DNA from: an uncultured Schlesneria sp. | GTDB lineage: Bacteria; Planctomycetota; Planctomycetia; Planctomycetales; Planctomycetaceae | Assembly (NCBI GenBank): GCA_903834925.1 | Contig: CAILLA010000136.1 | Coordinates: 1 to 64,000 of the forward strand | DNA length: 64,000 nt | Reading direction: 5' to 3' | Shown: positions 1 to 64,000 of the stretch, one piece after another | How the letters are laid out: each line of letters begins with the position of its first letter | How positions within the stretch are numbered: position 1 is the stretch's first letter | The notes under the pieces: generated by a model | What the model was told of the DNA's origin: nothing | Databases searched by the model: none | The model's input: only the letters and a program-made list of their open reading frames with translations | Made by a program: the position numbers and the translations under genes

Positions 1-27
1 GAAACTTGACTCATTGAGTCAAGTTTC
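1..27. repeat. Perfect 27-nt palindrome (13-bp arms, 1-nt centre) at the window edge
   Basis: gaaacttgactca t tgagtcaagtttc: arms are exact reverse complements. Confidence 0.8.
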
Positions 28-235
28 AAACCGAAAGAAGTCTGTAAAGGAAGAAGTCCGTAAAAGAAAGAATCCGGGGGTTTACACCGCTTGGCTCGTA
101 GAAGATTTTTGCGGACCCGCGACAAGTGACAGGTCAATATTCTAATATACAGGTCGCTTTTTTGATGACCCCATTGGAAATCGAGATAGGGCCGATTTAC
201 GGAATCTGGAAAGTTCCGATCGGTTCGAGAAAGAG

Positions 236-529
236 TTGACAATCATGAATCCGCACCCGCCTCGCGAGCTTTTGGAACAGACTCATTCGTTTCCATGTAA
301 ATTCATGTTCAAGGTCATTGGTCAAGCCACTGACGATTTCGCGTTAAGAGTGGTTGCGACGGTTCGAACTGCTCTTAATCAAAACTTTGATGCACCGTAT
401 GAATTGCGTGAAACTTCTGGCGGGCGGCATGTTGCGGTGACGATTGAGCCGTGGGTTGAATCGTCGCAGCAAGTGATTGAGATTTATAACGCAATTCAAA
501 AACTGGATGGGCTGGTGATGCAGATGTAG
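236..529 (+). CDS. DUF493 (YbeD-like) family protein
   Basis: 97 aa; PCKFMFKVIGQATDDF...VTIEPWVESSQQVIEIYNAIQKLDGLVMQM resembles the YbeD/DUF493 fold. Confidence 0.7.
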   Translation: MTIMNPHPPRELLEQTHSFPCKFMFKVIGQATDDFALRVVATVRTALNQNFDAPYELRETSGGRHVAVTIEPWVESSQQVIEIYNAIQKLDGLVMQM

Positions 530-585
530 GTGATGTTGGCCGCCCGATCAACTTGCTTTCGATCGTCCGATATGAAATCTGTCTT

Positions 586-621
586 AAGACCCGCACACAC
601 CGGCTGTGCCGGTGTGGTCTT
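586..621. terminator. Bidirectional stem-loop terminator between convergent genes
   Basis: cacaccggc-tgt-gccggtgtg 9-bp perfect stem, plus outer aagac/gtctt pairing; lies between stops of the 529(+) and 635(-) genes. Confidence 0.6.
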
Positions 622-634
622 GTCTGTCGATTTG

Positions 635-3600
635 TTACCTGGGTGACACGGTTGCAGGCGGTGTCATATTCGGGATCGGTTCGCCGAGCCAAAAATGTTG
701 TTTTCCAATGGCTTTTGGGTCGACAATTGTGAGTGGCCGTTTGGAGAGGACTTCCGTCATGGTTGTCCAATAGAGAAATTGTCCAGTCAGTTCGGGTTGC
801 CGGGAGTACTCACCAAACAGTTTTTCGAATCGTTGGGCTGTTGCTCTTGCCGATTGCTCTTTACGGATACCGGCCGTTTGCCCTTCGAGCAGGATCGTTG
901 CCGCCGAACCCGAAAGCCATGGCTCACCCTCGGAATCGAGTTCGAGCAACTTCGCCCAAAGCTCGTCGTTCAATTCCCAATTCATTAACGTCGCTGATGT
1001 TTTAAGATTCGGCTGATCCGTTTGCGCCGCACGCTGCAGCCGTGAAAAGGCCCGTTCACCAACCGCGCCCAGCAAGGTCCGTGACGCATACGCTTCGGCT
1101 TCATTAATTAATAATTCCCGATCTTCCAGAGCGTCGGCAACCTGCCGATACGATGGAACCACGGCTTGTGGCGGATGGACATCGAGCCATTGTAGTTCAA
1201 CAATTTCGACCCCCAGTTCGTAATTTGCGATCCGATCCCGCAACTTTGCCAGCGACTGACGTTCCAGATCAGCTCGCTGTTCGGTAAGCAGATTATCGAG
1301 TGAGGCGGTCGCAGCGACCTCACGAAGTACGCTTTCGGCAGCGGCACGCAAGACGTCGTCCGGCTTGCGACTTCCCGCGAATACGAATTGCTTCAGGTTG
1401 CTGATCCGATACTGAACCTCGGCCATCAACTCCACTGGCACTTCGTCACCCGTTAGCATCAGAGATTCATCGCCTTGGGACGCGTGCCCACGATCGTCAT
1501 GTGAGCTCGTCCATTCGATCGTTGGAAAATTTGTTAACGGGGCTGGGGATCCCAAGCGTGCAGCGAGTGGGTTGAGTCGAGTCTTCGCGGCACCATCTCG
1601 CGAAGCCGCCCCTGTCCTGCCGGCGGCGTTCCTCTTCGTCGTTTGATTGTCGGCTTCAACCGCTTCACGATATCCCACGGAAACACTGCGAAGTCGCTCG
1701 GTTTTTTCCTTCGTGATGCGTTCGAGTGGCCAAGGCCAACGCCAATACAACCCTGCGGTTAATTCGGTTTCAACGCGACCGAAACGAGTGACAATTGCGT
1801 GTTCGTCTTCAGTTAAGAGCGCGATCCCAGACAGAAACCAAAGGGAAACGATTGTGGCACCGATCAGCTTTGAACCGAGCTTCCAATGCTCAATACACCA
1901 GAAAACCCATTGAGATGGCGATGCATTGGTGACCAGCCAGTCGGCTCCGGCAAGCAATTGATTCAGGCCACGAGACGTGATCGACGACGAATGCGATTCG
2001 AACCAAAGTAGCCTCATCGCATTCGCCATCACGGCTAATGAGGCGACTTCATGAAACATCGCACCGCCAATCGGATCGAGCCAGCGTAACGAGCAGGCGA
2101 GCACTCCTAATCCATTCAGGCCGAATGCGAATAAGAGAATGCTCTGCCAGATATTCTGCACCAGTGCTCGCGAAAGTCGTACCAGACCAGGAAGCGGTCG
2201 CAGGGGATCACCCAGAAGGATGATGTCGCCTGCGGCCGCAGCCATGTCACCGCCTGCTGTGCCGAGGGAGATTCCAACATCGGCGGCAGCGAGTGCCGGT
2301 GCATCGTTGATCCCGTCGCCGACCATCGCCAGGGACCGGCCTGATCGACGCACCTCTTCGATCCAGTGTGCCTTATCGGCAGGAAGCTGTTCGGTCGCAA
2401 CGTGTTCAAAGTTTCCAAGAGTTTTCACGACCGCGTCGGCAGGTTGAGGGCGGTCTCCGGTTAAGAGAACGAACCTGGTCACACCGATGTCACGCAGTTC
2501 GTTAAGGACTTGCTGTGATTCGGGCCGAATCGTTTCGAGAACGCCAATGACACCAATGACGACCCCATCGACAGCAACGACGAAAGGAGATTCCCCTGCC
2601 GCTTCACGTTCTTTCAGCAGCAACGCAGCATTTTGAGAAAAAGAGATATCGCCTCGATCCAAGGCTCGGCGATTTCCGACGACAATTGTTGCAAGTTGCA
2701 GGTCGAAATCGTTCGGCACCTGGGCGGAAGCAACCTTGTTTGTTCTCTGAAGTTCGTCGGTCGATATTCTCGCGATCACGCCGGCACCGGAAAGAGCCTC
2801 AAAATCCCTTGGGGAAGGAACTACCAGACCACGCTGTTCCGCTGCATTAACGAGAATTCGTGCGATCGGATGTTCGCTATTTCGTTCGGCGATGGCGGCA
2901 ATTCTGAGGACGGCGCTCTCGGACAGTCCCGTCGTTGGGATGATCGTACCCAGGGTGAGTGCTCCCTGCGTGAGTGTCCCAGTCTTGTCGAAGGCAAACG
3001 TATCGACATTTGCCAAACGCTCCAGGGCAGCGGACCCTTTGACGACGACACCTCGTCGAGCAAGCCAGGCAAGCGAGGCCATCACAGCACAGGGAGTTGC
3101 CAGCACGATTGGACAGGGACACGCAACAACAAGGACGGCCAGCGCGGGTAGATAACCACTCTGCCACGATCCGGTTGCAATGCGCCAGCCGATTAAAGTT
3201 GCCAACGCAGCGGTAAGGACAGCTGGCAAGAACCATTTCGCCATTCGATCGGCTGTTCGTTCCAGATCTCCTTTTCGTGAGGCCGCAGTTCCAACAAGTT
3301 GCGCCACGCGTGAAAGGGCGGTACTCGGACCGATCTTCTCGGCAACAACGGTTAATGCACCGAACTGATTTAATGTCCCCGCGAGAACTCGATCACCTCG
3401 CTGTTTGTCGACCGGAAAACTTTCTCCCGTAAAGGGACTCTGGTCGACAACAGATTTCCCCGACACGATTTGCCCGTCGACGGGAATCCGTTCACCGGGT
3501 CGGACGGTGACAATATCGCCAACAGACAATTCGTTGAGAGCGACATCGAGTTCGCGACCATCCTGATGTCGATGTGCGATCTCGGGCCATAACGCAAAAG

Positions 3601-4030
3601 TTTGACGTACGGCCCAACGGGCTCGGTCGATTGTATAACCTTCGATGCTTTCGCCGATCAACGAGATCAGTACGACGAGACCGGCGGTCTGATGTTCACC
3701 GAGGACGATGGCCGCCAGACAAGCGAGTGTTAGAGCCAGATCTGCTCCGATCCGTCCTGAAAGCAACCCATCCAGCGTGTGATAGAGAATTCTCGATCCG
3801 CCGACGATTGCCGCGAGAAGAGCTAATCGATAGCCAAAGTATGTCGCCTTTGAGAGAGCATTACCCGTGATTCCTGACGATAGCGACCAATCGGCAACGA
3901 GCAACAAACCAACAATCAGGGTCAAGAGATACAGCGGCGCTGATTGGTAGTGAAAGTTCTGTCGCGACGCGACAGAACACGTCGAATCACCCCGAAGCAT
4001 TTCCGATGTTGACTCAGGAATGTAATGCAT
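635..4030 (-). CDS. Heavy-metal (P1B-type) P-type ATPase fused to a C-terminal SPFH/band-7 (HflK-like) domain
   Basis: 1131 aa; [38 protein letters not shown] in the N-terminal ~690 aa; then TM + [37 protein letters not shown] start and a C-terminal coiled region. Confidence 0.9.
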
Positions 4031-4036
4031 GATCGA

Positions 4037-4984
4037 TTACTTTTCCCCCCGCGAAGGAGGGAACGTGAGATCAACAGGGTGTTCGGCATCGAGCACGATT
4101 TTCATTTTTGCGACGTTGAAAACTTCCTGCAAAGTCTCGAGGGTGAGTCGGTTCATCACAAGCTGTTTCGAGTCGGCGTAAGTTCGGTTTCCGCTTTCTG
4201 CGTCACGTTGGATTTGAGCGGTCAACAAACGGAAACGATCCGCCGAACCGGCTGCAGCGGAGGTTCTCGCATGTCGAATTTGTTCGGCGTCGTCTGTGAC
4301 TTTTCGAGCATCGGCTTGTGATTCGGCAAGCTTCTGCTCAGCGTAACCTCGTGCTTCATGAATCGAACGAGCCATATCCGCACGAGCATTTGAGACGTCG
4401 AGAAATTCGGCCTTCGCACGAGCAGGCGGTTCCGCTCGATCAACCGTCACCTGTTCAACGTCGCAGCCAAGTCGCAATTTCGCCGCCTGTTGGCGAACGT
4501 CTCGTAGGAGTCGGTTGTTAAGTTCTGCCAAACCCTGGGTATGGACAAAATCGACGCCGCACCGCGATACGATGTCGGTGGTTGTCGTTTCGACCAGCAG
4601 TTGCAAACGCTGAATCGGCGACATTGAGCCATACAGCCAATCAACCACATGCTCTTCGGAGACTCGATACTGTACGTTGATCTTAAGCAGCAGCAGATTT
4701 TTATCTCCCGTGAGAAATGTTGAAGGCCGCGCAGCTGTCATTGGGATCAGGAAATTCGGATCGGCTTCAATCTCACCCAGCGACAGGGTGCGGACTTCGT
4801 TGAAGTTCACTCGATCAACACGTGCCAGCGGCCAGGGAAGCTCGATATGCAATCCACTTGAACGAACCGGTGTTATGACACGGCCAAATCGACGGACAAC
4901 CCCCTTTTCGTTTGCTGGGACCGTATAGAGACCGGTCGAAAGATAGATGGCAAAAGCGATCGCGAACACGATCAAGGACTTCAC
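4037..4984 (-). CDS. SPFH domain membrane protein, HflC-like
   Basis: 315 aa; N-terminal TM, VPANEKGVVRRFGRVITPVRSSGLHIELPWPLARV, Ala/Glu-rich C-terminus. Confidence 0.85.
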   Translation of the reverse strand: MKSLIVFAIAFAIYLSTGLYTVPANEKGVVRRFGRVITPVRSSGLHIELPWPLARVDRVNFNEVRTLSLGEIEADPNFLIPMTAARPSTFLTGDKNLLLLKINVQYRVSEEHVVDWLYGSMSPIQRLQLLVETTTTDIVSRCGVDFVHTQGLAELNNRLLRDVRQQAAKLRLGCDVEQVTVDRAEPPARAKAEFLDVSNARADMARSIHEARGYAEQKLAESQADARKVTDDAEQIRHARTSAAAGSADRFRLLTAQIQRDAESGNRTYADSKQLVMNRLTLETLQEVFNVAKMKIVLDAEHPVDLTFPPSRGEK

Positions 4985-6105
4985 GGTAGAACTCCCGGAG
5001 CTCGATCTGCTTTTTCGGGCATATTCGCGGGATTGTCAGCGTTTGGGATCGTCGTTTCTGGTGTCGATTTTGTTGAGGTGGGGACGCCACGAATCAGCAA
5101 ATTCAGAAGACTGTTTGACCCAGACAAAATGAGTGTCGTCCGTTCATTTAGAATCTGTTTGTAGGATTCGAGTGTTTGCAAAAGAGCGGCGAATTCTGGG
5201 TCTTTTGCATGTGCTTCGTTCAGGATGTGAATTGCAGCCGCTTCGCCTTCACCTCGAATTCGTTCAGCATCGGCATTGGCTTTTGCCAAAAGTTCACCCG
5301 ATTGACGGTCGGCACGACTGCGAATCATCCGATTTTCGGCAAGGCCAGCGCTGCGGTATCGTTCCGCAATTTTTTGCCGTTCGCTCCGCATCCGTTCGAA
5401 CACAGCCTGCATGTTTCCTGCTGGAAGATTGAGTCTTCGAATGCGAACGTCGACGATTTCAACCCCCAATCGGTCACTCAGCGATTTTGTTTCATCGGGG
5501 CGTTTTTCGAATTCGTTACGAATTTCCGCCGAGACTTTCTCCAAAGGACTTGGGCCTTCGGCTGGGCCTGATTCGGAATGCTCGGCATTCAGAAGCTCAG
5601 AAAGCTCGCTACGACCGATCTGTTCCGTCAAAATCGACTGTAATCGACTGGCAAGTCGCGATTCAGCGACGTCAACGCTTCCAAATCCTTGAAAGAACTT
5701 TACGACCGGACAATCGAGCAGTTCAGTCGAACGCCCGTCGGCAATCTTCCAGCAGAGAAAGGCCTCGACGGTGACATTTTTCCGGTCTCTAGTAAACGCT
5801 TCACGTCCTGGCGGCGACAGAAGCTGCAAACGGCGATCGAATCGACGAACGGCTTCGACGGGCCAGGGGAGCTTGAAATGAAGCCCTCGCTGTGACGGCT
5901 GGTCATAGACAGCTGTTATCCGACCGAATCGCTCAACGACAGCAAACTCCGTTTCGTCGACGAATACGAGAACTGTGGGAAGTGCGGCAACGACCGCAAT
6001 TCCGACGAGCCATCGCCACAGCCAATACCGGTCGATGCCGATCGCGGATTTTTTAGTCGATGATTCCAAATCCAAAGCCATGCCAATTCCGAGAACCAAA
6101 GTCAA
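4981..6105 (-). CDS. SPFH domain membrane protein, HflK-like
   Basis: 374 aa; TM, FVDETEFAVVERFGRI...RGLHFKLPWPVEAV; ATGA overlap with the downstream SPFH gene. Confidence 0.85.
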   Translation of the reverse strand: MTLVLGIGMALDLESSTKKSAIGIDRYWLWRWLVGIAVVAALPTVLVFVDETEFAVVERFGRITAVYDQPSQRGLHFKLPWPVEAVRRFDRRLQLLSPPGREAFTRDRKNVTVEAFLCWKIADGRSTELLDCPVVKFFQGFGSVDVAESRLASRLQSILTEQIGRSELSELLNAEHSESGPAEGPSPLEKVSAEIRNEFEKRPDETKSLSDRLGVEIVDVRIRRLNLPAGNMQAVFERMRSERQKIAERYRSAGLAENRMIRSRADRQSGELLAKANADAERIRGEGEAAAIHILNEAHAKDPEFAALLQTLESYKQILNERTTLILSGSNSLLNLLIRGVPTSTKSTPETTIPNADNPANMPEKADRAPGVLP

Positions 6106-6354
6106 ACGGTTTCACCAAGCAACGGCGAAAAGAAGGATCTTGTTAACCTAGGAAGATCGCGTCGATTCTAGAGGTGTTTAAGAGGGACTCGCAATGAAGA
6201 AGTCTCAGTTCATTTGCTTGATTCGTTTCTGGCACCGGAAAAGTCGTTGTTCCACGCTCAATTCCGATTTTGATGATTGAACTCGGGAGCGAAGCCGGTA
6301 TTCACCGAAAAACGGCATCAAGCCCAAAATCAATTCCTTCGATTTTGCGGAAAA

Positions 6355-6621
6355 TCAAGGATTTTCTGGCGTTTCCGGCGCGTTCTTGTCGGCAACATGC
6401 TTCAAATACAACGCCTCAATCTTAGACCGTGCCCAAGGGGTTTTTCGCAGAAACGTCAAACTCGATTTGATGCTGGGGTCAAATAGGAAGCAGCGAACGG
6501 GGATCAACTCGCTGAGTCCGTCCCAGCCATAATGATCTACAAGTTGCTCAAGCATCATCGCAAGCGTGATCCCATGCAACGGATTCTTCGAACTTGGAGT
6601 CGTCATATCATTAATCCGCAC
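6355..6621 (-). CDS. VF530 family (DUF2132) DNA-binding protein
   Basis: [58 protein letters not shown] family signature. Confidence 0.85.
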
Positions 6622-6880
6622 GATAAGTTACTGACCTGCGTGTATGTCAAAAGAAGGTGTTTTAATCATCGGCGTCCTCCAACCAGAGCTCCATTTGGTA
6701 TCCGAATTCAGGAATCTCAGTTGAGCGAATGTTTGTAGCAAATGATGCGGAATCTCGATCATCAAATGAAGAAATCATACAAAACTTGTGCGATAACCAA
6801 AAATTATCCGTTTTTTCTCAAGAAACGATGCCAGTAATGCTGACCGAAACGCCGATAAGAGTTGTAACACTTGCGTCTCA

Positions 6881-7402
6881 ATGGATTTTCCATTTTCGGA
6901 AGGCTGGGTCATGGATCGCCGCACTTTTTGCCAACAATTACTTGGCACAGGCATTGGTGTTGGTTCGATGTTGCAACTAATCGATGCCGTTCCGATTGCA
7001 TCCGCAGCCACCGGGGCCACGAAAGTGCCGTGGCAAAAGAGCCTGAAAGCAGCTCAAAAGCTGGCTCTTCAGCAAGATAAACCGATGATGGTGGTTTTTG
7101 GTGCGAGCTGGTGTACTTACTGCCACAAGTTAGACCGAGAGACATTTGCTGACAAGCGGATCGCGACTTTCATTGAACGTGAGTTTATTCCTGTGCATCT
7201 CGACTTCGACAAAGAGCCGAAAATCGCAAAGATTCTTGAAGTAGAACGCCTGCCATGCACGGTGTTTCTCACTCCACAGGCGGATCTTTTGTTGCGGTCA
7301 GAAGGGTTTGCGAACGCCAAGGATTTCCAGTCGACCCTTTCGTCCGTTCTTGATAAACGAACTGAAATTCAACAAGTCCGGGCGTCAACCATCAGCCGAT
7401 AA
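6881..7402 (+). CDS. Thioredoxin-fold protein with probable signal peptide
   Basis: 173 aa; MVVFGASWCTYCHKLDRETF (CxxC), cis-Pro-like RLPCTVFL; the track start at 6881 is possibly early, MDRRTF at 6911 is an alternative start. Confidence 0.8.
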   Translation: MDFPFSEGWVMDRRTFCQQLLGTGIGVGSMLQLIDAVPIASAATGATKVPWQKSLKAAQKLALQQDKPMMVVFGASWCTYCHKLDRETFADKRIATFIEREFIPVHLDFDKEPKIAKILEVERLPCTVFLTPQADLLLRSEGFANAKDFQSTLSSVLDKRTEIQQVRASTISR

Positions 7403-7793
7403 CTTGTGATTCCAGAAATCGGCTTCCACGAATCAACTTCGGGTGAAACATACCGAATATCATCGTATGGCAACGGATTGACACCAGCTGCCGATCACGT
7501 TGCTGCCCTGTCCTTTACGAGTCGCCGCCTCTGAAGCATCGGCGCTCTTGAGTCGTCCTGAATACAGGTAGGTGTCGTGCGACTACGGCACCGTCGACCA
7601 ACTTCTTTTCTGGCGAATGTCCAGGCAATTCATTTTCGCTGCAAATTCGAGGGAATTGCGCGACGATTTGGAATCCTGACTCAAGAGTCTGTTGCCTCGC
7701 TCGCATCCCGGCGGACAATCGGCAACAATCTGTTTCGGATAGAAATCTGTTCTCTGACCATGAACTCGAGATCGCTATTGGGGAGTTGTCGGG

Positions 7794-8576
7794 ATGAATC
7801 TGAAGGGGAAGAATGCACTGGTAACGGGAGCCTCTCGCGGAATCGGGCGCGGGTGCGCAATCGAGATGGGACGTGCCGGTGCAAATGTAGCAGTCAATTA
7901 TTACTCGCATGGTGATGAAGCAGAAGAAGTTGCCAACGAAATTCGTGCCTTCGGTGGCAAGGCAATCACTCTCCAAGGTGATGTTTCAAATCGATTGCGT
8001 GTTGAAGAAATGGTTGCCGAAACCGCGAGCGCTTTTGGCCAACTCGATTTGTTCGTCTCGAACGCAGTCTATAGCGATCGCCAACTGATGCTCGAAGCCG
8101 ATCTGGCGGGGTTTCAGAAGACAATCGACGTTTGCATGTGGGGCGCTTTTTACGGAGTTCGAGCAGCAGCCCTGCAAATGGTGAAGCAGAATTCGGGTGG
8201 ATCAATTGTTGTGATCAGTTCGCCACACGCAGTAATCCCGATCCCAACGGCCATGGCTTATAATATGGCCAAAGCGGCCATCGACCACATGGCTCGCACG
8301 GCGGCGATTGAATTGGCGACTCATCGAATCCGGGTCAATATTGTGCATCCCGGTTGGATTGACACTCCGGGTGAAAGAAAATTCTTCACAGAAGAACAAA
8401 TCGAGGCCGGAGCAAAGACATTGCCTTGGAAGCGAATGGGGCGACCGGACGAAATCGGTAAGGGAGTTGCTTATGTCCTGAGCGATGACGCCGATTACAT
8501 GACTGGAAGCACCCTCACAATTGATGGCGGCGTGAGTCTTCCTTGGTGGTCAAACCGCTCGGAAGGTTCGATGTAA
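7794..8576 (+). CDS. SDR family oxidoreductase
   Basis: 260 aa; GASRGIGRG, N-A motif, YNMAKAA, C-terminal GSTLTIDGG. Confidence 0.9.
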   Translation: MNLKGKNALVTGASRGIGRGCAIEMGRAGANVAVNYYSHGDEAEEVANEIRAFGGKAITLQGDVSNRLRVEEMVAETASAFGQLDLFVSNAVYSDRQLMLEADLAGFQKTIDVCMWGAFYGVRAAALQMVKQNSGGSIVVISSPHAVIPIPTAMAYNMAKAAIDHMARTAAIELATHRIRVNIVHPGWIDTPGERKFFTEEQIEAGAKTLPWKRMGRPDEIGKGVAYVLSDDADYMTGSTLTIDGGVSLPWWSNRSEGSM

Positions 8577-8668
8577 CTTTTTTCAGAAGGTCTTTCCATC
8601 CCTTTGTGGTATTATCCGAAATTGCGTTAGGATCGACCTGGCTTAGTTCCTTTTTGACAATCGTTTTA

Positions 8669-11101
8669 ATGGACGCATTGCAACAATTGCTGGCGTGGTA
8701 TCTTGGCCTGCGTGTACCTCGCCTGGGTGAGGGAACGGCATGGCGATTTGACTGGCGCTGGCCCGCACCGCAATGGCTGATACTGATCGCCACCGGACTG
8801 GTGGCGATCTTTGTGATCGGGATCTACCGCCGAGACGGTGAATCACTTCGCTGGCACCGCCGTTCGATCTTGATTGGATTTCGGCTCGCTGTTTTCGCGT
8901 TAATTCTCGCGATGTTGACGGAACTCAGCCTGACAATCGAGCGAACGGGATTGCCGATTGTCGCCGTGATCGTGGATACATCGTCAAGTATGTCACTTCT
9001 GGATCAATACGCTGTTCCCTCGAAGGGGACACGAATGATCGACGACCTGACGAAGTCGATGGGGCAGGCACCACACCGCCTGGCGATCGCTCAGCATTTG
9101 CTAACGCGAAGTGATGGTCAGATGTTGCGAGAACTCCAGCAGTCTCATCAACTGCGCCTTTATCGCTTCGCAGAAAGTGCCACGCCACTGGAGGCGGGAG
9201 ACCTTGGGGACGACGGTCGAACAGCGACCGATGACCGATCTTCGAAAGATTCATTCACTGAGGCGATTGCAGAAATTAAAACGCTGGTTGCAGATGGCGA
9301 TCAAACCCGACCGGCTGTCGCGACAAAAAAGGTTCTCAGCGACTTGCGTGGCGTTCCCCCAACAGCGATCGTTTTTTTTACCGACGGTGTTGCGAGCGTT
9401 TCGGACAATGACAAGCTTTCTACCGTTGGGGAGTCTGCCCGAAGGAAAGGAATTCAATTTCACATTGTTGGAATTGGCAGTGAAATCGCGGCAAAGGATC
9501 TGAATTTGTACGATGCGGTCGTCGATGAAGTGGCCTTCATCGGTGATCCGATGGTGTTTAAAGCGAAAATTCGAAGCTTTGGTTTTTCCGGAAAGAAGAT
9601 TCTCCTTCAGCTTCGCAAGGAAGGGGAACAGGCAAGTTTAGCCCAAACGGAGCTTGTTGCGCCCGCCGACGGGCAGACGACCTCAGTGGAACTTTCGTAT
9701 GCGTCACCCGTCGCTGGTGAGTTTGACTACACGCTCGAAGTCGTCGAACAAACTGACGAAACGAATCGGAAGAATAATGGGGAAACCCGACATGTCAGCG
9801 TTCGGGAAGATAAGATCCGCGTTTTATTGGCCGATAGCGGTCCGCGGTATGAGTTTCGATTCTTGAAGCAACTGCTCGAACGCGATAAGTCCATTGAGCT
9901 GAGCACGTTATTGCAGGAAGCGGATATTGAATACACACAGGAAGATCGAACCGCAATTTCACGCTTTCCCGTAAAAAAAGAAGATTTGGCTCGGTACGAC
10001 GTCCTTGTTCTCGGGGATCTTGCGCCCGAGCAACTCGGTAACGCTGCTCTCGAATCCATCGGCGGATTCGTTCGCGAAAAGGGGGGCGGTGTCGTGATCA
10101 TCGCAGGTCCAAAGCATAATCCACTTGCGTTTGCAGGAACTCCGCTCGAGAGCCTCCTCCCGTTCGAAATGTCAGGGGTGCGAATTCCCCGTGAAGAAAA
10201 CTTCGACTCGTTTCATCCGACATTGACGCTTGACGGACAAAAAGGAATTAGTCTGTTTCGACTGGGCAATAGTGACACGGAAAGCCTTTCGATCTGGAAC
10301 GAGCTCCCGAACTTCACCTGGATTGTAGAACTCGCCAAATTGAAACCTGGTAGCCGTGTGTTTGCCGAACATCCAATGAAGATGGGCTCAAATACCAAAC
10401 TTCCAGTGGTGCTCATGCAACAAATTTCCGCTGGAAAAGTTTTATTCCACGCGACGGACGAAACATGGCGATGGAGGTTTCGCACAGGCGATCTTTATTA
10501 TGGACGCTATTGGATACAGGCGATTCGGTATCTAAGCCGCGGCCATATGATTGGAAAGGATCGAACCGCAGAATTGACGGTTGATCAACAGGTCTATCAA
10601 CGAGGCCAACCCGCCACACTTCGCGTAAGATTTGTCGACGAACGATTCATTCCATCGGATTCAAGCGGCGTTTCTGTAACGGTCGAGCGCAAAGGCGAAG
10701 GACGACAAACGGTAAAATTGAATCGAGTCCGTGAACTTCCAAAGGCGTTTGAAGGACAGTTAACACAGCTGAGTGAAGGATCGTATCATGGGTGGATTTC
10801 GCAACCGGCATTCAGTGAAGCGCCACCTTCAGTCGACTTCAGGGTCGAACTGCCACAGCGAGAACTGCTACGACGGGGCCTGGACAAAACAGACTTGAAG
10901 TTGGCAGCAGAAAGGACGCATGGCCACCTTTACACACTCGACGATGTCGATCGACTGGCTTCGAACATCCCGCGAGGAACGCCAGTTCCACTTGAAACTG
11001 ACGAGCCAATCCCACTTTGGAATCGCTGGGAGTTGATGGGACTCACCACAATTCTCATGACCGCAGAATGGCTGCTCAGAAAACGGTGGAGACTAGTGTG
11101 A
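8669..11101 (+). CDS. VWA / glutamine-amidotransferase-like membrane protein
   Basis: The ORF opens at 8543 but ATG 8669 gives MDALQQLLAWYLG; VIVDTSSSMSLLD (MIDAS-like), GGFVREKGGGVVIIAGP GATase-like loop, terminal TM. Confidence 0.75.
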   Translation: MDALQQLLAWYLGLRVPRLGEGTAWRFDWRWPAPQWLILIATGLVAIFVIGIYRRDGESLRWHRRSILIGFRLAVFALILAMLTELSLTIERTGLPIVAVIVDTSSSMSLLDQYAVPSKGTRMIDDLTKSMGQAPHRLAIAQHLLTRSDGQMLRELQQSHQLRLYRFAESATPLEAGDLGDDGRTATDDRSSKDSFTEAIAEIKTLVADGDQTRPAVATKKVLSDLRGVPPTAIVFFTDGVASVSDNDKLSTVGESARRKGIQFHIVGIGSEIAAKDLNLYDAVVDEVAFIGDPMVFKAKIRSFGFSGKKILLQLRKEGEQASLAQTELVAPADGQTTSVELSYASPVAGEFDYTLEVVEQTDETNRKNNGETRHVSVREDKIRVLLADSGPRYEFRFLKQLLERDKSIELSTLLQEADIEYTQEDRTAISRFPVKKEDLARYDVLVLGDLAPEQLGNAALESIGGFVREKGGGVVIIAGPKHNPLAFAGTPLESLLPFEMSGVRIPREENFDSFHPTLTLDGQKGISLFRLGNSDTESLSIWNELPNFTWIVELAKLKPGSRVFAEHPMKMGSNTKLPVVLMQQISAGKVLFHATDETWRWRFRTGDLYYGRYWIQAIRYLSRGHMIGKDRTAELTVDQQVYQRGQPATLRVRFVDERFIPSDSSGVSVTVERKGEGRQTVKLNRVRELPKAFEGQLTQLSEGSYHGWISQPAFSEAPPSVDFRVELPQRELLRRGLDKTDLKLAAERTHGHLYTLDDVDRLASNIPRGTPVPLETDEPIPLWNRWELMGLTTILMTAEWLLRKRWRLV

Positions 11102-11221
11102 ATCAAGGGAGTGAAAAAACATCGATACGATGTCGACGATCGGAGGTCAATCAATCGACTGGACAGTCTGGTAAAAGAAACCCTCAAACGCAACTTTGAA
11201 AACCATAAAACGGCAAAGCTG

Positions 11222-11341
11222 CTATTTGGCGACCCTCCCGGCACTGGGGCGTGAGTTCACAAACTCGCGCCACTGCTCAAACGCCGCCAACGGGGTTAAT
11301 GCTCCGACAACCATGAAAATATCGACGACCAAATCAAACAT
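11222..11341 (-). CDS. Candidate 39-aa small protein
   Basis: MFDLVVDIFMVVGALTPLAAFEQWREFVNSRPSAGRVAK*, preceded by aaggaga-tttgca-ATG; below the ORF track cutoff. Confidence 0.45.
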   Translation of the reverse strand: MFDLVVDIFMVVGALTPLAAFEQWREFVNSRPSAGRVAK

Positions 11342-11751
11342 TGCAAATCTCCTTCGCCGACCGAGACGCAATTCATGTGCCATGTCGATTTTCAGTTGGT
11401 TTTTACGTTAAAACCGTAATTTTGCCTAACAAATACGCAAGGTTGCGGTAAAAAAGCAGGCAAACCATCATCCTCGCTTAATCATGTAGAACACTGCGGC
11501 CTGACCAAAGTGAAATGCCGATTGTTCTCCCCTTTTTTTGATCGGACCGCAAGCGAGAATTTCGTCCTGAATCTGGCCTCGGAATTGGAAAGTTAACGAG
11601 TCGGAATCCTTGATGCCTCTTGTCGTGATTTTGGGGTTCGACTACGATTGCCCGGATGGATGTTTCTTCAACCAACTCAACGGTTGACGGTGAAATCGCC
11701 ATTTCAGAGTTCAAAGGTTCTTAAAATCCTCGGTTCAAGCGGATATCCCTT

Positions 11752-13821
11752 ATGAAGTTTCACGCTCTGTCACGCCCTGTTGGGATCGTAACTGTCGGTG
11801 TCGTTCTGCTTGTTGCCACCACGATATTCGCCCAGCAGTTTGGTGGGGCGCAGGCGTCTGAGCAGGCTACGGTCAAACTTGTCGCTGAAATGATTTCGAA
11901 GTATCACATTACGCAAAAAGCGCTTGATGATCGCATTTCCGGAATGGTCCTGAACAAGTTCGTTAAGGACCTCGATTCTCAGAAACTTTATTTTCTGAAA
12001 TCGGACATTGATGGCTTTGCACGCTACCGAGATCAACTTGACGATCTCTTGAAAGTCGGGCAGGCGAACTTCGCTCACGAAGTCTTCAAAATCTATCTTC
12101 AGCGGTTAGATGAACGTATGGCCGTCGCCCATATGATGATTGACGCTCCGCACGATTTCTCACTGGATGAATCGATGCTCGTGGATGGCGACCAACTGTC
12201 CTGGTCGGCCGACGCGAAAGAACTGAATGAGCGATGGAGAAAAAGAGTCAAGTATGAGCTTCTCTCAATGAGTCTGGACAAAACATCCGCAGAAGATTCT
12301 CGGAAGCGTTTGCACAAGCGTTATGAAACTCTCAAGCGAAACGCGCATGACACTGAAGACAATGAAGTGCTCGAAATGTTTCTCTCTTCTGTGGCTCATT
12401 GTTTTGACCCCCACTCGAGTTACATGTCACCTCAAACGGTTGAAGATTTCCAAATCACGATGCGATTAAGCCTTCAGGGAATCGGTGCCGCACTCCGATC
12501 TGAAGACGGCATGACAACAGTTGCTTCAATCGTCCCAGGGGGCGCTGCGGAGAAAGATGGCCGGCTGAAAGTCAACGACAAAATTGTGGGTGTAGGACAG
12601 GACGACGGCGACTTCCAGGACGTCGTTGAAATGAAGCTCAATCGAGTCGTTCGTCTGATTCGTGGCGAACGGGGAACAAAAGTCCGCTTGAAAGTCCTAA
12701 AAGAAGCGGGTCAAACTGAAATGATCGAACTGGTTCGGCAGACGATTGAACTCAAATCGTCGGAGGTCAAAGGAGAAATTATCCAGACAAGCGAACGGTT
12801 TGGAAGCACATTTGGCGGCCCCAAATTCCGGATCGGTGTAATTAACATTCCCTCGTTCTACCGTGACTTTTCGGGCGCTCAACAAGGCAAGGACGATTTC
12901 AAAAGTACTGCACGTGATGTTGCCAAAGTCTTGGCGGAATTCCATGACAAAGGTGGCGTCGACGCAGTGGTCGTCGACCTTCGAATGAACGGCGGCGGCG
13001 CATTAAGTGAAGCCATCGAAGTTACGGGACTTTTTATTGATCAGGGCCCTGTGGTTCAGGTGAAAGAACAGAACGGTCGAATCAAAAGCCATGATGACGA
13101 AGAACCGGGTGAACAATATCGAGGTCCACTGGTTGTGGTCTGTAATCGGTTGTCCGCATCGGCATCTGAGATTTTCGCTGCGGCGATCAAGGATTATGGC
13201 CGTGGCATCGTTGTCGGTGATACCACGACTCACGGTAAGGGAACTGTACAGAACATTATGCCGGTCAGCAGCCAGATGTTTCGGGTATTGCCAGGTGGCA
13301 AAGATCGTGGAGCACTCAAGTTAACGATCAACCAGTTCTATCGCGTCAATGGTGATAGCACCCAGAACAAGGGCGTCGAATCCGACGTTGTACTTCCGTC
13401 TCTTCTCGACCACATGGATCTTGGCGAATCGTTCCTTGATAACGCTCTGGCCTTCGACCACATTAACGCCGCACCACATAAAATCTGGCCGAACGTGAAT
13501 CCTCAAATCTTGACGACACTCAGAGACAATAGTCAACGACGTGTCGCAGTTGATCCAAAGTTTCAACAAACTCTGAAAGATATCGATCGGTATGTTGCTC
13601 GCAAGAGTCGAAAATCGGTGTCGCTCAATGAGGAAACATTGAAGGCCGAACGTGACGAAGACAAGGCCGCCAAGGAAGTCGAGAAAGAGGAAGAAGAGCA
13701 CGAGACCAAATCCGACAAGGCACCGGTCTTTGCCAAGTCAGAATACAACGACGAGATCCTACACATTGCCGCCGACTACACGTCGCTGCTGAAGTCGCAA
13801 AAGACTGCTGCCAACCGCTAA
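11752..13821 (+). CDS. S41 family C-terminal processing peptidase (Prc/Tsp-like) with PDZ domain
   Basis: 689 aa; TSP-like N-terminal domain, PDZ VASIVPGGAAEKDGRLKVNDKIVGV, RLSASASEIFAAAIKDYGRGIVVGDTTTHGKGTVQ. Confidence 0.9.
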   Translation: MKFHALSRPVGIVTVGVVLLVATTIFAQQFGGAQASEQATVKLVAEMISKYHITQKALDDRISGMVLNKFVKDLDSQKLYFLKSDIDGFARYRDQLDDLLKVGQANFAHEVFKIYLQRLDERMAVAHMMIDAPHDFSLDESMLVDGDQLSWSADAKELNERWRKRVKYELLSMSLDKTSAEDSRKRLHKRYETLKRNAHDTEDNEVLEMFLSSVAHCFDPHSSYMSPQTVEDFQITMRLSLQGIGAALRSEDGMTTVASIVPGGAAEKDGRLKVNDKIVGVGQDDGDFQDVVEMKLNRVVRLIRGERGTKVRLKVLKEAGQTEMIELVRQTIELKSSEVKGEIIQTSERFGSTFGGPKFRIGVINIPSFYRDFSGAQQGKDDFKSTARDVAKVLAEFHDKGGVDAVVVDLRMNGGGALSEAIEVTGLFIDQGPVVQVKEQNGRIKSHDDEEPGEQYRGPLVVVCNRLSASASEIFAAAIKDYGRGIVVGDTTTHGKGTVQNIMPVSSQMFRVLPGGKDRGALKLTINQFYRVNGDSTQNKGVESDVVLPSLLDHMDLGESFLDNALAFDHINAAPHKIWPNVNPQILTTLRDNSQRRVAVDPKFQQTLKDIDRYVARKSRKSVSLNEETLKAERDEDKAAKEVEKEEEEHETKSDKAPVFAKSEYNDEILHIAADYTSLLKSQKTAANR

Positions 13822-13913
13822 AAACCGTAACTGCGTTTGGCTGATGCAATCCATGAATTTGTCGTTATTCGGTGTTCTTTCGATATCTTATTCGGCCCTG
13901 CCGCGGTCCGCAC

Positions 13914-14900
13914 ATGGCCATTATTGAAGTTTCCCAGCTCGCAAAACATTATCGCGTCTATCGAAAGAATGCGGGATGGATGGCTTCCATCACCGGCCTT
14001 TTTCACCGCGAATACAATACGGTACGCGCGGTCAAAGAGGTCGGGTTTCAGATCGAGAAAGGCGAAATGGTCGCGTTTCTCGGTCCGAATGGCGCTGGAA
14101 AAACAACGACGCTCAAACTGCTTTCAGGATTGATCTATCCAACATCGGGTACAGCCACCGTACTTGGCTACATACCATGGCAGCGCAGTAATGCCTATCG
14201 AAAACGTTTTTCGCTTGTCATGGGCCAAAAAAACCAATTATGGTGGGATCTTCCCGCACAAGAATCATTCATATTGCATCGTGAAATCTATGACATTGAC
14301 CACGATGTCTTTCAACGTCGACTAGATGAATTGACCGAACTGCTTGAGGTTCGACAACTCGTTAAGCAACCCGTCAGAGAATTGTCACTCGGCGAGCGAA
14401 TGAGGATGGAGTTGATCGCCTCGCTACTGCACTCGCCCGAAGTTTTGCTTCTGGACGAACCGACGATCGGCCTTGATGTCGTTTCCCAGAGAAAAGTGCA
14501 GGGTTTCTTGCGTCACTATCAGTCTGAGCAACAAATGACCGTGCTGCTGACGAGTCATTACATGAAAGACGTTGAGGCATTGTGTCGACGAGCAATCATC
14601 ATCAATGAGGGCGAGATCAAGCACGATGGACCATTGGCGGAAATTGTGGATCGTTTCAGCAGCGTAAAACAGATTCACCTTCAATTTGCTGGAACAGAGA
14701 TTCCTGAAGACATCGATCGTTTTGGTAAGGTTCTTGAAAAGATTCCACCTCGAGTCAAGCTCGAAGTGCCGCGGCAGGACATTCCAAAAATCCTGGCGGC
14801 CCTTCTCGATAGGTACTCAATCGAAGACGTCGGTGTTCAAGAACGGCCTCTTGAGGACGCTATGGCCGAATTGTTCTCGCGAAAGAACTCTGACAAATGA
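13914..14900 (+). CDS. ABC transporter ATP-binding protein (ABC-2 exporter type, COG4586-like)
   Basis: ATG 13914 [24 protein letters not shown] Walker [33 protein letters not shown]. Confidence 0.92.
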
Positions 14901-15014
14901 AAAGCCTTCGTCGCATTGGGTTCCATTGCCATGGGGCGAACTGATGGTTGTTCGATCGACATTTGATCTGGCGAACAGACTTATTGCTGGGTCGATACTG
15001 AAAACTTCGCTTCC

Positions 15015-15839
15015 ATGACCTCATCACTCCGTGTCAAATGGTGCATCCTGAGAACCTCTATCGAAGAGAGGCTCGTGTATCGTGCTGACTTTGCGTTCGC
15101 GACGCTCGTACGATTTCTGCCGATTGTGACTCAGGTATTCCTTTGGGGAGCAATCTACCAGACGACCGGGCCTCGTGATCCGAAGCAGATCAACGGATAC
15201 ACTTATGGTGACATGGTGGCTTATTCGTTGCTTGTCATGGTTAGTCGAGCATTTTCTTCCATGCCTGGGCTGACGACAGGGATTGCTCGCGATGTCCGCG
15301 ATGGCGCGATCAAGAAATTCCTGGTTCAACCAATCGATTTGTTGGACTATCTGTTCTGGCATCGAGTTGCTCATAAACTGGTCTATTATGCCGTGGCATT
15401 CTTCCCGTTTGCATTTGTTTTCTGGCTCTGCCGGAATTATTTGCATGGGTGGCCTGATCTGACGATGTTCACAGGCTGGCTGATCTCATTGATTCTTGCA
15501 TTTCTGGTCGGATTTCTGATCGAAAGCTTAATGGGGTTATGTGCCTTTTGGTTCCTCGAAGTCAGCTCGCTCGTTTTCGTGTACATGCTGCTGAGTTATT
15601 TCCTGTCAGGCCATATGCTGCCGCTTGACTGGCTTCCATCCCCTTACGGCGATGTGGTTCGCCTCCTGCCGTTTAAATACCTGGCATTTGTTCCGGCTGC
15701 CATTCTGCTTGAGAAATACACCCATCAGCAGTTGGCGGTGGAATTACTCCAGGGTTTCGCCTGGGTTGCCGTGCTGTTCGCACTCAATCGCCTGGCCTTG
15801 GCACACGGCATCAAACGTTACAGTGCTTACGGTGGATGA
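15015..15839 (+). CDS. ABC-2 type permease
   Basis: 274 aa, six TM-like segments, directly downstream of the ATPase gene. Confidence 0.85.
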
Positions 15840-15913
15840 GCCACCCGATAGGGCACGCCATTTCGCCTCTCTTATCTCATTGAAGGCTGGCATCGCTGGC
15901 CGACATCGCATAC

Positions 15914-17146
15914 ATGGGACTCATGACAACTCAATCTGAAATCCCGTTGCAGCCCAATTCGATGTCTGGCGTCTACGGGCGGACGTTTTGGCTCGCCTAT
16001 CTCGCGAATTCGTTACTGGTCATGGCAAATGCATTGACTTTTCGGTTCGCTGAGCTGGTCCACAATCTTGGAGGAAGCGAAAGCGTTGTCGGGGACATCG
16101 TCGCATTGGGAACGCTCGTTGCCGTTGCACTTCGGCTCAGTGTTTCACACGTCCTTGATGACTATGGGACGCGAGTCATCTGGCCGATCTGCAGTTTATT
16201 ATTCATTGCCGGGTGCGCCGTTTTTCTTGGAGCATCCCAAAATACATTTTGGCTGCTTTATCTGGCGCGAGTGGCATTTTATGTCGGTTTGACCGGCATG
16301 TTTGCTTGTTCGATGGCCCACATACAGAATCATGTTCCAGCGGAGCGGCGAACCGAAATCATTGGCAACCTCGGAAGCAGTGGTTTCGTCGGGATGATTC
16401 TGGGATCAAACCTGGGAGACTGGATTCGCTACTTCGTCACGAATCCACAAACGCAATTTCTGATCTTATTTGGCGGGGCAGGTGTGATCGGGATTCTCTA
16501 CCTGATCCTCGTGATTCTGTTGACGAAGGACGATCAAGTCGCCGTGCGAACGCCGTCACCGGTCGCAATTCGACTGATGTTCCGTTTCTGGCCGGGTACA
16601 GTCGTTCTCGCGGCGATGACCATGGGAATGGGAGTGACGGCGACGCAAACGTTTCTGACTCGATACGCGACTTCACAAAAAATCGAAGGGATCGGTCTGT
16701 TTTTTACTGGCTATGCGATTTCGGCGTTTGTGTTTCGGCTATTGGTTCAAAACTGGAGCCAGACGATCGGTCGACACTGGATGCTGGTCCGTGGATTGAT
16801 TGGCCATACGATCGGCCATTTTCTCCTGGCATTCGTGACAGAAGGTTGGCAGTTTATCATTCCGTCAATTATCTGTGGTTTCGGTCACGCATTGCTCTTT
16901 CCTGCGGTTGTTTCGCTCGGATCAGGAGCATTTCCGAAAGAATGCCGAGGTGCCGGCACTGCAATCATCCTCGGCTTTACCGATTTTGGATCGCTCGTAT
17001 TCTCTCCAATTCTCGGGAGAATCAGTGATCGATTCGGATTCCAGACCATGTATTGTGTTTCAAGCAGCATCGCATTATTGACGGCACTTGGGTATGTCTA
17101 TATCGCAATTCGACATGAGGATGAAGAAGCACAACAGCTGCGGTGA
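15914..17146 (+). CDS. MFS transporter
   Basis: 410 aa, about 12 TM segments, MFS-type loops. Confidence 0.85.
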   Translation: MGLMTTQSEIPLQPNSMSGVYGRTFWLAYLANSLLVMANALTFRFAELVHNLGGSESVVGDIVALGTLVAVALRLSVSHVLDDYGTRVIWPICSLLFIAGCAVFLGASQNTFWLLYLARVAFYVGLTGMFACSMAHIQNHVPAERRTEIIGNLGSSGFVGMILGSNLGDWIRYFVTNPQTQFLILFGGAGVIGILYLILVILLTKDDQVAVRTPSPVAIRLMFRFWPGTVVLAAMTMGMGVTATQTFLTRYATSQKIEGIGLFFTGYAISAFVFRLLVQNWSQTIGRHWMLVRGLIGHTIGHFLLAFVTEGWQFIIPSIICGFGHALLFPAVVSLGSGAFPKECRGAGTAIILGFTDFGSLVFSPILGRISDRFGFQTMYCVSSSIALLTALGYVYIAIRHEDEEAQQLR

Positions 17147-17239
17147 TCCAAGACGTCATCGCACCTTTGCCAACCATTAACCTGCGTTTGAGCCTTCGCT
17201 CACGAAGCGAAGATCACTTGAAGGCTTAACCCGATAGCC

Positions 17240-18724
17240 ATGCCCGAGACACCCTTCACCACATTCGATTCCGGCAAGTCAAAGCCGATTCAAAGCAGTT
17301 CGCCAAGCGATCAAGAAGCCGCTCCAAGCGATCGGCATTGGCAATTCCGATGGACGATCCTGATTTTTGGTCTCGCCGCAGCACTGAGACTCGTCGCGAC
17401 ATTAGGCGATCTCGCCATTGACGAGGTCTGGTCGCTCTGGTTCGTGCGTTACAAAATCCGCAACATTGCTGATATTTTTGCTTTGCGGCACGACAATAAT
17501 CACTTGCTGAATACGATGATCCTTTACGTATTGGGATCGAGAGTATGGGGAATCTGTTACCGAATCGCCGCTGCAATTGCTTCGATCCTGGCTGTCTGGC
17601 TTTCCGGTCGCATTGCAATTCGCCACGGTGGATTCAAGGCACAGCTGACGACACTGACTCTTACCGGGGCGTCGTATCTTCTCGTCCTGTACGGCTCGGA
17701 AGCACGAGGTTATTCCTATGCCGTCTGTTTCGCGTACTTATCGTGGTTAAGCTTGTTACGTATTCAAGAGCATGGGCGATGGCTTGATGCCGTTGCTTTT
17801 GCCATCAGTGCCAGTCTCGGTTTTCTGGCTCACCTGACGTTCCTTTATTGTTTTGCGGGATTCTGTGTCTGGGCATTCATCAGGCGGTTGTCTAAACCGA
17901 CCTGGATTGTTCCATTGGCGTTGACTCCCCCTTTTCTCGTTGCGGGTGGTTTGTATCTGTTCTTCATTCGCGGAATGGCAATTGGTGGCGGTCCCGAAAC
18001 GACAGTCGCCTCGGCTGCGATTTCGACCTTATCCATCGTCGCAGGTGGGCCGCTTTACGATGACGGTGCATTGATTGCCGCTCTCATCGTGCTGATTCTG
18101 CTCGGCGTCGGATTCGTCCGACTCTGGAAATCAGATCGAGCGATGGCAGCCTGTTACCTGACCATCATTTTCCTGGCACCTGCCTTTGTCTTGTTCGTCA
18201 CCGGACACCAATTGATTTACCCACGGTACTTTCTGATACCAGTTGCCTTTGCGCTACTATTGATCGGGTATGTGCTTGCAGACATTTGGAGCACTCGTTG
18301 GTCGAGGCGGACCATTCCGATTGGCCTGATCGTTATATTTCTGACCGGAAATGGTTGGTGGACCGCATTACTGCTGAACCATGGTCGCGGTGAATATTCG
18401 CATGCGATGACGTGGATGGAGCAGAACGGTAATGCCCCTGCAACAGTCAGCAGCGATCACGATTTTCGTAATGGCTTGATGTTTGAATTCTTTTCGACGC
18501 AACTTTGGCCGACCGATCCACCTTTGCTGTACGTTGATCAACGCTCGCTTCCGCCACAGGGAACGGATTGGTTCATCCGCCATAATTTTGAAGCCGATCC
18601 TCCTCATCCCAAATTTATTACGGACTCATATGGAAATCCTTACCGGCTGGAACGGACCTTTCGCCACCAGAGCCTGACAGGCTGGAATTGGTGGATCTAC
18701 CGTCGGAACACAAAATCATTGTGA
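17240..18724 (+). CDS. GT-C / family-39-like membrane glycosyltransferase
   Basis: 494 aa polytopic; LAIDEVWSLWF acidic motif in the first loop, SEARGYSY. Confidence 0.65.
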   Translation: MPETPFTTFDSGKSKPIQSSSPSDQEAAPSDRHWQFRWTILIFGLAAALRLVATLGDLAIDEVWSLWFVRYKIRNIADIFALRHDNNHLLNTMILYVLGSRVWGICYRIAAAIASILAVWLSGRIAIRHGGFKAQLTTLTLTGASYLLVLYGSEARGYSYAVCFAYLSWLSLLRIQEHGRWLDAVAFAISASLGFLAHLTFLYCFAGFCVWAFIRRLSKPTWIVPLALTPPFLVAGGLYLFFIRGMAIGGGPETTVASAAISTLSIVAGGPLYDDGALIAALIVLILLGVGFVRLWKSDRAMAACYLTIIFLAPAFVLFVTGHQLIYPRYFLIPVAFALLLIGYVLADIWSTRWSRRTIPIGLIVIFLTGNGWWTALLLNHGRGEYSHAMTWMEQNGNAPATVSSDHDFRNGLMFEFFSTQLWPTDPPLLYVDQRSLPPQGTDWFIRHNFEADPPHPKFITDSYGNPYRLERTFRHQSLTGWNWWIYRRNTKSL

Positions 18725-18829
18725 TTTTCTTCATGCGCCTCTCTACTGCGATGGGGTTCGGCGAGTTATGCTCGATGGGGTCGTTCGCGGTGCGTCAAAA
18801 GGATTTTGGTTTAAAAGGGCGATGAGAGC

Positions 18830-21250
18830 ATGCTTGGAACACTCATCTTCGGCGGTCAGTCGTGGCTGGCTGTGGCTGTGGTGTTGTTCGGACTGGGCCT
18901 GGCTCTTGTCGCGTGGCGTTATTCCAGATCTCGGGCAGATGTTCCAACCCGTTTTATGGCCTCCTTCTTTAAAGCTCTGGGGCTTCTGTTACTCTCCATT
19001 TGCTTGCTCGAACCACTCTGGAGCGGTCAACGGGCCCGACCTGGCGCCAACCTGTTTGTATTGATGGCAGATAACAGCCAAAGCCTGACCATCAAAGATC
19101 CGAATGCTACGACGACTCGTGGAGAACAGCTCAAGAACCTGTTGAATGCCGAAGATGCACCTTGGCAGGTTCGGCTCGCTCAGGATTTTGATTTACGGCG
19201 ATACCTGTTTGATTCCCGATTGCAAAATGTGGCCGATTTTTCCGGGCTTACTTTTCAAGGATCACAAACCAGTCTGGTTGGAGTGCTTAACGGACTTAAG
19301 GACCGGTTTCGAGACCGCCCGCTCGCTGGTGTCCTGCTCTTCACCGACGGTATCACGACCGATTCGAAAGAGGCAAAACTCAGCCTTCAAGGGTTTCCTC
19401 CGATTTACCCCGTTATTCTTGGGACCGATTCATTAAACCGCCCCATTCCCGATCTGGCGGTGTCTCACCTCACGATTACGACAACCGCATTCGAAGATGC
19501 TCCCGTTACGATTCAGGCGGATGTCACCCAATCATCGCTTCCTAGTGCCAAGGTGACAGCGCAGGTCATTGATGAGGCCGGGACAATCGTCAAACAGGTG
19601 ACACAAGCATTTTCTGGCGACTCGGCACCCCTTCCATTTCGATTTCAGATTCGGCCAACCAAACCGGGGATCTCGTTCTACGAAGTCAGGGTTCGAACAG
19701 AAGCCGAAGCAAAACGGGCAGAAACGACAAAGCCTTCAACGGCCAGTTCATCACCGGACAAAGTCTTGAAGCCGCTCGTCGACGCATCTTCGATTGAATC
19801 AACGTTGTCCAACAATCGCCGACTGGTTGCCGTGGATCGGGGGAGAGCAAAATATCGAGTACTCTATCTCTGCGGTCGACCGAACTGGGAATACAAGTTC
19901 CTGAAACGAGCTATCGATTCTGACGAGCAGCTTGAAATGACGGGTGTCATTCGGATTGCGAAAAAAGAACCAAAGTTCGATTGGCGAAGCAAAGCAGGCG
20001 AAGTCAGTAATCCTTTATTTCGAGGTTTCGAAGGGAAGACGGAAGAAACCGAACGATACGATCAGCCTGTGCTTGTCCGATTAAACACAAAAACTCCCGA
20101 CGAGTTGGCAGAAGGTTTCCCCAAGACGGCGGCGGACCTCTACCAATTTCACGCGGTTATCATCGACGATCTGGAATCGGAATTCTTTTCGCCAGATCAA
20201 CTCGCTCTCCTCGAACGATTCGTCAGCGAACGAGGGGGCGGATTACTGATGCTCGGCGGATCGGAATCCTTTCGGCAAGGGGGTTACGAAAGAACCTCGG
20301 TCGGTCGCATGCTGCCGGTATCGCTTGAAGCCACTGCCGCTTCAGCTAATCCCATCGGTTATCGACTTCGGCTGACGAGAGAAGGCTGGCTTCAGCCTTG
20401 GGCACGTCTCCGCCTCACGGAAACCGAAGAGCAACAGCGACTGATCGAATTGCCCAATTTTCTGACGCTGAATCGAGCGGGCCACGTGAAGCCTGGTGCA
20501 ACAGTGATCGCCGAAGTGACGGAACCGACGGGACAGGCAGTTCCGGCCCTCGCCGTGCAAGCATTTGGAAGAGGACGCTGTGCTGCCATGCTCATTGGAG
20601 ACTTCTGGCGATGGCAACTTAATCGAACCGACTCACAACGCGAAAAGGACGACCTTGGCAAAGCCTGGAGACAGACGGTTCGCTGGTTGATTGCTGACGT
20701 TCCTGATCGGATCGAAATGCGGACGACACCCAAGGATGACTTGGGTCAACCGCTCATGCAGATTGAAGCTCGTATACGGACAAACGAATTCCAGCCTCAG
20801 GATAATGCGTCAGTCTCAATTAACCTGAGACTTCCGGACGGCACGACAGTCACTCAACCTGCCGAACCGTCACTCAAGGAAGCAGGGCTTTACCAGGCAA
20901 CGTTCGCATCCCGTCAGTCGGGACATTACCGAGCCGCAGTCGAAGTGATCGACCACGAAGGAAAGTCGCTTGGGCAATCCAACACGGGCTGGTCTGCCGA
21001 CCCAGCCGCCGACGAATTCGCCCGAGTCACACCGAATGTCGAACTTCTCGAAAGGATTGCCAAACAAACTTCCGGCGAAGTCGTTGCCATTCGCGATCTT
21101 GACACCTTTGTCCGCTCATTGCCCAGTCGAAAGGTTCCTTTAACGGAAGGCTACACCATCCCGATTTGGCACCAACCCTGGATGATGTTGTTAATTGTGA
21201 GTTGCCTCTGTGCCGAATGGGGACTGCGACGATGGAAAGGACTCCCCTGA
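18830..21250 (+). CDS. VWA / GATase-like membrane protein (paralogue of 8669-11101)
   Basis: LFVLMADNSQSLTIKD, VLLFTDGITTDSKEA, RFVSERGGGLLMLGGSESFRQGGY, C-terminal TM AEWGLRRW. Confidence 0.75.
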   Translation: MLGTLIFGGQSWLAVAVVLFGLGLALVAWRYSRSRADVPTRFMASFFKALGLLLLSICLLEPLWSGQRARPGANLFVLMADNSQSLTIKDPNATTTRGEQLKNLLNAEDAPWQVRLAQDFDLRRYLFDSRLQNVADFSGLTFQGSQTSLVGVLNGLKDRFRDRPLAGVLLFTDGITTDSKEAKLSLQGFPPIYPVILGTDSLNRPIPDLAVSHLTITTTAFEDAPVTIQADVTQSSLPSAKVTAQVIDEAGTIVKQVTQAFSGDSAPLPFRFQIRPTKPGISFYEVRVRTEAEAKRAETTKPSTASSSPDKVLKPLVDASSIESTLSNNRRLVAVDRGRAKYRVLYLCGRPNWEYKFLKRAIDSDEQLEMTGVIRIAKKEPKFDWRSKAGEVSNPLFRGFEGKTEETERYDQPVLVRLNTKTPDELAEGFPKTAADLYQFHAVIIDDLESEFFSPDQLALLERFVSERGGGLLMLGGSESFRQGGYERTSVGRMLPVSLEATAASANPIGYRLRLTREGWLQPWARLRLTETEEQQRLIELPNFLTLNRAGHVKPGATVIAEVTEPTGQAVPALAVQAFGRGRCAAMLIGDFWRWQLNRTDSQREKDDLGKAWRQTVRWLIADVPDRIEMRTTPKDDLGQPLMQIEARIRTNEFQPQDNASVSINLRLPDGTTVTQPAEPSLKEAGLYQATFASRQSGHYRAAVEVIDHEGKSLGQSNTGWSADPAADEFARVTPNVELLERIAKQTSGEVVAIRDLDTFVRSLPSRKVPLTEGYTIPIWHQPWMMLLIVSCLCAEWGLRRWKGLP

Positions 21251-22248
21251 TGAAACCAGTCATTTCTACCTGGCTAGTCATTAGCTTTTTTTGCACCCAA
21301 GCCATGTTGAAGGCTGAAGGCGAGACGAAAGCTCCGTCACAATCGTTGATTGTCGTCGTCGGAGCGGGTGGAACACCACAATTTGAAATCTCGTTCTATC
21401 AATGGTCCGAGCGGTGGGAAGCCGCTGCAAAACAAGCAGGCATTCCCGTAACGATTATCGGACGGCACCGGGGTGAAGGAAAAATCGAAGTTGCCGACTA
21501 TGACCGCTTGAAAACGGCAATTGAAGCGGAAAATGACGATTCGAACCGAGATCTGTGGATCGTGTTGATCGGCCACGGAACGTTTGATCGTCGAGTCGCC
21601 AAATTCAACCTGCGCGGTCCGGATGTCTCTGCCGATGAATTAAAAAACTGGTTAGCACCTGTTAGCCGACCAACGGCCATCATTAACTGCGCATCAGCTA
21701 GTGGCCCATTTATTCCGATCTTATCCGCCCCCAATCGGATCGTGGTCGGGGCAACCAAGTCGGGAACAGAAATCAACTTTGCCAGGTTCGGCGACCATTT
21801 GTCGCAAGCCATCAATGATTCCTCGGCGGACCTCGACAAGGACGATCAAACGTCATTGTGGGAAGCATTCCTGATGGCCTCGCGCCGAACGGCGGAGTAC
21901 TACGATAATGATGGACGAGTCGCCACGGAACACGCTTTGCTGGACGATAACGGCGATGGACAAGGAGTTCGCGCGGATCAGTTCCGAGGACTAACAGCCA
22001 TCGCCCAGCCAACTGACGGCCATCCGCTGGATGGCCGAAAAGCCCATCAGTGGCACTTAGTCCCCAACGCCACAGACGCCAGGCTCAGTCCCGAAGTCCG
22101 CGCAAAAAGAAATGAACTGGAACTCGCCATCGAAAATTTGCGTGACCAAAAAGAGACGATTCCACAAGTCGAGTACTTGTCTGAACTCGAACGCCTTCTG
22201 GTCGAACTGGCTGAGCTGAACGAACGCAACGAGCGTATTAGCCCCTAA
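21250..22248 (+). CDS. Secreted clan CD (caspase/legumain-like) peptidase-fold protein
   Basis: Start overlaps the previous stop by 1 nt; signal peptide; LWIVLIGHGTF (hydrophobic strand-HG) and PTAIINCASASG (strand-C) dyad pattern. Confidence 0.55.
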   Translation: MKPVISTWLVISFFCTQAMLKAEGETKAPSQSLIVVVGAGGTPQFEISFYQWSERWEAAAKQAGIPVTIIGRHRGEGKIEVADYDRLKTAIEAENDDSNRDLWIVLIGHGTFDRRVAKFNLRGPDVSADELKNWLAPVSRPTAIINCASASGPFIPILSAPNRIVVGATKSGTEINFARFGDHLSQAINDSSADLDKDDQTSLWEAFLMASRRTAEYYDNDGRVATEHALLDDNGDGQGVRADQFRGLTAIAQPTDGHPLDGRKAHQWHLVPNATDARLSPEVRAKRNELELAIENLRDQKETIPQVEYLSELERLLVELAELNERNERISP

Positions 22249-22417
22249 TGCCATAATCCGTAGCATGGGCTTCAGCCCGTTCGAAATAACTTCTCGCGTG
22301 AGGGCGAAGCTCCCGCTGAGTCAGTTTGTGTACGCGGTCGAAATCTTCGTAAGGTGCGGACAAGTCTTCGAAGTCCCACCAATTGCCCGTCTTGTCTTCG
22401 AGAATGCAAGGTTTCAT
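22238..22417 (-). CDS. Possible small hypothetical protein, convergent with its neighbour
   Basis: MKPCILEDKTGNWWDFEDLSAPYEDFDRVHKLTQRELRPHARSYFERAEAHATDYGIRG; protein-like composition but no SD or homology check. Confidence 0.3.
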   Translation of the reverse strand: MKPCILEDKTGNWWDFEDLSAPYEDFDRVHKLTQRELRPHARSYFERAEAHATDYGIRG

Positions 22418-22557
22418 CCCAACGTTCTGACCAACAAGCCGCACCACGGTTATCGAAAGTTCCAATCTGGTCAATGGCAAAATTGCGATTGATCAATATG
22501 ACATTCTCTGGTACACGCACACGGGATTATTCACCAGAAAATCAAGAAAGTCCGTTC

Positions 22558-23448
22558 ATGAACTGCCGTTTGATCATCGCTGCATTCGCAACAATCGCGA
22601 TGTTCGCGGGAAATCTTGACGCCGAGTCGCCCGATTCGCCGTTGATCGTACCGAATTGTCGAATTGGCCTGGTCCGGCGAGCATCGCTCGCCGGTTCCCG
22701 CCAGGGGATTGTACAAACCATCGCGGTGACGGAAGGTGACACCGTTGAAAAAGGGCAATTGATCGCCAGTCTCAAGGATGACGTGCCAAGACAGACACTC
22801 GCCCTGGCAGAAAAAGAGATGGCGAATACGGTTGATATCCGTCTGCACAAAAAAATCAGTGAACTGGCTACCTTGGAATATTCGAAAGCGATGGAATTGA
22901 ATCGAAGCATTCCGGGCGGTTTTTCAGAACTGGATATCAAAAAGTTGCGATTGGCGGCCGAGAAGGCGGTCCTGCAAATCGAGCAGGCCGATTTTCAGCA
23001 ACAGATGGCGACGTTACGAAAAAAGGAAGCTGAAGTCACGCTGGAATCTTACAAGATCACGGCACCGTTCTCCGGTGTCGTTTTGCAGGTCAGCAAGCAA
23101 CCTGGAGAAGCCTTGGGTGCCGGCGAGATGGTGGTCGAGATCGCCAATTTCGACACGATGCGAGTCGAAGGATTTATCCCCGTGGCAACAAGCCATCGCG
23201 TTCAGCGCGGTGATACCGTTGTTGTCGAAGTACCCGGTGCAGAACCGCAGAAACAACGGCGGTTTGAGGGGCAGATCAAGCATATCGCTCCGATGATCAA
23301 CGAAGTGAGCCAAGAGGTCCGCGTCTGGGCTGAAGTCACGAATCGACGCGATCTTTTGAAAGACGGTTTACCAGCGACGATGTTTATCAAAGCGAAACGC
23401 GAAGAGGGAAATGAAGTCGCTGCGGAGCACGTTCGTCGGAAGAATTAA
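22558..23448 (+). CDS. HlyD/RND-type periplasmic adaptor (membrane fusion protein)
   Basis: ATG 22558 + signal peptide; GIVQTIAVTEGDTVEKGQLIASL lipoyl-like half motif, coiled coil, YKITAPFSGVVLQV. Confidence 0.8.
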   Translation: MNCRLIIAAFATIAMFAGNLDAESPDSPLIVPNCRIGLVRRASLAGSRQGIVQTIAVTEGDTVEKGQLIASLKDDVPRQTLALAEKEMANTVDIRLHKKISELATLEYSKAMELNRSIPGGFSELDIKKLRLAAEKAVLQIEQADFQQQMATLRKKEAEVTLESYKITAPFSGVVLQVSKQPGEALGAGEMVVEIANFDTMRVEGFIPVATSHRVQRGDTVVVEVPGAEPQKQRRFEGQIKHIAPMINEVSQEVRVWAEVTNRRDLLKDGLPATMFIKAKREEGNEVAAEHVRRKN

Positions 23449-23542
23449 GCCAAAGAGTTTTTGGAACACGTATCTTCACGAATTGACGCTAATAAAATAA
23501 GAAAAAAGCAAACCCATGAATGCGTTTACTTTGGTCTGCGAT

Positions 23543-25108
23543 TCAGGGGCTTGTTTGGGATTCTACGAGGCTTTTCAGTAGATTGCCCCAGTCTTCACCT
23601 GTCATGGCATTGGGAATCAGTTCTGAGCGAAAATCTCTTGGGCTGTCGATGATTGTTGGCGCTGTGGGGAATCTGAGCCTATCCATGGCGGTCTTGAGCT
23701 TTTCCGTGAACGGCTTCGAGTCGCGATGAGACGTTGCAATTCCCAATAAGACGCTGGCGGTCTTGTCCCATGAAGAAACCAGCTTTTCCTGTTGCTTCAG
23801 GACAATTTCGCGAAGCAAACGATCTGTGTCCATATCATTGGACTGAAAGCAATTAAGCCACGTTTGCAGTTTGTCACGGACAATTCGTGATTGTACAGAT
23901 GTCTGTGCGGCGCTGGGAATTTCGGTTTGTTTAAGCATTTGATCTAGCTGCTGAAAGGCCGTGAAAAACTCGTTCGATTCTGACGAATTCACTTCGTCGG
24001 CCAGAATCTGAATCAGTTCGAGACTCCAACTTCCCCAAGGCATCGCCAGGCGTCCCGTTTGCTTGCCGGTCAGATCCAGGCCAGGAAATCCTCGCATCTG
24101 TCTCCACGACGGCTCAGTTAAATCGTGATGGCAGGCAAAACAATTGTATTCGGATAATTCCGGCCAGGATGACTGTTGAGTTGTATCGCCGATTACGGTG
24201 CAGGAGTTGGCTCGGTCTTCGAGTTGTTCCAGAGCGGCAATCGCGGTGACAAGCTGGCCAATGAACCATTCGCGAGATCGAAGACTGTTGGTTGCCGTAC
24301 GACTTGGCTTCCAATGTTTTGGAAGGCGGGAAAGATACCAGGTGTATTCAAACTTTAATGCGGGATGACCAGCGGCGATCAGATCGTGATTGACATCAGC
24401 CTCGCCGCCACCAACGTGGCAGGCGGCGCATCGTTTGACTCGGCCTGACACGTCACCGGCCGCGAAGAAATGAAGTCGATGCTTTTCCTCGGTGGAAGTT
24501 TTCTTATCCCAACCATCTTGGACATGAAGATTCAGCCATTCCCGCGAGTCACCGTGACAAGATTCGCAGCTGACACCTTCCGAAAAATAATTCGCTTGAT
24601 CCGCCAGTGGGGCTGCTCCGGACAAATGCTGATTTGTATCGTGACAACCCTGACAGTTCTTCCAGTGCTTTTTCTCCGCTTCGCTGGCCGCTTTGCCTGG
24701 CGGTAATTTGGTTCCCAGACCCAGCCGTTCAAATATTTCCTGAGACTTTTTTCCCAGTAGGGTTTGGCTCGCCTTGGCGTGCGGGTCGTCCATCCACACA
24801 TAACACTCGTCACGGCGAATGGCTTGAACGTTTGGATCGCAAGTCAATGAACCATGACAGTTCGACGTGGAACACGACTGCGTTCGAGTCAGAGTCGTAG
24901 CCCCGGAATCTGACTCGAATTGAAATGCAGTTGCTCGCGAATCATCAGGCCGTTTTGGTTCCGGCCGATTGTTATAAACGGTCTTGATACCAAGTCCTGC
25001 GAAAATGGCGAGCCAGCCGAAAGCGACGATGACTAGCCATCGATTCGTCGTAAGGCCGTTCATCCCAATTGGCCGCCAGGAATTGCCCGACATTGACGAA
25101 GGCTTCAT
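23543..25108 (-). CDS. Penta-haem c-type cytochrome (cytochrome c554-like)
   Basis: CSTSNCHG (CX4CH) + CQGCH, CESCH, CAACH, CFACH; NHDLIAAGHPALKFEY. Confidence 0.88.
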   Translation of the reverse strand: MKPSSMSGNSWRPIGMNGLTTNRWLVIVAFGWLAIFAGLGIKTVYNNRPEPKRPDDSRATAFQFESDSGATTLTRTQSCSTSNCHGSLTCDPNVQAIRRDECYVWMDDPHAKASQTLLGKKSQEIFERLGLGTKLPPGKAASEAEKKHWKNCQGCHDTNQHLSGAAPLADQANYFSEGVSCESCHGDSREWLNLHVQDGWDKKTSTEEKHRLHFFAAGDVSGRVKRCAACHVGGGEADVNHDLIAAGHPALKFEYTWYLSRLPKHWKPSRTATNSLRSREWFIGQLVTAIAALEQLEDRANSCTVIGDTTQQSSWPELSEYNCFACHHDLTEPSWRQMRGFPGLDLTGKQTGRLAMPWGSWSLELIQILADEVNSSESNEFFTAFQQLDQMLKQTEIPSAAQTSVQSRIVRDKLQTWLNCFQSNDMDTDRLLREIVLKQQEKLVSSWDKTASVLLGIATSHRDSKPFTEKLKTAMDRLRFPTAPTIIDSPRDFRSELIPNAMTGEDWGNLLKSLVESQTSP

Positions 25109-26757
25109 CTGCTCCCTTTAATCGAGAGCGTCTTTTTCAACTCTGCCGCACCAATTTGACCATTGTTCAACATTTCGTTGATGCCCGGACGAAAATCCGC
25201 TTTGGCATGTGTATGGTGATAATCATGACAGTCAACGCATTTGTCGCTGACGGAACCACGACCGCCGTTCGATGACCCATGACCATGACATTGCTGACAA
25301 AGTTCAATGCGTGGCATTAAAACGTCTTGAGCAGAAATACTGGCGTAGATCGACGTCGATGATTTTTGTTGTTCTTTGAGAACGGGATAGTAATCTTCGC
25401 GCTCAGACGGTTCATGAAGTCCACCATTCCGCGTGTGGCATTTCCGGCAGTCAACAGAAAAATGACGGTCATGCCGGAACTGGCTATGAGCCATCCATTG
25501 GGAGGGGATCTTCGTCGGGATTACACTCCAGCCGACGCTCCCTTTGTTATCTTGTCTGGTAAAGTGGCACTTGGTACACGACTTTTCGAAAGGACTCTTT
25601 ACATGATTTCTTGGCTCGACATTGTCGAACCCGGTCGCCTCAAACAACTGCGATTTCACCTTCTGGAATTCCGCACGAATGTCGTCCTGAAACGCGGCAT
25701 CAATTGGCTGCAATTTTGGGTCGAGATCGCGTGATGGCGGATCGATTGGGGGCTTCGTTGGGCCTCCGATTTCATCGGATTGCACCGGTCGATCCCCCTT
25801 GTTCTTCAGGTTCTTCACCAGGTTGTCGAGAACGATCCCTTGAACGATTTCGGGATCGGCATGCGGAAGCTCGCCGGTCGACGGGAATCCTAATTTGTGA
25901 CACTGGTAACAATGTTGCTGATAGTTAATCGGACGAAAATAGGCTCCGTTGGGTTCGGCCTGATGGCAATCCACACAATCGAGTGACGTTGTCTTTCCGT
26001 TGCCAGCTGGAAGATTGGGGTCAAGATGGCGACGGTGGTTGAAAAGAATTTTCGAGGCATCAACGGGATGATCGATTTTACCATCGTTTGGCCAATTGAC
26101 CGGACTGTCCGCGCGATCTCGGTTCAATGCTTCTGACTTGCGCCAAATTCCCAATTGAGTATGCTGAGAGAAATCTGAAAACTTCAGTTCGAAGCGGTGT
26201 TGGCCGTTCGGTTCTTTGGATTTTAGCAAGTGATCGACTTGCAAATGGCAATTGGAACATTGTGCATCAGAGACCTGCGTCAATTCTGAATGACCTCGAT
26301 GCTCTTCATGACAGCCAGCACATTTCAAAGGACTGATCAGCGTTTCTAATTGAGCTTCCAGGATCGCATGCCGATTTCCCCAGGCGAATTCTTCGTCTTT
26401 GGTCTTGGGCAAAAAGTGGTCATTATCGTTCTTATTGGATTCGCGGTGACACGACTGACATTTTTTATCCGAGGTCGATGTCCACGAGTTATTGAATGTG
26501 ATCATCCTCCGTAACGGTGCGCCACTTTGATCGTGACACTGACTGCAATTCTGTTCAAACGATTTATGGGCGTTTGAGACACAGCGGGATTCAAACGCAC
26601 GATGATCACCCAGCAGCCAGGGGACACACGCAAGGACTGTACCGATCAGAAACAGAGCGGACAGCCGAAACCGCATGAGGCGCAAAGGGTCCCGATGCCT
26701 GAGAACATCGAGATCATAACGGCTTGCAATTGTTTTCAGTCGACGTCGATCAGCCAC
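25105..26757 (-). CDS. Deca-haem c-type cytochrome, membrane anchored
   Basis: Ten CXXCH: CSQCH, CQSCH, CAGCH, CSNCH, CVDCH, CYQCH, CTKCH, CRKCH, CQQCH, CVDCH; N-terminal TM; 4-nt overlap with the next gene. Confidence 0.9.
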   Translation of the reverse strand: MADRRRLKTIASRYDLDVLRHRDPLRLMRFRLSALFLIGTVLACVPWLLGDHRAFESRCVSNAHKSFEQNCSQCHDQSGAPLRRMITFNNSWTSTSDKKCQSCHRESNKNDNDHFLPKTKDEEFAWGNRHAILEAQLETLISPLKCAGCHEEHRGHSELTQVSDAQCSNCHLQVDHLLKSKEPNGQHRFELKFSDFSQHTQLGIWRKSEALNRDRADSPVNWPNDGKIDHPVDASKILFNHRRHLDPNLPAGNGKTTSLDCVDCHQAEPNGAYFRPINYQQHCYQCHKLGFPSTGELPHADPEIVQGIVLDNLVKNLKNKGDRPVQSDEIGGPTKPPIDPPSRDLDPKLQPIDAAFQDDIRAEFQKVKSQLFEATGFDNVEPRNHVKSPFEKSCTKCHFTRQDNKGSVGWSVIPTKIPSQWMAHSQFRHDRHFSVDCRKCHTRNGGLHEPSEREDYYPVLKEQQKSSTSIYASISAQDVLMPRIELCQQCHGHGSSNGGRGSVSDKCVDCHDYHHTHAKADFRPGINEMLNNGQIGAAELKKTLSIKGSR

Positions 26758-26898
26758 TGTATCCGTTTCTGAAAATCGTTTTTCGAATCAGGTCAATCTA
26801 CTACAAGGCATGTCATCTGTATTCGCTAAGTCATTATCGATCTCGCCGAAACCCGCATAAACGCAAGGGAACCATCTCCAGCAGTTATCGAATGGTTC

Positions 26899-27891
26899 CT
26901 AATAGTAAATCGCCGTCATGATGTGCAACAATCCCAAGACCAGTAGGGTCAGGCATAAAGGAACGTGAAGATGTAACCACCCATGCAGCCACCCGTGAAT
27001 TCGCGACTGAAACAAAAGTTGTCGTCGTTCATCGCAAGCAGACTCCATCTCATCAATGACTGGCCGTAGGTCTTCGGTCACGCTGTCTCGTAATCTCGCG
27101 AATCTCGCGGTGGCCAGTGTGGGGTTTGCCAGATCGTGTGATCGATTCGCATCTGAACTTAAAAAGCTGTTAAGCTGATCCCAGTAAAATGTGGAAAGTT
27201 CAAGCTTCGGCGAAAATGACTCATGTTGTGACGTTTTGACCGGCATGCCTTGTTTCGACGGATTGATTCCAGAGGTTGTCACCGCGAGTTCGGAGGCCCC
27301 TTGACTGCGGGACAACGAAGAAAATGGCTCGAGAAAAGCACTTTCGCATACCTTTTGTACGGCAAGTTCTGTCGAACGCCGTAGCCTTTCACAGGCAACT
27401 TCCAGCTGAGGCGCGATCGCCTGAGCGGGAATGTTTGAGGCCATGACTCGTGGCAGAATTTGTTGAACGGCAAGACCATATATTCCGCTCAAAATCACGG
27501 CCGCAAACGTCAGCATCAGGCAAGACTCAAGTGCCCCACCCAAACGGAACCCGCCGTGGCAAAGAATCAGGGGAACACTCAAAAGACTGATCCAGATATG
27601 ACCGCGAAGCCATGTCTGAGCACTTCCAACCTGCCACTTTGGAATTTTCTTTCGCCAAGCCAAAAGGCCGGCGTAAACCATACAACCAGTACCAGCGACA
27701 CCAAAGAGCATTCCTTGCCACGATCCGCCACTTGCACCATTCGGTTCGGTCCGAGCGTAGATCCAGTAGAGGATGAACGCCACCAGTGTTAAACAGGTGG
27801 TCGTCAAAGCCCAGGGGACATGCGAACGATCAACAATCACAACAGACCTCGAAAATCGGGGGTCTAAAACGAGTTTTTTCCTAGCATACAA
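26899..27891 (-). CDS. Integral membrane protein, putative b-type cytochrome
   Basis: 330 aa, about 5-6 TM; His in or near TMs (RGHIW, LCHGG, HGWLHLHVPL, LLHIM); in cytochrome operon. Confidence 0.5.
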   Translation of the reverse strand: MYARKKLVLDPRFSRSVVIVDRSHVPWALTTTCLTLVAFILYWIYARTEPNGASGGSWQGMLFGVAGTGCMVYAGLLAWRKKIPKWQVGSAQTWLRGHIWISLLSVPLILCHGGFRLGGALESCLMLTFAAVILSGIYGLAVQQILPRVMASNIPAQAIAPQLEVACERLRRSTELAVQKVCESAFLEPFSSLSRSQGASELAVTTSGINPSKQGMPVKTSQHESFSPKLELSTFYWDQLNSFLSSDANRSHDLANPTLATARFARLRDSVTEDLRPVIDEMESACDERRQLLFQSRIHGWLHGWLHLHVPLCLTLLVLGLLHIMTAIYY

Positions 27892-28032
27892 GCGCGGGTA
27901 ACGCGAAGATAGATTTGACAGCCTACCGTGAAAATTTTTGTCGACGTCCTTCAGTTCCCGGACTGAAAACGAGTTCAGATTTCAAATGGAAACGGCGATT
28001 TGCATCCCGTAGGATAATCGGCATACGCCCGC

Positions 28033-31000
28033 ATGACACGACAGCCGGTGCGGGTTAAAGACCACCAAGACAGTCAACTTTTGAGCAAACGCGATATGGA
28101 TGGCGGACAGCAGCAACCTGCTTTGAAGCAACAAACCGTTAAAACGCAGATTCATCTTGATTCTCGATCAGGCGACAAATCAGTCGATTCCGATCTACTG
28201 GCTCAGTTTGACCTGTTCCGAAGAATGAAAAAGCCCATTTCTGCCGAGAAACTGCCTGGTGGCATTGTCCTGCGCCGGTACAACAAAGGGGAAATCGTCT
28301 TTCAACAGGGGCAGGCTGGCGGAACGGCATTTTATATTCCCACCGCCGAAGACTTGAATCGAATCAAGGCCTTAGATGCAGATCTGCAATCATCATCGAT
28401 TGCGTCAGATGCCCCCGACCGAAATCGGCAGATCCTGACGGCGGTGATTGTTCCATCAACCGCGCGAACACGGACCAAAGGTTTCTTCGAACGATTGTTT
28501 TCGCCATCCACCAAGACTTCGTCTCGACAAATCAGTTCAATTCCGAGTGACGGACCGACTGACATCAATTACGAGACCCGAGAAGCACCGTTGATGGAAG
28601 GTGATGTTTTCGGTGAAATGAGTTGCATTTCGTTCACTCCTCGTTCGGCAACCGTCATCACGCGAGTCGACTGTTTGCTCCTGGAGTTTAATCGTAATGT
28701 CTTCGAGACACTCCGCGATGACCCGAACCATCAAGCGGCGGTGGACAAAGAATATCGTCGACGTACGCTCGATACGCATCTTCGCCAATTCCAGATTTTT
28801 AGTGGCCTGACGGAATCTCAGATTCAAACACTTAAGGACAACGTCACACTGGAAATCGTCCCGCCGGGGAAAGTGATTTGCGAAGAGGGAGAACCATGGT
28901 CAGATTCAAAACCGCTCGACGTTTTCATCGTACGAAACGGTGTTGTTCAAGTGATTGCCAACACGAATTTGTCTCTGGGAATGGATGACATTCGCGATTG
29001 GACGACCTTTTGTCGTCAATTGAATGAGAGCCAGGCCGAAGCGCCGAAACCAATTGCAAAACCGGCCGCATCGCCAATTGCACGTGGTGCAGTTTCCGCT
29101 CCAACAACTGACACGAAGCCTGTTTCACTTGCAGAGCGCGTGGCAGCCCCACAGGTTCTAACCGATAAGGGATCAGCGCACGCGACTTCAGCGCCGGCCG
29201 ATGTCAGTTCCACGCCCAAAAAGCTCTCGCCACTTGAGCTAATGCGAGCCAAACAAGCGGCCGCTGCCGCTCCTCAGGATTCCTCGACACCTGCCGCCGG
29301 CTCGCCAGCAACGAAAGAAAAACCAGCGGACGACGCGGTCGCCCCGAAAAAGCTATCGCCGATCGAGCAAATGCGAGCCAAGCAGGCAGCGACAGCGCAG
29401 GAATCTTCCGTGGTTGCTGGCGAACAGCCAGCCGTACCCCTTGTCGAGAAAAAACCAGCCGACGAAGTGGTCGCCCCGAAAAAGTTGTCGCCGATCGAGC
29501 AAATGCGAGCCAAGCAGGCGGCCGCTGCGGCAGCGAACGCACAGGAATCTTCCGTCGTTGCTGGCAAGAAGCTAGCCGTACCCTCTGTTGAGGAAAGACC
29601 AGCGGAAGAGGCGGTTGCCCCGAAAAAGTTGTCGCCGATCGAGCAAATGCGAGCCAAGCAGGCGGCGGCTGCGGCAGCGAAAGCACTGGAACCTTCCGTC
29701 GTTGCTGGCGAACAGCCAGCAACACCCTCTGTCGAGGAAAAACCAGCCGACGAAGTGGTCGCCCCGAAAAAGCTGTCGCCAATCGAACAAATGCGAGCCA
29801 AGCAGGCAGCCGCCGCAGCGGCGAAAGCACAGGAATCTTCCGTAGTTGCAAGCGACCAGCCAGCTGCTAATCCTGCGGAAGAAAAACCTGCGGACGCCGT
29901 CGCAGCGCCCAAAAAACTATCGCCGCTTGAGCAAATGAGGGCCAAACAGGCCGTTGCCGGCTCTGGTCCAGCTGCTACTAAACAGACTTCTTCCGCCCCG
30001 ACCGGCGAAATCACCGCTGGCCCAAAGGGAAATCCAAATGCCACAACCGCCAACCTGGAAAAGCCGCAAACCCCATCGGGGAAGGCCAGTATCGAAGTCG
30101 ATGTAAACCTGCCATTGCTGCGAGCCAAGCGTCTTGACCAACCGGGGTCACTCGTTTTTCTGGTCAAATCGTGGCTGAACGATCATGTCCTTGAAGCGGC
30201 TCAACGGATTGCCAATCTGACGTTAACCGGCGAGCCTTTGATTCACGCTCAAGAATTGGTCCTTTCCGCCCTCAATCAACTGCTCGGTCGCCCTGATTTC
30301 TTGAACGATAAGCGGTTAATTTCGGACATTTATGTTAAGCCTGAGCTCCTGCGAAAAGTGGCTACTTTCCCGAAAGGGATCAAGGGGATTGAGAAGAGTT
30401 GGTCGGAGCTGGAATTGAGAACCGCCGGACGCGCGGCATTCAGCGAAATTTTCCCCGATCTGATTCGCAAACCCATCGAATCGTCCGGGCCGCCGCGCGT
30501 TCTCGCTTACCTGTCGCGCGGCGAATGTTTTGGTGAAATTGCGGTGGTCACTCGCAGTCCGCGTAATGCGAGTTGCATTGCCTATAACCATCCTTCGACA
30601 GAAGAAGCTCGCGATTTTGGCAATGTTGAACTCGTGCGAATTCGTGGTGCGGCCTTTCGCAAGCTCATGGATGAATCACCGGCGCTGAAGCAGCAGGTCG
30701 AATCTCTCGCACAAAAACGCGTCAAGCAGACGCAATCTTCGGGTGCGAAACATACAGAATCCGACCTGATCGCCTCGGCCGAGTTTCAACAGATGGGACT
30801 CTTTCAGGGAAGTCGGTTACTCGTCATCGACCTGGATTCGTGTACGCGTTGTGGCGATTGCGTTGAGGCGTGCGTGAAAACCCACGATGACGGTTATTCG
30901 CGATTGTTTCTGGATGGACCACGCTATGACCGATTCCTCGTGCCGTCGGCTTGCCGAAATTGCCTCAACCCCGTCTGTATGCTCGGTTGTCCTGTGGGAT

Positions 31001-31764
31001 CGATCGGACGAGGCAATAATGGCCAGATCGAAATCTATGACTGGTGTATCGGTTGTTCCAAGTGCGCCGATCAGTGCCCGTACGACTCGATTCAAATGCA
31101 CGACTTGGGCCTGATTCCAGAAGAATCCCTCGGGTGGCTTTGTGCCAGTCGTCGATCATTACCCGATGACTGGTATCGGGCAAGGCGGCTGAGCGGTGGC
31201 TGGATGCAAGGAACGTCACCTTTTCTCTGGCAAGGAGATTTTCTCAGGAATTGGACCGAAAGCGTTGCTGAGGCACAATCCATTACGATCTGTTTTCGTC
31301 ACGAGTTTCGTTTGCCGAAGAAATCGAAGAACAGCCACTATCGGCTTTCCATTAACGATGATCGGCGCAAGAGTACTTTGACGAAGATCCGGATCAAAAA
31401 ATCCACTGTCGTCGGAGTCTGGTTGAACGGGAAAAAGCTGGATTGGTCAGGAAATTCTCTTGATCTGTCCACGGAAGATTTTCTCACCACCGAAAACGTC
31501 CTTGCGGTGGAAGTGTCATTGGATTCGCCAATCCCCTACGGTCAAATTGTCCTGTCGGCCTGCCTCGACGCTGTCCCGGAAGCCAGCCTGCAAACACGCG
31601 CGATTCTTGGAGACCAGGTGCTGCCTGAAATGGACCTGGTGACGAGTCGTGCGGCGGTTTGTGACCTGTGCAGTCATCTCCCTAGCCAGCAACCAGCCTG
31701 CGTATCATCGTGCCCGCACGACGCAGCCATCCGTATCAATCCCTTGATCAACTTTCCGACTTAG
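28033..31764 (+). CDS. Cyclic-nucleotide-binding-domain / 4Fe-4S ferredoxin fusion protein with internal tandem repeat array
   Basis: 1243 aa; GDVFGEMSCISFTPRSATV and GECFGEIAVVTRSPRNASC cNBD-like cassettes; CTRCGDCVEAC, CRNCLNPVCMLGC, CIGCSKCADQC, CDLCSHLPSQQPACVSSC. Confidence 0.85.
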   Translation: MTRQPVRVKDHQDSQLLSKRDMDGGQQQPALKQQTVKTQIHLDSRSGDKSVDSDLLAQFDLFRRMKKPISAEKLPGGIVLRRYNKGEIVFQQGQAGGTAFYIPTAEDLNRIKALDADLQSSSIASDAPDRNRQILTAVIVPSTARTRTKGFFERLFSPSTKTSSRQISSIPSDGPTDINYETREAPLMEGDVFGEMSCISFTPRSATVITRVDCLLLEFNRNVFETLRDDPNHQAAVDKEYRRRTLDTHLRQFQIFSGLTESQIQTLKDNVTLEIVPPGKVICEEGEPWSDSKPLDVFIVRNGVVQVIANTNLSLGMDDIRDWTTFCRQLNESQAEAPKPIAKPAASPIARGAVSAPTTDTKPVSLAERVAAPQVLTDKGSAHATSAPADVSSTPKKLSPLELMRAKQAAAAAPQDSSTPAAGSPATKEKPADDAVAPKKLSPIEQMRAKQAATAQESSVVAGEQPAVPLVEKKPADEVVAPKKLSPIEQMRAKQAAAAAANAQESSVVAGKKLAVPSVEERPAEEAVAPKKLSPIEQMRAKQAAAAAAKALEPSVVAGEQPATPSVEEKPADEVVAPKKLSPIEQMRAKQAAAAAAKAQESSVVASDQPAANPAEEKPADAVAAPKKLSPLEQMRAKQAVAGSGPAATKQTSSAPTGEITAGPKGNPNATTANLEKPQTPSGKASIEVDVNLPLLRAKRLDQPGSLVFLVKSWLNDHVLEAAQRIANLTLTGEPLIHAQELVLSALNQLLGRPDFLNDKRLISDIYVKPELLRKVATFPKGIKGIEKSWSELELRTAGRAAFSEIFPDLIRKPIESSGPPRVLAYLSRGECFGEIAVVTRSPRNASCIAYNHPSTEEARDFGNVELVRIRGAAFRKLMDESPALKQQVESLAQKRVKQTQSSGAKHTESDLIASAEFQQMGLFQGSRLLVIDLDSCTRCGDCVEACVKTHDDGYSRLFLDGPRYDRFLVPSACRNCLNPVCMLGCPVGSIGRGNNGQIEIYDWCIGCSKCADQCPYDSIQMHDLGLIPEESLGWLCASRRSLPDDWYRARRLSGGWMQGTSPFLWQGDFLRNWTESVAEAQSITICFRHEFRLPKKSKNSHYRLSINDDRRKSTLTKIRIKKSTVVGVWLNGKKLDWSGNSLDLSTEDFLTTENVLAVEVSLDSPIPYGQIVLSACLDAVPEASLQTRAILGDQVLPEMDLVTSRAAVCDLCSHLPSQQPACVSSCPHDAAIRINPLINFPT
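29215..29991 (+). repeat. In-frame tandem repeat array, 6 copies headed by PKKLSP(L/I)E(L/Q)MRAKQA
   Basis: Unit starts at 29215, 29344, 29476, 29620, 29764, 29908; spacing 129/132/144/144/144 nt, all multiples of 3. Confidence 0.92.
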
Positions 31765-31790
31765 ACCTTAGACCCGTTGAACCACCAAAA

Positions 31791-33389
31791 ATGATTGACT
31801 TCCGAACAGCCTTGAATTCGATCAACCCCAACAAAGAATCGGGGATGCAGGCGAATTCGTGCTGTCGGATTTGTTCCGCATTGACAACCGGCCTCTTCGC
31901 ACTGCTGATCGCAGGCCCAAATGATGCCCAAGGCCAAGTCCCTCCAGCACCGACGCCGATTTCAAGGATGATCGAAAGTACGGATCACATACCCGCGCCG
32001 ATGATGACCTCCGTCGATTCGGCCCAGGGTTTCTTTGCAAAAAACTTTCTGGGGAGTCAATCCTGTACGGCGTCAAGTTGCCATGGAAATCCTCGACGGG
32101 AATCAGTAACTGGATCAGCGGCACATTTTTTCTTCGATGCTGATCGTCACCAGCGAGGCGGAGCCGTTCTTCGTGAAAGACGTTCGAAAGAGATCGCCGA
32201 ACGATTGAACCTCCCTCAGCCCGCATGGGAAACAAAAGAGTGCCTTGTTTGCCACGCACCGGCTGCGATTCAATCCGAGAATCGCCAGGATTTTCAAGCG
32301 AAACTCGCAGAAGGGGTTGGCTGCGAAAGCTGTCATGGACCGGCTCGAAACTGGCTGACTCTTCATCATACGCTCGAATGGAAGTCCCCCGAGATCTGGT
32401 CCAGCGAAATCAAAGAAGAAGTGGGCTTCCGCGAAACCAAGAACCTGCTGAACCGCGTTAATGATTGCGCCGATTGTCATGTAGGTAACGCAAATCAGTC
32501 AGTCAACCATGATTTGATCGCGGCCGGACATCCGCGGCTTGTGTTTGAATACGCTGCCTATCAGTCGATGATGCCGGCTCATTGGCGACGTTCTGAAGAT
32601 CGACAGAGACAGGCGTCGGCTCGTAATTCGTCATGGAGTCAACCAACTTCTGAAGCGTGGGACTGGCTACTCGGACAACTCGTCAACGCCGAACATGAGC
32701 TGAGCATCGTGTCTGCTTCGGGCAGCAATCCAAATGCCGTCTGGCCAGAACTGGCTCAATACGATTGTTTTGGTTGTCACCACGACTTGAGGACAAAAAG
32801 CTGGCAACAATCGCGGGCCGCATGGGACTTGAAACCCGGTGAGTTTCAATGGGGAACTTGGAATCTGGGTTTATTGCCTGAACTGAAAAAATCCTTGAAC
32901 GACGTTGTCGACGATCGATTGCTCGAAAACGTATCGGTGCTTCAAAAGAGGATGAGGTCTCCAACCGTCGAAAGAGCATCCGTTTCCGGTACCGTTCTCG
33001 AATTGCAGCAACAACTGCGTCAGGCGGCATTATCGCTCCAGAAGAAAGGGCTACGCACCGAGGACCTTAGGGTGATTCAGAGATCGTTGCTCAATGATTC
33101 CGCACGATTCACCAACCAAGGCTGGGATCGGTCGACACAGCTCTACCTTGCGCTTGTCGCGATCGATATTGGATTGTCCGAAAATCCCTACATGACAGTT
33201 CGCATGAATCCAGCTCGTGAAGTGACTTACCGTCAGTTGCGAGAGCAGTTGTCTTTCAGAGACTCGACGAAATTGATTCCGCCCCTAGAACATCGCGAAA
33301 GCCCATTTCGTTTGCAGGATCACTGGTCGACAATTCGACAGAACTTTGACGATCTGACGATCCAACTCAGTACGGAGCCGCAGAGATGA
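31791..33389 (+). CDS. Penta-haem c-type cytochrome (cytochrome c554-like)
   Basis: ATG 31791; CTASSCHG (CX4CH) + CLVCH, CESCH, CADCH, CFGCH; NHDLIAAGHPRLVFEY. Confidence 0.87.
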   Translation: MIDFRTALNSINPNKESGMQANSCCRICSALTTGLFALLIAGPNDAQGQVPPAPTPISRMIESTDHIPAPMMTSVDSAQGFFAKNFLGSQSCTASSCHGNPRRESVTGSAAHFFFDADRHQRGGAVLRERRSKEIAERLNLPQPAWETKECLVCHAPAAIQSENRQDFQAKLAEGVGCESCHGPARNWLTLHHTLEWKSPEIWSSEIKEEVGFRETKNLLNRVNDCADCHVGNANQSVNHDLIAAGHPRLVFEYAAYQSMMPAHWRRSEDRQRQASARNSSWSQPTSEAWDWLLGQLVNAEHELSIVSASGSNPNAVWPELAQYDCFGCHHDLRTKSWQQSRAAWDLKPGEFQWGTWNLGLLPELKKSLNDVVDDRLLENVSVLQKRMRSPTVERASVSGTVLELQQQLRQAALSLQKKGLRTEDLRVIQRSLLNDSARFTNQGWDRSTQLYLALVAIDIGLSENPYMTVRMNPAREVTYRQLREQLSFRDSTKLIPPLEHRESPFRLQDHWSTIRQNFDDLTIQLSTEPQR

Positions 33390-35131
33390 GTATCGGATCG
33401 CGTCAGACACTTCTGTGTTTTTTAAGCCTGCTGTTGACGTGCATTCTCAACCAGTTCGCGTATTGTGACGAGGATGTTTCTCGTGACGTACGAGATCGTT
33501 TCGGAACACCCGACAACGGGTCTCGCGTAGTCGTTGGGCTGAAAACCAGTAAATGTTCGATCTGTCACGGCAAAGCGATTTCAGCAGCGAGCGAAGAATT
33601 ACCATCGGATGTGCAGGGACGCGGAAATGATGGCTGGATCCTGGGTGACGAATTACTCACATGGGTCCGCGACGATTTTCACTATCAGGCATTCAGCGTA
33701 CTTTTGAATGACCAATCCCGGCAAATGGCGAAAAGACTCGGCATCGTCGATGCAAATGGAGAATCCGCAGTCCATCAGGACCGACGATGTCTGTCCTGCC
33801 ATGCGTCAATTCCAGTGACTCAGATGTCGTTAGATGGAGACCGCGTCACCCATGATACGTCAACAGATTCTCGCTACACGATTGGCGTGTCGTGCGAAGC
33901 GTGCCACGGTCCTTCCGGTCGGAAAGGGGACGGACCTTCGGGCTGGGAAGAAGCACATGTTGTCGATACGCGCTGGCGAACGATGAATCCAAAGACCAAG
34001 TTCGAAGACTTTGGATATTGGGATATCCATTCTCCCAGAACTCAGACTCGTATTTGTCTTTCGTGCCACATGGGTAATGTCGAGCAAAAAAAGGTGATTA
34101 CCCACGAGATGTACGCGGCTGGCCATCCGCCACTTCCCAGTTTTGAGCTTTCTCAATTCATCAATCAAATGCCAAGGCACTGGCGTCGGTTGGAAGAGAA
34201 ACCGAAATCCTTGCGTGAGAATGTCATCGAAAAACTGACCCAACTCCGACAAGATGGTGACTTTTTCGTGATTGGCGACACCGAACTTGCTGCCACCAAA
34301 TTGACAATGATTTCGGCACTGGTGACGCTGGAAGAATCCATGACATTGACCGCGAATCTGATCGCCGATTCGGCCACGTCGCAGCAGTGGCCGGAACTTG
34401 CCAACTATTCTTGCTTCGCATGTCACCATGAACTCAGCCGTGACGGATGGCGGAAGAAAACAAGATTGAGCAAATTCCCAGGGCGGCCGACGCTTCACGA
34501 GTGGCCATTTGCACTCTCACGCGTGGTTGCTACGGAAATCATCAACGACCAAACCGAACCTGCATTTCAGGAAAACTTGAATGCAATGATTACGGCGATG
34601 ACGGCCCGACCGTATGGTGACTCAACGCAGTTAAAGTTGACAGCCAGGGCTCTTGCCAAAGCGATCGAAGCCGAAACAAAAATCTTGGGCTCCATGACAA
34701 TTGATCGAGAACGAGCAAATCGCTTTTTGACGCAAATCGCGTTAGCGGCGTCGACGGAGTCAACAGATTACGATTCCGCTCGACAGTTCGTCTGGGCTTA
34801 CGAGCGGACCTTCGATGCATTAAACAAGCCAGAGATTTCCACTGACTTCGCAGTGACACAAGAACAAACGAAAAGTCCACAAAAATGGATTGGTGGTCAT
34901 CCGATCCTTGATGAGTTTGAACAAGACCTTGTGCTTTGGCTGCGAGCGAATCGCACGAAAGAACCTTCGGTCAAGTTGGGTTCAAATAAAGAAGCTTTCC
35001 AGCATTCGCAGCGTTCGACCAACGTTTCTGAATCGCTGAAAAAGATTGCTGAATACAATCCACAAAAAACCAACGAACGCTTTCAGCGGCTGCTGAAATC
35101 TCATGTCAATCCGACCGAACAAATTCGCTGA
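33386..35131 (+). CDS. Penta-haem c-type cytochrome
   Basis: CSICH, CLSCH, CEACH, CLSCH, CFACH; YAAGHPPLPSFELSQFINQMPRHWRR; ATGA overlap with previous gene. Confidence 0.88.
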   Translation: MSIGSRQTLLCFLSLLLTCILNQFAYCDEDVSRDVRDRFGTPDNGSRVVVGLKTSKCSICHGKAISAASEELPSDVQGRGNDGWILGDELLTWVRDDFHYQAFSVLLNDQSRQMAKRLGIVDANGESAVHQDRRCLSCHASIPVTQMSLDGDRVTHDTSTDSRYTIGVSCEACHGPSGRKGDGPSGWEEAHVVDTRWRTMNPKTKFEDFGYWDIHSPRTQTRICLSCHMGNVEQKKVITHEMYAAGHPPLPSFELSQFINQMPRHWRRLEEKPKSLRENVIEKLTQLRQDGDFFVIGDTELAATKLTMISALVTLEESMTLTANLIADSATSQQWPELANYSCFACHHELSRDGWRKKTRLSKFPGRPTLHEWPFALSRVVATEIINDQTEPAFQENLNAMITAMTARPYGDSTQLKLTARALAKAIEAETKILGSMTIDRERANRFLTQIALAASTESTDYDSARQFVWAYERTFDALNKPEISTDFAVTQEQTKSPQKWIGGHPILDEFEQDLVLWLRANRTKEPSVKLGSNKEAFQHSQRSTNVSESLKKIAEYNPQKTNERFQRLLKSHVNPTEQIR

Positions 35132-35195
35132 ACTCGTAGTGGGGGGCAACACTACAATTAGGAGTGCTATTCAACGCGTTTCATGATTTGTTTCT

Positions 35196-35243
35196 CGTTC
35201 CAAAGCTCACGCTTGGGAACGCCCACTTCGAAGCGCCGCTTCG
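35196..35243. repeat. Double hairpin, REP-like intergenic element
   Basis: cgttccaaagc-tcac-gcttgggaacg (11-bp stem, one mismatch) then cgaagc-gcc-gcttcg. Confidence 0.6.
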
Positions 35244-35366
35244 CGAATCGCAAGTGAATTTGAAACAGAAGAACGCAAAGCCCTGAAATCTCCGTGCAGT
35301 TCTGGCGACGTTCCGCCGTATGTGATTTATTATCGCCCAAGCTTGGCACACAGTTCGTTATTCACT

Positions 35367-36011
35367 TTATTCACCTTTGCCGAGCAGCCATTCCGCCGCT
35401 AATGCACGAACGGCGTATAAACCTTGGACGCTCGGCATCGTAACAGCTAACAACGATTCCAATTCAGCTCCATTAACCCTCTGAAATGCGTCGCTCAGTC
35501 CAAACTCGGCTAACCTATTTTGTAGGATGTTGTTGATGGCTGTCTGCCCTTCACTTCCAAGAGCCGAGGCCAAAAAACGATGTCTCATCGTCAGGCAGAA
35601 GGCGCAATAGTCATCGATCTCAATTTTCGGTCGGAGGCTGGAACCCGATATTAGTTCGCTCGCGTTTGGCAAGAGTATCATGAGATTCTGAACTAATGCA
35701 CCTGGATCAACAGGTCGTGTTGAATGGGGCTTGTCGAATAACTGAATTGCCCACCCCAACAACGCAGCCGCTTCACCTCGCCAATATGCTTCCGTCTGTG
35801 ATTCACGCGGTAACTCTCCATGCGGCGTCTCGAGAATCTCCCGATGGTATGGTTCGATTTTGGTCCCAAAGTTTAGTTGTTTGAGCCAAGGAAGCAATTG
35901 CGAACAAAGGGACTTGCTTCGTGGATGATCAGTCACTTCGAGCGACGCACGAAACCCAAGAGTTCCAAAAATAACGGCTTGAACGGCAGTTTCGTGGCGA
36001 CTTCGAGTCAT
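35367..36011 (-). CDS. DUF4272-like protein
   Basis: 214 aa; TEAYWRGEAAALLGWAIQLFDKP motif region. Confidence 0.55.
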   Translation of the reverse strand: MTRSRHETAVQAVIFGTLGFRASLEVTDHPRSKSLCSQLLPWLKQLNFGTKIEPYHREILETPHGELPRESQTEAYWRGEAAALLGWAIQLFDKPHSTRPVDPGALVQNLMILLPNASELISGSSLRPKIEIDDYCAFCLTMRHRFLASALGSEGQTAINNILQNRLAEFGLSDAFQRVNGAELESLLAVTMPSVQGLYAVRALAAEWLLGKGE

Positions 36012-36085
36012 CCCAACCCTTTATGCTCTGTGTGAGCCGCATCCAATTCAAAAAAGCCCAGTTTACCAACGCACCTCGAAGAATT

Positions 36086-36907
36086 CTATTTTTCGCGGCG
36101 AGGTATCCACGTGAGGACGGGCAGACCTGTTTTCGTTCGGCTTGCGGAGGATTTGAGCATCAATTCTTTCAAAGCGGCATGCATCCATTCCAGTTGATCG
36201 GATTGCAGCATTGTGCCAAATTTGACCGTGCGGTCGGATTGAATTTCAATCGAGCGACTGGTGCTGGTTTGACTGTCCGAAACCGAGGTCTTGGTACTGA
36301 TGCTGATCGAGTGGACTTGCAGAGGGTCGAAGCGTTTTTTCCAGACGAAGAGGCCGATCCCCGTGGCGGCATAGGAATTGAATTCGTCGACAACAACGAC
36401 AACTTTACCGAAGAGACTCATGAATGCGGCACCGACGATGACTGTCCCAACGGTCACAAACGGAATGAGAAACACGCACAGGAACAACGTCTCGCCCAAG
36501 CCCATCGGCCCGCCGTTCATTTGGGGATTGCCGTTTTTCACTCCAGGAGCAGGGAACCACGCAGGAAGGGGACCAACCAGGTTGGCGTAAAGACCGGCGA
36601 TCGCGATCAACACGAAAACCGAAACGATCCCGTTCCAGAACAGTGCGATGCCCGTCGCAACGAAAAAACCAGTGAGCGAACGTAACGAGGCCCGCACGGT
36701 TACTCCGTGACCAACCGGTACGATCGAGCAGCCGGCTGGTGGTTGATTGAGGGTTTCCACGATCGAGCGGTTGCGGAAGCTCAGTTCCGACAGCCTCGTC
36801 AATCGGCCGCATGCCGGGCAAAGAGCGAATCCCTCCTGAATGTTGATCGACTCAGACGAGATGAGTTCATCGCAGTCCGGGCAACGCTGCATGTCCGCAC
36901 CTTTCAA
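36086..36907 (-). CDS. Zinc-ribbon membrane protein
   Basis: 273 aa; CPDCDELI...CPACGRL, two TM segments. Confidence 0.6.
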   Translation of the reverse strand: MKGADMQRCPDCDELISSESINIQEGFALCPACGRLTRLSELSFRNRSIVETLNQPPAGCSIVPVGHGVTVRASLRSLTGFFVATGIALFWNGIVSVFVLIAIAGLYANLVGPLPAWFPAPGVKNGNPQMNGGPMGLGETLFLCVFLIPFVTVGTVIVGAAFMSLFGKVVVVVDEFNSYAATGIGLFVWKKRFDPLQVHSISISTKTSVSDSQTSTSRSIEIQSDRTVKFGTMLQSDQLEWMHAALKELMLKSSASRTKTGLPVLTWIPRREK

Positions 36908-37042
36908 GAAGAGCGATTGGACCGGTCAAGACACTGGGCAACTTCACGTTACGGTACGTTTTGAATAACATGTTGGATCTCGAAATTCTAACAAATATCG
37001 ACGCCTGTTGATTCCCCCAAAAGCCAACTGAAAGGCAATACA

Positions 37043-37477
37043 ATGCAGCCTACTACCTTTTCTGGAATGATCCTTGGCAGATTCTCTCAAGAAGTTTGCA
37101 AGTCAATCAAGAAATACTTTCTAATCTTCGCTTGTGTTGTCGTTTCGATTATCGCAATTCTGTATGGGATTTCACCTGCCTGGTTCGCTAAGACGTTTCT
37201 TAACATCCCTGAGATGTCGGTGGATTTTGCCCATTTACTTCGGGCAATCACGGGCCTCTATCTTGGACTTGGCTTGTTTTGGCTCGTTTCCGCTTTCAAT
37301 GACAGGCACCGAAACACTGCCGTGTTGACCACCGCGATTTTTGCGGCTGGCCTTGCGAGTGGGAGACTGATCAGCCTTTTTGCGGATGGTCAACCGTCAC
37401 TAATTTTTGTGGTCTACATGGCATTGGAACTTTCGCTTATTCCGGTTGCCGTGTGGGTCTTCCGATTGCCTGAATGA
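37043..37477 (+). CDS. DUF4345-like membrane protein
   Basis: 144 aa, four TM; LRAITGLYLGLGLFWLVSAF...LASGRLISLFADG. Confidence 0.65.
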   Translation: MQPTTFSGMILGRFSQEVCKSIKKYFLIFACVVVSIIAILYGISPAWFAKTFLNIPEMSVDFAHLLRAITGLYLGLGLFWLVSAFNDRHRNTAVLTTAIFAAGLASGRLISLFADGQPSLIFVVYMALELSLIPVAVWVFRLPE

Positions 37478-37639
37478 GCCGCAAATATGATCAGTTTGGG
37501 TGCCTTAAACACAACTGACGAGCAACTGCGTCGCAATCTGGACAAATCGACTGGAAGTTCCACGTGCGATCGAGTCCAATGATGCCGACGAAAATCATTG
37601 CGGAAGGTTTTTTCAAACCGTTTTATTGGAATCACCACG

Positions 37640-38452
37640 ATGGACGACCAGACACCAACTTCGACCGACGCCGGTGAACTTCAATTCAACGAGGCGGAAT
37701 ACACTGCCCCGACCACTGGTGGGGTGAACTGCGCCGCGTGCGGCGTGGCAATCACGGACCAATATTTTCAGATCAATGGCGCAATTTTCTGCGAGCGTTG
37801 CAGCACATTGGTCAAAGCCCAATTGGCCGGCGGCGTGACGTTTTTCCGGTTCTTCAAAGCTTGCATTTTTGGACTGGCCGCGTCGTTCGCCGGTTTCTTG
37901 ATTTATTTCGGCATTCTTAAACTGACAGGAATTGAGATTGGCCTGATCTCCATCCTCGTCGGTTATCTGGTGGGAGCCGCTGTCCGACGCGGCTCCGACG
38001 GGCGCGGGGGTATTTTGTTTCAAGCAATCGCTGTCTGTTGCACCTACCTCGCCATTGCAGCCAGCTATTCGGCACTGGTTGTTCCGCAATTTATTGAGCA
38101 GATGAAAAACGACAAAGCTGCAGCCGCTCAACAACAAAAGGCTGAAGTCGCTGAAAAGGTTGTCGACCCACAGGCAGAAAACGCCCCAGATGCCGAACCG
38201 AAGAACGCACCCAAGAACGCGACTGTTCAACAGAAAGAGATAACGCCGTTAGAAATGGCCACGGCTATCGCCATAGTCCTCGCGATCATGCTGGCGCTCC
38301 CGATTCTCGCCGGCTTCTCTCAACCAATTGGCCTGTTAATTGTCGCGTTTGCACTTTGGGAAGCATTCAAGCTCAACCGAAAAGTGAATCTCGTCATCAC
38401 GGGCCCGCACAACATCGGTCACAACCCAGATCCGGACCTCGCCCATGTCTGA
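37640..38452 (+). CDS. Zinc-ribbon multi-TM membrane protein
   Basis: ATG 37640; CAACGVAITDQYF...CERC, several TM. Confidence 0.65.
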   Translation: MDDQTPTSTDAGELQFNEAEYTAPTTGGVNCAACGVAITDQYFQINGAIFCERCSTLVKAQLAGGVTFFRFFKACIFGLAASFAGFLIYFGILKLTGIEIGLISILVGYLVGAAVRRGSDGRGGILFQAIAVCCTYLAIAASYSALVVPQFIEQMKNDKAAAAQQQKAEVAEKVVDPQAENAPDAEPKNAPKNATVQQKEITPLEMATAIAIVLAIMLALPILAGFSQPIGLLIVAFALWEAFKLNRKVNLVITGPHNIGHNPDPDLAHV

Positions 38453-39488
38453 TCAGACGCTTCGTTGCCCGGCCTGTGCGACCGATCTCGCTCCCAATCT
38501 GCTGACTTGCCCAAAGTGTAGGCGGTTGGTCCATTCCGAGCGACTCAAGGCCCTGGCCGATACGGCGACTCAGGCCGCCAGTCCTGTCGACGCACTCGTC
38601 GCCTGGCGTGAGGCGTTTGAGCTCCTGCCGCCCGGTACGCGGCAATATGACACCATCCAGGCAAAGATCACCGAGCTTGGTAAGGTGGTCGATACTCTTC
38701 CATCCCCACCGCCGTCTTCCACTGCCGAGAAAGCGAATGGTGCGGGGGTCGGTCGAGCTGCAGGCCTGGGTGCCATCGGCCTGATTCTCTGGAAGTTCAA
38801 AGCCATTTTATTGCTCTCATTCACCAAGTGGAAGGTATTGCTTCTGGGCCTGACGAAAGCCAGCACGTTCACGTCGATGATGTTGTCGTTTGGGGTCTAC
38901 TGGACCATGTTCGGCTGGCCACTCGCGTTGGGGCTGGTGATCTCGATTTACATCCACGAAATGGGACATGTCGTCACGCTGATGCGCTATGGCGTGAAGG
39001 CAACGGCCCCGATGTTCATTCCCGGCCTTGGCGCAGTGATCCGTCTGCGGCAATCGTTGGGTGACCCGCGTCAGGACGCCCGCTGTGGTCTCGCCGGACC
39101 GGTTTGGGGCTTGGGAGCTGCGCTGGGGTCGTACCTGTTGAATCTGGCGACCGGCCTACCGATTTTTCTGGCGATCGCCAACCTGGGCGCATTTATCAAT
39201 CTATTCAACTTGCTCCCGTTTGGATCACTCGACGGTGGCCGGGCCTTCCAATCGATGAGCACAAACCAGCGATGGCTGGCTGTGCTGGGCCTGAGTGCAA
39301 TCATGTCGATGTGCGAGGGAAAGGAAACGTCGGGTCTGCTTACACTTCTAATGATTGGTGGCGTTTTCACCGCCGTGACCGGCAAAGCCCCCAAAACCGG
39401 CGACCGCCCAGGATTCATCGCCTATCTGGTTCTGGTTACCGTGTTGACACTCATGCTGGAACATCTCACTCCAATGCCGCAAGCGTGA
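38445..39488 (+). CDS. M50-like (site-2-protease) membrane metallopeptidase with N-terminal zinc ribbon
   Basis: CPAC..CPKC; YIHEMGHVVTLM (HExxH); NLFNLLPFGSLDGGRAF; 8-nt overlap with previous CDS. Confidence 0.85.
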   Translation: MSDQTLRCPACATDLAPNLLTCPKCRRLVHSERLKALADTATQAASPVDALVAWREAFELLPPGTRQYDTIQAKITELGKVVDTLPSPPPSSTAEKANGAGVGRAAGLGAIGLILWKFKAILLLSFTKWKVLLLGLTKASTFTSMMLSFGVYWTMFGWPLALGLVISIYIHEMGHVVTLMRYGVKATAPMFIPGLGAVIRLRQSLGDPRQDARCGLAGPVWGLGAALGSYLLNLATGLPIFLAIANLGAFINLFNLLPFGSLDGGRAFQSMSTNQRWLAVLGLSAIMSMCEGKETSGLLTLLMIGGVFTAVTGKAPKTGDRPGFIAYLVLVTVLTLMLEHLTPMPQA

Positions 39489-39720
39489 CTCGACTGCCCA
39501 ATTTAAAGGTGCAAAGGTATCAGGATTAATGCTGACCAACTGATTCGACCAAACTTGTTCGGGTGAAGGTTTACCGATGTGTGTCTTTTCCACCAACATT
39601 ACTGCGAACCCGGGTCGGTACGGTCGGCCACTGTCTCGCTGTCGGGCCGTTGCAGCACTCCACGCATCATTGACGCCATTTTGTTGTAAATTCATTTAGT
39701 TCGTAAGCTTGAGAGACATC

Positions 39721-40998
39721 ATGGGATTCTTCGACTGGCTCTTCGGAAAGCAGCGACCCACCACCCCGCCGCGAGCACCCCGTCCGACTGTGCTCTCAGG
39801 GTTGGACGATGACTCGCCGCAGGTCACCGTCCAGATGGGTAACGCCGTCATGGTGATGGACCGAGACCAATTCGACTACATGTATGGTGAGAATAGCGCA
39901 CCCGATCCGGCTCAACGCGACCTCGACCAACTCTTGCCGCAAGTCACGCGTGTCCGCGCGATTGCTAGCGGAATGCTCCGGGGCAAGTCGATGAGTTCCG
40001 AGGCCCTCCTCGATACTTCGGACGAACAAGCTTTGGCTGATTTTCGCGAAACTCTTCGGATTGTTGAGGACCCAAAGACGTTCAGCCACTGCAGTTGCCT
40101 GGGCGGCCCTACGCTTGAACTATTTGCACACGACGGACTCCTTGCGACCATCGGGCTGCAACATGGTCAGGCGATTCGCTGGAAGCAATGGAAGCATGAC
40201 GCCAATCTCACTCAGGGCCAGACCCTGAACGAGTGGCTGACGCGGTTTGGCATCGAGCCTGAGTTCCTTGATGTGCTCCTGCATAACCAATACGACGCAG
40301 GGGGGTTAATGCCGTTGGGGATGCGGCGAAGCGGCTTATCGCCATTATCCCGCGCAGAACAGCGTCTTCGGCTTGTCGAACTGGGGCGGGTACGCGGTGG
40401 TAACGTTGAAGCGGCCTTGGCCGGGTGCCAGAAGGTCCTTGATGCCGAACCCAATGTGGCTTTCGGCTACGCCATCCGCGCCCTCATCCACAGTCAACGT
40501 CAGGATCACGCAAGCTGCATCGCGGATTGCACAGAAGCGATCAAGTTGGGACAGCGCGAGGCAGAGGTGTTTTTTGCGCGTGCCGTTTCCCACGACTTTT
40601 TGGGGCAAGCTCAAGACGCCCTGTCTGATTGCACAGCCGCGATTGAGATCGATCCCAAATATGTTAGTGCCTACAATAGCCGCGGCCTGATCCTGACAAT
40701 TATGGGTCTGAACAACGAGGCTTTGGCCGATCTCGGTGAAGCAATCCGTCTCGCTCCGGACTGGAGCTTGCCATATCTAAACCGTGGACGAGTACACGTC
40801 GCCCTAAACGACTTAGATTCCGCGATCACCGATTACACCCATGTCGTCAGCCTCTCCAATAAGCGGGGCCGCCGAGTCGATCATCAACTTGGTGCGGCCG
40901 CCTATGCGAACCGAGCCAAGGTCTATCGAATGCAAGGGGACGAGGAACGTGCTGCCACTGACTTTCAAGAGGCGGAACGTCTCTCGAAGAATCCATGA
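39721..40998 (+). CDS. Tetratricopeptide repeat protein
   Basis: C-terminal TPR units CTEAIKLGQREAEVFFARAVSHDFLGQAQDALSDCTAAIEIDPKYVSAYNSRG... Confidence 0.8.
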   Translation: MGFFDWLFGKQRPTTPPRAPRPTVLSGLDDDSPQVTVQMGNAVMVMDRDQFDYMYGENSAPDPAQRDLDQLLPQVTRVRAIASGMLRGKSMSSEALLDTSDEQALADFRETLRIVEDPKTFSHCSCLGGPTLELFAHDGLLATIGLQHGQAIRWKQWKHDANLTQGQTLNEWLTRFGIEPEFLDVLLHNQYDAGGLMPLGMRRSGLSPLSRAEQRLRLVELGRVRGGNVEAALAGCQKVLDAEPNVAFGYAIRALIHSQRQDHASCIADCTEAIKLGQREAEVFFARAVSHDFLGQAQDALSDCTAAIEIDPKYVSAYNSRGLILTIMGLNNEALADLGEAIRLAPDWSLPYLNRGRVHVALNDLDSAITDYTHVVSLSNKRGRRVDHQLGAAAYANRAKVYRMQGDEERAATDFQEAERLSKNP

Positions 40999-41064
40999 CT
41001 GCATGGCGAAAAAACCTGACTCCCCGTTTCAACACTTTGACTTAGCAGGCCCAAATCCGATCCT

Positions 41065-41145
41065 CCTTTTATTAGACCCAATCTGTTCAACTTGCTGCCG
41101 TTTGCTCTGATCAACGGCGGCCGGGCTTTTCACTCCTTTCTCAAT
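41065..41145 (+). pseudogene. Relic of an M50 protease C-terminal motif
   Basis: Encodes PFIRPNLFNLLPFALINGGRAFHSFLN vs AFINLFNLLPFGSLDGGRAFQSMST of the 38445-39488 gene. Confidence 0.65.
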
Positions 41146-41160
41146 GCGGAACCGCCGGCC

Positions 41161-42051
41161 ATGACGAGTGACTATAAAACCCCCGATCCCGCGCTTGGGG
41201 ATTGGGTCGATCGCCAGAATGCCGAGTCCGAGGCGGATGCCCTTCGGCTCGAAAACGCGTCTCCGGTGGAGCTGAAGGCCGTTATCCGCGACGCGGGCGC
41301 GACACAGTCGTCACGAATGAACGCCCTGATGTTCCTCCGCATTCAGAAAGATCCGGAGTTTTTGGACGTTCTCCTGGATCTGTTCGATGATCTCGATCAG
41401 CATCTCTGGCACGAAATCCATCCCTCAAAGTCGATGCAGCAGGATTCCCGGTTTAGACAAAAGTATTTTGAAAAGTTGGATGGTCCGGATTTGGAGAATT
41501 CTGCCGCGGCAGCGGTTTCCCTCGCGATTGCGGGAGAAGTCTCTCTCATCCCGCGACTTGCTGACTGGCTTAACAACGGCGACGAACCCCATCGTAACGT
41601 GGCGATCGAGGCACTCCGACTCCTCAATTCGCCAGATGCATTGGCTGTATTGCAGCAGTTTTGGGACGAAGGTAAAGGCGACGATGATACGCGTCTTTGT
41701 GTGGCGGGAGCACTCATCCAATCGGGTGATCCAAGGGGTCGCAGCGTTCTTGAAGCGACAGCACGACGGGCGCAAGGTGTCTGGTCTGTCATTGCGGCGA
41801 CGTGCGTTTACGTCGCTGGCAGATGCAGCAAAAACCCTGATGACCTGCACCAACAGGACGGTCTAAAACTAATGCTGCACGTTCTGAACGAAGGAGACCT
41901 TGACGCCAAACAGGGGATGGTCAACCAGATTTGGAATTTCGAGCACTTGCCGCACGCGTTCACCGCCGATGGCCGCGACGAAGCCCAAGCTTGGGTCGAA
42001 TCGCAACTGGAATCATGCATCCTTCAACAGACAGGAAGATCGTGGCGGTGA
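41161..42051 (+). CDS. HEAT-repeat protein
   Basis: ATG 41161; repeats LIPRLADWLNNGDEPHRNVAIEALRLLNSPDALAVLQQFW... Confidence 0.7.
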   Translation: MTSDYKTPDPALGDWVDRQNAESEADALRLENASPVELKAVIRDAGATQSSRMNALMFLRIQKDPEFLDVLLDLFDDLDQHLWHEIHPSKSMQQDSRFRQKYFEKLDGPDLENSAAAAVSLAIAGEVSLIPRLADWLNNGDEPHRNVAIEALRLLNSPDALAVLQQFWDEGKGDDDTRLCVAGALIQSGDPRGRSVLEATARRAQGVWSVIAATCVYVAGRCSKNPDDLHQQDGLKLMLHVLNEGDLDAKQGMVNQIWNFEHLPHAFTADGRDEAQAWVESQLESCILQQTGRSWR

Positions 42052-42178
42052 AGTCCGGGTTACTGTCGATCGACAAATCACCATTAACTCGAATGCCATC
42101 ACCTCCAAAACCAGTGATCGAGACATTTTTGATGCTCGGCGCATAACAGCCCATGATTTGGATGGCATGGTCGTGACC
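42049..42178 (-). pseudogene. Fragment resembling a right-handed beta-helix (pectate-lyase-like) protein
   Basis: Minus strand reads GHDHAIQIMGCYAPSIKNVSITGFGGDGIRVNGDLSIDSNPDF with a stop immediately upstream. Confidence 0.4.
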
Positions 42179-42337
42179 TCATTCCTGTTATGGACATATC
42201 AGGCAACGGTTCGATACACATGTCTGGGGCATTTTTTTCCGAACGGCCCTCACACCCGGCCCCAGCGGGCACAGTCGCCAGCAGTCAGTGCATGATATGA
42301 GTCACACGAAAGTCACCTTCGGAGTCATTCAAGAATA

Positions 42338-42919
42338 ATGAAACCCAAAAGAACATTCGAGCTCGTATTGATTGCGATTGGCTTCGGATTTTTGATCTCA
42401 GGATTTGGTCTTGGGCTTTTGTTTGGTAGTCTCGACGTATCAGCCAAGGGACCGGCAGGTATTGCTGTGGCCATCTTGTTCGGCTGTGGGATTTGCCTTT
42501 TGCTCTTTGCGGCCCTGCAACCCATAACTTCTGTTTCGGGGTTTTTGAAACCCAATAACGCGGAACTTTCGGAGAGTGAACGGCCCAGATCATTGGCGGA
42601 GTTAAGTGTGTCGCGTGCAAAGTTGGCGATCTGTTTCTCCGCAGCCGCCACGGTAATGGCGTTCGCACTTTTTTATGGAGGAATAAAAGTTGCGTTCATC
42701 GGTTTCAATTTTGCATCGGGGACAAACGACGTTGGCTTAATTACGCTCCTCACAGGCATCGTTGTCGGTATCATCGCGATCGTCAGCAGTTTGGTCGCGA
42801 TCCTTTTGGGCTGGAGCGCAGGAAATGCGAGCGGCAAATTTTACTGGTTCTTTGCCGCACTTGCTGTCCCATTGTTTCAGGCCGTTACCTACCTGGTCGG
42901 GACATATCTCACAAAATGA
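42338..42919 (+). CDS. Hypothetical multi-TM protein
   Basis: 193 aa, four hydrophobic segments. Confidence 0.6.
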   Translation: MKPKRTFELVLIAIGFGFLISGFGLGLLFGSLDVSAKGPAGIAVAILFGCGICLLLFAALQPITSVSGFLKPNNAELSESERPRSLAELSVSRAKLAICFSAAATVMAFALFYGGIKVAFIGFNFASGTNDVGLITLLTGIVVGIIAIVSSLVAILLGWSAGNASGKFYWFFAALAVPLFQAVTYLVGTYLTK

Positions 42920-43216
42920 ATGTGTCGTACGCGGCATGGAACTTTCAGAAAAAAGTGGCCTGCTGACGAGATTTGTGCCTTTGATTGAAGTTAAGGTTCG
43001 CCCGTAAAAGAATAAGTTGACGAGTGTCGAGATTGCCACCATCCGTCACGAGATCTTCGATGAGAGTTCCGACGTTGACGACCGCGATTGAGTAGTTACC
43101 AAACCCGTGGTTTCACACTTTGCTTTCTAGATTCCCCGGCCAATCCCAATGGAAATGAATAATGTCATTTCGTCTTGACCGTTCTGTAGTGAACTGTTAC
43201 CAGAACGCTCGATTTT

Positions 43217-44500
43217 TTGTTGAACCCTGAAGTCATTTGGGAAACTCTGTCCTTGCATCGCTGGCTCGCCTTTGCAGGGCTCTGGGGATTGACCAACGCC
43301 GTTGCCCATGCCGGTGAATTGGCCCCGAGTCCATTAACGAATCTCAAACGGCCTCAAATCTTTGAGGTTCGGGGGTCTCAGTTTAACTTGCTAAAGGATT
43401 TGCCCAATCGACAAGCCCCCACGTTTGACTCGCAGATCGGAATGGCTTTAGATGGAAATCTAGTCGAGTTTCGTGGCCGAGTCCTCGAAGACATTTTCGT
43501 TGACGAAGATGCAGCTGACGACATGCCGGACAGCCAATCAGGCCGAATCTTGATAACTCAGTATTCCGAGGAATTTCAAGAAGGGCAGTTGGAAAACACT
43601 TTCCCCTCACCGCCAGTGATACCAACACCATTATCGAGCGAAGCGATACCGCTCGATGGTACGCCGCGTGACGCAACCACGAAGTCGAAAGTTGACGAAC
43701 ATAAGTTTCAAAACCAATATTCTTCGTTGGCCTACATCGCGGGGGCAAACGATCGACTGGGCATGATTGAACTCCTTTTCAATCCACCAAGCCGAGTCTG
43801 GTACGACCCGACCCGGCCGTCGACCACGACATTCGTCGATATTGAATGGGGTGCCCGATGGCTTAATGGTCCGGATGTCACAGACCTGCCGCCTCAGCTT
43901 TTTAATATCGGGATCAATGTAGGAGACAGATTTCAATTCAATGATGCCATATCAGTCGATGTCATGCTCTCGCCGAGTTGGTATACGGACTTTTCCAATA
44001 AAGGAGTCCAGGCATTCCGATTGCCGTGGCATTTGGTTACGTACTACAAAATTGAAGAAGACTGGTACTGGGCAACAGGTGTCACGGATCTGGCTCGTGA
44101 TGACATCAAATATCTTCCCGTCCTGGGAACGGTCTACGCGCCTAAGGCGGGCGATATCCGATTGGATCTTGTCTTTCCAAGACCGAAGATTGCCTGGAAA
44201 TTCGCTGACATTGAGATCGTCGAAAATAGCCGGACATTCAAAGGGAACTCGTACTGGCTGACACTCAGCGGGGAACTGGGGGGCGGTTCGTGGGCGATCA
44301 GCCGAGAAAATCGGGCCTATGATGTCGTGACGTATCGAGACTACCGACTGGTTGCGGGTCTTGAATCACATCGTACCAACGGCCAGATTACACGACTCGA
44401 AGGGGGTTGGATTCTTGGCCGATCCGTGGATTACCGTTCCAACATCGGGAACTACAACCCTTCCGATACGTTCATGATCCGAATTTCCAGTGAGTATTGA
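43217..44500 (+). CDS. Exported, probably outer-membrane beta-barrel protein
   Basis: TTG start; signal-like LSLHRWLAFAGLWGLTNAVAHA; alternating-strand C-terminal half ending RISSEY. Confidence 0.55.
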   Translation: MLNPEVIWETLSLHRWLAFAGLWGLTNAVAHAGELAPSPLTNLKRPQIFEVRGSQFNLLKDLPNRQAPTFDSQIGMALDGNLVEFRGRVLEDIFVDEDAADDMPDSQSGRILITQYSEEFQEGQLENTFPSPPVIPTPLSSEAIPLDGTPRDATTKSKVDEHKFQNQYSSLAYIAGANDRLGMIELLFNPPSRVWYDPTRPSTTTFVDIEWGARWLNGPDVTDLPPQLFNIGINVGDRFQFNDAISVDVMLSPSWYTDFSNKGVQAFRLPWHLVTYYKIEEDWYWATGVTDLARDDIKYLPVLGTVYAPKAGDIRLDLVFPRPKIAWKFADIEIVENSRTFKGNSYWLTLSGELGGGSWAISRENRAYDVVTYRDYRLVAGLESHRTNGQITRLEGGWILGRSVDYRSNIGNYNPSDTFMIRISSEY

Positions 44501-44527
44501 TCTTCTTTGAAAGATTCAACGTCCGAA

Positions 44528-45541
44528 TCAAGCACATTCAAAGGTCCATGAGATTCGACCTTCTTGATCAATGAACAGATAAATTGATCCGTTATCACTT
44601 AATTCGAGTGTTAAGTCTTTCCGACATTCGGAAAGTGGTTCGTACTGATTGAGCCACGGGTAATATTGATTGGTCGGTGGATAGAGAGATCTGATCTGCG
44701 CGAGGAACTGCTTGTTCGACGCGCGCATCTCTGATTCGAATTCCTCCAAATTTGATTGCACGAGACAAGGGAGCCCACCGATTTTTGAGGCATCCAGGAG
44801 CGCCGCGCGGCTTCTTGGGTAGTAATAGCACTCCTCGGGCACATCGGAAAAATAGTCGACTGTGCGGTGGTGAAAACCATGACAGGAAACAAATCTCCAG
44901 GCCGGTACGGCGGTATCGTTCGCTGCGATCAGGTTCTCTTCCGGAATCCCTAATTGATACCACTCGAAATGCAGGGCTTCCTCTCTGCTAAATGTATCGT
45001 CCTCTGCGAAAACGAGCAGTACCTCACCGGGAAGTGGTGGAGAAAACAAATCGCGTGATCCAGAAAGATTGATCTGCGCGAGGAACGTCATAGGTTCACC
45101 CGACTTGGCAGGATAAGGCCCATCGTCCGGCAAAATCGTCGGCCAAACTAAATCAGCGGGACGGTAGGGCAGACCGCCGATCTTTGTCCAATGCCGCTTT
45201 GGCGGTTCTCCGAGCGCCCAGACAATCACGTCCACCTGAAGTGAGCGCCATCCCTGTTCATTGAACTTGTGCCTGGTTCGGTATTGCTCGATGTATGCCA
45301 AAGTGATCGGGCTGACGAGATCGCCAAATTCGGGCATATCCCTTTCGTAGAACTGCTCTTGCAAATCGCTACATTGATGTTGAACGCGTTGCAGATCGAC
45401 TTTTTGCTGTTCGGTCAGATTGCTATACCATTCTCGGCGGATACGTTCCTCTTCATCGTGTGCTGCACTCAGATGGGCCTCCGCAATTTCGAGTGGGGCA
45501 ATTGCAATCCACTCCTCGATGTCGATCATCTCTTCAGGCAC
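44528..45541 (-). CDS. DUF1963 (YwqG-like) protein
   Basis: TKIGGLPYRPADLVWPT...MTFLAQINLS...PGEVLLVFAEDD. Confidence 0.7.
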   Translation of the reverse strand: MPEEMIDIEEWIAIAPLEIAEAHLSAAHDEEERIRREWYSNLTEQQKVDLQRVQHQCSDLQEQFYERDMPEFGDLVSPITLAYIEQYRTRHKFNEQGWRSLQVDVIVWALGEPPKRHWTKIGGLPYRPADLVWPTILPDDGPYPAKSGEPMTFLAQINLSGSRDLFSPPLPGEVLLVFAEDDTFSREEALHFEWYQLGIPEENLIAANDTAVPAWRFVSCHGFHHRTVDYFSDVPEECYYYPRSRAALLDASKIGGLPCLVQSNLEEFESEMRASNKQFLAQIRSLYPPTNQYYPWLNQYEPLSECRKDLTLELSDNGSIYLFIDQEGRISWTFECA

Positions 45542-45587
45542 TCATTTTATTGCCTCTTCAAATAAACCAAAGATGGCAGGAACGGAT

Positions 45588-45878
45588 TCAACTCTTAACT
45601 TCTTTCCCGAAAGAATCGGCAACCATTTGTGCGACGCCTCCGAATAAACCACCGATGACACCCATGAGGATTGTTCCGACGCAGAAGGTCGCGATTGTGT
45701 ACGTGCCCCAGCCCGTGGTTTCGCCAATCGCTTTGTAAATGCCTGGTCCAAGTCCAGACGCAGCCGCAATGGAGAAACCAAGAACGATTGGCGACACCGT
45801 TCCAATAGGGGCGCCGTTGGAATTTGCCTTTGGCTCGGGCGGTTGCTCGACTAACATTTTCTCTTGGGGTTCGTTCAT
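45588..45878 (-). CDS. Small hypothetical membrane protein
   Basis: 96 aa, two Gly-rich TM segments. Confidence 0.5.
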   Translation of the reverse strand: MNEPQEKMLVEQPPEPKANSNGAPIGTVSPIVLGFSIAAASGLGPGIYKAIGETTGWGTYTIATFCVGTILMGVIGGLFGGVAQMVADSFGKEVKS

Positions 45879-45907
45879 TTCAGGCTTTCCTCGATAGAGT
45901 AACAGAC

Positions 45908-48900
45908 TTACTTCCCTTCGGCTTTCGTTGGTGTTTCCACGGTAATCGCCATCACGATTGGGGATGACTCGGTATCGTTTCCTTTCACCAATTCAATCGT
46001 CTCGATCTTTTCTGTTCGCTTAGGGATGATCGAGAAATACCGAATCTGCTGGCCTCGAAGTCGATAAGCAAACTTACTCTGAGGGACGTCGACTCGACTG
46101 ATGTAATCGGCGAAGTGCTCACCATTGATCAGTTCATGCACCTCGGTTTTGCCGTCCGCGTATTTCAATTGGACATTAATGGCAACCGTACCCTTCTTAC
46201 TCGCTGGCCAGCCCCAGCCACTGATTCCTCCAAGCATGTGGATCGCTGTGGCGGGTGAATTGCAGGTGAGTGAAACACTCTTCGGCATGCGAGGTGGTTT
46301 GTCACCGTTGCTTCCATTCAACATGATCGCATTGGCGATCCGGTCACCTGATGGGTCAACGAGGACGAAAGGAATTCCTTCGAAAATCTTTGGGGACCAG
46401 TCAGGGAAAATCAGTTTCTGTTCGTCATGCTGTCCGTCATGGAACATTTCCTTTGTACTGACAACTGTTGCGACCTTATTGATTGGAATCGGCAGGTATT
46501 TGCCTCGCTGAGTCAGGAATTCCAACAGATTGGCAATTTCTTCCGGTTTGACCTGTTTTTCAAAACCTTCAGGCATCAGCGACTTGGTGGAAGCAACCAG
46601 TTCATCGATATCGTCACGCTGGATGGCATGCTTCTTCCCTTCGGCATCAAAAATTTCGACGGCCGTTTTCGATTCGGAGGCAAGCAAACCATTCATCACG
46701 CGGCCATCGGTGAGCACAACCGAGTAAACCCGGAAATTCCCTTCGACACTTCGGCTTGGGTCAATGATGTGAGTCAACAGTTCCTTCTTGGGATGAACGG
46801 CCATCCCTGTCAGGTCAGGTCCAATCTTTGTCCCTTCACCGCTGTGAGTATGGCATTTTGTGCATTGCTTTTTGAACACTTCCTTGCCTGCGACGGCATC
46901 GGCTGTCAGTTCGGTGAGCGGCATCAGTTCGTCCAGAACCTTCTGGCGATCAGGATTGGGCAGCCCACCACCTCGCGACATGATTTTCTTCGCACGATCA
47001 GCGAGTCTCTTTGTTGGATGAGCCGTCAAGCTTTGCTTTTGATCGAGTGACAATTCGCCAGATTGAATCACCCCTTGATCGAGTCCGTCGAGCAACGCTT
47101 CGCTCCAGTCTGCTCGACTGAGCAGCGCTCTGATTGCAGAAGGCCGAACGGATGGTGTCAGTGATCCCAGCGATGCAACGAGAGTCGAACCGATTTCCGG
47201 TGCTTCGCTGGTTCCAAGCGCTTCGATCAGTCCCTTACTCAGGTCTGGCGATGTGCGTGGCGTGATGATCGACAGAATATCCTTAGCGACGGCGGGGTCG
47301 AGCCGTCGGAAATTGACCAGCTGAAGTGCTGCCTCGCGGCGTGCTACTTCGGTTTCTTTATCATTCTGAGCAATGGTCAGGAACGATCCAGCAATTTCGG
47401 CTCCGTATTGTTCCATCTTCTTGCTTCCAGCCCGTGTGGCAAAGGTCGCCATCGGACCCCGGGTGGCTGGAGGCAGTTTCTTTAACAAGTCAACCAGCGC
47501 GTTTTCCGTGGCATCGTCGAAGGTTGTGGCTTTACCTTTTGGCCAGCCCTTTGCCAATCCTGTAATGATTGCCGAGTTCACTCGACCGATTTTTTCGGCG
47601 ATATCCGCGTCGTCATTTGACGTACCAAGCAGCGGCAACAGCGAACCGATCGAATCGACCGGGGCACCACGTCCGTAGTGTTCGGCCACAATGGCGATCA
47701 AATCCGTAGGTGGGCTTGCCAGTTTTCCACCTGTGTGTCGAACGACCGATTTCAGGAAATGCAAATCATGCCGAGCGGCGGCAGCGACGATTGCGTCGCG
47801 TAACCACCGATCTTCCAGGTTTCCGGGATTATACATCGCCAGGCGAACCTCTTCACCCGCTTCGGCAGAAGCAGGCAATTCCGCCAATGTCAGCAGGGCG
47901 GCAAGCCGGACCTGCGGATTCTTATCGCGTAGGACACCACTCTGCTGAATCGGTGCAATGATCTCGTCATTACGCGGAAGGACCAACAGAGCATTGCGGC
48001 GAACACCTGCTGAGGGATGATTCAATGCGCGAAGGACAACTTTCATCGCGTCACGGTTCTTCCCATCGAGTACACCTCGACCATGCAGTGTCCACAGCGC
48101 GTGATTGATATCCGTCGCCAGTCCGATCTCGTCCAGCGATTGCTCTTTCACCATGTCGATCAGTGCCTGAACGACATCTGTGCTACGATTTTCCAGCATC
48201 AACCGCTGAGCATGTCGGCGCCAGAAGAAATTCGGCGAATGCAGGGCAGCCAGCAATTGTTCGGCACTGGCTCTGGACAAATCCAGGGATTTATCCGCCA
48301 TCATCGCCCCATCGTCAGACGGCTTTGAAGCGAGGTCTTTTTTCGGTGCGGCTGGATCACCGGACCCGGTATAGACAATCCGATAAATTCGACCATGCTT
48401 CTTATCGCGTAGATTCGATTCGTAGGCCATCCCTTTGCCTGTCTTGAAACCAGCCGGAGTCGGATTATGTTGAATGATGAAGTTGTACCAGTCGATCACC
48501 CACATGTTTCCATCGGGACCAACTTCGGCCATAATCGGCCCTGACCATTCGTCATTGCTCGCCAACAGGTTCCACGAATTCTTAGAACGGAAGCCGGCTC
48601 CGTCTTCCCGGATTACGAACGTGGCGACAAGATGCCCCGTTGCCTCGGTTACGAAGGCCGTCCGGTTCCAATATTCCTTCGGATAGTTGCGAGCCGTGTA
48701 CAGAGCGTGACCTGCCGCAGCGGTGAAGCCACCATGATGGTCAACCTGCCGGACTTTGCCTTCATCGAGTGGTTCGAATTTATTACTGTCCGCAATTCCG
48801 CCAAGAACCGACGACGACCAACCTCGTACCGCTTCATAATACCGGTTTGGGATCGGCATGAACTCGCTCGGATTTCCATTGGCCGTCGAGCCGAATACCA

Positions 48901-50428
48901 GCCCTTCTTCACTGAGACCCAATCCCCATGTGTTGTTGTTCGTCGAACGCAGGAATTCCAGATCCGTTACAACGGGATTCGGCTGACCTGACTTTCCATT
49001 CCCAACTTCAGTGCCGGTTGAAGCATTTGCTTCTTCAACCTTGAATCGAAAAAAGCCCTGTCGGAACGAGGTTACTTTACGGCCATCAGTCAGAATGGGT
49101 GACGAATTGTTGTAGCCCTGCATGGCATAATACCAGTTATCCAGGCCGTACTGAAAATTACTGACTTCGCCGTGAGTGTCACCCATCGACCAGCCGGTGA
49201 TCAGAACTTTGCGGAAGTCGGCTTTGTCGTCGCCATTGGTATCTTTCAGATAGATCGTTTCCGTTCCATCCTGAACGATGACACCGCCACGGTAAAACGT
49301 AATTGCCGTTGGAATACTCAACTTTTCTGCGAAGACCGTGAATTTGTCGGCGACCCAATCACCGTCGGTGTCTTCCAGAATTCGAATCCGGTCACGCCCC
49401 TCGCCCACTGGCTTCAGTTCGTTCGGATAGTCCAGCGTTTCGCAGATCCAGAGACGACCTCGTTCGTCCCAGTTCATCGAAATCGGCTTCCCTTCGAAAT
49501 CCTTTTCTGAAGCGAACAGTTTCACTTCGAACCCGACTGGCGTGACGAAATGTTTCATCGATTCTTCGGGTGAAGCGGGAAGCTGCATCTTGCGTTTGCC
49601 GTTTTCAACGGTTCCCCATTGTTTTCCCGGTGGATAGAAGGGGACATCGGCTTCGACGTACTCGAAGGGCTTCAAATCGGCAGAAAGCTTGGTCATCAGG
49701 GGTTTATCAGCGAACGAAGGAACGAGACTGGGATCTTGTCCGCATGCCCAGCGGATGCCTCGTTCAACCAGATTGTGAAAACCGGGATTGGAGAATGTGC
49801 GAGCGTCGTGACCCCAGGCGGTATAGAATACTCGGCCTTTTCCGTGAGTCCTGACCCATGTCCAGGGCTCTTCGGTTTCCCCTTCCGTGCGAGTCTCAAG
49901 CACCGTCCGGTTCACGGGATTGTGTTTTGTATGGACGTAGGTCTCATCCCAACTTTCGAATCCCTTAAATCCCTTCATCACGGGGTGATCAGGTTGAGTG
50001 ATCGTCGTGCGGAACGTTCCTGTTCCGTGTTTCATGAACTGAGCACCGATCAAACCAACTACGGCATCGTTGTTTCGAAAGCAAAAGCTGGCACAGTGAA
50101 GTGGAATAAATCCTTTGCCACTGGCGACGTAGTCGAGCAGCGACTTGGCCTGGTCATCGGTAATCGAATCGATGTTTGCGTAAACGACCAAACCGTCATA
50201 CCCAGCCAACGTGGTCGGGTTGAGATCCGCAGGAACATCGGAATAGACCAGTTCGATCTTCTGCTTCGCCAGCGCAGGTTGAAGCTGTTTGAATCGAACC
50301 GCCGGCTGGTGATGTCCGCCATCCCCGAGATACAGCAGTTTCAGACGACCCGATTCAGCCGCCGAGACCATTGTCGAAACCGCACACAAGAATGTCGCCG
50401 CAAGTGCCAGCGTTGTTGTCAGTCGCAT
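45908..50428 (-). CDS. PVC-type protein: ThuA domain + dehydrogenase-like propeller + HEAT + mono-haem cytochrome c
   Basis: ATG 50428 MRLTTTLALAATFLCAVSTMVSAAES; ThuA region LLYLGDGGHHQP; VTPVGFEVKLFASEKDFEGKPISMNWDERGRLWICE; CTKCHTHSGEGTKIGPDL. Confidence 0.88.
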   Translation of the reverse strand: MRLTTTLALAATFLCAVSTMVSAAESGRLKLLYLGDGGHHQPAVRFKQLQPALAKQKIELVYSDVPADLNPTTLAGYDGLVVYANIDSITDDQAKSLLDYVASGKGFIPLHCASFCFRNNDAVVGLIGAQFMKHGTGTFRTTITQPDHPVMKGFKGFESWDETYVHTKHNPVNRTVLETRTEGETEEPWTWVRTHGKGRVFYTAWGHDARTFSNPGFHNLVERGIRWACGQDPSLVPSFADKPLMTKLSADLKPFEYVEADVPFYPPGKQWGTVENGKRKMQLPASPEESMKHFVTPVGFEVKLFASEKDFEGKPISMNWDERGRLWICETLDYPNELKPVGEGRDRIRILEDTDGDWVADKFTVFAEKLSIPTAITFYRGGVIVQDGTETIYLKDTNGDDKADFRKVLITGWSMGDTHGEVSNFQYGLDNWYYAMQGYNNSSPILTDGRKVTSFRQGFFRFKVEEANASTGTEVGNGKSGQPNPVVTDLEFLRSTNNNTWGLGLSEEGLVFGSTANGNPSEFMPIPNRYYEAVRGWSSSVLGGIADSNKFEPLDEGKVRQVDHHGGFTAAAGHALYTARNYPKEYWNRTAFVTEATGHLVATFVIREDGAGFRSKNSWNLLASNDEWSGPIMAEVGPDGNMWVIDWYNFIIQHNPTPAGFKTGKGMAYESNLRDKKHGRIYRIVYTGSGDPAAPKKDLASKPSDDGAMMADKSLDLSRASAEQLLAALHSPNFFWRRHAQRLMLENRSTDVVQALIDMVKEQSLDEIGLATDINHALWTLHGRGVLDGKNRDAMKVVLRALNHPSAGVRRNALLVLPRNDEIIAPIQQSGVLRDKNPQVRLAALLTLAELPASAEAGEEVRLAMYNPGNLEDRWLRDAIVAAAARHDLHFLKSVVRHTGGKLASPPTDLIAIVAEHYGRGAPVDSIGSLLPLLGTSNDDADIAEKIGRVNSAIITGLAKGWPKGKATTFDDATENALVDLLKKLPPATRGPMATFATRAGSKKMEQYGAEIAGSFLTIAQNDKETEVARREAALQLVNFRRLDPAVAKDILSIITPRTSPDLSKGLIEALGTSEAPEIGSTLVASLGSLTPSVRPSAIRALLSRADWSEALLDGLDQGVIQSGELSLDQKQSLTAHPTKRLADRAKKIMSRGGGLPNPDRQKVLDELMPLTELTADAVAGKEVFKKQCTKCHTHSGEGTKIGPDLTGMAVHPKKELLTHIIDPSRSVEGNFRVYSVVLTDGRVMNGLLASESKTAVEIFDAEGKKHAIQRDDIDELVASTKSLMPEGFEKQVKPEEIANLLEFLTQRGKYLPIPINKVATVVSTKEMFHDGQHDEQKLIFPDWSPKIFEGIPFVLVDPSGDRIANAIMLNGSNGDKPPRMPKSVSLTCNSPATAIHMLGGISGWGWPASKKGTVAINVQLKYADGKTEVHELINGEHFADYISRVDVPQSKFAYRLRGQQIRYFSIIPKRTEKIETIELVKGNDTESSPIVMAITVETPTKAEGK

Positions 50429-50654
50429 TCCGAAACTTTCTGCAAGAAAATTGAGGATTTTGAGTTTGAACGAATCAATCAAAATTGGGTGGATCCCAAA
50501 TTCAACCAAAAAATGAGTGTAAAACACAACCGATCCCACGGAAACTCGAAGGATGCGGCCACAAATCGATTGAAAATGGAAGTCAGGAAATCTTGGACAT
50601 TCAAGGAATTGTAACTTTCCCGACGCCTTTCGGCGACTGTCCGAGCATTGACGG

Positions 50655-50751
50655 GGTGAGCCGGGATGCGTAAGCACTCGGATTCTTTTATGGAACTTGA
50701 AACGCAAATTGGGGAACGAAGGGTCCGAGGGCTTACGCCGCCCGGTTCACC
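50655..50751. repeat. Inverted repeat pair, 28-nt arms, 41-nt spacer (MITE/REP-like)
   Basis: Left ggtgagccgggatgcgtaagcactcgga; reverse complement of right ggtgaaccgggcggcgtaagccctcgga; 24/28 identical. Confidence 0.75.
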
Positions 50752-50932
50752 TTGACTCTCGTTCTTAAGAAACAGTGCCATTGGAAAGCGGTCTCTTCCT
50801 GTGACTTAAACGACCAAAAGATGTTTGAAGCAATGGTTCATGGACCGAAATCAATCAACCAGCTAATCTCATCATGCAGAGTTGAAAAAGCTGCCAATCA
50901 AAAACTTCCATCACCGCCTGAAAGGATACGCG

Positions 50933-51403
50933 ATGATCGTTGATCACATTAAAAACCATGCCAAATACATGCATCTTCCCCCTCGGATCGTGCAAGCCAT
51001 CCAGTATATCGGCAGTACGGATTTCACGTTCGTCGAAAGTGGACAGTACGAACTGGACGGCAAAAAGCTCGTCAGCATGGTCCAGCGTTACAAAACAAAA
51101 CTCCCCGAGCAGGCGGTATGGGAATCTCATCGAAAGTACATCGACGTGCAATTTGTCGCCGGAGGCCACGAGCAATTCGGCCACGTCCCGCTGGCCAGCG
51201 CTCCCAAAGTCAAAACTCCTTATAACGAAGAGCGGGATGTGATCTTCTACGAACCCGGTACCGAAATCATTGATGCCCCCATGGGGACCTTTATGATCTT
51301 CTATCCTGATGATATCCACGCCCCGGCCCTGGCCATCGGGAATCCCCCAATTGCCAGTGAAGTGGTCAAAGTGGTGGTCAAAGTCGCCGTTGAAGGTCTT
51401 TAG
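50933..51403 (+). CDS. YhcH/YjgK/YiaL family protein
   Basis: ATG 50933; ELDGKKLVSMVQRYKTK...WESHRKYIDVQFVAGGHE. Confidence 0.88.
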   Translation: MIVDHIKNHAKYMHLPPRIVQAIQYIGSTDFTFVESGQYELDGKKLVSMVQRYKTKLPEQAVWESHRKYIDVQFVAGGHEQFGHVPLASAPKVKTPYNEERDVIFYEPGTEIIDAPMGTFMIFYPDDIHAPALAIGNPPIASEVVKVVVKVAVEGL

Positions 51404-51425
51404 AGGCGAGCGGAAACATTGGTGC

Positions 51426-51455
51426 CACTGCTTGACTGTCCCCGGTCAAGCAGTG
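51426..51455. terminator. 11-bp perfect stem-loop downstream of YhcH-like gene
   Basis: cactgcttgac-tgtccccg-gtcaagcagtg. Confidence 0.5.
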
Positions 51456-51618
51456 CTCTTCAGAAAAGGTTTTAGTAATGTCACGGCATCGGAGAAGATG
51501 CCAACCAAGCGAAAATTCAGGCCTTCACCGTGTCTGACGGAAAATCGGCAACTGTCATCGCACAGCAACGTTGCTGAAACGTCTTCACTCCTCCCGCAAT
51601 TCTTCAACAATGCCCAAA

Positions 51619-52038
51619 TCACGCGGCCGGCTCACTCCACCCGTCGTCAATCGCGTAAGCCTCGACTTCAAATGGATTGTCCAGGTAAGCATTTCCGCCT
51701 CGGATTCCAATCCAGAAGCTGGCGAGCACGTATGCGGGGATAAAAAACGGGCCCCAATGTTCGTATTGCCTGACGTGAACTCGTTCGTGTCGGCGAGTTC
51801 GCAGAAGGGTTGGTTTGTCGCATCCGAGAACCACATGCCCGAATGTGATTGCCGCGATCGGGCCGCTGATCCAAAATGGTCGCTGAAGCAGTTTGGCCAG
51901 TTGACCTCCATATGCTTCGAGTACCCCATCGACGACTTGTACGCCTCCACCTGTCACAAGTGCGATGGGGACCAGCAGCAAGCCGACCAACGTGCCCGGA
52001 AATGCCCAAAGGTATAAAAGTGGTTTCCACCATTGCAT
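51619..52038 (-). CDS. Hypothetical membrane-associated protein with HExxH-like motif
   Basis: 139 aa; TM segment then RRHERVHVRQYEHWGPFFIPAYV...NPFEVEAYA. Confidence 0.55.
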   Translation of the reverse strand: MQWWKPLLYLWAFPGTLVGLLLVPIALVTGGGVQVVDGVLEAYGGQLAKLLQRPFWISGPIAAITFGHVVLGCDKPTLLRTRRHERVHVRQYEHWGPFFIPAYVLASFWIGIRGGNAYLDNPFEVEAYAIDDGWSEPAA

Positions 52039-52385
52039 TTCTGTAATCCCTCACGTCTTGAAATATCGAGCCCACCCGTCTGAACTCGCATCTTAAAAGA
52101 TATACGATGAACCCGCACTAGAATCTTGTGAATATACTAGCATGTCTCCAATCTTCATTTTCAGTCTTGTCGGCTATAGCCAGAACCATGATCAGCGTCG
52201 TTCCACTCATTGACTTGTGGAGCGGGTAATCTGCCGACTATACAATTTGATCGGCACAACCGACGGACATTGATCATGCATCGACGAATTTCAAGAATTG
52301 CTGCGGTCGACCGACGGATTTGTGTTTGTGTTCGTTCCGATGTAATGTCCCTACGGTGATCTGCCCGCAAACTGCAATCGAATTC

Positions 52386-52496
52386 ATGCCGACATTTCAA
52401 CCATCTATTTCTGCGGCTCCTACGGTTTCGATCGTCATTCCCGCGTTCAACGATGGGCCGACGGCTGGCGGGTCGCGAGTCGATCCTCATGAGTAG
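52386..52496 (+). pseudogene. Truncated GT2 glycosyltransferase head
   Basis: MPTFQPSISAAPTVSIVIPAFNDGPTAGGSRVDPHE*; VSIVIPAFND is the GT2 first strand; overlaps the flippase start. Confidence 0.55.
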
Positions 52497-54000
52497 TGCT
52501 GCGAAGGGTCTCGGCACGTCCCAGTCGCCGCTGCCCCACAACTCGGGCCGTCACCTTCTCGACGGAACGCTTTGGGTTATACTCGCTGATGCGCTTTTCC
52601 CAGTCACGGCCGTAGTCACGGCGGGAGTCTTGACCCGGAAACTTTCTCCTGATGAGTACGGTCGGCTCAACCTTTCGGTGACGTTGGCAGGCTGGTCCGT
52701 AAGTATTCTATTGGCCTTATTTGGACGCGCGATGGTTCTGGTCGTTCGCCGCGCAACCGATTGGCAGGGGGCTGCCGCAACGATTTTCCGACGACAGCTG
52801 GCTGCAGCAATGGCGGTGTTCGTGGGAATGCTACTGTCGGCTGACCTGATCGCCGACGTCTGGCAGGTGTCGGGGTTGGCGACGGAGTTGCGGCTGATGG
52901 CGTTCGAGATTCCATTCGCGTCATCCTCGCTTGTGCTCCGACAAATTCTTGTTGCACGGGGGCGTTTTCGACAGCGAGCATTCGGGGGAGCTGTCCGCTG
53001 GCTGGTGCGGATGTGCCTGGTCGTGTTGGCTGTCGAACTGGGCTTCGGGGTTCGGGGAGCGATCGTGGGACTGGTCCTGACATCGGCCCTTGACCTGGGG
53101 CTGGGTTGCCTTTTCACCGCGATCCCTCTATGGGGTACCTCCCGCGTCGGCTGGAGGGAGTTCACGGCTCTGGCGATGCCGATGTTTCTGACAGCAATCA
53201 GCCTGCGAACGTTCGAGCGGATCGATTTATTCGCCCTGCAGATGCTGGGTGCCGATGCCGCACAGACGGCGCTTTATGGAGCCGCTCAGAATCTTGCCCT
53301 GACGCCCGTGTGGTTGTCCCAGTCAATGCTGTCGCTGTCGCTGTCGAGCGTAGCCCAGTTAGTGATCGCGGGAGATCTTTCGGGCGGGAGAAAACTTGCC
53401 CGTCAAACGGCGCGCAGCTCAGTGCTTCTGTTTCCGCTCGCGGCACTGATAGCAGGGAGTGCGCCGCAGGTGATTTCGCTGGTGTACGGGGCGCGGTACG
53501 TAGCCGCTTCACCGGTGTTTGCCCTGTTGATTGTTGCAGCGGTAGGTCTGGTCCAAGTCTCGGTTGCCGCAGCCCTGCTTTCCTCATTTGACCACCTTGG
53601 GTGGCAAGCCGTTCTGATTGTTCCACTAGTTCCTCTGGCCATTGTGGTGCATGCAATGGCGATTCCACATCTGGGCGCAATGGGTGCAGCGCTCACCACG
53701 CTCGGCCTGACGTGGTCGTGCGTTCTTGTTTCTGGATGCACGCTTTATGGCCTGACGGGTGTGTCAGTTCCGGTGGCAACGCTGCTGCGTTCAGTAGTAT
53801 TGTCGGTGGGAGGTTATTTTCTGGCACAACACTTACCACCGAGCGGTGCGTGGATCTTGTTGCAGTTGCCTGCCTTGGCCGTGTTCTCAGCCGTCATCTT
53901 GATCGTCCTGGGAGAATTTCACAGCGATGGTCTGACGGTCTCTTCTGTTTTGAACATTGCAGGCATCCTTTTTAAGAGAAAACCCAAGAATTTGCGATGA
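52489..54000 (+). CDS. Polysaccharide flippase (Wzx/MOP-like)
   Basis: ATG 52489; about 12-14 TM segments, polysaccharide-cassette context. Confidence 0.8.
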   Translation: MSSAAKGLGTSQSPLPHNSGRHLLDGTLWVILADALFPVTAVVTAGVLTRKLSPDEYGRLNLSVTLAGWSVSILLALFGRAMVLVVRRATDWQGAAATIFRRQLAAAMAVFVGMLLSADLIADVWQVSGLATELRLMAFEIPFASSSLVLRQILVARGRFRQRAFGGAVRWLVRMCLVVLAVELGFGVRGAIVGLVLTSALDLGLGCLFTAIPLWGTSRVGWREFTALAMPMFLTAISLRTFERIDLFALQMLGADAAQTALYGAAQNLALTPVWLSQSMLSLSLSSVAQLVIAGDLSGGRKLARQTARSSVLLFPLAALIAGSAPQVISLVYGARYVAASPVFALLIVAAVGLVQVSVAAALLSSFDHLGWQAVLIVPLVPLAIVVHAMAIPHLGAMGAALTTLGLTWSCVLVSGCTLYGLTGVSVPVATLLRSVVLSVGGYFLAQHLPPSGAWILLQLPALAVFSAVILIVLGEFHSDGLTVSSVLNIAGILFKRKPKNLR

Positions 54001-54367
54001 CCGCCAGGGATCGACAACAGTCCAACCGCCTGTGACGGCGGAACGAGCGGGTGCGGTCCGTAGATGATGAGTACCCACAACGACGGTTTCACTCATTTGC
54101 GTTAATTAACGTCCGTACCGGTCGCTGGTCCAAGATCTGATCGGAGTGCAGAAATCGTTCGTCCATCCGCAGCGGCTTATCAATTCAGTTGATTCTACTC
54201 GTCAAACAACCTTTACGGATGAACTTATGGGAATTATTAGCTTGTATGCCATCAAACAGTGAAGTACGATCCTTCGAATTCAGCCTCGGTTGGCCAGCAA
54301 TGTGCGGTCGATTGTCGTTAATTGGCTTTATGCCTCCCTCCCAGCTGTCGGGCGATAATCGGTAAAT

Positions 54368-55237
54368 ATGAAATCCTGTACACGATCCAATTCAGTTGCT
54401 GAGAACCTGAACCTTTGGAATCAGGAACATGCCTGGCTTGAGCACGGCGACGAGTGGAAGGGTCAAGCCGATTCATGTGGCGTACCCTATCCCGAGTGGA
54501 AAGCCTCGGTAGTTGACCGGTTGATCACCCCATACGCCAAGCCCGGATCAACGATCCTTGAACTCGCGCCAGGGCACGGCCGATGGACTGAGGCATTATC
54601 TAGCCTGGCAGGTCGGTTAATTCTTGTGGATCTGAGTCCTGGCTGTATCGAGGAATGCCGGCGTCGGTTCGAGGGGCGAGACCGCCTGGAAACCTATGTC
54701 AATGATGGAAGAAGTCTACCTCCGGGGCTAGATTGTCAGGTCGATCTTGTCTGGTCGTTCGATTCGCTTGTTCACGTTGCCCCAAGAGAAATCCAGAACT
54801 ATTTATTTGAGATTCATCGAGTGCTTAAGCCAGGTGGTTTTGCCGTGATCCATCATGCAAACCGGAGGCACTGGACGCTTCCCCTGGCTCCGCTACGGAG
54901 CCTCGGCCCGACGTGGGCTTTACTTTACCGATACCTTTCGATGGGGACTGAAGAGAGCGCCGACGGCTGGCGTTCAGCCGTATCCGTGAAGCTATTCCGT
55001 ACGATGGCTACCCGCGCCGGCTTGAGCGTGTTGGAAAACCTCTCGCGATGGGGAGATGGCAACCGCTACGGAGTACCAAGGCACAACGACCGGGTTACCA
55101 TCCTCGTCAAAGCTCCGGAAGATCATGCCAATGGTCAGCTCCTTCCGCACGAACGAAACTCGCAAGCTTCCGAACCCAACACCCCAGGGTCCCCATCGAT
55201 TTTCGATCGCAGTCAGAAAAACGAGGCCCCAGGATGA
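54368..55237 (+). CDS. Class I SAM-dependent methyltransferase
   Basis: ILELAPGHGRWTEAL motif I, DLVWSFDSLVHV, VLKPGGFAVIHH. Confidence 0.88.
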   Translation: MKSCTRSNSVAENLNLWNQEHAWLEHGDEWKGQADSCGVPYPEWKASVVDRLITPYAKPGSTILELAPGHGRWTEALSSLAGRLILVDLSPGCIEECRRRFEGRDRLETYVNDGRSLPPGLDCQVDLVWSFDSLVHVAPREIQNYLFEIHRVLKPGGFAVIHHANRRHWTLPLAPLRSLGPTWALLYRYLSMGTEESADGWRSAVSVKLFRTMATRAGLSVLENLSRWGDGNRYGVPRHNDRVTILVKAPEDHANGQLLPHERNSQASEPNTPGSPSIFDRSQKNEAPG

Positions 55238-56100
55238 CCTCGGAAGTAAGGTCAAAGTTCCTGCCAGCATCGTCGACTTCTGTTCGAGAGACTGTGTTCG
55301 CGCCGTCGTCAAGGTCCTTATGGCAGATGCTGACCTCCCGGCTGATCCGGTCCAGTGGACGTTTGCCCGACTTCCTTTGCCTGGGTTCCCAGAAATCAGG
55401 AACGTCCACCCTTCACGAACTGCTTTCCGGACACCCGGACGTTTATCTTCCCGCACGTAAGGAGCTTCAGTATTTTACGCTTCAAAGCAATCGGGACACC
55501 CACTGGTATTCCGCTCATTTCCGGATGGCCAAGTCGAACCAGTCTTGTGGAGAAATTACTCCGTATTACCTTTTCCATCCTGCGGCACCACAGCGGATTC
55601 ACAAACTTTTACCGAATGTGAAACTGATTGTCCTGCTCCGCGATCCGGTCGAGCGCGCACTCTCGGGTTACTTTCACTCCGTCCGTCACGGCTTCGAGTC
55701 CTTGGTAATCGAAGACGCGTTCGATCATGAGATCGAGCGGTTGGCCGGGTCCGCAGAGATACTCTTCCATCCCGGTGGACGTCATGAATCTCATCAGCAC
55801 CATAGCTATCTCAGCCGCAGTCGCTATGAACTTCAGATCGGGGAGTATTATCAGTTTTTCGATCGGTCACAGATGCTGCTGATCCGAAGCGAAGACTTTT
55901 TCCAGGATACCAAATCGGTTTGGAATCGGATTCTAGACTTCCTTGGGCTCCCGTCGTGCCCCCTGCCGCGCAACGTTCCGTGCGCCAATCATGGAGCGGG
56001 AGAGCTTGCTTCGGTCGACCCCGGCTTGCGCCAGCGACTAAGATCAACACTTGATGCCACGTATCGGACTCTGATGAGCGACCATGGAATCCAGTGGTGA
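55234..56100 (+). CDS. Sulfotransferase (PAPS-dependent type)
   Basis: ATG 55234 in ATGA overlap; CLGSQKSGTSTLHELLSGHPDV 5'-PSB, LLRDPVERALSGYFHS 3'-PB. Confidence 0.88.
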   Translation: MTSEVRSKFLPASSTSVRETVFAPSSRSLWQMLTSRLIRSSGRLPDFLCLGSQKSGTSTLHELLSGHPDVYLPARKELQYFTLQSNRDTHWYSAHFRMAKSNQSCGEITPYYLFHPAAPQRIHKLLPNVKLIVLLRDPVERALSGYFHSVRHGFESLVIEDAFDHEIERLAGSAEILFHPGGRHESHQHHSYLSRSRYELQIGEYYQFFDRSQMLLIRSEDFFQDTKSVWNRILDFLGLPSCPLPRNVPCANHGAGELASVDPGLRQRLRSTLDATYRTLMSDHGIQW

Positions 56101-56107
56101 AGCAGGT

Positions 56108-57868
56108 ATGAATGATTGTTCCGGGATTGCACGTACGCCAGAGCCGACGCGGCAATCTCATCCTCCGGCGCTGATTGTGGCGGGCATGCATCGTTCCGGA
56201 ACGTCCCTGACTGCCGGAATTCTCGCACGACTCGGTCTCGATCTGGGACAACAGCTGATTCCGGCCGATCTTACGAATCCCCGTGGATTTTATGAAGATG
56301 CAAAGATAGTGACATTTCATCAACGAGCGTTTCGGCGATTGCTTCCACGGAACGCATCGGGCCACATTGACTGGGGATGGAGTGAAAATCACGCGATAAA
56401 TATGACGAGCCTCGAGCAGTTTCGACAGGAGGCCCGGCAACTTGTCGCGGAAAGACAATCGCAGGGCGTGGCCTGGGGTTTTAAAGATCCGCGAACAACA
56501 TTGTTGCTCGACTTCTGGGACTCCTGCATTGAGGATGCCCGTTTTGTCATGGTTTACAGGGCACCCTGGCTGGTGGCCGATTCGATGCAGAGACTCCAGG
56601 CCGAAGTTTTCCTCAACAATCCAGCTTACGCTTATCACATCTGGCGAGAGTACAATGAGCGTCTTCTGAATTTTTTTCTGCGCAATCGAGACCGCTGCGT
56701 GTTGATCAATGTGGACGCCTTGTGCTCTCAGTTGCCTCGGTTCCAAAAATTGATCACGGACAGGCTGGGTTTGGATCTCACCGACGTTGATCTGTCCGGG
56801 GCGGTTGACGAAAGCCTATTGTTCAGAACCCGGGATGATGACCCTCGGGCCTCCCTGGCGGCCTTGGCGTTTCCAGAGTGCCAGTCCCTTCTGGAGAAAC
56901 TTGAGCAAGTCTCCGATCTCACGGAAAAACAATCCGCTCCGAAGCAATTTCCCGCTACCGTTCCTGGCGATCGTGCCGTCAAGCCATCCAATGTAGAGGT
57001 TTCGATTGTCATTCCGACTTATAACGACGCCATTTATCTGATCGAATCTTTGTCGAGCGTGGAGAAATGTCGGATTTGTGATGCCGAGGTGATTATCGTC
57101 GACGATGGAACCGAAGACGAAGAGAGCCTGAGAATTCTCCATGCGCTGAGCAACCGCGGGTATCACATTATCGTTCAGGAGAACCGAGGGCTTTCGGCAG
57201 CGCGCAATACGGGTATTGCAAACTCGCGTGGTCGTTTCGTCATTCCTCTCGATGCCGATAACCGGCTCTGCCCGGGGTTCGTTGAGGCGGCGCTGGGGGC
57301 GTTTGTCGCCCGGCCGGATCTTGGCGTCGTCTACACCGATCGGCAGCTCTTCGGTAAGTTGACTGGCGTGGTCCATGTCCCGGAGTTTAATCTTCAACGG
57401 TTGCTTTTCGGGAATTATATCGACGCTTGCGCCGTGTTTCGTCGTGAACTCTGGAACGACCTTCATGGTTATGATGAACGACTTCTTTGCTGGGAAGATT
57501 GGGAGTTTTGGATCAGAGCCGGGGTCCAGGGTTGGACCTTCCAGCATCTCGACCGTATCGGCTTTGAATACCGAGTACGCACGGGTTCACTCAACGATCG
57601 ATACCCCACCTTGGTGGCACGTCAAAAGCTGAGACGACACATTCTGTTGAATCATCGTCAGACCCTGTTCGATGGCATACCCGGTCGCGTTGGGGTTGTC
57701 AGCAGCAGAGTTGAGCGAGCGTTGCCCGGCTCCTGGAAGGCACGCTGGAAGGCGACGACTACAAATATCTACTGGCTCCTCTTTTGGGAGGCTCATGGCC
57801 CTGGCGGAGTGCTCACTTGGCCGTGGGTCAAATATCTGTGGACCAATTGGGTTCGGAGACTGGTATGA
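56108..57868 (+). CDS. Sulfotransferase-like domain fused to GT2 glycosyltransferase
   Basis: AGMHRSGTSLTAGIL...WGFKDPRTTLLL...VMVYRAPWLVADS; then VSIVIPTYNDAIYLIESLSSV...VIIVDDGTEDE...ENRGLSAARNTGI. Confidence 0.85.
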   Translation: MNDCSGIARTPEPTRQSHPPALIVAGMHRSGTSLTAGILARLGLDLGQQLIPADLTNPRGFYEDAKIVTFHQRAFRRLLPRNASGHIDWGWSENHAINMTSLEQFRQEARQLVAERQSQGVAWGFKDPRTTLLLDFWDSCIEDARFVMVYRAPWLVADSMQRLQAEVFLNNPAYAYHIWREYNERLLNFFLRNRDRCVLINVDALCSQLPRFQKLITDRLGLDLTDVDLSGAVDESLLFRTRDDDPRASLAALAFPECQSLLEKLEQVSDLTEKQSAPKQFPATVPGDRAVKPSNVEVSIVIPTYNDAIYLIESLSSVEKCRICDAEVIIVDDGTEDEESLRILHALSNRGYHIIVQENRGLSAARNTGIANSRGRFVIPLDADNRLCPGFVEAALGAFVARPDLGVVYTDRQLFGKLTGVVHVPEFNLQRLLFGNYIDACAVFRRELWNDLHGYDERLLCWEDWEFWIRAGVQGWTFQHLDRIGFEYRVRTGSLNDRYPTLVARQKLRRHILLNHRQTLFDGIPGRVGVVSSRVERALPGSWKARWKATTTNIYWLLFWEAHGPGGVLTWPWVKYLWTNWVRRLV

Positions 57869-57957
57869 CAAACGACCTCCAGCTCGGTGAGGCCCGAAAT
57901 GTTAGTTTGGCCGTGATCATTCCCAGCGAACGGTGTGGTTCAGACACGCGCGCGTGA
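57865..57957 (+). pseudogene. 30-codon ORF, possible truncated GT2 head
   Basis: MTNDLQLGEARNVSLAVIIPSERCGSDTRA*; ATGA overlap with upstream stop. Confidence 0.4.
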
Positions 57958-58267
57958 CCAGCCTCCGCATGGATTGCTCCAATGCTTCCAGGTCGTTGAT
58001 TCCGATAATCTCACTGGATCCGAAATGGACTAATATCGAATCTGAAATCAACGGCCATTCAGGGTCTGAACAACGTCCGAATTCGGCAAGGCACTCAAGT
58101 TGACAATAATGTTTCCCTGCCGGATTCTTGCGAATATCGTCGCCATCGCGGACATTTGCTATTCTGTCCAGTTCTCTACGTTCTACGTTTTGCCGTGGTG
58201 TTGCGGCGGCAGCGCAGTTTGATGGCGTTCTTCTTGTGGCAATTGGAACTTTTGGCGGAATTTTCAA

Positions 58268-60055
58268 GTGGCATTGATTGTACAGAAGTTTGGTGGTTCG
58301 AGCGTCGCGGATGCTCAACGGATTATGTCGGCAGCAAAACGAGCCGTGAACGCAAAACGGGCTGGTAATCAGGTCGTGATGGTGATCAGCGCTCGCGGAG
58401 ATAAAACTGATGAACTGATTGATCTTGCCAAGCAGATTAGTGAAGTCCCCCCTCCTCGCGAAATGGATATGTTGCTGGCCACCGGCGAACAGGAGTCGGT
58501 AGCGCTCGTCGCCATGGCAGTGCAGGCGCTCGGAGAGCCGGCGATTAGCCTGACTGGTTATCAGATCGGAATCCTGACGGATTCGACGTATACTAAGGCC
58601 CGGATTCGTGAAATCAAAACCGACCGGATGCGACAGGCTTTGAGTGAAGGCAAAATCGTTGTTGCCGCAGGTTTTCAAGGGATCGACGACGATTTCAATA
58701 TCACGACCCTCGGACGCGGGGGTAGCGACACGACCGCAACCGCGCTGGCGGCGGTACTGGAAGCGGATGTATGCGAGATCTACACCGATGTTGAAGGGAT
58801 TTTCACAACTGATCCGCGACTGATCAAGAACGCCCGCAAGTTGCATCAGATCGCGTATGACGAGATGCTCGAGCTAACCAGTCTTGGTGGTGGGAAAATG
58901 CACTCCCGCTCGATTGAATTCGCAAAAAAATACCGCGTGCTACTGCAAGTCCGTCCCGCCTATACGGACGGAGAAGGGACGTTGATCGCACCGCTACTGG
59001 ATGATGAAGTCCCGATGGTAACGGGTGTCGCGATGGTGAAAAGCGAAGCGATCGTCAATCTTCGAAACCTCCCCGATCGTCCGGGCGTTCTGGCCGCATT
59101 ATTTTCGAAAATGGCCGAACGAAAAATTCCAATCGACATGGTGATCCAGGACGTTGCGGAAGAAGGGATCGCCGAAGTGACGTTTACCGTTCCTCAGGAC
59201 GATCTGGCTGACGCGTTAACCGCTGCCGAACAAGCCGTACGAGCCTTGGGATCGGGTGAAGTTCGACATGGGACCAATGTGGCCAAAGTTTCCGTTGTTG
59301 GTGCTGGCATGCGAAAGCATACCGGTGTGGCGGCCCAAATGTTCAAGTCGCTATCCGATTCGGGTGTCAATATTCAGATGATTACGACCAGCGAAATTAA
59401 GATTTCCGTGCTGGTCAATCGTGACCAGCGCGAACTGGCGTTGCGAGCGGTTCACGAAGGTTTTGCCTTGGATCAGGAAAAGTCTGTACCTCCCGCAATC
59501 GGCTTCTCACAAATCGAACGGACCAAGCCAAAGGTTTCTCGTGACGAACTGGAGCGAGATGTCGTTTCACGGCTGGGAAGCATGGAAGACATCGTCGTCA
59601 GCGAAGTTCAGCTCGATACGAATCAATCACGAATTACCGTTAGAAACATCGCCGACGAACCGGGCGTAGCGGCAGCCGTATTCGCCGCAGTCGCCGAAGG
59701 TGGCGTGATGGTCGACTTGATCGTTCAGAATATCGGCCACGGACATCAGGCCGATATCTCGTTCACGGTACCGCGAGATGACCTGGAACGATGTCTGCTT
59801 TTGCTTCGCGAATTGGTCGAGCGCTGGCCTGGCACAGGGATCAGTTTTGAAAAAGAAATCGCGATGTTGTCTGTGATGGGCATCGGCCTTCGAAGCCATA
59901 CCGGAGTGGGCGAAAAGATGTTTAAAGCACTCGCCAACGCGGTCGTTAACGTGCAGATGGTGAATACGAGCGAAATCCGGATCAGCGCCGTTGTTGCTCC
60001 AAAGGATGCGACCAAAGCTCATCATGCACTTCTCGCGACGTTTGGTTTGGAATAG
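58268..60055 (+). CDS. lysC: Aspartate kinase with duplicated ACT pair (four ACT modules)
   Basis: GTG start; VQKFGGSSV, GRGGSDTTATALAAVLEADVCEIYTDVEGIFTTDPR; repeated ..RPGVLAALF../..EPGVAAAVF.. and ..HTGVAAQMF../..HTGVGEKMF.. Confidence 0.95.
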   Translation: MALIVQKFGGSSVADAQRIMSAAKRAVNAKRAGNQVVMVISARGDKTDELIDLAKQISEVPPPREMDMLLATGEQESVALVAMAVQALGEPAISLTGYQIGILTDSTYTKARIREIKTDRMRQALSEGKIVVAAGFQGIDDDFNITTLGRGGSDTTATALAAVLEADVCEIYTDVEGIFTTDPRLIKNARKLHQIAYDEMLELTSLGGGKMHSRSIEFAKKYRVLLQVRPAYTDGEGTLIAPLLDDEVPMVTGVAMVKSEAIVNLRNLPDRPGVLAALFSKMAERKIPIDMVIQDVAEEGIAEVTFTVPQDDLADALTAAEQAVRALGSGEVRHGTNVAKVSVVGAGMRKHTGVAAQMFKSLSDSGVNIQMITTSEIKISVLVNRDQRELALRAVHEGFALDQEKSVPPAIGFSQIERTKPKVSRDELERDVVSRLGSMEDIVVSEVQLDTNQSRITVRNIADEPGVAAAVFAAVAEGGVMVDLIVQNIGHGHQADISFTVPRDDLERCLLLLRELVERWPGTGISFEKEIAMLSVMGIGLRSHTGVGEKMFKALANAVVNVQMVNTSEIRISAVVAPKDATKAHHALLATFGLE

Positions 60056-60166
60056 TAAAACGGCTTTTGGGAAAGTTGACGTCGGACGTATTGGCAAAGT
60101 TCCACTGATTCATGGAGCGGCAGCTCCTGGAAAACCGCTTGCAGCGGCTCTCAAGGAATTACTTGA

Positions 60167-63100
60167 ATGTTTCGGGCATTGATCTGTCTGTTTTGCGCTG
60201 TCGTGGTTGCGGGAAATCTGGTTTCAGCTCAGGAAACGGCAAAGCCGAAACCGCTGAAAGCACTTTTGATTACGGGTGGATGCTGTCACGATTATGGGAA
60301 GCAGAAAGATGTGCTGAAACGCGGGATCGAAGCGCGTGCGATGGTCGAAGTGACGCAGGTCCATACCAGGGATTCGAGTGTCAAAGCCCGGTTTGACATC
60401 TATGACAATCCTGACTGGGCCAAAGGCTACGACGTGATTCTGCACGATGAATGTACTGCCGACGTCGTGGAGGTTCCGTACGTCGAAAACATACTGAACG
60501 CGCATAAGAATGGGATACCCGCAGTCAATCTGCACTGTGCGATGCACAGTTATCGGTTGCCGGGACGAGACGATTGGTTTCAATTTGTCGGGATTCAGTC
60601 ATCGGCTCACGGCCCGCAGGAACCGATCGATGTCACCTTCATTGATCGCAACCATCCTGTGACCAAGCCGCTGGGAAACTGGACCACGATCAGAGAAGAG
60701 CTTTACAACAACGTTAAACTGTTTCCTACCGCCAGGCCGCTAGCTCGCGGTCGGCAGGACGTGGGTAATCGAGTCGATGACTTTGTCGTGGCCTGGACCA
60801 ATGAGTTTGGAAAAGGAAAGGTCTTCAGCACAACACTCGGTCATAACACTGAGACGGTCTCCGACCCCCGATACCTGGACATGGTAACGCGAGGATTGTT
60901 ATGGGCCTGTGACAAGCTCAACCCGGAATACCTTCAACCGTTCGCTGTCGCCAAGAAGGAAATCGTTCCGGTGAATATCGCCCGAGGCAAAAAGGCTTCA
61001 GCCTCGGCGTCGCAGGATGGTCATCCACCTGAACACGCACTCGATTCGAATCCCGATACACGCTGGTGTTCACCCGACAATAACCCGGGGCAATGGTGGC
61101 AAGTCGACCTGGGTCAACCTGAAGAATTGACGGGATGTCGAATTGTCTGGGAGCAGGACGGCGTCAATTATCGGTACAAAATCGAAGGATCACCGGACGG
61201 TCAAAAGTGGCAAATGCTGTCAGACCAGACCAAAACCGATGATCGCGAGCAGGATCGGCGACTGAAGTTCGCAGCGATGCAAATTCAATATGTCAGGCTG
61301 ACCACCACGCAATTGACCCCTGGCTGTTGGGGGAGTTTCTTCGAGTTTGAAGTTCATGGAACGAAAACCGAAGAACGAATTTCACAAAGTGATTCGTCGC
61401 TACGTCCGCGAAATGTGAAGGGATTGTCGGGCGTAAAGGTCCCGGCTGGGTTTGAAGCAACTCTATTTGCCGCTCCTCCTGACGTCAGCTATCCAACCTG
61501 TGTCGCCACGACGCCAGATGGAACTGTCTACGTCGGAGTCGATGAAAACGGTTCGATTGATAACAAGGCCAACCGAGGCCGAATTGTCCGATGTCGAGAC
61601 CTTGACGGAGACGGAAAAGCGGATGAATTCAAAACCATCGCCAGCTTGGATAGTCCGCGAGGGATTGTCGTAGTCTCAGAGCCGTTGACCCGCGGCCATA
61701 TTCAACAGTCATCTCGAAAAACATCGCTGATTGTTTTGCACCCGCCAACGTTGACGGCGTTCCACGACGATGACGGTGATGGTGTTTCGGATCGATCAGA
61801 AATTCTTGTCAAAGGGATCGGATTCGACTTGAAAACACGTGGGGCGGATCACACGACCAACGGAATTCAAATCGGAATCGATGGCTGGATCTATGTTGCA
61901 GTGGGGGACTACGGTTTTGTAAACGCCATTGGCACCGATGGTCATTCGGCCCAACTTCGCGGTGGGGGAATCGCACGCGTTCGACCGGATGGAACAGAAC
62001 TGGAAGTTGTTTCCCGCGGACAGCGCAATATCTACGACGTCGGGATCAGCCCGATGATGGATCTCTTTACACGAGACAACACGAATGACGGCGGTGGTTG
62101 GAACGTCCGCTTGAGTCACGTTCCACAGGATGCTCAGATGGGCTATCCGTCGCTGTTTATCAATTTTTCTGACGAGATCGTCCAACCGTTGGCCGATTAC
62201 GGAGGTGGTTCACCATGTGGCACATTGTATGTCAACGAGCCAACTCTTCCCGGTGAAATTGGACATCAACTGCTGACGTGTGACTGGGGACGTAGCATCG
62301 TTTACCGGCATCCTCTCGCCTCAAATGGCGCGGGATTCATTGCCGAACAGGAACCGTTTATCGAGATTCCTCGCCCGACGGACATTGATGTCGATGCCAG
62401 CGGAAATCTTTATCTCACCAGTTGGAAGGATGGCGGGTTTACTTATAGCGGCCCGAATGTCGGGTACGTGATTAAAGTGAAGCCCCCAGCATCGGGTGTC
62501 GAACCATTTCCTGGGATCTCTGGCACAGTGGTTTCGACATTGATCAGTGGGAAACCGGTGAAATTACTCCCCACTGACAGAGAACTCGTTCAGCACCTGA
62601 ATTCGCCCAGTCATACAATTCGGCTAAACATTCAGCGAGAAATTCTGAGCCGTGGTGATCGGCATGAATTGGCGAAAGGATTGTTAAAGCTCGCGGCGTC
62701 GAATGATGCCAGCCTTGCCGTTCGTGTAGCAGCGATTTTCACATTGAAGCAGTTGCAAGGTCAGAGGTCCCACGCCGTTCTACTCGAATTGTCACAGGAT
62801 GCTACGATTCGAGAATACGCTTTGAAAGCCATTGCAGATCGAAAAACTCAACTGGGGGCAACATCGATTGCAGCCTTTGGCAATGCATTAAAAGATCAGA
62901 ATCCAAGAGTGCGTCTAGCGGCGGCTCGTGCCATCGGACGATTCGCAAACGTGAACACCGTCGATTCGATTTCGCTTCGTCAGTCGGCTAAGGAGCTTGT
63001 TCCGCTGGCGTCAGATCGAGACCCGCTCGTTGCTCACATCGCGGTACACAGCCTGGTTCAACTGAATGCGGTTGAAGCCTGTCTGGAAACGCTCAACGAT

Positions 63101-64000
63101 CCGTTGCTGGAGCGTCGGTTGGGTGCGTTGACGGTCTTGCGACACTTGTACGACCCCGCGAGCGTCAGCACACTTTTCAGTTGGCTGGAGAATCATGCGA
63201 GTTTCGCCGCCGCAGGGAAGGCAGGCGATGCTGAAATTAACCAACGAACCAGACAGGCGATTCTCACGACGCTCTGTCGGTTGAATTCGCGAGAGGCGGA
63301 ATGGACTGGCGATTGGTGGGGAACTCGCCCCGACACCAGTGGGCCCTTCTATAAGCCGGTCGCCTGGTCGGAATCAGTGCGAATCCTGAAGGGGCTTGGC
63401 GATGCACTCTCGATAGCCGATCCCGACACGGGAAAACGGCTGCTTATTGAGATGAAGCGGCACAAAATCGAGTTGTCGAATTCACAAAGTCAGCTTGTAA
63501 AGTTTGCGGCGGAAGACCCTGCCTTTGTTCCAACCGCGATTGATCTGCTCAGTGCTATGAACTCAGCTCTTTCCGAAGAATCCGGGCGATTGCTGGAACG
63601 AGTTGCAACAGCGTCCGCTCAAAGTGATGAGATTCGATCAAAGGCATTAAGGGCGCTGCTTCGTCGAATCGATCAGCCAATGATCGCGAACGCGGCCATT
63701 CGCAGCTTCGCCACTGTCGATGAAAAGAGTCAACAGGGCGAACTTGCCCGGGTTTGGGACGAGTTCATCCGTGAATCAAAACTTGGTGCTCATCTTGGTG
63801 AATTCGTGAAACTTGTCGGTGTCGATGGAAACACAAATTCCGCGGCAGCGTTGAATGCCAGAGAGGCGGCATACGCCGTCTTACAGGGGCTGGCGGATAA
63901 TGCGCGCGTGGGAAAAACAGAGCGAGACCTGGCTCTGAAAGCCGTCGAACTTGCCTGGACCAATCCAGAGTCAACCGTCAGCCTGCTTCGAGGGATCGGG
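60167..64000 (+). CDS. Partial: ThuA + F5/8-type-C-like + PVC dehydrogenase-like + HEAT protein, running off the right edge
   Basis: ATG 60167 MFRALICLFCAVVVAGNLVSAQE; ALLITGGCCHDY; ASASQDGHPPEHALDSNPDTRWCSPDNNPGQWWQVDLGQ; PAGFEATLFAAPPDVSYPTCVATTPDGTVYVG; absent from the ORF track because no stop lies in the window. Confidence 0.85.
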   Translation, partial: MFRALICLFCAVVVAGNLVSAQETAKPKPLKALLITGGCCHDYGKQKDVLKRGIEARAMVEVTQVHTRDSSVKARFDIYDNPDWAKGYDVILHDECTADVVEVPYVENILNAHKNGIPAVNLHCAMHSYRLPGRDDWFQFVGIQSSAHGPQEPIDVTFIDRNHPVTKPLGNWTTIREELYNNVKLFPTARPLARGRQDVGNRVDDFVVAWTNEFGKGKVFSTTLGHNTETVSDPRYLDMVTRGLLWACDKLNPEYLQPFAVAKKEIVPVNIARGKKASASASQDGHPPEHALDSNPDTRWCSPDNNPGQWWQVDLGQPEELTGCRIVWEQDGVNYRYKIEGSPDGQKWQMLSDQTKTDDREQDRRLKFAAMQIQYVRLTTTQLTPGCWGSFFEFEVHGTKTEERISQSDSSLRPRNVKGLSGVKVPAGFEATLFAAPPDVSYPTCVATTPDGTVYVGVDENGSIDNKANRGRIVRCRDLDGDGKADEFKTIASLDSPRGIVVVSEPLTRGHIQQSSRKTSLIVLHPPTLTAFHDDDGDGVSDRSEILVKGIGFDLKTRGADHTTNGIQIGIDGWIYVAVGDYGFVNAIGTDGHSAQLRGGGIARVRPDGTELEVVSRGQRNIYDVGISPMMDLFTRDNTNDGGGWNVRLSHVPQDAQMGYPSLFINFSDEIVQPLADYGGGSPCGTLYVNEPTLPGEIGHQLLTCDWGRSIVYRHPLASNGAGFIAEQEPFIEIPRPTDIDVDASGNLYLTSWKDGGFTYSGPNVGYVIKVKPPASGVEPFPGISGTVVSTLISGKPVKLLPTDRELVQHLNSPSHTIRLNIQREILSRGDRHELAKGLLKLAASNDASLAVRVAAIFTLKQLQGQRSHAVLLELSQDATIREYALKAIADRKTQLGATSIAAFGNALKDQNPRVRLAAARAIGRFANVNTVDSISLRQSAKELVPLASDRDPLVAHIAVHSLVQLNAVEACLETLNDPLLERRLGALTVLRHLYDPASVSTLFSWLENHASFAAAGKAGDAEINQRTRQAILTTLCRLNSREAEWTGDWWGTRPDTSGPFYKPVAWSESVRILKGLGDALSIADPDTGKRLLIEMKRHKIELSNSQSQLVKFAAEDPAFVPTAIDLLSAMNSALSEESGRLLERVATASAQSDEIRSKALRALLRRIDQPMIANAAIRSFATVDEKSQQGELARVWDEFIRESKLGAHLGEFVKLVGVDGNTNSAAALNAREAAYAVLQGLADNARVGKTERDLALKAVELAWTNPESTVSLLRGIG

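Follow-up and report, generated by a model that had tools for sequence, protein, structure and literature searches.

Six genes at positions 23,543 to 35,131 of the window, which is the whole stretch of 64,000 nucleotides of uncultured Schlesneria sp. DNA that was analysed, constitute, by their sequences, a widespread electron-transfer module. With slightly better than even confidence, we regard this locus as a probably quinone-independent electron conduit regulated by cyclic nucleotides (cNMP), which would lead from NAD(P)H to the periplasm and probably to the cell exterior. In the proposed mechanism, the locus would encode one half of an electron-export conduit, namely the half in the inner membrane and periplasm, where NAD(P)H-derived electrons enter the four [4Fe-4S] clusters of a cytoplasmic protein (FES), are carried over the inner membrane by two b haems of a membrane protein (MEM; H98/H112 and H309/H323), and reach a membrane-anchored deca-haem cytochrome (DECA) and three penta-haem cytochromes (PENTA) in the periplasm. 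From there, the electrons would probably pass through a beta-barrel and LVIVD-cytochrome pair, encoded on a different contig of this genome (G000:C191), to an external acceptor, and the binding of cyclic nucleotides to the two cNMP-binding domains (cNBDs) of FES would most likely regulate the cytoplasmic entry step.

The minus strand carries a PENTA gene (23543..25108, 521 aa), the DECA gene (25105..26757, 550 aa), and the MEM gene (P0003, 26899..27840), and the plus strand carries the FES gene (P0004, 28033..31764, 1243 aa) and two further PENTA genes (31791..33389 and 33386..35131, the latter encoding 581 aa). The ORF check recovered all six reading frames of the original prediction and both of its coding overlaps (25105-25108 and 33386-33389, 4 bp each). 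However, its divergent gap of 141 bp becomes approximately 192 bp, because the start of MEM is probably GTG at 27840, where the alignment of MEM relatives begins, and not TTG at 27891, to which the listed ORF extends. The ORF of the first plus-strand PENTA (31710-33389) starts at ATG 31791 or 31845; both positions are downstream of the FES stop at 31764, and therefore the ORF-level overlap with FES is spurious. Scanning for sigma-70 promoters gave 3 promoter-like sites, fewer than the 7.0 in shuffled sequences, and terminator-like sites numbered 23 compared with 14.8 in shuffles, with none placed decisively.

The genes of related loci were identified by HMM-guided calling. The gene set recurs across phyla, in 79 named loci whose span includes Acidobacteriota, Myxococcota, Wallbacteria, and Riflebacteria, which indicates that the set is more than a chance arrangement. 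The neighbourhood check suggested with the original prediction found that the families co-occur in other genomes, and thus did not refute the single co-conserved module. In 56 of the 63 FES-positive planctomycete genomes, MEM and FES are no more than 10 kb apart, and a strong MEM match (E < 1e-20) is present in 45 genomes, every one of which is FES-positive. In one locus (L131), a single 832-aa ORF contains the deca-haem domain together with five hydrophobic segments. Among well-flanked loci, MEM or DECA does not adjoin FES in 11 of 42, and two loci (L041 and L042) retain MEM and FES with no cytochromes nearby.

As originally predicted, the four cytochromes contain 25 haem motifs (5 + 10 + 5 + 5), two of which are of the CX4CH variant. 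The PENTA proteins of 23543-25108 and 31710-33389 each have four CXXCH and one CX4CH, the PENTA of 33386-35131 has five CXXCH, and DECA has ten CXXCH; exactly ten haems occur in 72 of 74 DECA family members (those longer than 380 aa). The single N-terminal membrane anchor of DECA consists of a basic segment followed by a hydrophobic helix, and its haem domain is on the periplasmic side. The three PENTA proteins match PF13435 (E 2e-8, 3.6e-11, and 2.9e-8 in order of position), with a signal anchor at the N-terminus of the first, a Sec-type signal peptide in the second, and a signal peptide in the third. The first is Cytochrome_C554-like and is an extra paralogue of the second, and it shares 61% identity with its orthologue in a congener (L040); the second matches cytochrome c554 (PDB 1bvb) with E 3.9e-5; and the third is kept downstream of the second in most full-length relatives. 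No terminal reductase had been recognised beside these genes, and the Pfam, NCBIfam, and motif scans agree, giving no molybdopterin- or HAO-type domain and no CXXCK in any of the six proteins. Molybdopterin- and HAO-type readings of the locus were rejected on this result, as was membership in NrfABCD, for which a CXXCK-type NrfA was not found among the six proteins.

The label of a b-type membrane protein given to MEM is supported by four histidines, H98, H112, H309, and H323, which are invariant in the 38 sequences of the family alignment and form two H-x13-H pairs. MEM is accordingly placed as a probable, predicted bis-haem b wire. The AlphaFold2 model (pLDDT 88.5, pTM 0.78) accompanies a topology of five helices, in which a helical loop on the cytoplasmic side joins helix 4 to helix 5. 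MEM relatives have subthreshold Pfam matches to Ferric_reduct, DUF4405, and Ni_hydr_CYTB; Ferric_reduct (PF01794) appears below threshold in 7 of the 38 relatives (best E 1.4e-4), and P0003 itself has no Pfam match. The Foldseek search of the MEM model against the PDB gave zero matches at E ≤ 0.001, probably because the long cytoplasmic helices dominate, so this result speaks neither for nor against a ferric reductase (FRD) fold, and the MEM profile gave nothing relevant among the PDB sequences. An NrfD identity was rejected, since P0003 and 37 relatives have no NrfD match and the four invariant histidines lie in the membrane helices.

In NADPH oxidases (NOX) and ferric reductases, two helices with the H-x13-H spacing hold two bis-His haems, where NAD(P)H is cytoplasmic and the acceptor is outside; the same spacing is also present in bc1-type cytochrome b. 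The MEM pairs H98/H112 and H309/H323 resemble the NOX/FRD arrangement as two bis-His b-haem sites predicted from the sequence. Unlike NOX/FRD, P0003 has no fused FAD/NAD(P)H domain in Pfam, and the module adds a [4Fe-4S] relay and a periplasmic deca-haem acceptor; a fused flavin domain is found only in distant MEM homologues, with a domain order other than that of NOX and with an additional ferredoxin. By the tests run, the locus does not appear to be an NrfD, CbcL, or NOX system.

FES matches Pfam cNMP_binding (PF00027, E 8.5e-20) in two stretches, in addition to Fer4 families, and has four 4Fe-4S clusters at residues 937, 974, 1005, and 1210, the fourth being CX2CX9CX3C (residues 1210-1227), with an extra segment between clusters 3 and 4. 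The original reading of a fusion of 4Fe-4S clusters with cNBD-like domains stands, and "like" proves too weak. The phosphate-binding motifs at residues 193 and 833 (FGEMSCISFTPRSAT and FGEIAVVTRSPRNAS) keep the cNMP signature intact, which makes these domains real candidate receptors. Their FGE-x...PR-x-A-T cassette, nearly invariant across the FES family, is like that of the cNMP-binding domains of PKA/PKG and CRP; unlike in those proteins, the cNBDs of FES sit in an electron-transfer protein, and Pfam found no DNA-binding or kinase domain. The four-cluster ferredoxin fold is like that of DmsB/NrfC/ArrB-type subunits (best PDB match, ArrB-type 6cz7, E 2e-8), with matches to the four-cluster subunit families far below the NCBIfam cut-offs. 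Unlike those subunits, FES is fused to two cNBDs, has no export signal visible in the sequence, and has neither a molybdopterin nor an NrfD partner.

At least nine loci encode class III cyclases, which carry FHA or GAF domains, in the vicinity of the module, and in L126 and L129 these are within its gene run; the genome of the window has two class III cyclases and a type II NADH dehydrogenase (NDH-2) with a cNBD, the latter on C206. The cNBDs had been proposed to sense a ligand or the redox state. The conserved cassettes and the nearby cyclases favour a cyclic-nucleotide ligand, and FES is a candidate for cAMP or cGMP binding. The two cNBDs occupy approximately residues 60-230 and 250-330 plus 820-900 of P0004. 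Each cNBD contains an insertion, one of which is a linker of the KKLSPIEQMRAK repeat. This repeat occurs in FES or in MEM, never in both, and is absent from the other ORFs of the loci; together with the topology, this sharing suggests that FES and the MEM loop are on the same side of the membrane.

Related loci also encode an NAD(P)H flavoprotein, which belongs to one of three types unrelated to each other, namely NuoE/F fusions (12 FES rows), FAD/NAD/2Fe-2S reductases of the FNR type (5 loci), or NDH-2 with a C-terminal cNBD (5 distinct loci). In addition, proteins of 740-766 aa combine a 2[4Fe-4S] ferredoxin, a pyridine-nucleotide FAD domain, and a membrane domain similar to MEM (E between 5e-20 and 8e-13 for this domain); these are weaker MEM homologues, which align well over helices 2-4 only. 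Four-cluster subunits had been taken to suggest an analogy to respiratory membrane complexes. This is probably misleading, as MEM is not NrfD-like, FES has no visible export signal, and the relatives have NAD(P)H flavoprotein partners, which points to NAD(P)H and not quinol as the donor. The operon of the window has no flavoprotein gene, and the donor proposed here is therefore extrapolated from sister clades; in this clade, the electrons may come from a stand-alone enzyme, for example the NDH-2 with a cNMP domain that this genome encodes, or from a ferredoxin.

On the output side, a pair of a beta-barrel and a deca-haem LVIVD-repeat cytochrome of approximately 1300 aa often adjoins the module in relatives, for example in L078 and L079. 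In the genome of the window, the copies of this pair, 78-80% identical to the module-adjacent copies in L079, are located outside the window; this probable output was hence invisible to the original prediction. Of 296 genomes, 33 have the LVIVD cytochrome; every one of these is FES-positive, and in 15 of them the cytochrome is within 20 kb of the module. The best fold match of the barrel model is AlgE (E 5.5e-14), not MtrB; the model has a mean pLDDT of only 48.9, but most of the barrel strands beyond residue 620 reach 75-87. The barrel profile had no match among PDB sequences, and by a simple tally of amphipathic 10-mers the barrel candidate could not be told apart from controls. The strand number of AlgE-type barrels is lower than that of MtrB. 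Because of this difference, and because the pair is unlinked to the locus in this assembly and absent from FNR-type systems, haem passage through the barrel is only putative, and the outer membrane would be crossed by way of this pair. The pairing of an outer-membrane beta-barrel gene with a multihaem cytochrome gene is known from the porin-cytochrome complexes MtrCAB/Pcc (Shi 2014, PMC4245776) and from verrucomicrobial porin-MHC clusters (He 2017, PMC5615132). Similarly, in L189, on a contig other than that of the window, the barrel gene adjoins a multihaem cytochrome gene (5197-7815 and 7891-12018). Compared by gene pairing and barrel fold, the present pair differs from Pcc/MtrCAB in its AlgE-like barrel and in its cytochrome of deca-haem LVIVD-repeat type.

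NDH-2 enzymes are normally quinone reductases, and a quinone-linked route is thus possible in the loci that carry them. In a quinol-linked conduit like CbcL or CymA, MEM would oxidise menaquinol and reduce DECA, and FES would be a regulatory or branching subunit. The subthreshold Ni_hydr_CYTB matches of MEM relatives agree with this, as does the combination of a b-type membrane protein with a multihaem cytochrome, which is the anatomy of CbcL; the L131 ORF joins the two parts in one polypeptide. CbcL/MtrH/MtoC are fusions of a multihaem domain with a HydC/FdnI-like b domain, are quinone-linked, and have mostly six TM helices and three conserved histidines (Zhong & Shi 2018, PMC6295460). The module is like them in that a b-type membrane part leads to a periplasmic multihaem domain and that trans-outer-membrane partners adjoin in some genomes. 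However, its genes are normally separate, with only the L131 ORF joined, and MEM has five helices and four invariant histidines. CbcL/MtrH/MtoC also have no cytoplasmic Fe-S/cNBD partner, whereas FES is an almost constant one here, and NuoEF- or FNR-type flavoproteins in sister loci and the fusion of a MEM-domain homologue to ferredoxin and FAD/NAD weigh on the same side; we consider a quinol-linked conduit unlikely.

A local supply of electrons to the periplasm, for ferric iron assimilation or a soluble acceptor, with the LVIVD/barrel pair as an add-on in a subset, appears somewhat less likely again. It would explain why only 33 of the 63 FES-positive genomes have the LVIVD cytochrome and why FNR-type systems lack it, and the single membrane reductase domain has a layout like that of iron reductases; however, 25 haems in four cytochromes are far beyond the need of a simple assimilatory reductase, and the LVIVD cytochrome is confined to genomes that have the module. 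The gene content leaves the direction of flow unfixed, and multihaem conduits run either way, so that electrons from extracellular or periplasmic donors, such as Fe(II) or reduced humics, might also move inward to NAD(P)+ or ferredoxin. We regard such uptake as quite improbable, since no carbon-fixation or other sink gene is beside the module in the window and in most relatives, and inward flow opposes the membrane potential, as it generally does, and, for these donors, the redox step to NAD+.

An NAD(P)H-driven conduit of the favoured kind may also represent, as a tentative proposal held at well below even confidence, a new class of inner-membrane exit, i.e., a quinone-independent haem-b wire fed from NAD(P)H via a cAMP/cGMP-gated [4Fe-4S] protein and feeding a new barrel/LVIVD extracellular conduit. 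Three families of inner-membrane entry points into extracellular electron transfer have been described, each of them quinone-linked (PMC6295460). The literature search, outside of which lay subscription papers and preprints, found no multihaem electron-transfer system that is reported to bind cNMP. If the proposal is true, the locus would add a fourth kind to these entry points, with partners on the cytoplasmic NAD(P)H side and uncoupled from the quinone pool, and this uncoupling would make it an overflow valve and not a pump. A second messenger would then gate electron transfer by acting on a protein of the line itself, and cNMP could control respiration within seconds without transcription. 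Electron disposal beyond oxygen and nitrate respiration is poorly known in planctomycetes and in many uncultured bacteria of soil, lakes, and groundwater. The module is also carried by two cultured organisms, Singulisphaera sp. GP187 (L090) and the planctomycete Pan216 (L115), which make the proposal testable.

All six open reading frames of the original prediction, which had proposed a divergent 25-haem electron-transfer module, were found at the coordinates claimed, and the total of 25 haems was reproduced by motif counting. The deca-haem cytochrome DECA (25105..26757, minus strand) contains 10 CXXCH, and the penta-haem cytochrome (PENTA) at 33386..35131 (plus strand) contains 5 CXXCH. The remaining two PENTA proteins (23543..25108, minus strand; ORF 31710-33389, plus strand) each have 4 CXXCH and 1 CX4CH, and the count of CXXCK in the locus proteins was zero. 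The reading frames stood, and two gene starts need correction: the gene of MEM, the five-helix membrane protein on the minus strand, probably starts at GTG 27840, and the likely start of the first cytochrome on the plus strand is ATG 31791 or 31845. Pfam detected Cytochrome_C554 in all three PENTA proteins, C7/c3-type motifs in DECA, and two cNMP_binding stretches (8.5e-20) with several Fer4 families in the 1243-aa cNBD/4Fe-4S protein FES (28033..31764, plus strand); MEM of the window gave no Pfam match. In FES, Fe-S clusters 3 and 4 are also separated by an additional stretch of about 175 residues (about 1031-1205; 31123-31647 in the window). It has no Pfam match, resembles by eye a galactose-binding-like jelly roll, and is missing from shorter relatives such as that of L043.

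FES is present in 63 of 296 planctomycete genomes, with MEM located within 10 kb of it in 56 of the 63, and a strong MEM match was accompanied by FES in 45 of 45 genomes. Of the 61 genomes in the host's own family, 29 have a MEM relative; the usual gene run there is FES-MEM-DECA-PENTA(-PENTA), the divergent layout of the window being sometimes seen (L040, L081, L085, L087). The 42 named loci with long flanks contain MEM in 32, DECA in 31, and PENTA in 27 cases, and 72 of 74 full-length DECA members have exactly ten haems. Records labelled Acidobacteria, Deltaproteobacteria (Myxococcota), Wallbacteria, and Riflebacteria are among the named loci, and in L131 a single 832-aa ORF combines ten haems with five hydrophobic segments. 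The module is widespread and, as far as searched, previously unnamed; no description of a cNMP-binding electron-transfer module was found in the open-access literature. As side observations, L058 and L123 carry a tandem pair of cNBD/Fe-S genes, the deca-haem proteins of L133 and L135 are 761-803 aa long, and in that of L133 Pfam places an FHA domain at the N-terminus, on the side predicted to be cytoplasmic. The MAG records of L105, L109, and L134 are titled Candidatus Kuenenia stuttgartiensis; the tree places these loci among other planctomycete families, and the labels are probably wrong.

The invariant histidines 98 and 112, and 309 and 323, are common to 38 MEM relatives. The predicted topology, with five hydrophobic helices, a basic N-terminus, and a basic loop 2-3, places the long loop that joins helices 4 and 5 in the cytoplasm. 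Five membrane helices are seen in the AlphaFold2 model (pLDDT 88.5, pTM 0.78), and two of them continue into a helical cytoplasmic part; a fold search of the model against the PDB gave no significant match. Weak Pfam matches among the 38 relatives were to DUF4405 (10), Ferric_reduct (7), and Ni_hydr_CYTB (6), all of them families of two-haem membrane cytochromes. MEM is therefore regarded as a probable bis-haem b wire and is kept out of the NOX family. L209 (1032-3500 and 1072-2034) has a MEM-like gene and a downstream reading frame with 17 CXXCH.

The repeat KKxSP(I/L)ExxR lies in the FES linker in the clade close to the window and, in about twenty other loci, in the cytoplasmic loop of MEM; no locus has it in both proteins. 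It was found at two or more copies in 0 of 9863 other ORFs of the loci and is confined to FES in the host genome. This distribution fits contact between FES and MEM on the cytoplasmic side.

The window gave no indication of the reductant of the Fe-S clusters. In sister loci, three unrelated types of NAD(P)H flavoprotein adjoin the same core, namely NuoE-NuoF fusions, FAD/NAD/2Fe-2S reductases, and NDH-2 bearing a cNMP domain at its C-terminus. As an independent line, weaker MEM matches in other planctomycetes (G211, G226, G241, G323; L206-L208, L211) are single chains of 740-766 aa that unite a MEM-like two-haem membrane domain with a 2[4Fe-4S] ferredoxin and a pyridine-nucleotide/FAD domain; they resemble self-contained transmembrane NAD(P)H dehydrogenases. 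These flavoproteins and fusions argue that electrons of NAD(P)H would pass to Fe-S centres and through them reach the MEM domain. A local flavoprotein is absent from the window's own clade in the tree, and an NDH-2/cNBD protein on host contig C206 (19184-20767) is only a candidate for this role. A class III cyclase (5834-6304) lies about 13 kb from it, and the neighbours of the two genes are HlyD/SecA-like.

Nearly all FES members retain, in their first cNBD, the phosphate-binding cassette typical of cNMP receptors (FGE...PRxA), and the second cNBD usually has it too; by this pattern, it is degenerate in the acidobacterial members L136, L137, and L139. Nucleotide cyclases of class III, most of them carrying FHA or GAF domains, are part of the gene run itself in L126 and L129; in L050, L062, L065, L083, L093, L115, and L150 they lie near the module. 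The host genome has two, neither linked to the window. Judged from sequence, the cNBDs of FES are best read as putative cNMP receptors that may regulate electron flow.

On the output side, many loci, among them the close relatives L078 and L079, encode next to the module a domain of about 570 aa, the barrel candidate, and a cytochrome of about 1300 aa that has ten haems and, in its C-terminal part, a region of LVIVD repeats. Both genes lie side by side on host contig C191, 80% (barrel) and 78% (cytochrome) identical to those of L079. The barrel model is poor overall (pLDDT 48.9), with much of its strand-rich C-terminal part confident, and its fold matches AlgE-type outer-membrane barrels (E 5.5e-14). 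The LVIVD cytochrome occurs in 33 of 296 genomes, all 33 with FES (hypergeometric 1.3e-26, computed without correction for relatedness), and within 20 kb of it in 15. We infer that electrons cross the outer membrane in the host. The remaining 30 FES genomes, the FNR-type group included, are without the LVIVD cytochrome, and the module must therefore have other outlets too. In L080, L083, and L084, FES adjoins the barrel and LVIVD cytochrome, and MEM and DECA are absent from the 20-kb locus.

The three inner-membrane families described for extracellular electron transfer, CymA, CbcL/MtrH/MtoC, and ImcH, are quinone-linked multihaem proteins (PMC6295460). The module has its general job in common with CbcL, although it does not have the architecture that defines CbcL. 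On the output side, the nearest analogues are the verrucomicrobial porin-cytochrome clusters (PMC5615132) and the Pcc/MtrCAB clusters (PMC4245776). The observation in the original prediction was partly confirmed and its interpretation improved: with moderate confidence for the mechanism as a whole, the module is best read as an NAD(P)H-to-periplasm conduit for electrons under cNMP regulation, which in a subset probably extends to the outside of the cell. Its composition and co-conservation are held with higher confidence.

The host assembly comprises 9.0 Mb in 307 contigs, of which the window is C136, and the closest named relatives of the Fe-S domain are from Schlesneria sp. MAGs (92-98% identical). 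The DNA pattern coding for CXXCH was matched 1097 times in the genome, against 417 times for the reversed pattern used as control; by this count, the genome is unusually rich in haem sites. Elsewhere in the window, a heavy-metal-type P-type ATPase (E1-E2_ATPase, Hydrolase; 635-4030, minus strand) carries an SPFH/Band_7 domain as a C-terminal fusion and is followed by two further Band_7 (HflK/HflC-like) genes (4037-4984 and 4981-6105, minus strand).

Follow-up and report, generated by a model that had tools for sequence, protein, structure and literature searches.

A motif array nested within a discontinuous cNBD of a predicted planctomycete iron-sulfur protein

The window analysed here, a stretch of 64,000 nucleotides of DNA from an uncultured Schlesneria sp., contains an open reading frame in which a repeat array lies between two sequences resembling the halves of one cyclic-nucleotide-binding domain (cNBD). 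This raises the questions of whether the array is indeed inserted within a single fold, as an earlier note on this DNA had claimed, how such an architecture was built up, and what the array could do. The features of the locus are listed in Table 1. The encoded protein comprises two cNBDs, behind which four ferredoxin-type cysteine motifs make up the C-terminal part, and PF00027 matched the whole protein with 71 bits, against a Pfam cut-off of 27.5. The gene is present in one copy in its own genome (9.0 Mb, planctomycete), and no relatives were found in viral contigs. The true start may be M22 (MDGG, 28096) rather than the first ATG; orthologues begin with MDGG (e.g. L035). A match to Pfam DUF294_C falls within the array and was set aside as a low-complexity artefact.

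Table 1 Features of the locus, in positions of the window
Feature	Position	Strand	Remarks
Four-haem cytochrome c554-like	23543..25108	-	
Ten-haem cytochrome c	25105..26757	-	10 CxxCH
Partner membrane protein	26899..27891	-	5 predicted TM, compact, zero motifs here
cNBD-cNBD-[4Fe-4S] protein	28033..31764	+	1243 aa; ORF intact; orthologues
cNBD1, first half	28195..28341	+	residues 55-103; PF00027 on residues 1-255, 47.1 bits, 2 stretches
cNBD1 insert	28342..28596	+	85 aa, residues 104-188
cNBD1, second half, phosphate-binding cassette FGEMSCISFTPRSATV	28597..28740	+	Pfam stretch 187-228; E and R conserved in relatives
cNBD2, first half	28777..28953	+	residues 249-307; compact-paralogue HMM, residues 265-310 = profile 44-84
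Whole cNBD2 insert, beta4-beta5 hairpin	28954..30498	+	515 aa, residues 308-822
Helical insert, first part	28954..29022	+	residues 308-330, ends DIRDWTTFCRQL; aligned in all insert-bearing relatives
Array site	29023..30156	+	378 aa here; 9-12 aa in most ~750-aa orthologues
Six KKLSP[LI]E[QL]MRAKQA motifs	29218..29952	+	mostly 48 aa apart; A/P/K/E-rich spacers
Array motif, peptide form			KKLSPIEQMRAKQAA
Helical insert, second part	30157..30498	+	residues 709-822; tblastn to array-less orthologues from ~711, 43-45% identity
cNBD2, second half with GEIAVVTRSPRNASC	30499..30747	+	HMM residues 821-896 = profile 89-170
First three [4Fe-4S] cysteine motifs, HycB/NrfC/DmsB-like	30808..31104	+	Pfam Fer4_9, Fer4, Fer4_10 above cut-off
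Insert before last cysteine motif	31105..31650	+	~184 aa; 28-29 aa in ~750-aa orthologues
Last cysteine motif CDLCSHLPSQQPACVSSCPH	31651..31731	+	alignment to ferredoxin-type subunits
Four-haem cytochrome c554-like	31710..33389	+	
Five-haem cytochrome c554-like	33386..35131	+	

With regard to the second cNBD, 515 aa separate RNGVVQV, which ends at residue 307, from VLAYLSRG, which starts at residue 823. When the two halves were joined, PF00027 matched with 43.8 bits (E 2.5e-11); the C half alone reached 30.7 bits and the N half alone gave no match. A profile of compact cNBD2s, built from the paralogues L045-L050 only, matched the protein twice, at profile positions that adjoin each other, with 510 aa between the two matches in the protein. 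An end-to-end alignment of the joined halves with solved cGMP-kinase cNBDs (4-132 of 144) was also obtained, the cut falling in the beta4-beta5 hairpin, and a compact paralogue aligns to PKA regulatory subunits across the stretch covered by the joined domain. The AlphaFold models of cNBD1 (219 aa, alignment of 3 sequences, pLDDT 34) and of cNBD2 (686 aa, alignment of 6 sequences, pLDDT 40, pTM 0.24) were uninformative because of the few sequences in the alignments. They were too poor to judge packing, and the single-fold conclusion therefore rests on sequence. On that basis, the claims that the array lies inside one cNBD fold and that the second half (residues ~819-880) follows the first (residues ~249-307) at a distance of about 500 aa were borne out. 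Two separate complete domains, which the earlier note had named as the contrary outcome, were not seen: neither half by itself has a full set of strands, and the halves correspond to complementary parts of one profile. We therefore regard the predicted cNBD2 as almost certainly discontinuous, with a nested-insertion architecture.

An alignment of 35 relatives revealed how the insert varies in length at a single alignment position, from 9-10 to 634 aa, which is the variation among orthologues that had been proposed as a check. Paralogues have 9-10 aa there, and most ~750-aa orthologues a helical insert of 140-150 aa. In L042 the insert measures 204-239 aa, and in an array-less paralogue from the genus 280 aa; the array carriers, in which it comprises the helical insert and the array, reach 332, 438, 515 and 634 aa. 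G145 contains a further paralogue with an insert of 164 aa and zero motifs. Draft contigs of G143, G145, G146, G002 and G129 end within arrays, so that array lengths from drafts are lower bounds. The ~750-aa orthologues already possess the helical flanks, and two predicted helices are joined there by a loop of 9-12 aa in place of the array; the tblastn matches to array-less orthologues begin directly behind the array, at residue ~711. The order is therefore cNBD, then helical insert, then array. The predicted protein is thus a nested insertion, in which cNBD2 encloses the helical insert and the latter encloses the motif array. The single insertion described earlier was correct in placing the array inside cNBD2 and missed the older helical insert that encloses it; likewise, the array and the helical segment of about 150 aa are both present between the halves, the helical part being split into 23 aa before the array and 114 aa after it.

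The array itself is a true tandem repeat with a period of 144 bp and near-identical units (TRF scores 559-783), and its KKLSP motifs start at residues 396, 439, 483, 531, 579 and 627. Across carriers, the motif shows S, T, N or D at position 0, proline at the next position and E or D at position 3. The pattern S/T/N/D-P-x-E is that of a helix capping box. As the motif starts with a helix cap, each copy probably forms a short helix carried by a flexible linker, and the low-confidence AlphaFold model places a helix at each motif (pLDDT 40). A search of the own genome with the array recovered this locus only, at the sensitivity of the search, and no matches outside the family were obtained in the sampled class genomes at E 1e-4. 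We also observed a small protein in the same genome (L134:1459-2136, G000:C128) that ends in three such motifs, KSPLDAIRAQQAAKAG, KPSPLDMIRKQQAAKAA and KPLSKLEMIRLQGAAKK; its N-terminal ~75 aa have no Pfam match, and homologues with more motif copies occur in G092-G095, G044, G045, G048, G069 and G110. A Rieske protein (L083, G066:C262, open frame 1380-2630) carries N-terminal STADILAAARA repeats whose motif looks related, and a string of this type was not found in the own genome.

The locus belongs to a gene cluster (iron-sulfur protein, 5-TM protein and ten-, four- and five-haem cytochromes) that is conserved in more than 10 genera of the family. Of four-haem c554-like genes, the locus has two, one on either side, and most clusters of the ~750-aa class have one. 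The composition of the cluster points to a cytoplasm-to-periplasm electron-transfer complex, which would be membrane-bound. In the paralogous clusters L063 and L064, a NuoE-NuoF fusion, a cytochrome-b-like protein and multihaem cytochromes accompany the cNBD-iron-sulfur protein, which has a NuoG-like N-terminus; both the NuoG-type N-terminal iron-sulfur region and the NuoE-NuoF neighbour are absent in the window. A second, array-less gene copy (L057, G145:C82; 941 aa) lies without cytochrome neighbours. The iron-sulfur protein has no predicted TM segments and is predicted to be cytoplasmic. Besides the three domains given in Table 1, its C-terminal part matched Fer4_7 and Fer4_6 above the Pfam cut-off, and none of the NCBIfam equivalog cut-offs was reached (e.g. 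ArrB 31.9 of 450, DmsB 30.7 of 214). The insert before the last cysteine motif is found only in the array-bearing clade and in the G145 paralogue, and gave no Pfam match and no convincing PDB match.

The same motif was found on the membrane partner in related bacteria. In a sister clade, the array (motif KKLSP[LI]E[QL]MRAK) is usually located in the TM4-TM5 loop of this partner, which the earlier note, correct as to the location in cNBD2, had missed. Iron-sulfur proteins with 2-7 motifs occur in the window and in G091, G139, G147, G143, G145 and G146, and the membrane protein of these clusters is compact, with 0 motifs (open frames of 299-360 aa, that of G147 being cut by the contig end). In most clusters of the ~750-aa class, motifs are absent from the iron-sulfur protein and number 2-14 on the membrane protein (555-1043 aa); the exceptions are the membrane proteins of G044 and G104, with one motif, and of G080 and G128, with none. 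None of the clusters counted bears an array on both subunits, the paralogous clusters have no motifs on either subunit, and shuffled proteins yielded ~0.05 motifs. An unbiased search with the array of the window recovered the membrane partner of other genera. Exact strings of 12-13 residues are shared between this array and the loop of the partner, for example KKLSPLELMRAKQ in the window and G108, and the local alignment scores of array and loop were well above those of shuffles for most. By the positive-inside rule, the array-bearing loop is predicted to be cytoplasmic, as is the iron-sulfur protein. Among the predicted proteins, the motif therefore occurs on alternative subunits of one cluster. 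In the tree, the two array states form two sister clades separated by one switch (support 89/85), so the exclusivity counts once and not as many independent observations; a reading as many independent events was dropped for this reason. Motif number and spacing vary widely, and a few membrane proteins carry a single motif or lack it altogether, so that the array can be dispensed with in some clusters.

The first cNBD is also interrupted, as had been noted for the equivalent loop: 85 aa lie between TAFYIP and EGDVFGEMS. In NuoG-like paralogues, the stretch between TAFYIP and GDVFGEMS comprises 45-60 aa; array carriers have 82-91 aa there, and ~750-aa orthologues 115-156 aa. The glutamate and arginine of the phosphate-binding cassettes FGEMSCISFTPRSATV and FGEIAVVTRSPRNASC are kept in nearly all orthologues, and two class III cyclases are encoded in the own genome, which makes binding of a cyclic nucleotide by the cNBDs plausible.

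Our inferences concern the formation of a complex, the binding of a ligand, the role of the array as a tether and a possible link between ligand and array, and they are as follows. The gene product would be the cytoplasmic iron-sulfur subunit of a complex with a 5-TM cytochrome-b-like protein and multihaem cytochromes c, and its two cNBDs would sense a nucleotide-type ligand. Both are interrupted at the beta4-beta5 hairpin, a solvent-exposed loop that by homology adjoins the ligand pocket; given this exposure, the domain could fold around an insert. The older helical insert of cNBD2 (~140 aa) would then have taken up the string of six motifs, which could serve as a multi-copy docking tether, either by attaching to a shared partner or by bringing complexes together. 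Either cytoplasmic part could carry the string, cNBD2 here and the loop of the membrane subunit in the sister clade. On balance, we favour a docking or clustering function of the array for the complex.

Several known systems resemble parts of this protein. The regulatory cNBDs of PKA and PKG (PF00027) share the tandem arrangement, the strands and the glutamate and arginine of the cassette; they differ in having few residues in the beta4-beta5 hairpin, compared with 515 aa here, and in being fused to a kinase rather than to [4Fe-4S] clusters. In the cAMP sensor cAMPinG1, an entire cpGFP is inserted into the beta4-beta5 loop of PKA-RI and tolerated there (PMC11093745), so an insert at the same hairpin could fold and be ligand-coupled here too, although that segment is engineered and the present one natural, disordered and repetitive. 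Ferredoxin subunits of the HycB/NrfC/DmsB type have similar cysteine motifs and a position beside membrane and haem partners, but lack the added cNBDs and stand apart by the equivalog cut-offs given above. The NuoG-like paralogues (L063/L064) share cysteine motifs and cluster position, and their clusters carry NADH-dehydrogenase-type partners.

Linker proteins of the EPYC1/CsoS2 type carry spaced binding motifs. An example of a spaced-motif linker is described in PMC11570498. The array resembles these linkers: it has short motifs spaced in a disordered linker, with varying copy number, and the low-confidence model forms a helix at each of its six motifs. In contrast to them, the array is embedded in a folded domain and, across clades, resides on one or the other subunit of a single complex. 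A limited search of the literature for the combination of cNBD, [4Fe-4S] and planctomycetes, or for the array, found nothing, which is weak evidence.

Among the alternatives, the array may be a neutral low-complexity expansion, produced by replication slippage in a tolerant loop and providing spacing at most. Its A/P/K/E-rich composition, the near-identical 144-bp units with variable copy number and the motif-free 164 aa of the G145 paralogue would all fit such an origin. However, it is the motif and not the spacer that is kept across species and in unrelated proteins, the exact 12-13-mers are common to the array and the loop of the partner, and the motif turns up again in the own genome, on a small protein unrelated to this one; we therefore consider neutral expansion possible but rather unlikely. 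A regulatory array, in which SP sites are phosphorylated or the helices of the motifs obstruct ligand pocket or electron path until ligand binds, would profit from its position next to the pocket (by homology) and from the S-P or equivalent in nearly every motif. This reading is less probable still, given that N, D or T stands in place of the serine in L036, L081, L082 and G105, a substitution more in keeping with helix capping than with phosphorylation, and that the array of the sister clade resides on a protein without a cNBD. That the two halves of cNBD2 are two different degenerate domains is very improbable: the low-confidence model (pTM 0.24) gives the joining no support, but the complementary profile matches, the compact relatives, in which these halves are 9-10 aa apart, and the end-to-end alignment with solved cNBDs all speak against it. 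An assembly or frameshift artefact is hardly credible, since, despite contigs of G143, G145 and G146 that break within the array, the ORF is intact here and in L031/G139, G091 and G147.

Returning to the docking or clustering function, the findings suggest that the array may be an attachment device, movable between subunits, that serves a respiratory complex. A wider reading, in which it is a relocatable helix-motif module of planctomycete respiratory complexes, presented on the ligand-sensing hairpin of a discontinuous cNBD or on the cytoplasmic loop of the membrane subunit, and nucleotide binding controls their clustering or tethering, is speculative and would more probably prove wrong than right. 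The predicted protein offers a natural case of stepwise nested insertion in a cNBD, from 9 to 140 to more than 500 aa at one site, and this site is the hairpin that protein engineers picked for a cAMP sensor. The cluster also indicates an electron-transfer complex, as yet undescribed, into which nucleotide sensors are built. Furthermore, as the motif occurs on different subunits of the same putative complex in sister clades, the role of a disordered repeat string in bacteria becomes testable.
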